This document shows, piece by piece, positions 1 to 27,135 of a stretch of 27,135 bases of DNA. A model generated the notes under the pieces. That model saw only the letters and a program-made list of their open reading frames with translations, was not told where the DNA came from and did no database searches. The translations under genes were made by a program, and so were the position numbers. The DNA lies in IMG/VR virus record IMGVR_UViG_3300035158_000284, positions 1-27,135 of that record; one strand, written 5' to 3'. Source of the stretch: a virus. How positions within the stretch are numbered: the first letter of the stretch is position 1; every line of letters begins with the position of its first letter.

Positions 1-46
1 CCGGCTCCAATTCTTTGAACAGCCAATCCTGCTTCAGCTCATTCAT
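1..46 (-). CDS. 5' end of a gene cut by the window edge
   Basis: An ATG at position 46 opens a frame that stays open to the window edge and gives 15 residues beginning MNELKQDWLF. It lies 5 bases after the stop of the preceding zinc-finger gene, the spacing seen throughout this operon. A competing ATG at position 50 hits a stop after three codons. No convincing Shine-Dalgarno sequence is visible, and 15 residues say nothing about function. The call rests only on position and the open frame. Confidence 0.35.
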   Translation of the reverse strand, partial: MNELKQDWLFKELEP

Positions 47-50
47 CCAT

Positions 51-533
51 TCAGGGATTGGCACGCTGGAACCTCTTGCGAATATCGTTCAACGAGACAC
101 CTTCATCATCCCGCTCTTCAAGCCCGAACACCTGAATGATGCCCCCGTCCTTTGTAACTTCAACCCAATTGGTCCGTTTCATCTTCTTGTTCCGCTGTCT
201 GAACTTGCTGATCTGCTCCATCAAAGATGTGCCATCATTCTCGGCAATCGAAACCATCTCGCCCAGTTGTTCCTTGATCTGAGCCTTGGCAATCCGTTCC
301 GCTTCCGGCATGTTATCGCCCCACGCCCGCATATCAATGGTCATGGTCAACGGCTCATAATGTAGGCTGGCACCCTCTGCGCACTCTCTGTGGAATCTGT
401 ATTGAAGGAATCGGCATGAATTGACCGCTGCCAGCACCTTGTTCTTATCCCACACTAAGTGGTCATCAAACGTCAACTGGAGCACGAGCAGATGGTCATC
501 ACCGACCTCTTTGTTGCACCCTGGGCACCTCAT
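51..533 (-). CDS. Zinc-finger-like hypothetical protein with a C-terminal IRxxFQ motif
   Basis: This 160-residue protein is not recognised as a known family. It opens with a CPGC pair (residues 3-6) that could bind zinc, possibly with Cys/His residues around 40-51 (NSC, HREC). The middle looks helical and charged and the C-terminal third is very basic (RQRNKKMKR). The last 15 residues contain SLNDIRKRFQR, matching a short motif found at the termini of three other proteins in this window. The ATG overlaps the stop of the upstream gene as ATGA, which suggests translational coupling. Binding to nucleic acid is plausible from the charge and the CxxC, but that is inference. Confidence 0.8.
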   Translation of the reverse strand: MRCPGCNKEVGDDHLLVLQLTFDDHLVWDKNKVLAAVNSCRFLQYRFHRECAEGASLHYEPLTMTIDMRAWGDNMPEAERIAKAQIKEQLGEMVSIAENDGTSLMEQISKFRQRNKKMKRTNWVEVTKDGGIIQVFGLEERDDEGVSLNDIRKRFQRANP

Positions 534-724
534 GATTCCTTTCGCTTACGCTTCCCCCGGACCTTTCCAAGTGGTTGTCCCGACTTTACCCACTTTGTTT
601 TACCACATCTGAGGCACTTAACCTGGGCCAGTGCTGGCCGCTTCCGGCTGGCTGGGTGTTGGTACACCGTCCGCCAATTGTGCCCTACCATCCCGCAAAT
701 TTTTCCCATCAACCACTTCAACAT
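530..724 (-). CDS. Small basic zinc-knuckle protein
   Basis: This is a 64-residue, strongly basic protein. A CLRC pair sits around residues 37-40 (VKCLRCGKTKW), and an earlier Cys10 and His15 (ICGMVGH) may complete a zinc site. The tail is a lysine/arginine run (GKVRGKRKRK). The start at 724 is supported by a near-perfect Shine-Dalgarno sequence, GGAGGTGA, four bases upstream. It overlaps the next gene by four bases (ATGA). Small basic CxxC proteins are common in phage early operons, and no specific role can be given. Confidence 0.75.
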   Translation of the reverse strand: MLKWLMGKICGMVGHNWRTVYQHPASRKRPALAQVKCLRCGKTKWVKSGQPLGKVRGKRKRKES

Positions 725-792
725 GTTTCACCTCCACATTTATCAGCTTCTGCTTACTTATTCATGAAACAGGCAGGATTGGATGAATGGTT

Positions 793-1323
793 TTATTCCG
801 GCTTTTCCACAATACAGATTCTGACCAGGGCAGTACCTTCCCCAATCATGTTGAATTCCTCAGCCGCCGCCCTCGACAAGTCAATGATCCGGCCACGAAT
901 GTATGGACCACGATCATTGATGCGGACCTCGATGCATTCCCCGACATCAGGACCGGCCCGGCCATCTATCCGGCAAACGTCCACGATGGTCCCAAATGGC
1001 AGAGTGCGATGGGCCGCTGTCATCTTGTCGCCCCAATATCTTTCGCCATTCGCTGTCCTGTTCCCGTAATACCCTGGACCGTACCATGAGGCATAGCCCT
1101 CTTCACACTCCTGCTCCACTTCCGGTGGCAGAGTGCTGGGAATCACATCCAATGTCGGTTCAGATTCCGGCTCTGAAGCCACTTCCGATTCCGTGGTTGT
1201 GTCCGACCACTGAACTGTCTCATCAACGACCAGCTCTGCCACCTGCTCTTCAACCTGTGTAGCGCACTGTTCGCACCCCAAGATTGACAGCGCAATTACC
1301 ATCACCAATACCAACTTTTTCAT
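793..1323 (-). CDS. RlpA-like double-psi beta-barrel lipoprotein
   Basis: This is a predicted secreted lipoprotein of 176 residues. Residues 1-17 are a signal peptide with a basic start (MKK), a hydrophobic core and the lipobox ILGC, with Cys17 as the lipidated residue. An acidic, Ser/Thr-rich linker of about 55 residues follows. The C-terminal part is an RlpA-type barrel: ASWYGPGYYGN, then TAAHRTLPFGT, then INDRGPY and IDLSRAAA. In this family the His and Asp of those segments belong to the peptidoglycan-cleft site of septal lytic transglycosylases. GGAGG five bases before the ATG at 1323 fixes the start, and an upstream ATG at 1335 lies before the ribosome site. It overlaps dCMP deaminase by ATGA. 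Its place in a replication operon is odd. A role in envelope modification, superinfection exclusion or lysis is possible but inferred. Confidence 0.88.
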   Translation of the reverse strand: MKKLVLVMVIALSILGCEQCATQVEEQVAELVVDETVQWSDTTTESEVASEPESEPTLDVIPSTLPPEVEQECEEGYASWYGPGYYGNRTANGERYWGDKMTAAHRTLPFGTIVDVCRIDGRAGPDVGECIEVRINDRGPYIRGRIIDLSRAAAEEFNMIGEGTALVRICIVEKPE

Positions 1324-1823
1324 TTTGACCTCCACTCCATGATCCTTTCAATGGTGCCAACAGCACCCCCCTGCTTATTCGACACCCACTGCCAACCACT
1401 TTCCGTGGCAATCCTTGGAGCAAGCCCATCAGGGTATTCACCCGCAAAAATTACCAGGGTCACCCCGGAATTGATGATCATCTTCATACAGATGGAACAC
1501 GGGCTGTGGGTCACGTACATTGTCCCGCCCCGGATAGACACGCCATGCTCTGCGGCCTGAAGTATCGCATTTTGCTCTGCGTGAAGACCTCGGCACAATT
1601 CCGCCCGCTCACCACTGGGCACCTTCATCCGCTCACGAACACACCCCACATCCTTACAGTGAGGTGCCCCGGATGGTGCGCCATTGTATCCGGTGGCAAG
1701 GATTTTTCTGCCATGAGTAATCACAGCGCCTACCTTCCGCCCCGGCCTGGTACACGTTCCCCGGCTTGACGCATCCCTTGCGATGGTCATGAAATACTCA
1801 TCCCAACTGGGTCTGTCTGTCAT
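1320..1823 (-). CDS. dcd: Deoxycytidylate (dCMP) deaminase
   Basis: The enzyme converts dCMP to dUMP, feeding thymidylate synthesis. The zinc-dependent cytidine deaminase core is clear: HAEQNAI at residues 81-87 (zinc-binding His81 and catalytic Glu83) and PCSIC at 108-112 (Cys109 and Cys112). The N-terminal WDEYFMTIA, the CTRPGRKVGAVI segment and the Cys-rich stretch before HAE are typical of dCMP deaminases rather than tRNA or guanine deaminases. The length of 167 residues is normal. I start at the ATG at 1823, preceded by GGGGTG; an upstream ATG at 1868 would add residues foreign to the family. It partners with the ThyX-like and kinase genes at 17-20 kb. The symbol is only indicative, since dcd also names dCTP deaminase. 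Confidence 0.95.
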   Translation of the reverse strand: MTDRPSWDEYFMTIARDASSRGTCTRPGRKVGAVITHGRKILATGYNGAPSGAPHCKDVGCVRERMKVPSGERAELCRGLHAEQNAILQAAEHGVSIRGGTMYVTHSPCSICMKMIINSGVTLVIFAGEYPDGLAPRIATESGWQWVSNKQGGAVGTIERIMEWRSK

Positions 1824-1824
1824 G

Positions 1825-1992
1825 TTACACCCCGAACAAAAGCAGACCGGCTGCGATGGCACATCCAATGCCAGCCGATCTGGTTGATGACTTCAGGACC
1901 ATGATGGACCCCAAGCCCAGAAAATAAAGGCCACCCACCGTCTTGATCCAGTGCGTGCATTCATACAGAACCATCCAGATATCCCAATCCAT
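1825..1992 (-). CDS. Small membrane protein, 55 residues
   Basis: This short frame starts MDWDIWMVLYEC and ends LLLFGV. Two hydrophobic stretches, roughly residues 20-33 (GGLYFLGLGSIMVL) and 40-54 (AGIGCAIAAGLLLFG), are separated by a short polar turn (KSSTRSA), predicting a two-segment membrane hairpin. The ATG is fused to the stop of the preceding membrane-protein gene as TGATG, and the stop lies one base before the dCMP deaminase ATG, so it fills the gap exactly. No family is recognised. The tandem of two tiny membrane proteins resembles holin/antiholin or superinfection-exclusion pairs, but nothing in the sequence proves that. Confidence 0.65.
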   Translation of the reverse strand: MDWDIWMVLYECTHWIKTVGGLYFLGLGSIMVLKSSTRSAGIGCAIAAGLLLFGV

Positions 1993-2411
1993 CACGCACC
2001 TTCCGGCTCTTCATCTTCACTCGGCTCATAATCGCTGTCATCGACATCATCATGGCCGTTCCCGTTCTTGGCGAGCAAGGCATTGGTCACGCCGGTGGTA
2101 ACAGCATTGATGGCCGGCACCATGACTCTGGCCCCCATGAACACTGTGATGATGGTCCCCCATAGCGCCACCAGTTGCTCCCCGCTCAGGTATGGCGTGT
2201 GAAATATGTCGATGGATCCATCATCCCTGAGCACCTCCACCGGCCTCTGCACCACAGCCAAGCCATAGGTCAAGGAAATCATCGCCGCCGTGATTAGGAC
2301 TTTGGCCGATATCAGAGTGAATACCAGCTTCCAGAACCACGTCTTGATATTGGTCCGCCAGTCACTGACATTGATTTTTTCCTTCCCGTTCCCGTCCACT
2401 GTTGCGGTCAT
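1992..2411 (-). CDS. Two-segment membrane protein with an acidic tail
   Basis: This is a 139-residue protein of unknown family. After a polar N-terminus, two hydrophobic stretches are visible: residues about 29-54 (FWKLVFTLISAKVLITAAMISLTYG and on) and about 80-100 (LVALWGTIITVFMGARVMV). The C-terminal 30 residues are strongly acidic (DDVDDSDYEPSEDEEPE). The ATG at 2411 has GGGGGAAGG a few bases upstream. The stop is fused to the start of the next small membrane protein (TGATG), suggesting that the two are made together. A holin-like or membrane-anchor role is possible but not demonstrated. Confidence 0.8.
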   Translation of the reverse strand: MTATVDGNGKEKINVSDWRTNIKTWFWKLVFTLISAKVLITAAMISLTYGLAVVQRPVEVLRDDGSIDIFHTPYLSGEQLVALWGTIITVFMGARVMVPAINAVTTGVTNALLAKNGNGHDDVDDSDYEPSEDEEPEGA

Positions 2412-2426
2412 GCCTTCCCCCTTTGT

Positions 2427-2849
2427 TTACAGCCCATCCTCTTCAAGCAACGCCACCAGGATGAGCAAATAATTAACCAGGTCAGCAATCCGACCCTGTA
2501 ATGGCTCTGACCGGACCCGCCTGTCATTCAGCCACGTCTTCAACGCATCCAGGTGCTTGGCAAAATACACATACCACACGTCATACTTGTCCACGCCCCG
2601 GCCCTGAAGAGCATTGGCTATTTCCTTGAAGTTTGCCAGCGCATCCGGCTCTTCACCCTTTTCTGCGTTGCCCGCCGTGTAGTCATGCCCCTTGGTGTCC
2701 AACAGAGGCAAACAGTGCTTGTCGATGAACTCTTCAATTTCATGAAGCCGCTTCTGATCCGCTTCCGTGTTGAATCTTGAATCAATCAACGGCTTGACTT
2801 GCTGATCCAAGAATTCAATGATCAGCTTTTGTCTGGCTTGTGGTGTCAT
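2427..2849 (-). CDS. Nmad1/DUF1599-like, MazG-related helical protein
   Basis: This 140-residue, largely helical protein contains KGHDYTAGN, then DALANFKEIA, then FAKHLDALKTWL, and ends with ADLVNYLLILVALLEE. The order K-x-x-D-Y, N-F, K-H and D-L-x-N-Y matches my memory of the DUF1599 family, called nucleotide-modification-associated domain 1, which is related to MazG-type nucleotide pyrophosphohydrolases. The usual role would be handling of nucleotides, possibly non-canonical ones, but no activity can be read directly. GGGGGAAG upstream of the ATG at 2849 supports the start. The first 35 bases overlap the preceding gene. The family call is moderate and the coding call strong. Confidence 0.8.
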   Translation of the reverse strand: MTPQARQKLIIEFLDQQVKPLIDSRFNTEADQKRLHEIEEFIDKHCLPLLDTKGHDYTAGNAEKGEEPDALANFKEIANALQGRGVDKYDVWYVYFAKHLDALKTWLNDRRVRSEPLQGRIADLVNYLLILVALLEEDGL

Positions 2850-3177
2850 TCACTTCCCCCTTCCCCCAACGCCCATCCGCCATTTCCTTGAATGCTGCGT
2901 CAAGGTTTGCTATGTAAACTCCAACAGCTGCCTTGCTTATGGCCCGCAATGGCGTTGCGGTCCGCTTAGCAAACTGTATCACATTGGTCCACCCGGCCCT
3001 GGCCAAGACCTCTGAATCAGGTATTTTGGTCAGATATTTGTGGACCCTGTCATTGATAATTACAACAGCATCGTGGTGTTTGAATCCCCGGCTGTTGGCT
3101 GCCTCATTCAAGGTCAGCTTGACTAACTTTCTGACGCTTGATTTTTCCGGCCCGCTTCCGTCCTGCTTGTCGCTCAT
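2815..3177 (-). CDS. Hypothetical protein, 120 residues
   Basis: No family is recognised. The protein is mixed and largely helical with a polar N-terminus (MSDKQDGSGPEKSS), a middle with HHDAVVIINDRVHKYL and a helical stretch (AISKAAVGVYIANLDAAFKEM). There is no signal peptide or membrane segment. The ATG at 3177 is the only reasonable start, with GGGGGATGAAGGA just upstream. Its first 74 bases overlap the end of the preceding gene in another frame, which is long for this genome, and it overlaps the next gene by 35 bases. Confidence 0.7.
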   Translation of the reverse strand: MSDKQDGSGPEKSSVRKLVKLTLNEAANSRGFKHHDAVVIINDRVHKYLTKIPDSEVLARAGWTNVIQFAKRTATPLRAISKAAVGVYIANLDAAFKEMADGRWGKGEVNDTTSQTKADH

Positions 3178-3379
3178 ATTCCTTCATCCCCCGCTCATCC
3201 ACATAAATGATCCCGCTGATTTCAGCATCCTCAGCCGCCTTGGCCACCATCAACATTGAGTGCTCAACCGGGTCACCATCTATCTTTTCAACGCTGATGC
3301 TTCCGTTCCGCCGTTGGACAACGCAAGCAACAGCATCATTGATGTTGGCTTGCCAGATTATTTGCCTTGTCTGTGTCAT
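3104..3379 (-). CDS. Hypothetical protein, 91 residues, basic C-terminus
   Basis: No family is recognised. From the ATG at 3379 the protein starts MTQTRQIIWQAN. It has a strand-rich first half (ACVVQRRNGSISVEKIDGD), a helix (HSMLMVAKAAEDAE), a strand (ISGIIYVDE) and a lysine/arginine-rich tail (RQAGRKRAGKIKRQK). AAGGA five bases upstream fixes this start; a longer reading up to 3466 lacks such a site. It overlaps the upstream gene by 44 bases and the downstream gene by 74. A nucleic-acid contact through the basic tail is only a guess. Confidence 0.65.
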   Translation of the reverse strand: MTQTRQIIWQANINDAVACVVQRRNGSISVEKIDGDPVEHSMLMVAKAAEDAEISGIIYVDERGMKEYERQAGRKRAGKIKRQKVSQADLE

Positions 3380-3548
3380 CTTTATCCTTAACAGAACACA
3401 CCACGTGATCCGGTGCCTCTGTCTTTTCCCCCTTCCAAATGACCTTGATTTGATCATGGCACACACGACAATTCGACCAGCGAACTGGTCTGCCCGCCTT
3501 GGGACAAATCACTTGGCCATCGCTCACGTTGCGTTTGATTCCGATCAT
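3336..3548 (-). CDS. Small four-cysteine, possibly zinc-binding protein
   Basis: This 70-residue protein begins MIGIKRNVSDG at an ATG fused to the preceding stop as ATGA. Four cysteines in about 40 residues, arranged C-x11-C-x2-C-x17-C (VICPKAG, NCRVCH, HVVCS), would suit a zinc ribbon. GGGAG lies about nine bases before the ATG. The remaining C-terminus is polar (KDKDDTDKANN). No function can be assigned. Confidence 0.65.
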   Translation of the reverse strand: MIGIKRNVSDGQVICPKAGRPVRWSNCRVCHDQIKVIWKGEKTEAPDHVVCSVKDKDDTDKANNLASQHQ

Positions 3549-3886
3549 TTGCGTGTACTCCCATTCCGCCAAAAGAATTTGGCACGCTCTGCCCCCAGAA
3601 TCACACGGAGCTTGCTGCGATGTATCAGCTTGGGCACCTCTTTGGGCCACTGCGCCTTAACCCAAGAGGCATCACCCCACTCAGCATAATTGAATTTGAT
3701 CTGATAGACTTCCCGTGAAGTGAGCACCTGATATCCTTCCATCAGAATCACATAATCAACATGCTTTTTCTTTTTGGGGTCAATGAAATCGGTGGCCATG
3801 AACTGCTCAATGATCCGCCTGTTTTTATAAGGTGACTTCATCGGCTTTGTTCTGCCGGCTTTTTCTTTTGTTTTACGCTTGCCCAT
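3545..3886 (-). CDS. Basic hypothetical protein, 113 residues
   Basis: No family is recognised. The N-terminus is very basic (MGKRKTKEKAGRTKPMKSPYKNRR). The rest is a mixed alpha/beta fold rich in aromatic residues (VDYVILMEGYQV, EVYQIKFNYAEWGDASWVKAQW). The end is again basic (RAKFFWRNGSTRK). It starts one base after the stop of the gene above and ends in an ATGA overlap with the small cysteine protein. A DNA- or RNA-binding role would fit the charge and the operon but is inference. Confidence 0.75.
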   Translation of the reverse strand: MGKRKTKEKAGRTKPMKSPYKNRRIIEQFMATDFIDPKKKKHVDYVILMEGYQVLTSREVYQIKFNYAEWGDASWVKAQWPKEVPKLIHRSKLRVILGAERAKFFWRNGSTRK

Positions 3887-3887
3887 A

Positions 3888-4097
3888 TCACCCCTCTGTG
3901 AAATTTCCTTCCGGGTCAGGGTGTGAATCCCGGCTCACGACTTTGGAGTGGATGACATCAAGGATACCTTGCCTGAAATAGCCCAGATTCCAAACCACAT
4001 TCTGGCCCTCTGTCCGGGTCATTTCCTTGGCAGCTTCTTTGCCCATCTCATACCAATCGCTGCTTGCTGGTTTTTTCAGTTCATCAAATCCGTCCAT
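3888..4097 (-). CDS. Small acidic hypothetical protein, 69 residues
   Basis: This protein begins MDGFDELKKPASSDWYEMGKE and has no recognised domain. The ATG at 4097 lies two bases after the FEN stop and has a GGGGGG tract six bases upstream; a TTG two codons earlier overlaps that stop and is less likely. The gene sits between the 5' nuclease and a basic hypothetical protein, with single-base spacing on the far side, so it is probably translated with them. Confidence 0.65.
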   Translation of the reverse strand: MDGFDELKKPASSDWYEMGKEAAKEMTRTEGQNVVWNLGYFRQGILDVIHSKVVSRDSHPDPEGNFTEG

Positions 4098-4099
4098 GA

Positions 4100-5014
4100 T
4101 CAACCCCCCAGCTGTGTTAAGTCATACATCTTGCTTGGTGAAGCAAAATGGTTGAACTTCCACCTGCGCAAAATTTCATCCTTGAACTTGGGCACATCCC
4201 TTTCCCTTGGGAGCCACAACAGCTTAACATCATCGTGTAGCTTCACCAGCTTCCGTGCCCGCTTTATGATTTCATGGCTGTCCCGGACCATCCCCAGTAT
4301 ACGTTTGAGCTTGTGGTCATCGCAATCCAGCGATGCCTCCAACACGCTGTTAACGGACCCGAACTCATAAATCAACTCCAACGCACGCTTTTCCCCGATT
4401 CCCCTCACCCCAGGCACATTATCGCTGTTACACCCGGTGAGTGATTTGATATCCAGGAACTGTCCCGGCTCAATTTCATATTCCGCCCGGATGCGCTCTA
4501 CATCCCAAACATCTTCGCCTTTGCGCTTGGGTTGGACCAGCAAAACATTGGGCTGAACAGCTTGAAGCAGGTCAGCATCATTGGTGTATATCACCACCGT
4601 CCGGCCCGGTCCCGACATCCTGGTTGCCAAGGTGGCCATAACATCATCCGCCTCATGCCGCTCTGAATAGGCTTGACGGACTCCCAAGATGGTGAGCATG
4701 CCCTGTAATCGCTCCATCTGGATGCGGAGTGAATCAACCCAATACTCCACCTCAATGTCGTTGCTTTCCTTGGCCTTGTATTCTGGAAAAATATCACGCC
4801 GGAAATTGTCTGCCCTCTGGCACTCCCAGCATATAATAACCACGCCACCCCAATTCTTGTGTATGGACGTGAGCACCCGCAGGAATCCATAAATGGCCCC
4901 CACAGACACTTCTTGCTTGGTATCTGAATCAACGCAAGTCAAATCCCGGAAGGAATGGCCCACCCTGAATAAAAGGTTTTTGCCATCAATCAATAGTAGT
5001 TGACACTTGCTCAA
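4100..5014 (-). CDS. FEN-type 5'-3' exonuclease (PolI N-terminal-like)
   Basis: This is a structure-specific 5' nuclease for flap and RNA-primer removal, related to T4 RNase H, T5 exonuclease and the N-terminal domain of PolI. The metal-binding acidic residues are in order: Asp10 in LLLIDGKN, the EADD cluster at 121-124, TNDAD at 145-148, and the helix-hairpin-helix GCNSDNVPGVRGIGEKR at 194-210. The length is 304 residues. I choose the TTG at 5014, which overlaps the previous stop as TTGA and has AGGAG six bases upstream; a longer frame reaching 5122 adds only residues antisense-like to its neighbour. No separate PolI polymerase domain is present, so it probably works with the PolIII-type polymerase and RuvC-like protein nearby. 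Confidence 0.92.
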   Translation of the reverse strand: MSKCQLLLIDGKNLLFRVGHSFRDLTCVDSDTKQEVSVGAIYGFLRVLTSIHKNWGGVVIICWECQRADNFRRDIFPEYKAKESNDIEVEYWVDSLRIQMERLQGMLTILGVRQAYSERHEADDVMATLATRMSGPGRTVVIYTNDADLLQAVQPNVLLVQPKRKGEDVWDVERIRAEYEIEPGQFLDIKSLTGCNSDNVPGVRGIGEKRALELIYEFGSVNSVLEASLDCDDHKLKRILGMVRDSHEIIKRARKLVKLHDDVKLLWLPRERDVPKFKDEILRRWKFNHFASPSKMYDLTQLGG

Positions 5015-5526
5015 TTTCTGCTCCTGATAATCATGTCCTCTGGTATTTCCTTCAGGCTGAACCCGGACCCTACCAGATTTTGCAGGCGCATGGCCCAATC
5101 CAGATGTTGCCGGAATCCCCACAACTCAACCTGCTTTCCGGCCTCCAAGACCGTCTGAACCAGAGGCACAAACACCTTGTTAGACGTGACTAGGCACAGC
5201 ACGTCCCATTCCGATTGCTCACTGGTAGCCTTAGCCACAATGTCGGTGTTCCAGTTGTTATACGATGATATGCCACCTTCATCGCCTTGGCAATATTTCA
5301 CATCGCACTCGATTCCCATGGCCGTCAGGCGTTGCTCCAGATACTCAGACTCATGCTTGCGATGGTGCGTGATAAATGCCCTGGCCACTGCCATATCCCT
5401 TCCGCCTTTGATCATCTTGATGATGGGGACATAATCAATCCCAAACCGACCCGGCCCGGATTGCATGGCAATTTCACGTGCGTTGGACCAAAGATTTTGC
5501 GCATCCATGTAGATACCAATTTTCAC
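5011..5526 (-). CDS. NYN/LabA-like PIN-fold protein
   Basis: This 171-residue protein resembles NYN-domain putative RNases. IYMDAQNLW (residues 5-13) matches the first metal-binding segment, NWNTDIVAKAT the second, and DVLCLVTSNKVFVPLVQ with KQVELWGF the third strand and following helix. In active members the third segment normally reads S-G-D-x-D-F; here it is TSNKVF, so two expected acidic residues are missing. It starts with GTG fused to the preceding stop (GTGA) and its stop is fused to the FEN start (TTGA). It may be a catalytically weak RNase or a binding protein. The fold call is fairly secure, activity is not. Confidence 0.82.
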   Translation of the reverse strand: MKIGIYMDAQNLWSNAREIAMQSGPGRFGIDYVPIIKMIKGGRDMAVARAFITHHRKHESEYLEQRLTAMGIECDVKYCQGDEGGISSYNNWNTDIVAKATSEQSEWDVLCLVTSNKVFVPLVQTVLEAGKQVELWGFRQHLDWAMRLQNLVGSGFSLKEIPEDMIIRSRN

Positions 5527-6095
5527 TGCTTCTGCCTCTTCACCCTTGTTTCTGCCTCTTGGGCCTGAAAAGGAAATTCATTCATCATGTACCTGGCAAT
5601 GAGCAGAGCATCAACCAGCCCCTCGTGCGGCTTTTTCGCCCGCTCACTTTTTCGCAGGTCCAGACTCGGATACAACTGTCCAGCGGCCTGTCTGGCCATC
5701 GCTTTGGGATGCCCCTTGGGAATCCCTTTGAACATTTGCTTCTGCCACTCCTGCGACCTGAAGGCAAAGAATGGCAACTCCATGGCCGCCAGCATCCCCC
5801 TCCACAATCCATAGTTGGTGCAGAACGTACAGACCGCCACTGATGATTGGCCTGGCATCCCGGCTGCTGACTCAAGCCCGATCAAGCAGTTGCCATAACT
5901 AAACTTCACATGGTGTAACAGCCGCCTCATTTCCACTTCATCCGGTTGCCGCTTCCCCTTCCCCTTTTTCCCCTTGACAGGAATCGGGTCAATAACAGGT
6001 GCTATGTGAAGCTCAATCCGGCCCTGAAGGTCAATAGACACCAGAGCACCGTCCAGGCCAATGTCAATGCCGACCCAAGCAAACGCACTTTTCAC
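5523..6095 (-). CDS. RuvC-like Holliday junction resolvase
   Basis: This RNase H-fold endonuclease of 190 residues is predicted to cut four-way or branched DNA. The acidic site is visible: Asp11 in VGIDIGLDGALVSID, Glu75 in LIGLESAAGM, and His157/Asp162 in KPHEGLVDALLIARYM. The segment after Glu75 (FCTNYGLWRGML, then FRSQEWQKQ) is also typical of RuvC/YqgF-like phage resolvases. A short lysine-rich insertion (KGKKGKGKRQ) precedes the central Glu. It starts at GTG fused to the upstream stop (GTGA). With RecA, SSB, SbcDC and FEN it completes a recombination set. Confidence 0.9.
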   Translation of the reverse strand: MKSAFAWVGIDIGLDGALVSIDLQGRIELHIAPVIDPIPVKGKKGKGKRQPDEVEMRRLLHHVKFSYGNCLIGLESAAGMPGQSSVAVCTFCTNYGLWRGMLAAMELPFFAFRSQEWQKQMFKGIPKGHPKAMARQAAGQLYPSLDLRKSERAKKPHEGLVDALLIARYMMNEFPFQAQEAETRVKRQKQ

Positions 6096-6382
6096 GGCTG
6101 GGCCTGTATCAGTGCTGGGGCCAATTCCTTCCAGAAATTTTCCTTGTTGTGCTTGATGATGACCGGTGCGGCCTTCACCTGCGATTCCGCCCGGAGCAAC
6201 ACCACAATCTTATCCATCTCATATTTCAGAGTGTGGACCAAATCATGAAGGTGGCGGTCACTGTCCATCGGAATCCGGCGCACTTCACCGCTCTTCATCA
6301 CGGCCACATATGCCACCTGATCCGACTTGGCAACCCTTTGCCCATCACACACCACGTCAATCGCTGTTATGTCCATCTTCAT
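6092..6382 (-). CDS. Hypothetical protein, 96 residues
   Basis: No family is recognised. The protein starts MKMDITAIDVVCDG at 6382, where GGGGGA lies eight bases upstream; a longer frame back to 6445 lacks a ribosome site. The first half looks strand-rich (QVAYVAVMKSGEVRRIPM), followed by a long helix (LHDLVHTLKYEMDKIVVLLRAE) and a helical end (NFWKELAPALIQ). The small size and beta start could suit an OB or a partner protein, but there is no diagnostic motif. It overlaps the RuvC-like gene by GTGA. Confidence 0.75.
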   Translation of the reverse strand: MKMDITAIDVVCDGQRVAKSDQVAYVAVMKSGEVRRIPMDSDRHLHDLVHTLKYEMDKIVVLLRAESQVKAAPVIIKHNKENFWKELAPALIQAQP

Positions 6383-6422
6383 TTTCCGCTTCCCCCTTGT
6401 TCCATTCCATCCACCCCCAAAT

Positions 6423-6620
6423 TCATGTGAGGATGAATATTCCATATGTGATTGCGCCCTGGATGATCCCGGCCTCCAAGTTGATTATCAGCCAAGCCAC
6501 GTTGGCAACTAGCCAGACCGGAAAACACCACCGATTTTTCTTGATGTTGAGGACCACCCCCAACATCGTAACAGCAAAAATAGTCCATCTGAACCACTCC
6601 GCTGATGCTATTTCGCCCAT
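6423..6620 (-). CDS. Small PnuC-like membrane protein
   Basis: This 65-residue membrane protein has two or three hydrophobic segments: WTIFAVTMLGVVLNI, then FPVWLVANVAWLIINL, then IQGAITYGIFIL. The joined pattern N-I-K-K-N-R-W-C-F, W-L-V-A-N-V-A-W and G-x-x-Q resembles half of the PnuC nicotinamide riboside/NMN transporter fold; short phage proteins of this kind are often annotated as PnuC-like. The ATG at 6620 is chosen because GGAGG sits six bases upstream; an upstream TTG at 6668 has no ribosome site. It follows a 119-base gap with an inverted repeat. Membrane location is secure; transport of NAD precursors is only suggested. Confidence 0.75.
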   Translation of the reverse strand: MGEIASAEWFRWTIFAVTMLGVVLNIKKNRWCFPVWLVANVAWLIINLEAGIIQGAITYGIFILT

Positions 6621-6673
6621 GCCATCCTCCACACAATCTCGTGTGCATTCATAATTCAATAAAATCAATCAAG

Positions 6674-6730
6674 TTGCATACGCTTCTGCACTAGCTTTTT
6701 GATTGTTTTTGACTGCAAAGTGTATGCAAA
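6674..6730. repeat. Imperfect inverted repeat downstream of the SbcD-SbcC gene
   Basis: The left arm TTGCATACGCTTCTGCA (6674-6690) and the right arm TGCAAAGTGTATGCAAA (6714-6730) pair over 16 positions with one mismatch and one bulged base, around a 23-base AT-rich loop. It begins 10 bases after the stop of the large nuclease gene. In the minus-strand transcript it would form a strong hairpin, but no uridine run follows, so it is not a classic intrinsic terminator. It could be a protein-binding operator, an RNA-stability hairpin or a processing site. Confidence 0.7.
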
Positions 6731-6739
6731 CTCCAACAA

Positions 6740-9700
6740 TCACTTGATGGTGCTGTGCCCACCGGCTTTCACCACCGTCACGCTGTGATCAAACAACTCA
6801 ACGATGTCAGGATCATGAGACACCACATAGATGGTTTCACGCTGCCCCTTGATCTGATTAAGCAGATCCAGCACCCGGCTTTTTCCGACCCGGTCAAGGC
6901 CATCCAGAACTTCATCCAAAAGCATGATATTGAACCTGGTGAATTCACGACCGGCCAACACATCCATAAGGGCCAGCCCGATGCTCAATGAAATCCGCTT
7001 CTGCTGCCCGCCGGAAGGAACAACCCCGGTGACACCGTCCACCGTGTGTGTAATGTCGATTTTGTCCCGCTTTTCCCCGCTCTTCAGTTGGGATTGCGTG
7101 TCCATATCAACCATGATAGTCCCATCAGACAATATGGACAGGTATCGGTTGGCCACTGTGTTGATGGTCGGCATAACCACGTCCAGGATATAACTGGGCA
7201 GACCCTGGTTGCCAAACCCCTTGAACCAGAAATCATAATGGTCAGCTTCAGACTCGGCATCAACCAGCATCGCCCCGGCCTTGTGTTTCTGCCGGGTCAG
7301 CTTGGCAACCTTGGACCTTGCCCCTTCAAGCATGTCGCTGAACTCGTTGGTTTCAGCTTCGATCTTTTTGATGTCCAACAACTTGTCCTGAATGCGCTGC
7401 TCATCCTGTTTTATGCGGTCCAAGGCCTGACGGATTCCGCCCAACTCCTGCTCCAGCCTGGGAAGGTCATCCAATTGATCTTGAATTTCCTGCTTATCCG
7501 CCTTGGCCTTGTCCCGGTTTGAAATACAAGTGCGTGCTTTCGCTTTCGCTTCCGTCAACTCAGCTTCCATATCTTCAATGTCCTTTTTCAGCTTTGCGAC
7601 CTTCCCACGCAACCTTTTTATGAACGCTTTTGTCTGGGTGCCATCCGACTTTGCCCCGCACTCAGGGCACTCATCCCGCTCTGTCACCCTTGTAATCTGC
7701 TCTTCAATATCGGTGATGGACGATTTGTGAGCACTGATGGATGACTGTAATCTGGCAACCTTCCCGCCCCATTCAGCCATCTCATCATCCCACTTTTGGG
7801 CTTGCTCTTCAAACTCATCCCGCTTTGGCTTCAAGGCTGTGATCTTCTTGATCTGCTCTTCACATAAATCCAACGCTTTGATATTGCTGTTCCTATCCGG
7901 TGTGGATGCTTTGATTCTGTCGATGTCATCCCGAACCACCTGAATGCGAGCAGCCCGATTGGACTCAAAGTTGTTCACCTTTTCCTCAAGCCCGGTGATG
8001 TCCACGCCGTCCATCTGTATTTCAATCTGCTGGACCTTGTTGGTCAACGGCTCCATGATTTCCGACCGGACCTTGTTGCGCTCTGATTTGGCATAATCCT
8101 GGGCATAATCGTAATCATCCAGGCGCAATGCCGCCTTGAGCACTGCTTTCCGGTCCGCATCGCTGGTGGTAAAATCGGTGAACTTTGACTGATCATTCTG
8201 CCCATACAGGACCGTGTTGCGGAAAGTGAGCATGTCCATCCCCAAAAGGTTGTTCAATTTCCCTTGAGTATCGGTGATGGATGATCCTGATATGTCATCC
8301 CATTTTTTCCCGGTGAGTTGGAACAACCTCACCCCACTTCCCTTCCCCCTGAACCGCTCCACCTTGTATTTTGTTTTGTCCAGGCTGAATTCAAGCACGA
8401 CCTTGGCAGATGTAATTGACGGATCACGGTTGACAACGTCCACGCCCATCCCGTCCACGGTCTGTCCCCAAAGGCACCATGTCAACGATTTGAACAAATT
8501 GGACTTTCCGGCCCCGTTGGAATCCGACCCGGTGCTGTCCCTGTTTTCGCCTGATATCAGGACCAAATCATGCTTCCCGAACTCAAGCACGTTGTCCCCG
8601 CCGCCGAATGAGGCAAAGCCCTTAATAGTAATGGCATCAAATCGCACCTCTCTGGCACGCTCTGCCACTTTTGTGCCTGCCTTTGTGTCTCTGGTTGCTA
8701 ACCCACCTTCAAAGCATTTAATGCCAATTTTGATGAGCCTTTCAGGGTCCAGTCCTGACCCTTCAACAACCCCTGTATCATTCACATATGATCGGATCAA
8801 GTCTGTGGCCGTCATCCCAGCTTTGATTTCGATCCGCTGTTGCTGTTTTTCTTTTGCCTCGATGTCCATCTTGAAGGATGTGACACCGTGTTCTTTCAAC
8901 TCATGCTCCAGACCGGCCTTGTCCATCTGCCTGATCTGGTCCTTGTCGCCCCGAACCTTGACCCTGGTATATGCCCCCCGGTGCTTGTAATCGCCCAGCT
9001 TGATATCCGGCTTGCTCAAGTCAAGATCAACGTCCAGAAAGACAGGGCTGTTGTCCATCTGGTAATGCTCAAAGTCAACTGTGCCGTTCCGGTCCACCTT
9101 CACAATCACATATCCACGCTTGTCGCTGTCCCCAAATATCAGCGGCAGCATGGACCCGATGTACACCACATTATCGCCAACGGTCTGCGGCTCATGAAAG
9201 TGACCGGAAAAGACCGCATCAAACTGCTTGACGTGCTTGGGGTCAATCCCATCATCGCAAATCCATTTGCCCTGCTTCCCGCCAATGAACTCATGGTGGG
9301 CCAATAGGATATTCACCCGGCCATCCGGCCTGATAGCCGTCAACCGCTTCATGGTGGTCTCACGGTTTGCATATGGCAACGGATAAAAATGAACAGGGAT
9401 TCCGCCGCCCCCGGTAATGAGTGGCGTGGTGTCTCGCATCACCTGGATGTTGGGACGCCACAGCAATCTGGCAATGTCCACGGAATAATGCCAGCCCGCT
9501 GAATCAAAGGCATCATGATTCCCCGGAAGGATATGGAATGTGATCCTGCTGTACTTGGCAGCCATTTCGGCCAGCTTCCCCAGAACATACTTCATGGTGA
9601 TCAAATCCACATTTTTCCTGTCAAATAAATCGCCCAGGAAAAACACATCATCAATCCCCAAAGTGTCCGCTGCCACGTACACATCCTCAATCAACGCAAT

Positions 9701-9799
9701 CGCAACATCCAGACGGTCGGTCAGCCCATCAGGGTTGACTGGTTGAGCCATTTGTAGCTGGTTGCTTGCGTGCAAGTCTGAACAAAACAGATATTTCAT
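6740..9799 (-). CDS. SbcD-SbcC fusion (gp47-gp46 type nuclease-ATPase)
   Basis: One 1019-residue polypeptide carries both halves of the Mre11-Rad50 type complex that resects DNA ends. Residues 1 to about 350 are the calcineurin-like nuclease: SDLH (7-10), GDLFDR (56-61), GNHD (93-96), AHH (167-169) and GHFH (199-202). From about 386 the SMC-like ATPase begins (FDAITIKGFASFG) with Walker A SNGAGKSN around 427-434, after an insertion. A coiled coil carries the zinc hook CPEC at 711-714. The end holds the signature PSGGQQKRIS, Walker B IMLLDEVLDGLD and the His switch VVSHD. In T4 and bacteria these are two genes. The ATG at 9799, with AGAGG five bases upstream, is preferred to the adjacent GTG. 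Confidence 0.95.
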   Translation of the reverse strand: MKYLFCSDLHASNQLQMAQPVNPDGLTDRLDVAIALIEDVYVAADTLGIDDVFFLGDLFDRKNVDLITMKYVLGKLAEMAAKYSRITFHILPGNHDAFDSAGWHYSVDIARLLWRPNIQVMRDTTPLITGGGGIPVHFYPLPYANRETTMKRLTAIRPDGRVNILLAHHEFIGGKQGKWICDDGIDPKHVKQFDAVFSGHFHEPQTVGDNVVYIGSMLPLIFGDSDKRGYVIVKVDRNGTVDFEHYQMDNSPVFLDVDLDLSKPDIKLGDYKHRGAYTRVKVRGDKDQIRQMDKAGLEHELKEHGVTSFKMDIEAKEKQQQRIEIKAGMTATDLIRSYVNDTGVVEGSGLDPERLIKIGIKCFEGGLATRDTKAGTKVAERAREVRFDAITIKGFASFGGGDNVLEFGKHDLVLISGENRDSTGSDSNGAGKSNLFKSLTWCLWGQTVDGMGVDVVNRDPSITSAKVVLEFSLDKTKYKVERFRGKGSGVRLFQLTGKKWDDISGSSITDTQGKLNNLLGMDMLTFRNTVLYGQNDQSKFTDFTTSDADRKAVLKAALRLDDYDYAQDYAKSERNKVRSEIMEPLTNKVQQIEIQMDGVDITGLEEKVNNFESNRAARIQVVRDDIDRIKASTPDRNSNIKALDLCEEQIKKITALKPKRDEFEEQAQKWDDEMAEWGGKVARLQSSISAHKSSITDIEEQITRVTERDECPECGAKSDGTQTKAFIKRLRGKVAKLKKDIEDMEAELTEAKAKARTCISNRDKAKADKQEIQDQLDDLPRLEQELGGIRQALDRIKQDEQRIQDKLLDIKKIEAETNEFSDMLEGARSKVAKLTRQKHKAGAMLVDAESEADHYDFWFKGFGNQGLPSYILDVVMPTINTVANRYLSILSDGTIMVDMDTQSQLKSGEKRDKIDITHTVDGVTGVVPSGGQQKRISLSIGLALMDVLAGREFTRFNIMLLDEVLDGLDRVGKSRVLDLLNQIKGQRETIYVVSHDPDIVELFDHSVTVVKAGGHSTIK

Positions 9800-10023
9800 C
9801 ACGCCCTCTTTTCCACGTATATCAAACTGTCCATTGTGCCCTCTTTTACAGTCTTGAGCAAGCCAATGGACTCTTTCAGAACAGCCGTGGTCTGCTCTGC
9901 TACCTTTGCGAGTGGCACGCCGTCCGGCAGCGAACCTCTCATGGTGTAGTTGACAGCCGCAATTATCATCGGCTGAAATTCAACTTCAGGATGAACAGTC
10001 CGAACTGATCCGATCACGGACAA
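9799..10023 (-). CDS. Hypothetical protein between RecA and SbcD-SbcC
   Basis: No family is recognised. Read from a TTG at 10023 it is 74 residues, starting (M)SVIGSVRTVHPEVEFQP and continuing with helices (PMIIAAVNYTM, LAKVAEQTTAVLKESIGLLKTV). GTGGAG directly after the recA stop lies nine bases before this TTG. The frame is open further upstream to an ATG at 10134 with AAGGA before it; that form would be 111 residues and overlap recA by 95 bases, and its extra part looks like out-of-frame recA. The start is therefore uncertain. Its stop is fused to the SbcD-SbcC start (TGATG). Confidence 0.65.
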   Translation of the reverse strand: MSVIGSVRTVHPEVEFQPMIIAAVNYTMRGSLPDGVPLAKVAEQTTAVLKESIGLLKTVKEGTMDSLIYVEKRA

Positions 10024-10039
10024 CTTCACACGCTCCACT

Positions 10040-11098
10040 TCAACGCTGTTGCGCCCGCTGTTTGATTTTCCCAAGGATGGCATCAAACATTTTTGGATTT
10101 TCTGCTGCCCACGTCCTGAATCCTTTTTCGCCATTCCACTTTCCTTTTTCACCCATGCTGAACCACGACCCGGATTGCTGGATGATTCCTAATTGCTTGC
10201 CCAGGTCAATGGCTGATCTGACATTGTCCGTCCCGGACCCGTACAGGATTTGAAACTCAACCCGGCTGAACGGTGGGGCCACCTGATTCTTGGCAATATA
10301 GGCACCCACCTTGTTCCCGATCACCTTGGCATCGCTGGCATCACTTTCCTTGAGCATGCCTTTCCTGTACACCTCGATCACCACGCTGGCATAGAATTTT
10401 GGCGCATTCCCGCACGCCGTGTCCTTGTCATTCCCGAACTGCACCCCGATCTTCTGCCTGACCTGGCTGATAAACAGGAGCACAGTGTTGGATGTAGCCA
10501 CAAGCGGGATGATCCGTTTCAGCGTTTGGGACATCACCCCGGCCCCTGGCGCATAATGCTTCTGCTCATAATCGCCCTCCAACTCAGCCTTGGTGGACGC
10601 TGCGTTCAAGGAATCGAACACAATGAGCAAGGGCACATCCTTAACCTTTTGGTGTATCTTGATGGCCGTCTCAATGACAGCCATGCATTTCTCCATATAT
10701 GGCGGTTGTGATATGATGATCCGGTCCGTGTCCACCCCCAGCTTCTGCGCATAGCCCAAGTCCAATTTGTGCTCCATATCCATATAAAGCACTGCGCCTT
10801 TTTTCCGCTGGGCCTCAGCCGCTAACTGCAAAGCAATCGTGGTCTTGCCACCCGCTTCTGGTCCATAGATCATCGACAAACGACCATATGGAACACCCCA
10901 GACGCCAATGGCGTGGTCCAGGACCAGGTTGCCCGTTGATAGGACACCCCGGACCTGGACCGCCGGACCGCCAGCCCCGATTAATTGCGCTGATTCCTTC
11001 CCGTGGTCTTTGATGATACCATCCAGGAGTGATTCAACAGCATCAGGCTGGGCCGGTCCGCCGCCAGTGCTTTGCTTTTTCCGCTCAACCACCGTCAC
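10040..11098 (-). CDS. recA: RecA/UvsX-type recombinase
   Basis: This ATP-dependent strand-exchange protein has 352 residues. Walker A is GPEAGGKTT at 79-87, the MDMEHKLD segment carries the catalytic Glu109 (bacterial RecA has IDAEHALD), and Walker B is LLIVFDSLNA with Asp162. The switch and loop region ISQVRQKIGVQFGN and the following CGNAPKFYASVVIEV match bacterial RecA closely. The C-terminal domain ends basic rather than acidic. It starts at GTG in a GTGA overlap with the SSB gene; another GTG two codons on is better spaced from AAGG, so the start is uncertain by two codons. It should polymerise on ssDNA with help from the SSB and the UvsY-like protein. Confidence 0.97.
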   Translation of the reverse strand: MTVVERKKQSTGGGPAQPDAVESLLDGIIKDHGKESAQLIGAGGPAVQVRGVLSTGNLVLDHAIGVWGVPYGRLSMIYGPEAGGKTTIALQLAAEAQRKKGAVLYMDMEHKLDLGYAQKLGVDTDRIIISQPPYMEKCMAVIETAIKIHQKVKDVPLLIVFDSLNAASTKAELEGDYEQKHYAPGAGVMSQTLKRIIPLVATSNTVLLFISQVRQKIGVQFGNDKDTACGNAPKFYASVVIEVYRKGMLKESDASDAKVIGNKVGAYIAKNQVAPPFSRVEFQILYGSGTDNVRSAIDLGKQLGIIQQSGSWFSMGEKGKWNGEKGFRTWAAENPKMFDAILGKIKQRAQQR

Positions 11099-12141
11099 TC
11101 ACCTTTTTGACGAGCAGCCAACTCTTTTTCCAGTTCATCCAGTTCAGGGTCACCGCCGTCCCCATCCCCTTCATCACTGGCCGGTTTGGCCTTTTCACGC
11201 TTAGGTTTTGCCGGCTGTTTCTTGGGCTTTTCCGGCTCCACCTCACCGCCCTCGCACTTGACCTTGCAGGCATCGGCCATGGCACATTGAACGCACTCTT
11301 CAGACCCGTCCTCAAACATGAAGCCATAGCACTCAGGGTTGCCATCCCCGGTGGATTCCGGCGCAGCCTCTTCAGTGCTCACCCCGGCCAGCAACGCCTC
11401 CAAGTCAGCCCTCGACACAAAGGTGTTCTGGGCCACATAGGTGAACAAGTTGGACTCGTGATCCCACTTGGCCCCCTTCATGATGAGTGCCTGCTGCGCC
11501 TTGGTGGGCTTGTATTCCCGGTCCAGGCTGATGTTGTACTTGGTCTGGATGCCTGTTCCCTTCCGGGTGAGCTTGATCATCTTGGCATCTGTCGGGTCAG
11601 TGATATCGCCGTTGTCGGCAATGACATCACAGATTCCTTCCCAGACCGTTTTGCCCACTTCATAGGGCAGGAGCTTGTCAGGCTGGGCCGGTGTGTAGTC
11701 ATCACTTGACGACTTGCGCTGCTCCACCGGGATGATCTTCCAGATGTACCTGGACTGCCGCCTGATTTCCATGGCCTGGTCCTTGTCCGTCTGCCACAGG
11801 CCCGGATCATCCTTGCTGGTCCCGTCCAACTGCTCGCAAACTGGGCAACCGCCGCTGACATCGACACCAGCATCCTTGAGTGCCTTTTGCATGGCAGGAT
11901 GCTTCAAGATCGGATTCTGCGCCGGATTGAGGCAACCGGCCCCCTGCTTGCCCATCGGCCCAAGGCCATAGTGAACCACCACGTCCAGGAAGTTGAACCC
12001 GTCAGTCATTTCGTGTTCACTCATCCCGTCCTGCGGTGGTGCTATGTACAGCCTGGTGTCCCCCTCGTCAGGTGTCCATCCCCTTCCGGCATTGGACTTT
12101 TCCTGCCGATATTTTTTCATTTTGCCTACATTCAAACCCAT
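11095..12141 (-). CDS. gp32-like single-stranded DNA-binding protein
   Basis: This 348-residue protein looks like a T4 gp32-type SSB. The N-terminus is basic (KMKKYRQEK), as needed for cooperative binding. A zinc module is suggested by HYGLG, CLNP, HPAM and CPVCE in residues about 57-102. The core contains KTVWEGICDVIAD, then GDITDPTDAKMIKLTRKGTG and TKYNISL, a pattern I associate with phage gp32 cores. A second Cys cluster, ECYGF to CVQCAMADAC, precedes a Lys/Pro-rich linker and an acidic tail (DEGDGDGGDPELDELEKE), the usual partner-binding end. GGAGGTGA five bases before the ATG indicates strong expression. It overlaps recA by four bases. Confidence 0.85.
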   Translation of the reverse strand: MGLNVGKMKKYRQEKSNAGRGWTPDEGDTRLYIAPPQDGMSEHEMTDGFNFLDVVVHYGLGPMGKQGAGCLNPAQNPILKHPAMQKALKDAGVDVSGGCPVCEQLDGTSKDDPGLWQTDKDQAMEIRRQSRYIWKIIPVEQRKSSSDDYTPAQPDKLLPYEVGKTVWEGICDVIADNGDITDPTDAKMIKLTRKGTGIQTKYNISLDREYKPTKAQQALIMKGAKWDHESNLFTYVAQNTFVSRADLEALLAGVSTEEAAPESTGDGNPECYGFMFEDGSEECVQCAMADACKVKCEGGEVEPEKPKKQPAKPKREKAKPASDEGDGDGGDPELDELEKELAARQKGE

Positions 12142-12154
12142 CTCGTCACCTCCA

Positions 12155-12643
12155 TTAGACTTTTTGTTTGACCGGTGCTTTGACCGGTGCTTTGACCGGC
12201 TTTTTCGCCGGTGTCGTCATCCCCATTGCTCCCATCTCATCACGGGCCATCGCCCCTCTGGACTGGAGCATATTTGCCTTGGCCTTGAAGCCGGCATACA
12301 CCGACCACAACGCATCAGCATTCCGCTGGGCAGCTGCGATCTTGTTCACAAATGTGATGTACTCATCACGCCCTTCAACAATGGCCTTGGTTTTCCACTC
12401 AGCCATTTTCGGTTCAGCCTTCAGTATTTCCTGCGCCGTGTTGGCTTTCCAAGACTTGAACTGGCCATCTAACTTAGACACCAGCTCAGTTGCGGACCCG
12501 GCCTGTGCTCCATAGTACGATATTTGTGCAGCAACCCGGTCCATGTCGCCGCCGATGTCTGTAATTAACAGCTCATCGGTGACATCCTTTTCCACCCATC
12601 CCTTTGGAGTGGCAACCTCAACCGTTGTTTGATATTCACTCAT
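12155..12643 (-). CDS. Helical protein, candidate UvsY-like recombination mediator
   Basis: This 162-residue protein has a beta-like start (TTVEVATPKGWVEKDVTDELLITDI) followed by a long helical body. The segment from EWKTKAIVEGRDEYI to YAGFKAKANMLQSRG resembles by eye the C-terminal half of T4 UvsY (MKTVLSADKDV to ALDAIKSRG). Its position between HU and the SSB-RecA pair fits a mediator that loads RecA onto SSB-coated DNA. The C-terminal tail is a repeat of KAPVK encoded by a tandem DNA repeat. It overlaps the HU gene by eight bases. Coding is certain; the UvsY assignment is an inference from context and weak similarity. Confidence 0.8.
   Translation of the reverse strand: MSEYQTTVEVATPKGWVEKDVTDELLITDIGGDMDRVAAQISYYGAQAGSATELVSKLDGQFKSWKANTAQEILKAEPKMAEWKTKAIVEGRDEYITFVNKIAAAQRNADALWSVYAGFKAKANMLQSRGAMARDEMGAMGMTTPAKKPVKAPVKAPVKQKV
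12165..12204 (-). repeat. Tandem repeat encoding a KAPVK tail
   Basis: The plus strand shows consecutive copies of TTTGACCGGTGC separated by 12 bases (about 12172, 12180 and 12192 onward). In the minus-strand gene they encode a repeated Lys-Ala/Lys-Pro-Val pentapeptide-like tail. The copies are nearly identical at DNA level, so repeat number could vary by slippage. Arm boundaries are approximate. Confidence 0.6.
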
Positions 12644-12893
12644 CCTTTGCCATCCTTTGCCTTAATTTTGTGTGGCCCCTGAATGTGATAGTTCTATAGC
12701 CTTTACACATGATTGCTTCCCCTGTCATGGGGTTGCGCCCCTTCCGCTTTTGTACGCTCTTGGGCTTGAACGTGCCAAAGCCCATTATTTTAACCATTCC
12801 GCCCCTGTCGCATATTGCGACCACTGCATCAAATACCTTGTCAACGTCTTCAACTGACAACCCACTTTCCTTAGCCACCGCCGCCCTCGACAT
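12636..12893 (-). CDS. HU/IHF-family DNA-bending protein
   Basis: This 85-residue nucleoid-type protein shows the family order: N-terminal helices (AAVAKESGLSVEDVDKVFDAVVAI), the GFGTFKPK turn, and the DNA-binding arm with GRNPMTGE, whose Pro is the intercalating residue, followed by TITFRGHTKLRQRM. It would bind as a homo- or heterodimer and bend DNA, for example at an origin or in recombination. GGAGGG seven bases before the ATG fixes the start at 12893. It follows the polymerase after a 53-base gap and overlaps the next gene by eight bases. Confidence 0.95.
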   Translation of the reverse strand: MSRAAVAKESGLSVEDVDKVFDAVVAICDRGGMVKIMGFGTFKPKSVQKRKGRNPMTGEAIMCKGYRTITFRGHTKLRQRMAKDE

Positions 12894-12946
12894 TTTTCAA
12901 CCCTCCATATGTTTATTTATTCCCCCTTTCAATGTATTTCAGTGAA

Positions 12947-15900
12947 TTAAAAAGCCCGCCCGACTGGGACAACTCCCTGAACTACATATGATTGTGGGTA
13001 TCTATCACTTGTCTGCTTCAACACAGACATGATCACTATATCTCCAGTGGTCAAATGCTTCTGATTAGGCTCATACACATCATTGAAGCAAAGCAACGAA
13101 CCTACTGTGCCGCCCTTTGGACCAGCCAAAGTCAGGAAAGCCATGATGCCATTTCTTGCCTCGTGCTTTTTACAGTCCGTGATGATCCCATAAATGAACT
13201 TTTCACTGTTAAATGCGGCCTTGGCCAGACGTTTACATGGATTGGCAATGACCAATAGCTTCCCCTGCTTCTGCCATTCCTCAAGCATGTCCAGCTTTTC
13301 ACTCTTGGTTAGCTTCCGGCCCCGCCTTGATTCCTCAATGCTGATGGCCTCATATCCCTCTTTCACCATCACCTTGATGGCCGCTTCCCGGTGCGATTCC
13401 AATGGGTCTTGGATAAAATACAATTCAAAAGGATTCAGGGTTGAATATTCCGGCTTTCCTGCCGCCCTGGCTTCATCCATTTTGCGTTCCATTTCGTCCA
13501 AGTCAGCCATGAACTGAACTTGCATTGTTTTCGACTTGGCGAACAACGACACCTTCATGGCCACGCATGTTCCCACGCCCTTTTCTATGATGGGCCTGAA
13601 CTCATCAAATTTATCAATGTCCAGCTTGATCCGCCAGTGGATGTGCGTCTCATCTTGAAGGTTGAAATTGCTGTATCGCTTCCCCCAACCAATCCGGTCC
13701 TTTTCCGCCTGATCCGGCTCTGTGGTGTGAAAGTCACCCACCTGATTGTATCTGAGGTCAATGATCTGGCCCCGGATAAACGCATCACCGCTGTCCCAAT
13801 CCAGGGCATCCAACGGCTGAAACTTGATATGATCCCCGAACTGATCCAACAACTCATGATACAATTCAACCGGATGTTTGTCCACAGGCAACGGGCATAC
13901 ATCTATCGCCATGCGGGTCAACATCTCTGGCGAGTAATCCTCATCACTGGCCGATTGCTCCAGCATACGATCAACCCTGTCATAATCACGTTTATCGCAC
14001 GCCTTGAGGACATCTTCAATTTGTTCCAAAAAGAATTTCACATTTGGAATCAGCCCGACAAACGCCCCGGCCTTGACTAGATTCTCAACAGACCGCTTAT
14101 TGACATATGATTTCCCAACCCGCTTCCTGAAATCAGCAAATGATATGAACTCACCGGCTGCGTCACGTTCCTTGACTATTTTCTCGATGCCTTTGTCTGT
14201 GACCCATTTGATCTTATTCAGAGCAAATATGATCCGGCCATGCTCATCTATCCTGAAGTGCTTGTTGGAGTGATTGATGTGAGGCTTGATGATCTCAACT
14301 CCCAAACGTTCCGCCTCTTGAATAGTCCTGGCAGCCGTTTCCGGGTCAGGCTCATGCTTGAGTAGTGCCCACATAAATTCCACCGGATAATAAACCTTGA
14401 GCCACATCTCCCAATAGGCAATGGCCGCATATGCTACTGCGTGCGACTTGTTAAAACCATACGAACCAAAGAACACAATGGAATCAAACAGCTCACCGGC
14501 CTTTTTATCAGACATGCCGTGCTTGGCTGCCCCCTCCATGAATGTGGTCTTTTCCTTGGTGATAACCTCCACCCCAGCCTTTTTCGCAATATCCTTCCGC
14601 AAGGAATCCGCCGTGGATGGCTCATAACCACCGATCTGTTTGAATATCTGAATAACCTGTTCTTGATACACAATGATTCCATATGTGGCCTTGGTGATTT
14701 CATCGTATATGGGATGTGTCTTGCTCCACGCCTTGCCATTTTTCCGTTCAATGTATTTTGTCGCCAGCCCGGACCTCGATGTGCCCGGCCTGTTCAACGC
14801 ATTCATGGCAGCAACACCTTCAAAGGAATCGAATGTGATGGCCTCAGCCAAGTTGAACATCGATGTGGTATCATACTGGAATATTCCAGCAAACTGTCTG
14901 TCTGTGAAGGATTGGAACACCTTGGGGTCATCCATCGGCATTGCCTCAAGGTCAACAACCTTCCCGTGACGCTCTTTGACCGCTGACAAGCAGTCACCGA
15001 TCACCGACAAATTCCTCAGCCCCAACACATCTAGCTTGAGCAAGCCAAAATCTGTCGTTCCCCAGAAATCAACCGCTGTACATGGCGTCAGACCCTTGTC
15101 TGTTTTCTGAACCTCCATTGGCACGATGGCGGATAGCTTCGATGGGCTGATGACCACACCAGCTGCGTGAACGCCCTTTTGGCGTGCCTGGCCCTCCAAT
15201 GACATAACCAACGGCAATATGTGTGGATAGTCCTTGTTGAACTCCTGGCACACCTTAAATTCCTTGAATGAATCCTCAACGGTTTGGCTGGCCCGCTCAT
15301 CACCAGATGAACGCTCAACAATGCTGCCAGTGACCCCGGCCACCCTATTAGCCGGAATCTGGTGCACCCTCGACACATCCCGCAAACATTGCTTCCCCTT
15401 CAATGTGCCAATGGTCCCGATCAACGATGTATTCTCAGGACCATACTTTTTCATCAGGTAGTCAATGACCTCTTGCCGCCTCACATCTTCAAAATCCATA
15501 TCAATGTCAGGCATGTCAATCCGGCCCGGACTCATGAACCGCTCAAAAAGCAAATCATGCTCAATGGGGTCCACAGATGTTATTCCCAACAGGAAGGAAA
15601 CAAGACACCCCGCCGCTGATCCCCTCCCCGGTCCCACCGTCATTTCCTGCTTCCTGACCCACTTGTACAAGTCATGGACAATCAAGAAATAACGCTCAAA
15701 GTTGCTTCCAAAGATGGTCCTCAATTCCATGGGCAGCCGGTCTGAATAGATTTTCAGTGCAGCTTCATGGCTTATATTTCGCCGTCTGGCCAGCCTCTTT
15801 GCCCGCTCTGGCACGTTCCGCCACTGCCACCCATCCTTACACAGCCGGATCATATATTGCTTTTCCGTCATGCCCGGTGGCACATCAACATCGGGAAGGA

Positions 15901-16858
15901 TACAAGCAAATTTGTCCAGCTTCAAATCCACATTGCACCGTTCAGACAGATCCACGGAATTGGCCATCATCTCGAATTTTTGAGCCTTGGTTATCCATGG
16001 GTGATAATCCCGGACCGCCTGAAGCATTTCCTTGGGGCTGCGGAACCAGAAATCATGCGTGTCAAATCTGAACCTGGACCTGTCTGCGAGCACCTGCTTG
16101 AACTGGAGGCACATCAGCACCTCTTGTTGGTACCAATCATCCGGCCTGAGATAGTGAACATCATTGGTGAGTATCGGTCGGAATCCGAACTGCTTTGCCC
16201 ATTTCAACGTCTGCTTGTTGGCTTCATCCTGCCCTGTAATCTCATTGGGCATGACCTCACCATACACCCGATCTGGGCCAAATATCTCAAGCAAACGATT
16301 CAATTGGCGCACTGCCCTTTTGTATTCCCCACTGAGCAAGAACTTGTTAGCAATCCCGCTCACGCACGCCGTCCCGACCAACACCCCTTCATTGTACTTT
16401 TCAAGCAACTCCCAATCAACACGTGGCCTGTTCCCTTTCAGCCCGGTGTACCAACCTTCCGATGTCATCTGAAACAGATTGCTCAGACCAACTTCATTCA
16501 TGGCCCAAGCGCACAAGTGCCATGTTTCGCTGATCCCCAATTCCGCCTCTTTTTGCTTGGTGAATTCACGCCTCTGCCCGGCTGGTATGTCCTTGGCCTG
16601 TGCTTTGACCTCTTCAGGCAATTCCCGCTTGCGCCGGTCATTGGTCATGTACAACTCACAACCATAAACCGGCTTTATGCCCGCCGCCTTGGCTGCCTTG
16701 TGAAATCTATACACGCCCCGCATTGATCCGTGATCGGTCATGGCCACCCTTTCATGGCCGCACTCTTTGGCACGCTCCATAAGATCGGTGACCCGGCCCA
16801 CGCCGTCTAACAGGCTGAACTCAGTGTGTAGGTGTGCGTGAAAATGAAGTGGTGGCAT
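12947..16858 (-). CDS. dnaE: DNA polymerase III alpha subunit (C family) with PHP domain
   Basis: This replicative polymerase is 1303 residues, longer than the roughly 1160 of E. coli DnaE. The PHP domain comes first, with HLHTEFSLLD near the start; all nine metal-ligand positions of active PHP domains appear filled (His9, His11, Asp18, His43, Glu68, His114, Cys165, Asp233, His235). The polymerase palm shows GPGRGSAAG at 409-417 and PDIDMDFEDVRR at 450-461 with catalytic Asp451 and Asp453; LLKLDVLGLRNL carries the likely third Asp. KGVHAAGVVIS and a C-terminal OB-like region follow. No epsilon-type exonuclease is encoded in the window, so the PHP domain may proofread. The ATG overlaps the preceding stop (TAATG). 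Confidence 0.97.
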   Translation of the reverse strand: MPPLHFHAHLHTEFSLLDGVGRVTDLMERAKECGHERVAMTDHGSMRGVYRFHKAAKAAGIKPVYGCELYMTNDRRKRELPEEVKAQAKDIPAGQRREFTKQKEAELGISETWHLCAWAMNEVGLSNLFQMTSEGWYTGLKGNRPRVDWELLEKYNEGVLVGTACVSGIANKFLLSGEYKRAVRQLNRLLEIFGPDRVYGEVMPNEITGQDEANKQTLKWAKQFGFRPILTNDVHYLRPDDWYQQEVLMCLQFKQVLADRSRFRFDTHDFWFRSPKEMLQAVRDYHPWITKAQKFEMMANSVDLSERCNVDLKLDKFACILPDVDVPPGMTEKQYMIRLCKDGWQWRNVPERAKRLARRRNISHEAALKIYSDRLPMELRTIFGSNFERYFLIVHDLYKWVRKQEMTVGPGRGSAAGCLVSFLLGITSVDPIEHDLLFERFMSPGRIDMPDIDMDFEDVRRQEVIDYLMKKYGPENTSLIGTIGTLKGKQCLRDVSRVHQIPANRVAGVTGSIVERSSGDERASQTVEDSFKEFKVCQEFNKDYPHILPLVMSLEGQARQKGVHAAGVVISPSKLSAIVPMEVQKTDKGLTPCTAVDFWGTTDFGLLKLDVLGLRNLSVIGDCLSAVKERHGKVVDLEAMPMDDPKVFQSFTDRQFAGIFQYDTTSMFNLAEAITFDSFEGVAAMNALNRPGTSRSGLATKYIERKNGKAWSKTHPIYDEITKATYGIIVYQEQVIQIFKQIGGYEPSTADSLRKDIAKKAGVEVITKEKTTFMEGAAKHGMSDKKAGELFDSIVFFGSYGFNKSHAVAYAAIAYWEMWLKVYYPVEFMWALLKHEPDPETAARTIQEAERLGVEIIKPHINHSNKHFRIDEHGRIIFALNKIKWVTDKGIEKIVKERDAAGEFISFADFRKRVGKSYVNKRSVENLVKAGAFVGLIPNVKFFLEQIEDVLKACDKRDYDRVDRMLEQSASDEDYSPEMLTRMAIDVCPLPVDKHPVELYHELLDQFGDHIKFQPLDALDWDSGDAFIRGQIIDLRYNQVGDFHTTEPDQAEKDRIGWGKRYSNFNLQDETHIHWRIKLDIDKFDEFRPIIEKGVGTCVAMKVSLFAKSKTMQVQFMADLDEMERKMDEARAAGKPEYSTLNPFELYFIQDPLESHREAAIKVMVKEGYEAISIEESRRGRKLTKSEKLDMLEEWQKQGKLLVIANPCKRLAKAAFNSEKFIYGIITDCKKHEARNGIMAFLTLAGPKGGTVGSLLCFNDVYEPNQKHLTTGDIVIMSVLKQTSDRYPQSYVVQGVVPVGRAF

Positions 16859-17334
16859 TACATCCTCTCATCTTTGGGCAACCTTGGAAAGTGCTTCAGA
16901 ACGTCCCCGAACTTTTCAGGGCTGTGTCCCATAATTTGAAGCTGTTGCCCGAACTCGCTGATGCCCTTTTTTATCTCACCAGGGCTCATCAGCATATGGT
17001 GTATTTCTGTGTCTTTGAATCCATCATCACCATGCATTTTGATGTGCGCAGCAATGACCTCTTTCAATTCTGCTGGATACTCATTTTCAAGCAACCAGAT
17101 CAAGTAATGAACGCCATCAGCCGTCTTGGCAAGCCTAGACACCAACTGCCCCTTATGCGGCCCGAACTTGAGCCTGGCATCCGGCAAGTTGTCCCCTTGC
17201 GGAAGGATGGCAGAATATTGCGTGTGATGGTCAGATTCAATAGGCGCATCCGGCTCATCGTCCACAACAAGCGCATCTTTTTCTTGGCCGCTTCCCTTTT
17301 GAAGCATTCGCCTGATTTGCTCTTTTGTGCTCAT
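16858..17334 (-). CDS. Small protein with a DUF3820/ExoX-C-like domain and N-terminal IRxxLQ motif
   Basis: This 158-residue protein is of uncertain function. The middle, LKFGPHKGQLV then VHYLIWLLENEY then ELKEVIAAHI, fits the F-G-x-x-K-G ... Y-L-x-W-L pattern of the DUF3820 or exonuclease-X C-terminal module, a small DNA-associated domain. The N-terminus, STKEQIRRMLQKG, matches the N-terminus of the protein at 23763-24431, which has the same module, so the two look like distant paralogs. AGAGG seven bases before the ATG at 17334 and the paralog match support this start, although it places 80 bases inside the kinase gene. It is fused by TAATG to the polymerase. Confidence 0.75.
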   Translation of the reverse strand: MSTKEQIRRMLQKGSGQEKDALVVDDEPDAPIESDHHTQYSAILPQGDNLPDARLKFGPHKGQLVSRLAKTADGVHYLIWLLENEYPAELKEVIAAHIKMHGDDGFKDTEIHHMLMSPGEIKKGISEFGQQLQIMGHSPEKFGDVLKHFPRLPKDERM

Positions 17335-17890
17335 CAACAAACCTCTTGGCGATTTCAAGTGTCACAGTCTCGCCATATCCGCTGGTGTCAATGCTCAGCT
17401 TGGGTATTTCCACCCAATTCCAGACACGATCAAGTTGCGTGGCAACCGTCCACCATTCCTCTTTCCCGGCCAACGGGAATTTTCCATGCAGGCAACGCTC
17501 TTTTGATTCTTTCCTGGTGCACCCCAAGTATATGTAGCCGACCTTGCCGCCACCAACCAAAAGACTTTCCTGCCACAATTCAACCCAATGCTTGAGCCTT
17601 GGATCATCCTCTTGGAAATCGCCGTTCAACACCCCATAAGCAATTCCAGACGGAAGTGATCTGTCCAAAATCACATTTGCCTTGGTAGTGCCCAGTGCTT
17701 CGGCCATGAACATGTCCTCAACATAGGTGTTGACCGGAACTCCAATGGACTGTAGCTTTGCCACCTGCTCCTGGAAGTTGCGCCCTGGCCGCCTGAATGC
17801 TCTCAAGATCGGCCAGGACGTGTACTTGGACAAGGACTTACACAGCGTGGTCTTGCCAGACCCGTTGATGCCCTCAACTACCAGGATCAT
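17255..17890 (-). CDS. Thymidylate-kinase-like P-loop kinase
   Basis: This 211-residue nucleotide kinase has Walker A EGINGSGKTT at 6-15 and DRSLPSGIAYG at 76-86, the DR-x-x-x-S-x-x-A-Y pattern of dTMP kinases and related deoxynucleotide kinases. A Cys-containing middle (LGCTRKESKERC) replaces the usual lid sequence. The final 25 residues are basic with a CACC cluster (KGKRPRKRCACC) and overlap the next gene. GAGG before the ATG supports the start. The simplest role is dTMP to dTDP after ThyX. The family also resembles the P-loop kinases that phosphorylate hydroxymethyluracil in DNA of hypermodified phages, which cannot be excluded. Confidence 0.87.
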   Translation of the reverse strand: MILVVEGINGSGKTTLCKSLSKYTSWPILRAFRRPGRNFQEQVAKLQSIGVPVNTYVEDMFMAEALGTTKANVILDRSLPSGIAYGVLNGDFQEDDPRLKHWVELWQESLLVGGGKVGYIYLGCTRKESKERCLHGKFPLAGKEEWWTVATQLDRVWNWVEIPKLSIDTSGYGETVTLEIAKRFVDEHKRANQANASKGKRPRKRCACCGR

Positions 17891-17893
17891 GAT

Positions 17894-19072
17894 TTATTTC
17901 CTCAAGGCGGATTCCGCCCGGTCCATGGCATCAAAGATCATGGACAGCTCATCCTCTGATATGTTCAAAGGCGGACAGAATCTGATTGGGCCATGCTTGC
18001 GCCAGGTGGCCATGACGACTCCCTGACGGATCATCTCTTCACAGAACTGAAATCCATCATAGGCATCCCAGTCAGGAGTGAATGCCCAATGGATTCCCAT
18101 TCCATCAAACTCGTTGATCCAGCCCTGGTCAACCCGCTCTTTCATTTCCTCACGGATTTGATTGCCCCGGTCCCGGATATCACACATGTGCTCATCCAGA
18201 TACTCCAGGACAAGAGTGTTCATCCAACAGGCAAACGGACTCCCTGCGAATGTGCTGAAGTGGGTGCCAGGGGTGAAGGTCACCGCCACGTGCTCTTTGG
18301 CAAGACACGCCGCCATCGGGAATCCGGCTGCCATCCCCTTCCCCATCGTCATGATGTCCGGCTTGAGCGCATCGCCGCCGATGTTGTGCCAGGCTGTGAA
18401 ATCGCCGGTGCGACCCATGCCGACCTGGATTTCATCGAATATGAGCAGGATGTCATTGTCAGAGCAGAACTTGCGAACCTCCAACAACCACTCCCGGCTG
18501 TAGGTGTGGACCACGTTATTGCCCAGGATGGTGGCCATGCTGAAGGCGCACGTTTCGCCCACCTTGATCTGGTCCAAACTTTCCACCACATAGAATCCTT
18601 CCGGCATCGGGTCATAGCCGATCTTGTGATATGGTGAATCACTGGCATCGCTGGCCGCCATCGCAAACCCGGTCCTGCCGTGAAAATTCCCGGCCAAGGT
18701 GGCAATGCTTCGCTTCCCGGTCCCACGGTCATGATGGTGCTTGCGGGCCAACTTGACCGCCGCCTCATATGATTCCGTCCCGGAATTAGCAAAAAACACC
18801 CTGTCCATCCTGGTGGCCTGGCACAACATGTCTGCGCACTGTGATCTGATGTCATTGGGGTAGATGTCAGCCAACTGGTGCGGCCTCTTTTCCCCAAAGA
18901 ACTTCATGATGGCTCCCAGCAGCAGCCCGGTGTTCCACCCCAGTGAATTGACTCCCTCATCATTCCACATGTCAAACAGCCGTCTGCCATCTGAAGTGGT
19001 GATGTAATGCCCTTCAGCCGCCACCACGGTGAACGGCATGCGATCAACTGTGTTCATCAAACTTTTGCTCAA
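17894..19072 (-). CDS. Class III PLP-dependent aminotransferase
   Basis: A complete fold-type I, class III aminotransferase of about 392 residues, similar to acetylornithine/GABA aminotransferases and glutamate-semialdehyde aminomutases. Visible motifs, numbered from TTG: ANSGTESYEAAVKLAR (about 95-110, phosphate binding), GNFHGRTG, IFDEIQVGMGRTG with the cofactor Asp213, and PDIMTMGKGMAAGFPMAA with Schiff-base Lys245. I start at TTG 19072, because GGGGGAAGG lies at ideal distance; ATG 19057 is an alternative with poor spacing. An open frame further back to 19438 only copies the ThyX gene out of frame. This enzyme is foreign to normal phage dTTP metabolism, and its substrate is unknown. It is four bases from the kinase and 13 from ThyX. 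Confidence 0.93.
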   Translation of the reverse strand: MSKSLMNTVDRMPFTVVAAEGHYITTSDGRRLFDMWNDEGVNSLGWNTGLLLGAIMKFFGEKRPHQLADIYPNDIRSQCADMLCQATRMDRVFFANSGTESYEAAVKLARKHHHDRGTGKRSIATLAGNFHGRTGFAMAASDASDSPYHKIGYDPMPEGFYVVESLDQIKVGETCAFSMATILGNNVVHTYSREWLLEVRKFCSDNDILLIFDEIQVGMGRTGDFTAWHNIGGDALKPDIMTMGKGMAAGFPMAACLAKEHVAVTFTPGTHFSTFAGSPFACWMNTLVLEYLDEHMCDIRDRGNQIREEMKERVDQGWINEFDGMGIHWAFTPDWDAYDGFQFCEEMIRQGVVMATWRKHGPIRFCPPLNISEDELSMIFDAMDRAESALRK

Positions 19073-19085
19073 TTTCCTTCCCCCT

Positions 19086-20039
19086 TTATTTTGCGGCCAG
19101 CCGCTTCCCGGTCCACGGGTCACGCCGCCAATAGTCCTGATATTCACCAATGCGCTGTTTGCCCATCGGGTTGAATCCGCTTTCCACCTCAGCCGGATCA
19201 AGCCCAGCAACCAGGTTGGCATACATCGGGCAGACCGGCAAGGCATCTTCACCAGACACACGCCGCTCATTTTCGTGCTCGTATTTGCACCCCTTGAACT
19301 TGTCGCCGGACAGGCACGGTGGCGTGGCCATCTCTGCGAATATCGGGTGAACCTTGCTGGAGCACTCTTTGACCATCCCCCGGATAACCGGCCCCCACAA
19401 CCCCAACTGGAGTATCCAGCAGGACCGCTTGCCCACAATATGGAGCATGCTGTTGATGTTCATCGTCCAGCTGATCCGGTGCTGCGCTCCCAACGGGATG
19501 AGGTCACGGGCATCCTCCATCGGCACCCCGGCTTCAACCAGCCGGTTGTAGGCTGACTCAATGTCCTTCATGGTGTCGTTGTATAGCTTGTACAACTCAG
19601 GGTTGGTCCAGCCCATTTGACGGATGGTGTTGGCAATACGATACATGCCATTGGTGGCGAATTGGCCCATGTCCTGGATGCGCATCGACTGACTCCACCA
19701 ACTGGAGCTTGTCAGGTCAGGTATCAGGTCAACTCCGATCCGATCATCATGCTTGTGACCGACCCGATGACGGACCGCCTGTTCACGCCAACTGACGCTC
19801 ACACCTTCCATCATGAAGTTGAAATATATGGACTCACTGACCGGAATCTGTTGGGCCACAACTTTCCTGAACAACTCCAACAGGCCATCATCGCCCATCG
19901 GGTCATCCGGGTCACGCTTCCCGGCCTTCACTTCATCCACCGTCAACAGCGGATTTTCCGACTTGCTGGCCCACCATATGATGTACAGTGTTTCCAGCGG
20001 ATCATTGGTGTTGCTCACCAACTTGACTCTTGGTTCCAT
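19086..20039 (-). CDS. thyX: Divergent ThyX-like flavin-dependent thymidylate synthase
   Basis: A 317-residue protein with the ThyX layout: FNFMMEGVSVSWREQAVRHR at 73-92, and later LIPLGAQHRISWTMNINSMLHIVGKR with a helical end. The family converts dUMP to dTMP using FAD, NADPH and methylenetetrahydrofolate. It is unusual: after RHR the expected S-x-N-x-x-S-x-R is replaced by VGHKHDDRIGVDLIPD and then SSSWWSQSMR, an apparent insertion of roughly 16 residues, and the usual N-x-R and Q-x-E substrate segments read NINS and QLGL. A Cys-containing tail extends it beyond typical ThyX size. GGAGG eight bases before the ATG fixes the start at 20039. Fold assignment is good, exact reaction less so. Confidence 0.82.
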   Translation of the reverse strand: MEPRVKLVSNTNDPLETLYIIWWASKSENPLLTVDEVKAGKRDPDDPMGDDGLLELFRKVVAQQIPVSESIYFNFMMEGVSVSWREQAVRHRVGHKHDDRIGVDLIPDLTSSSWWSQSMRIQDMGQFATNGMYRIANTIRQMGWTNPELYKLYNDTMKDIESAYNRLVEAGVPMEDARDLIPLGAQHRISWTMNINSMLHIVGKRSCWILQLGLWGPVIRGMVKECSSKVHPIFAEMATPPCLSGDKFKGCKYEHENERRVSGEDALPVCPMYANLVAGLDPAEVESGFNPMGKQRIGEYQDYWRRDPWTGKRLAAK

Positions 20040-20064
20040 TATTGTAACCTCCACTTGAATATTG

Positions 20065-20961
20065 TCATTCCAGGCCGATGGCTTTGAGCACCTCAGCCCA
20101 GTTCACGACCGGCTTCAGACAATCGTGGTCCGGCAAATCATCTGAAATCGGACTCTTGAAATACAGCACGTTGATCCCGTCCTGTGCCAAATCCAACGCA
20201 TGCTTGGGGTCATCTTCTATGAACCCAACAACCTTGGCAGGGTGTACACTTTCCCAGACCGCCCCGGACTTGTCCTTGGACCACAAGATCATGTCCGGGT
20301 TGATTCCGTGCTTCCCCAACCAATGATAGGTGTCGGTGGCTATTCTGCGCACCCTGTGATATGGCCTGGCCGTTATCACCACCAACTTAAATCCGGCCTG
20401 TTTAATCCTGTTCAGGGCAGCCGGTGCGCCATCAATGATTCCTGTTTCCCTGAACATGCCGTCCTGATAATACTTCATCGCAACCGCTTCCCTTTGGGCT
20501 TGATTCAGTTGCACATATCCCTTCCCGGTCTGGCCTTGACAGAATACGTCAAACTGGGCAAAAAAATCGGCCACCACCCCGTCCAGGTCGGTGACCACGA
20601 CATTGGTTGACTCTTTCAAGTCCATCAACTCCGCATGCCAACGCTTGTCAACCAGATTTGACTTTTCAAAGAATGCCTGTAAAAATTCCTTCCGGGTCAC
20701 CCCGATGGCCTGGGCAATCGCCAACACGTATTTGAACGCATCAACGCACTGATCCACGGCATTTCCTGGCACATCCTGCTCTGCCTTCAACTGGTGAAAT
20801 TTCGGTATCAGATCACGCTTCAACTCTGTGACCTCTTCATACAGCCCCAAAAGTAAATCAGCAAGGACTCTGTGCCGCTCTTCACCTGTCATTGTGCTGG
20901 GATCAATTCCCAGCTTCGCCTGTTGTTCTGCTTGGCGTTCCCAAACGTCATCAAATTCCAT
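20065..20961 (-). CDS. Fusion of all-alpha NTP-pyrophosphatase-like and HAD phosphatase domains
   Basis: This is a 298-residue two-domain protein. Residues about 1-112 are helical, with YEEVTELKRD at 41-50 and AVDQCVDAFKYVLAIAQ at 68-84, resembling the E-E-x-x-E and D-x-x-x-D metal sites of MazG and dimeric dUTPases. From about 118 a HAD phosphatase begins: VVVTDLDGVVADF with nucleophile Asp125 and Asp127, then VVITARPY, LWSKDKSG and GFIEDDPKHALD. The pair could hydrolyse a nucleoside triphosphate to the monophosphate and then dephosphorylate a nucleotide. GGAGG eight bases before the ATG at 20961 sets the start, overlapping the FAD gene by 11 bases. The substrate is unknown; dUTP or a host nucleotide is plausible beside ThyX. 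Confidence 0.87.
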   Translation of the reverse strand: MEFDDVWERQAEQQAKLGIDPSTMTGEERHRVLADLLLGLYEEVTELKRDLIPKFHQLKAEQDVPGNAVDQCVDAFKYVLAIAQAIGVTRKEFLQAFFEKSNLVDKRWHAELMDLKESTNVVVTDLDGVVADFFAQFDVFCQGQTGKGYVQLNQAQREAVAMKYYQDGMFRETGIIDGAPAALNRIKQAGFKLVVITARPYHRVRRIATDTYHWLGKHGINPDMILWSKDKSGAVWESVHPAKVVGFIEDDPKHALDLAQDGINVLYFKSPISDDLPDHDCLKPVVNWAEVLKAIGLE

Positions 20962-21904
20962 CGCACCAACCTCCAACCTTTTCAGCGACAACGTCTGCTG
21001 TTTCTCGTGAATTCCATGAGGCATAACGCCCAATAGGAATCACACAGTCAGGATATTCCGGCCCGGTCCCTGCCTCGATGATGTGGCCCTTTATCCTTCC
21101 CTGTTTACTTATTCCGATTTCACGCCCCAGGACATGACTCACCTCATCCTTGACAATGGATGTAGCATCAAAATCATTAGTCCCAAAAGGCTGTGGAACT
21201 TCAGCGCAAAAGTGCTTGGTGCTCTTGTCATGGCTGATCCTGGACACCATCTTCTGCGCCGGTGTATAGATATAATCCGGCCCGGTCCACGTGGGTGGCT
21301 CTGAATAATCCACTTGATATAATCCGATATGTCCATTGCGCAACTCAGGAAAATCAAGACCGGCCAGCCGTCCAAAGGCTGTGGCGTGGATGGATGTGAA
21401 TAGAACGTCAAAATGGAAATTGTCAAATTTTGTCCTTATGGTGTGCCCTGCCAAGTCAACGCTGTCAACCATAGCAGTACACACATCAATACCAGCAAAT
21501 GCCGCTCTGGTCAAATCTGCTGGCTTTATGACCAAAGACTTTGAGTGATCCTTCCCAGGATCATTCATGCACTTGGCCGTCCACCCTTCCGTTGCCCCCC
21601 TGGTCTTTTCATAATGAAGCCGCTGAATGGTCTCAGCCCGGTCCCGGACCCGGTTCATGAACTCTGGATATGGGTGAATTTTACCCTTCCAGAAAATTCC
21701 GCCTTGGATCTGCTCGAAATCATGACCGATCTTGTAATGCACCACAGCAGCATACAGGTGCCTTGACCAGTGAAGATATTTCAGACCGCCCTTGAAAAAA
21801 TCGCCACTGTCTGGCCCAATGGCAATCACATCATGCCCGAACCTTCTCAAGACCATGGATGCTACCTGGCCGCTGATTCCGGTCCCAATTATTACACACT
21901 TCAT
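20951..21904 (-). CDS. FAD/NAD-binding oxidoreductase of unknown substrate
   Basis: A 317-residue Rossmann-type flavoprotein. The N-terminus MKCVIIGTGISGQVAS has the GxGxxG dinucleotide-binding turn at 7-12, followed by a second strand (HDVIAIGPDS). The C-terminus YPDCVIPIGRYASWNSR then VAEKV resembles the G-R-x-x-x-W closing segment of UDP-galactopyranose mutase, amine oxidase and protoporphyrinogen-oxidase-like enzymes. The middle (HPYPEFMNRVRDRAETIQRL) would carry substrate specificity and is not recognised. GGGGGTGG before the ATG at 21904 fixes the start; an ATG at 21937 falls in the terminator-like hairpin. It leads the nucleotide cluster, so a role in nucleotide or base modification is possible. 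Confidence 0.8.
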   Translation of the reverse strand: MKCVIIGTGISGQVASMVLRRFGHDVIAIGPDSGDFFKGGLKYLHWSRHLYAAVVHYKIGHDFEQIQGGIFWKGKIHPYPEFMNRVRDRAETIQRLHYEKTRGATEGWTAKCMNDPGKDHSKSLVIKPADLTRAAFAGIDVCTAMVDSVDLAGHTIRTKFDNFHFDVLFTSIHATAFGRLAGLDFPELRNGHIGLYQVDYSEPPTWTGPDYIYTPAQKMVSRISHDKSTKHFCAEVPQPFGTNDFDATSIVKDEVSHVLGREIGISKQGRIKGHIIEAGTGPEYPDCVIPIGRYASWNSRETADVVAEKVGGWCDGI

Positions 21905-21923
21905 ACTACCACCCCCAAAATGG

Positions 21924-21967
21924 AAAAGGGCCAGCACCCTGGGTTGTTAATCCCGGAGTGCTGGCCC
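21924..21967 (-). terminator. Intrinsic-terminator-like hairpin with T-rich tail
   Basis: In the minus-strand transcript GGGCCAGCAC (21967-21958) pairs perfectly with GUGCUGGCCC (21937-21928), with further GGG/CCC pairing inside, and UUUUCC follows at once. It lies 38 bases after the stop of the gene at 22006 and about 20 bases before the FAD gene start. No clear promoter lies between it and that ATG, so downstream genes probably depend on read-through or antitermination. A second upstream copy of the left arm can pair with the same right arm (see findings). Confidence 0.75.
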
Positions 21968-22005
21968 CGGTCCGTGTGCCTTTCACGGATTGGTGCCCTG
22001 GCCCC

Positions 22006-22998
22006 TTATTTTTTGGCCGCCGCTTTTTTCGCCGGTGTCTTTTTCACCGGTGCCTTTTTCGCAGCCGCCTTTTTCGCCGGTGCCTTGTTCTTGGCGTTGT
22101 CGTTGTCGGTGTCATTGGTGGTATCCGCCTTTTTGGCAGCCGCCTTTTTCACCGGTGGCGCAGGTGGCTCAATCACGCTGATGTCGATCTTCCCGGATTT
22201 GACCATGGCGCCAATTTCCTTGGCCAGCTTGGCCTCATCCTTGGTCTCCAGGTCCACGACCGCATGGGTGAACCATCCATCCTTCCATTCTTTCTGGTTC
22301 CACTTCTTGTCAGGCACGCCCGCCACCTGGACATCCATCGTGTCCTTCCTGGTCTTGGGCCTGAACGACACGATGGACCTGTCACGGCCACGTTCCGTCT
22401 TGAAGTACAGGGTGGAATAGCCGGAAGGCAGCAACCTGTCGTGAAGGTACATCTGCCCGGCCTCAGCTTCACCCTTTTCCGGCTTGACCACGGTCCCGTT
22501 GGCCTTGGCGATGATTTCCGCCATGGCGTCAATCCTGGGCATCATGGCTTCAAGACGTTCCTGGCGCACATTCTTTTTGGGTGGCCCAGGCTCTGCTTCA
22601 GCGGCCTCACCGCCCTCATCGGTGGTGCTTTCCGCTTCCCCTTCCGTGGCCTCATCGGTGGTGGTGTCCGCTTCCCCTTCCTGCTCGGTGTCCCCTTCCT
22701 GCTCGGTGTCCCCGGCCTCATCGCCGTCCCCGGCATCCTCGGTGGTGCTTTCCGCTTCAGCGGCCTCACCGCCCTCCAACATGGCTGTGCCGTTCTTCAC
22801 GACCTCATCCACGTCCTGCTCGGCCAGCCAATCGGCCACCTGGGTCTCAGCCAGACCCTGCTCAGCAACCACCGCCGTGATGGACAGGCAACTCTGCCTG
22901 AAGGCACATGCCTTTTCCCCGGTGGAATCGTTGCCATCACACGTGTCGCTGGCCTCATGTAGTCCGGCACACGCCGGCACTGTTTTGTCGTCACTCAT
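22006..22998 (-). CDS. Hypothetical protein with Cys cluster, acidic repeats and histone-H1-like tail
   Basis: This 330-residue, four-part protein is of unknown family. Residues 9-33 hold five to six Cys (CDG spacing to CAFRQSC), a cluster seen in two other proteins here. Residues about 75-140 are an acidic repeat (GDTEQEGDTEQEG, GGEAAEAES). Residues about 145-280 look folded (QMYLHDRLLPSGYSTLYFKTE, DGWFTHAVVDLE). The last 45 residues are Lys/Ala/Pro repeats (KKAAAKKAPVKK) like histone H1 tails. GGAGGTGA four bases before the ATG predicts strong translation. Charge pattern suggests DNA or nucleoid binding. A putative promoter lies just upstream and a terminator-like hairpin just downstream, so it may be its own transcription unit. 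Confidence 0.85.
   Translation of the reverse strand: MSDDKTVPACAGLHEASDTCDGNDSTGEKACAFRQSCLSITAVVAEQGLAETQVADWLAEQDVDEVVKNGTAMLEGGEAAEAESTTEDAGDGDEAGDTEQEGDTEQEGEADTTTDEATEGEAESTTDEGGEAAEAEPGPPKKNVRQERLEAMMPRIDAMAEIIAKANGTVVKPEKGEAEAGQMYLHDRLLPSGYSTLYFKTERGRDRSIVSFRPKTRKDTMDVQVAGVPDKKWNQKEWKDGWFTHAVVDLETKDEAKLAKEIGAMVKSGKIDISVIEPPAPPVKKAAAKKADTTNDTDNDNAKNKAPAKKAAAKKAPVKKTPAKKAAAKK
22010..22165 (-). repeat. Lys/Ala-rich tail repeats
   Basis: Repeated GCCGGTGCCTTTTTCGCAGC-like units (plus strand, about 22010-22095, with another at 22130-22160) encode alternating AAAKKAP and KKTPAKK segments. The unit is similar in style to the KAPVK repeat at the end of the gene at 12155. These are coding low-complexity repeats, not a mobile element. 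Confidence 0.6.
22590..22790 (-). repeat. Acidic low-complexity coding repeats
   Basis: Short direct repeats such as TCCTGCTCGGTGTCCCC occur in tandem on the plus strand near 22675-22712, and larger blocks (GGTGGTGCTTTCCGCTTC with GCGGCCTCACCGCCCTC) occur at about 22600-22640 and 22740-22780. They encode Glu/Asp/Thr/Gly runs of the protein above. Such repeats are prone to copy-number change. Confidence 0.6.
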
Positions 22999-23039
22999 CT
23001 TGTCACCTCCATAGTTTTTTTGTTTGTTCCCTTGAAATT

Positions 23040-23067
23040 ATTGTCCATCTGCCCTCTTATTTGTCAA
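23040..23067 (-). promoter_or_regulatory. Candidate sigma-70-type promoter upstream of the 22006-22998 gene
   Basis: On the minus strand TTGACA (23067-23062, a full match to the -35 box) is followed after 16 bases by GACAAT (23045-23040, four of six matches to the -10 box). It overlaps the last codons of the sigma-factor gene, and transcription would start about 35 bases before the GGAGGTGA ribosome site of the next gene. The -35 bases also encode protein (Ile-Asp-Lys-stop), so the match may be chance. Confidence 0.4.
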
Positions 23068-23743
23068 TGGCTATCACTTCATTGACCACCCCCCTTATTT
23101 TGGCCAAAGAATAATTGACCTGATTTACAGTCAAGGATAAATCGCCCGCTATTTTAACATTGCTATTATCATCAGGGTCAGCAGGGATGAGCTTGGCCAT
23201 AAACACCTGCCCGTCCCGGCCCCGCAGCCTGTACAGCACTCTCAATCGGAGCAATGCCATGATTTTTTCATCTTCGCCCCAATCGTGAATCTGATCAGGT
23301 GTGGGCGACATATCAAGGATATAATCGCACATTGTTGGGTCCAAGTCTTGCAGCCGATTTGAATACACGCTGTTTGCTGTTATCCTTTCGCCCAACCAGT
23401 CCTGCTCGTCATACCTCTGTGAATCTGTGTGCGGCTTGTACACCCAACAACCATCATGAGTGTCAAACCTCCAGACATGAGGAATCCGCTTTTGGGCAAG
23501 CTCACGCCCCAACACACCCTGAAGATGGCGCCAGATGACATTCCCCGTAAATGTGCCAATCTTGGCCTTTTCTTCATCATAATTGTGAAGTGCTGTCCAC
23601 GCTGCAAGCAAACCCTCTTGAACCAGGTCTTCAAACAAGGTGGCACCGTCAAATTGTCGGACGTTCCTGGCATGCCTTTTTGCCTTTTCACGTATCAATC
23701 TGTAATTACTTTCAAACAGCTTGTCTGCTTCATCTTTGCCCAT
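23057..23743 (-). CDS. Phage-encoded sigma-70-like RNA polymerase sigma factor
   Basis: A 228-residue protein with region 2 at about residues 35-80 (LFEDLVQEGLLAAWTALHNYD then GTFTGNVIWRHLQ), which binds core polymerase and the -10 element, and a C-terminal helix-turn-helix at about 200-225 (VKIAGDLSLTVNQVNYSLAKIRG) in the place of region 4. The middle is charged and does not match region 3. GGAGGG seven bases before the ATG at 23743 fixes the start; an in-frame GTG at 23758 overlaps that ribosome site. It would redirect host RNA polymerase to phage middle or late promoters. Its early position behind a strong host-type promoter is consistent with that. Confidence 0.88.
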   Translation of the reverse strand: MGKDEADKLFESNYRLIREKAKRHARNVRQFDGATLFEDLVQEGLLAAWTALHNYDEEKAKIGTFTGNVIWRHLQGVLGRELAQKRIPHVWRFDTHDGCWVYKPHTDSQRYDEQDWLGERITANSVYSNRLQDLDPTMCDYILDMSPTPDQIHDWGEDEKIMALLRLRVLYRLRGRDGQVFMAKLIPADPDDNSNVKIAGDLSLTVNQVNYSLAKIRGVVNEVIAIDK

Positions 23744-23762
23744 TTTCGGACCCTCCACTTGA

Positions 23763-24431
23763 TTATTTTTTGCTCACATAATTCATTGCTTCATTCATGT
23801 ATTCATCATACTTGCTGTCAGGGATTCCCGGCCAGTGCTTTTCCGCCGCCGCCCGGAGTGCCTCATCAGCAGCCATCTCACCCCGCTTCGCCGCATTCTG
23901 AAATTCCCTGACCAATGCCGCATACACCTTAACCGGCCTGTGGCTCTGGCAAGCATAATAAAATTGACACTCACCAGAATTACACTTCAACCCGACCATG
24001 TCAGCTGCTTCCTGGCTGAACTCGCCAAAACACTTTTGCTTCTGGTCCCCGGACTTTTCCGCCCACGCCAATGCTGCTCTGATCAAATTGAGCATGTCCT
24101 CTGAATCCTTGAACATGTCCGCCTTATCCAGCATCCAGTGTAAATAATCAGGCTTGTTCAAGGCCAACCACTTGAGTGAAGCATACTTGTATTTGCCGAA
24201 CCTGAACATGGCATCTCGGATGTTCACCCGCTGTTTGGCTATATCACCGCCACCCTCGTGAAAATCAATCTTCTTGCGCCACTTGGCAATGGTGATCTTA
24301 TCTATGACCAGGAGCACAACCCCGATTATTGCAGCCGGAACAGCCTTGCTCTCAACAATCCCTTCCCGCTTCCCGGTCCTGGCCGCTTCCGATTGCTGAA
24401 GCATCTGCCTGATTTTATCTATTGATGGCAT
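23763..24431 (-). CDS. Protein with DUF3820/ExoX-C-like module and cysteine cluster
   Basis: A 222-residue protein of unknown function. The N-terminus SIDKIRQMLQQ matches a motif at the ends of three other proteins. Residues about 32-45 are hydrophobic (PAAIIGVVLLVI) and may be a short membrane or buried helix. FRFGKYKYASLKW then PDYLHWMLDKAD is the same F-G-K-Y-K ... Y-L-x-W-L module as in the protein at 16858-17334. A Cys cluster follows: CFGEF, then C-x4-C-x5-C (CNSGECQFYYAC), possibly binding zinc. The end is helical. It starts four bases after the previous stop and is 19 bases from the sigma-factor start. Confidence 0.8.
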   Translation of the reverse strand: MPSIDKIRQMLQQSEAARTGKREGIVESKAVPAAIIGVVLLVIDKITIAKWRKKIDFHEGGGDIAKQRVNIRDAMFRFGKYKYASLKWLALNKPDYLHWMLDKADMFKDSEDMLNLIRAALAWAEKSGDQKQKCFGEFSQEAADMVGLKCNSGECQFYYACQSHRPVKVYAALVREFQNAAKRGEMAADEALRAAAEKHWPGIPDSKYDEYMNEAMNYVSKK

Positions 24432-24435
24432 GACC

Positions 24436-24876
24436 TCATCCCCTTTTCTGAAGCGCAGCCCTCATCTGCTCCACACTTCCGGTGATCTTGTTAGATGGTG
24501 TGGGCCGGTCCTTTTTCGGCACCCCAACTCCCCAACCAGCTGCACCATCCCGGTGCCACGCTTCCTGGAAGGCAACAACCTGATCCCGGTGCCAGCCGAT
24601 TCCCATATCATCGTTGGGAGCAATTTTCAAAAACAACTCGGCAGCCGTCTGGACATCGGAATCCGCCCCGATGGCCCATATCATCCACTCCCAATGCGGA
24701 TATTCCGTGAACACCCACTCTTGCCAAGCACGCACACAATCCTTGGCCGTTTTCAAATCAACGCCATTGATGGCCCGATATTCCTTGATGGCATTGATAG
24801 TCTTTTTCCTAAGCGCCATGAACTTCCAACCTGTGGCATCAGCCAGCTTGGTTATCTTGTCTGTGTTATTGATCAT
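24436..24876 (-). CDS. Hypothetical protein, 146 residues, C-terminal MRxxLQ motif
   Basis: No family is recognised. The protein begins MINNTDKITKLADATGWKF, is rich in tryptophan (WQEWVFTEYPHWEWMIWAIG) and has a helical centre (SDVQTAAELFLKIA). The tail is Pro/Lys-rich (PKKDRPTPSNKI) and ends SVEQMRAALQKRG, matching the short motif that starts the very next protein (SIDKIRQMLQQ). GAGGGGG lies upstream of the ATG at 24876. It lies between the CobT-like gene and the DUF3820-like gene. Confidence 0.75.
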   Translation of the reverse strand: MINNTDKITKLADATGWKFMALRKKTINAIKEYRAINGVDLKTAKDCVRAWQEWVFTEYPHWEWMIWAIGADSDVQTAAELFLKIAPNDDMGIGWHRDQVVAFQEAWHRDGAAGWGVGVPKKDRPTPSNKITGSVEQMRAALQKRG

Positions 24877-24901
24877 CTCCGTGCCCCCTCTTGTGTATTC
24901 C

Positions 24902-26953
24902 TTATGCCGCCATGAGGTATTTGCGAATCATCTTGAACAGCCTGGCAGGCATCTCATCGACGTTGTTGACCACGTCCCAATCAGGGTAAAAATTCCTGAC
25001 GTGATCGGTCTGGATTCCCAGGCCATAAACCTCGATGCCTGCATCAGACACCTGCTTCACAACGTCCTTGGTGGCCTGACACTGCTTGTGGTTGTCCCCG
25101 ATGCTGACGTTGGGCTTGCCATCGCTCAGGACTATGAGAACTTTGCGCTGCTGGGGCTGGGCCGCCAGCCGCTTGGCAGTGTGCATGATCGCTTCTGAAT
25201 CCACGTTGCATCCGGCTGTCTCCATCGCCGCAATCCTGGTCTTGGCAGTGGCGTTGAGCTTTTCCCCGAACCCCTTGTGGACATAGTGGACCACCCCAAC
25301 AAACCTGTTGTAATATTTCATCTGGCCCTGAATCTGCCTTTCACTGAGGCCAACTCCGAACCTTTTGGTGTGATGGCCGCAAACCTCGAAATTGATGCCC
25401 AGGCTGTTGAGTGCTTCTGCGATGGCGACCATGCTGACCTTAGCGTGTCCAATCCTGTTCTCACGACCGCCCATGGACCCGCTCTGGTCCACCAGGATGC
25501 TGACCGCAACATCCAGCTTCTGTCCCGGCTTTACCTGGCTGAACACCCTCTTGTTTCCGGTCTTGGCGCTGTAAAGGGCTGAAGGATCAATCTGGCCCTG
25601 CTCCTGGTCGCCAATCCTCACCGACTGAGCTTTGATCCTGAGTAGGGTGCTGAGCTTGCTCTTGAGTGCTCCGACCGCCTTGCCCGCATCCTGTTTCATC
25701 CGGGCATATCCTTCCAGATAGGTGTCTTCAGGGCTGGTGTGGGTCTGCTTGTCCCAAACGTCATTTTCCATCGCCATCGGATGCGGTATGTGGTCCTGGC
25801 TGCGACCCGCCATGTTGATGGCCTTGTCGCTCATTTCCTGTTTGATCCGGTCCATCAGGTCGGTTTCAGTCTGCTTGGGCTGCTCTTTTTCCACCCGCTC
25901 CAAAATGTCCTTGGCATCCTGAGTGGCCTGGGGCAGACCGTCTGTGGTTCCGTTGTTGTCGCCATCATCGCTGTCCGCTTCCCCGTCCTGGTCGCTGTCC
26001 TGGCCCTGGCCCTGACCGCTCTGGGCTTGGTTGCTGTCCGCTTCCCCGTCCTGCTCCTGGTCGCTGTCCTGCTCTTCACCGGCATCCCCGTCCACGCTGT
26101 CCTGACCCGCTTCCCCGTCCTGCTCCTGGTCGCTGTCCTGGTCGCTGTCCTGGCCCGCTTCCCCGTCCTGCTCCTGCTCTTCATCGCCCTCATCACCGGC
26201 CTGTCCGCTTCCGTCCTGCTCCTGCTCTTCATCGCCCTCATCACCGGCCTGGCCCTGCTCATCCTGCTCAGTGTTGCCCTGCTCTTTGTCGCCCTGCTCC
26301 TGGTCGCCATCGCCCTGGTTCTGTCCCAGCTCATCCTTCATGTTGCCTAACCGGGTGATGATCTTGCGGGTCAACTCATCAACCTCTGCCGGTGTCTCTG
26401 TGCGGTTAACTTGGCTGATTTCCGCCTGAAGACCGTCCAGGATGATGTTGTATGATTCCGGCATCCAGCTGGTGTCGATTCTGACCGCCCGGAAGGAAAT
26501 GCCGATGGTGATGATGTAGTTGGGGTTGACCTTATCTATGTTGGCGGCCATTTCCCGGATCAAATCGCCAACCAGCTTCTTGTTCATGGCCTGAAGGTTG
26601 GTGGCCACACCCGGATAACGTGCGCTGAGGCCACGCTCAATTCTGTTGTCCTCAAGTGCGTTGAAAACCGCTTTGTATTTTGCGGTCTGACCGTCTATGA
26701 ACTGAAGTGGAGTGGTCTGTCCCTTGGCCTTGTAAATCTCCTCTTGCTCGACATGGCCCCACTCGTGATCCAACAGACCTTCCATGACCGCCTGATCCTC
26801 ACCTTTGAACTTGTCTGCGTTGGCCGGAAGGTAAATGGTGTTGCCGTCAGTGGTGCAATTGAGCGTCTTGGTGTTGACGTGCACCGTGGCCCTCTTGCTG
26901 AACACCCTGGCGATTTTTTCCCATTTGGTTTCCATGGTCCTGGTCTGTTTCAT
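24902..26953 (-). CDS. CobT-like zincin plus von Willebrand A domain protein
   Basis: A 683-residue protein resembling the CobT-like/DUF2201-type proteins seen in phages. The N-terminal part contains DHEWGH (His63, Glu64, His67) and NALEDNRIE (Glu101), the H-E-x-x-H plus E pattern of zinc metallopeptidases. Residues about 205-340 are Asp/Glu/Gln repeats. The C-terminal VWA domain has the MIDAS motif DQSGSMGG near 487-494, then VLIVLSDGKPN. Related VWA proteins work with MoxR/CobS AAA+ ATPases as remodelling machines; no such ATPase lies in this window, but the upstream side is cut off. GGGGG eight bases before the ATG at 26953 sets the start; an ATG at 26986 coincides with the predicted transcript start. 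It is the first gene after the strong promoter. Confidence 0.88.
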   Translation of the reverse strand: MKQTRTMETKWEKIARVFSKRATVHVNTKTLNCTTDGNTIYLPANADKFKGEDQAVMEGLLDHEWGHVEQEEIYKAKGQTTPLQFIDGQTAKYKAVFNALEDNRIERGLSARYPGVATNLQAMNKKLVGDLIREMAANIDKVNPNYIITIGISFRAVRIDTSWMPESYNIILDGLQAEISQVNRTETPAEVDELTRKIITRLGNMKDELGQNQGDGDQEQGDKEQGNTEQDEQGQAGDEGDEEQEQDGSGQAGDEGDEEQEQDGEAGQDSDQDSDQEQDGEAGQDSVDGDAGEEQDSDQEQDGEADSNQAQSGQGQGQDSDQDGEADSDDGDNNGTTDGLPQATQDAKDILERVEKEQPKQTETDLMDRIKQEMSDKAINMAGRSQDHIPHPMAMENDVWDKQTHTSPEDTYLEGYARMKQDAGKAVGALKSKLSTLLRIKAQSVRIGDQEQGQIDPSALYSAKTGNKRVFSQVKPGQKLDVAVSILVDQSGSMGGRENRIGHAKVSMVAIAEALNSLGINFEVCGHHTKRFGVGLSERQIQGQMKYYNRFVGVVHYVHKGFGEKLNATAKTRIAAMETAGCNVDSEAIMHTAKRLAAQPQQRKVLIVLSDGKPNVSIGDNHKQCQATKDVVKQVSDAGIEVYGLGIQTDHVRNFYPDWDVVNNVDEMPARLFKMIRKYLMAA
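25950..26335 (-). repeat. Degenerate tandem repeats encoding a D/E/Q-rich linker
   Basis: The plus strand shows many short direct repeats such as TGGTCGCTGTCC, CCGTCCTGCTCCTG and TCATCGCCCTCATCACCGGC (the last twice, near 26187 and 26232). They encode Gln-Asp-Ser-Asp, Glu-Gln-Asp-Gly and Gly-Asp-Glu-Gly-Asp-Glu-Glu units that link the zincin and VWA domains. The repeats keep frame, have no regular spacers and are not a CRISPR. Confidence 0.75.
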
Positions 26954-26993
26954 TTTCGCTGCCCCCTTTGTGTTTTTCTCGATCATGTACTAC

Positions 26994-27022
26994 AGTATAA
27001 CCGATCTTGAACACAAAGTCAA
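26994..27022 (-). promoter_or_regulatory. Strong sigma-70 promoter heading the operon
   Basis: On the minus strand TTGACT (27022-27017, five of six) and TATACT (26999-26994, five of six) are separated by exactly 17 bases. An AT-rich tract with CAATTTTTTTC just upstream could act as an UP element. The predicted start near 26987 leaves a leader of about 34 bases before the CobT-like ATG, including its GGGGG ribosome site. A short inverted repeat, CTTGA/TCAAG (27006-27010 and 27019-27023), overlaps the -35 box and might be an operator. Confidence 0.85.
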
Positions 27023-27091
27023 GAAAAAAATTGCCCAAGATAGAAACTTTTTTCGCAACTTCCATAAATCCAACAAGTTACAAGGCAATTT

Positions 27092-27105
27092 TTTTTGATC
27101 AAAAA
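27092..27105. promoter_or_regulatory. Palindrome in the upstream control region
   Basis: TTTTTGATCAAAAA is a perfect 14-base palindrome about 70 bases upstream of the -35 box. It lies in an AT-rich 150-base intergenic stretch (26987-27135) with no gene visible. It could be a regulator site or part of a terminator for genes beyond the edge, but homopolymer runs make chance palindromes common. Confidence 0.35.
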
Positions 27106-27135
27106 GTTGGCCCCATCTACCCCAAAAGGTAAAAA

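Follow-up and report, generated by a model that had tools for sequence, protein, structure and literature searches.

The locus and its genes

The window analyzed here is a stretch of 27,135 nucleotides from an uncultivated phage (positions 1 to 27,135 of IMG/VR record IMGVR_UViG_3300035158_000284). Between positions 17255 and 21904, its minus strand carries five consecutive, tightly packed genes immediately upstream of the gene for the phage's DNA polymerase III. They encode an amine-oxidase-type flavoprotein, a protein fusing an NTP-pyrophosphatase to a 5′-nucleotidase, a divergent member of the ThyX family, an aminotransferase resembling ArgD and a kinase resembling dTMP kinase. The junctions within the block measure -8, +25, +13 and +3 nt, and purine-rich ribosome-binding-like sequences are found at most of its start codons. 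The features considered are the following:

20951..21904, minus strand: FAD flavoprotein, amine-oxidase/GR2-like, 317 aa, with an N-terminal GxGxxG; distant homologue of an actinophage 'oxidoreductase' family
20065..20958, minus strand: fusion of an all-alpha NTP-pyrophosphatase-like domain and a HAD/NT5C-like 5′-deoxyribonucleotidase, with the motifs of both domains
19086..20039, minus strand: ThyX-like enzyme (PF02511) of a divergent subfamily; RHR, Ser88 and Arg90 kept, Arg174 replaced by Asn196 and Tyr91 by Ile
19686..19772, minus strand: RHR and lengthened loop of ThyX, RHR-x25-S in place of RHR-x7-S
19452..19454, minus strand: Asn196 codon of ThyX, aligned with the catalytic Arg174 of T. 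maritima ThyX
17894..19072, minus strand: class III (ArgD-like) PLP aminotransferase; its TTG start codon has a strong ribosome-binding-like sequence, and there is an alternative ATG at 19057
17255..17890, minus strand: P-loop nucleoside monophosphate kinase, dTMP-kinase/deoxynucleoside-kinase-like, with GxNGxGK and LDRSxxSxxAY
16858..17358, minus strand: small protein of unassigned function, encoded between the kinase and polymerase genes; its gene overlaps the end of the kinase gene and is kept in part of the lineage
12947..16858, minus strand: DNA polymerase III alpha (DnaE), immediately downstream of the five-gene block, in the same position in all 11 contigs compared
1320..1868, minus strand: dCMP deaminase, a likely supplier of dUMP, present in 6 of the 11 contigs

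An earlier note, made from the sequence alone, had described five consecutive genes here as one module, and gene calls, short junctions and profile matches agree with that layout. It had also proposed looking for the five genes together in other phages. Ten further distinct phage contigs of IMG/VR carry the complete set, giving 11 of 11 with the window, all of them uncultivated phage genomes that may be incomplete; such recurrence is more than chance and supports treating the genes as a unit. Neither the aminotransferase nor the flavoprotein is missing from any contig. At least four internal gene orders occur among the 11 contigs, always with the polymerase III gene adjacent, so membership of the set has been kept while its order has not. 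The co-occurrence is due in part to common descent, as the 11 contigs represent one phage lineage with homologous polymerase III genes.

A ThyX that has lost catalytic residues

The Thy1 profile (PF02511) matches the ThyX-like protein with an E value of 1e-19 (71 bits against a cut-off of 24.8), and each of the 11 contigs carries a single Thy1 gene. Like the canonical enzymes of T. maritima and M. tuberculosis, the protein has the PF02511 domain and equivalents of RHR, Ser88 and Arg90, but it differs from them in lacking Arg174 and Tyr91, in its broken signature spacing and in a C-terminal extension. The canonical RHR-x7-S signature is replaced by RHR-x25 to x31-S in all 11 members. At the Arg174 position, every clade member carries N, G, S or Q, against Arg in 17 of 17 ThyX compared from outside the clade, and the Tyr91 position is occupied by I or L throughout (11/11). 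In ThyX, Arg174 activates dUMP and deprotonates its N3, and the roles of both Arg174 and Tyr91 have been described (PMC8316439). Against TIGR02170, the window protein scores 53.3 bits, below the equivalog cut-off of 87.9, and in our tree the module family branches off as a clade of its own, with a long stem. The divergence suspected in the earlier note is therefore borne out by the loss of both residues in every member, the stretched RHR loop and the separate clade. ThyX is also the best conserved of the module proteins, with 46-64% identity to distant members versus 22-39% for the remaining four. For ThyX and the flavoprotein, AlphaFold models built from three-row alignments reached pLDDT values of 36-38 and were discarded.

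The C-terminal extension contains four invariant cysteines (Cys207, Cys242, Cys251 and Cys270), which in the phage ThyX compared mostly occur all together or not at all. We considered this site as a new Fe-S feature and dropped the idea: phage SRB7757, whose ThyX is of the RHR type, has it as well, so the site is no evidence of new chemistry.

The accompanying enzymes

The fusion protein has an EExxE-like...D..K motif in its pyrophosphatase-like domain, and the nucleotidase motifs DxD, T/S, K and E(D) are present in all or nearly all of the 11 homologues. It is matched by the NT5C profile (E 2e-7), and its relatives include nucleotidases of actinophages (E 3e-18 to 1e-11).

The aminotransferase matches Aminotran_3 (PF00202) with an E value of 7e-66, and its PLP lysine (Lys240), Asp208 and Thr269 are invariant in 12 alignment rows, with Arg128 kept. 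It shares the full-length class III fold and the PLP lysine, Asp and Thr with ArgD, the acetylornithine/succinylornithine aminotransferase (2eh6), but lacks the glutamate switch E..QGE, having an (A/S/T)P..G(N/H)(N/H)-type sequence instead, and carries an extra invariant Arg353. Its argD score is 251 bits, against a cut-off of 410. Among the matches listed in phage records, most are ordinary bacterial-type enzymes. Pattern scans of genome contigs, using narrow patterns, found no cellular relatives. Cell-surface sugar synthesis, named in the earlier note as an unrelated pathway to which the aminotransferase and flavoprotein might belong, is not favored, given an ArgD-like aminotransferase with nucleotide enzymes as neighbors.

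The kinase combines a P-loop with the DR(Y/S)xxSxxAY motif of dTMP kinases and matches Thymidylate_kin (E 1.5e-5) and PHROG 761, 'thymidylate kinase' (E 8e-17); with TIGR00041, it scores 28.4 bits, below the equivalog cut-off of 83.25. For the flavoprotein, conserved motifs are the N-terminal GxGxxG, an invariant GGL, KTR...MN, Y.YxP and GR(F/Y)xxW. Profile searches with the window protein alone recover only the Rossmann motif, whereas other members of the 11-sequence family match Amino_oxidase (best E 8e-10), DAO and Thi4, all of them FAD families. No profile predicts a substrate for either the flavoprotein or the aminotransferase. Neither the flavoprotein nor the kinase had a tblastn match in 50,697 phage records.

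Comparison with known phage systems

Aligned with nine actinophage oxidoreductases by hhalign, the flavoprotein gave an E value of 1.7e-12 over 248 columns, and also 4e-10 over 148 columns. In these nine actinophages, from at least seven groups, the homologous flavoprotein gene has ThyX and DnaE close by and, in most cases, an annotated nucleotidase or phosphatase as its neighbor. Phages with the related region include mycobacteriophages Gumball, Hawkeye and Leopard, Gordonia phages Ranch and Suzy, Microbacterium phages Krampusvirus, Ajin and Cybele, and Streptomyces phage PHTowN. The window resembles this region in having its flavoprotein near a HAD nucleotidase, ThyX and DnaE: the nucleotidase is homologous, the flavoprotein distantly so, a ThyX-like protein is nearby and a DnaE-type polymerase adjoins the block, and in actinophages the oxidoreductase and nucleotidase genes are often adjacent. 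In contrast, the actinophage stretches examined have no annotated aminotransferase or kinase, with an SDR, a methyltransferase and once a glycosyltransferase instead, and their ThyX proteins keep Arg174 and RHR-x7-S-type spacing, have Q, S or T at the His of RHR and belong to other clades. The literature searched described no modification of actinophage DNA linked to this related cassette.

Bacillus phage SP-15 substitutes a hypermodified uracil for part of its thymine, and a Thy1 protein has been proposed as the hydroxymethyl-dUMP synthase (PMC5977210). This dihydroxypentyluracil system is similar to ours in that Thy1 proteins are proposed to act in hypermodification (PMC5977210), but SP-15 has two Thy1 genes, a cluster of sugar/teichoic-acid type and no reported aminotransferase. 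Just one phage record, LIS04, matches the window ThyX over most of its length; the match occupies the corresponding position of a genome resembling that of SP-15, and the LIS04 protein groups with the module clade on a long branch. A direct kinship of the window ThyX with SP-15 gp130 was rejected, as no close similarity is detectable.

The earlier note had drawn its analogy with the pathways of phages ViI and M6. In the known amine-bearing thymidine hypermodifications, ThyA-type hydroxymethylases act first and ADDT-type enzymes finish on DNA. We compared the module with Pseudomonas phages M6 and PaMx11, whose thymidine hypermodifications are 5-NedU and 5-NmdU. The module shares with them a likely amine-bearing pyrimidine and the classes of kinase, flavoprotein and PLP enzyme, but its protein families differ and its route would be pre-replicative. 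Neither a ThyA-like hydroxymethyl-dUMP synthase (PF00303) nor the amino-acid:DNA transferase ADDT (PF18724) was detected in any of the 11 possibly incomplete contigs, while positive controls matched in both searches (M6 and PaMx11 for ADDT), so kinship with the ViI/M6/PaMx11 route is not supported. The kinase is dTMP-kinase-like and is unlike PaMx11 gp50 (hhalign probability 0.1), presumably the hmdU kinase of the PaMx11 locus. Nor is the flavoprotein of the PaMx11 type, as its alignment with gp47 is limited to 29-36 residues of the N-terminal Rossmann stretch. The protein at 2427-2849, proposed as a fitting Nmad1-like neighbor, has no Pfam match above cut-off, either singly or when two orthologues are included, and falls in PHROG 6802, listed as function unknown. 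The M6 type of modification is restated in PMC11946847. A nucleotide or base modification role involving an amine is the best fit; the ViI/M6 analogy and the Nmad1 label are not supported.

Proposed pathway and alternatives

The gene identities, their constant co-occurrence, the loss of ThyX catalytic residues and the absence of known hypermodification enzymes are established at the level of sequence. From them we infer the substrates, products, order of steps and entry of the product into DNA. We favor, with moderate confidence, a pre-replicative pathway in which the five enzymes make a non-canonical C5-substituted deoxypyrimidine at the nucleotide level and feed it to the adjacent polymerase III; the product is probably amine-bearing. 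The flavoprotein genes near ThyX and DnaE in the nine actinophages lend this reading independent support. dUMP would be made by the phage dCMP deaminase, where present, and the ThyX-like enzyme, rather than acting as an ordinary dTMP synthase, would add a carbon at C5 via a flavin-N5-bound methylene, plausibly giving a trapped 5-hydroxymethyl-dUMP or a longer aldehyde-derived substituent. The flavoprotein may then oxidize this substituent, or an amine donor. Class III aminotransferases interconvert terminal aldehydes and amines, and the module enzyme could install or exchange the amino group, for example, by converting 5-formyl-dUMP to 5-aminomethyl-dUMP. The dTMP-kinase-like enzyme would phosphorylate the modified dNMP, the pyrophosphatase-nucleotidase fusion would remove competing dTTP, dUTP and dTMP, and DnaE would incorporate the modified nucleotide. 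More tentatively, and with somewhat less than even expectation, we suggest that the enzyme derived from ThyX works together with the amine-oxidase-like flavoprotein and the aminotransferase derived from ArgD to build an amine-bearing C5-substituted deoxyuridylate before replication, either 5-aminomethyl-dUMP or a nucleotide with a novel, longer side chain.

The module could instead boost ordinary dTTP synthesis, with ThyX, kinase and pyrophosphatase supplying dTMP and dTTP, and the aminotransferase and flavoprotein serving a separate amino-acid or polyamine metabolism, nearby only by descent. Phages commonly carry ThyX, dCMP deaminase, pyrophosphatase and kinase genes, the module kinase matches dTMP-kinase profiles, the aminotransferase is closest to AcOAT/ArgD, and the loss of Arg174 and Tyr91 could mean an altered yet ordinary dTMP synthesis. 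We nonetheless consider this unlikely, as that loss comes with a rebuilt loop in all 11 members, the aminotransferase and flavoprotein persist in every contig while the block is shuffled, the OAT/AcOAT glutamate switch is gone and a nucleotidase would counteract dTMP supply.

Replacement of Arg174, which deprotonates N3 of dUMP (PMC8316439), by N, G, S or Q in 11 of 11 members could also mean a switch of base, the enzyme alkylating dCMP to yield a C5-modified dC. We regard this as quite improbable: the kinase is dTMP-kinase-like, the nucleotidase resembles the pyrimidine enzyme NT5C, no residue is positively diagnostic of cytosine, and a dCMP deaminase is often present. T4-type phages also carry dCMP deaminase.

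A free modified nucleotide kept out of DNA, serving in counter-defense, in signaling or as an inhibitor, would be compatible with the chemistry and with a nucleotide pyrophosphatase and phosphatase in the module, but it is very improbable given that the replicative polymerase and replication genes adjoin the module in all 11 contigs and that ThyX-DnaE proximity recurs in actinophages. Least probable of all is post-replicative hypermodification of hmdU in DNA in the ViI/M6/PaMx11 style with unrecognized transferase versions, where the enzyme classes overlap (kinase, flavoprotein, PLP enzyme) but the ThyA-like hydroxymethylase and ADDT were not found in the 11 possibly incomplete contigs, the kinase is of the NMP-kinase type and the flavoprotein is not gp47-like.

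If the enzymes do build such an amine-bearing nucleotide before replication, an entire lineage of uncultivated phages would make hypermodified pyrimidines by a route not described before, and many actinophages would share a related core. As culturable actinophages have the partly homologous flavoprotein-nucleotidase pair close to ThyX and DnaE, the idea can be tested by LC-MS on existing isolates, and the conserved cassette would offer five enzymes with testable new substrates. Amine-bearing phage bases would then have evolved separately at the nucleotide level, via a remodeled ThyX, a flavin oxidase and a class III aminotransferase.

Conservation of the five-gene module

In the complete IMG/VR virus record (27,135 bases), all five module genes (17255-21904) are on the minus strand, with neighbours overlapping or almost touching, and are transcribed in the following order:

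20951..21904, minus strand, flavoprotein
20065..20958, minus strand, NTP-pyrophosphatase/HAD fusion
19086..20039, minus strand, ThyX-like protein
17894..19072, minus strand, class III aminotransferase (best start TTG at 19072, preceded by GGGGGAAGGAAA)
17255..17890, minus strand, dTMP-kinase-like P-loop kinase

Downstream of the kinase lie a small gene of unknown function and then the DNA polymerase III alpha gene. Upstream, the window encodes a protein with a Lys/Ala-rich histone-H1/HC2-like tail (22006-22998), weakly matched in most lineage members, and a sigma-70 region 2 protein (23057-23758).

The first relatives to emerge from sequence scans were two long phage contigs, G001 (82 kb) and G002 (83 kb), which carry all five genes in unchanged order; identity between the window and G002 is 64% for ThyX, 45% for polIII and 43% for RecA. 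Scanning with an aminotransferase alignment gave eight more distinct contigs (L037, L038, L039, L040, L041/L042, L043, L044 and L045-L048), and profile searches placed all five genes in every one of them (8/8), inside a few kb and adjoining polIII. The module described in the earlier note is confirmed and strengthened. It occurs in four or more internal gene orders (FAD, flavoprotein; HAD, fusion; AT, aminotransferase):

FAD-HAD-ThyX-AT-kinase
FAD-HAD-AT-kinase-ThyX
FAD-HAD-AT-ThyX-kinase
FAD-HAD-AT-kinase-second AT-ThyX (L037)

The second aminotransferase copy of L037 (11543-12817) is divergent. As all contigs belong to one phage lineage, common descent accounts for part of the association, yet the order is shuffled and no member is missing, a pattern that speaks for joint action of the five proteins.

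Other genes were also noted in the lineage. A CobT-like VWA protein (CobT_C, E 1e-20; window 24902-26986, G001 32892-34148) has a CbbQ/CobS-like AAA ATPase close by in the related genome, and the two form a MoxR/VWA-type pair conserved across the lineage. SbcD-like phosphoesterase and SbcC-like ATPase are fused in one 1020 aa protein in the window (6740-9802) and are separate genes in G002 (44827-46755 and 46713-47789).

Key residues and motifs of the module enzymes

The 11 lineage ThyX proteins were aligned with fragments of T. maritima and M. tuberculosis ThyX and with 15 further ThyX proteins from phages. RHR, Ser88 and Arg90 are retained, but none of the 11 has Arg at position 174, where N, G, S or Q stands instead (Arg in 17/17 others). 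Ile or Leu takes the place of Tyr91, and the spacing of the RHR-x7-S signature grows to RHR-x25-31-S. Arg174 activates dUMP via N3 deprotonation, and Ser88 and Tyr91 assist methylene transfer (PMC8316439). That a protein so well conserved elsewhere has lost Arg174 and Tyr91 and has a rebuilt substrate loop suggests that the reaction has changed. Four invariant cysteines (207, 242, 251 and 270), one after the last catalytic-domain Arg and three in a C-terminal extension, may form a metal or Fe-S site. Their counterparts occur in most actinophage ThyX, are absent from Krampusvirus ThyX and mostly from that of Listeria phage LIS04, and a similar set occurs in SRB7757, so the set is not diagnostic.

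The aminotransferase is ArgD-like from end to end (2eh6 is the best structure match, E 9e-84) and retains the PLP residues, but it scores far below the argD cut-off, and where ornithine/acetylornithine aminotransferases have the E..QGE Glu switch it has other residues, mostly (A/S/T)P..G(N/H)(N/H). Arg353 is an additional invariant residue. We infer that the substrate has changed. The fusion retains the metal-binding residues of both an all-alpha NTP pyrophosphatase and an NT5C-like nucleotidase; by analogy with thymine-replacing phages, it would remove competing dTTP or dTMP. The kinase, with GxNGxGK and LDRSxxSxxAY motifs, resembles dTMP and deoxynucleoside kinases. All 11 flavoproteins share GxGxxG, GGL, KTR...MN, Y.YxP and GR(F/Y)xxW, and profile matches within this group are to FAD families, among them Amino_oxidase, DAO and Thi4.

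Comparison with known hypermodification systems

The base-modification reading of the earlier note holds in outline, but its analogies with known thymidine hypermodification do not. Comparison with PaMx11 gp45-gp62 by BLAST and profiles gave no hypermodification-enzyme counterpart, and a search that detected its controls found no ThyA-type gene in the 11 contigs. The amino-acid:DNA transferase, already reported as missing from the window, was found in none of the 11, whereas the search did detect it in M6 and PaMx11. The window gene at 1320-1868 matches the PaMx11 dCMP deaminase, and 6/11 lineage contigs encode a dCMP deaminase. The small protein at 2427-2849, kept in G001 and G002 with an invariant CLPLLDTKGHDYT motif, matches PHROG 6802 only, and its former label, Nmad1, was not confirmed.

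SP-15, whose DNA contains dihydroxypentyluracil, encodes two Thy1 proteins, and one of these has been put forward as a hydroxymethyl-dUMP synthase (PMC5977210). The closest ThyX outside the lineage is that of the SP-15-like phage LIS04, at a matching genome position; in a maximum-likelihood tree the lineage proteins form one group, joined to the long-branched LIS04 ThyX with support of 100/99. The parallel is suggestive only, because the SP-15 Thy1 protein gp130 is itself not close to the module ThyX. Separately, the distant relative G002 encodes, at 33280-33918 and 42006-42620, a phosphoribosyltransferase-like protein and a protein resembling the SP-15 uracil-DNA glycosylase (35% identity), which might be relevant to uracil handling.

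Proposed pathway and its actinophage relatives

On the most economical reading, a C5-substituted deoxypyrimidine triphosphate would be made before replication; the aminotransferase would add or exchange an amine, and the fusion would lower the normal competitor nucleotide. One concrete candidate product is 5-aminomethyl-deoxyuridine, which would arise via hydroxymethyl and formyl intermediates, but the chain could also be longer and aldehyde-derived, or the product cytosine-based. No description of the cassette was found in the literature searched, and its novelty is provisional since many subscription papers and preprints lay outside that search.

The module flavoprotein is a distant homologue of an "oxidoreductase" in 120 actinophage records. 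In nine examined (MT498053, L022; MN234207, L023; FJ168661, L024; MH271313, L027; PP978814, L028; MN497954, L029; OK040788, L030; KJ194582, L031; ON108643, L032), this gene has a ThyX-like gene and DnaE no more than about 10 kb away, and six of the phages also have an annotated nucleotidase or phosphatase close to it, usually adjacent. The extra enzymes differ, being an aminotransferase and a kinase in the lineage and an SDR/methyltransferase and one glycosyltransferase in the actinophages. That two phage groups so unlike each other share flavoprotein, nucleotidase, ThyX and DnaE supports a nucleotide-linked pathway more strongly than any other independent evidence, and the actinophage region may represent a base-modification core in culturable phages.
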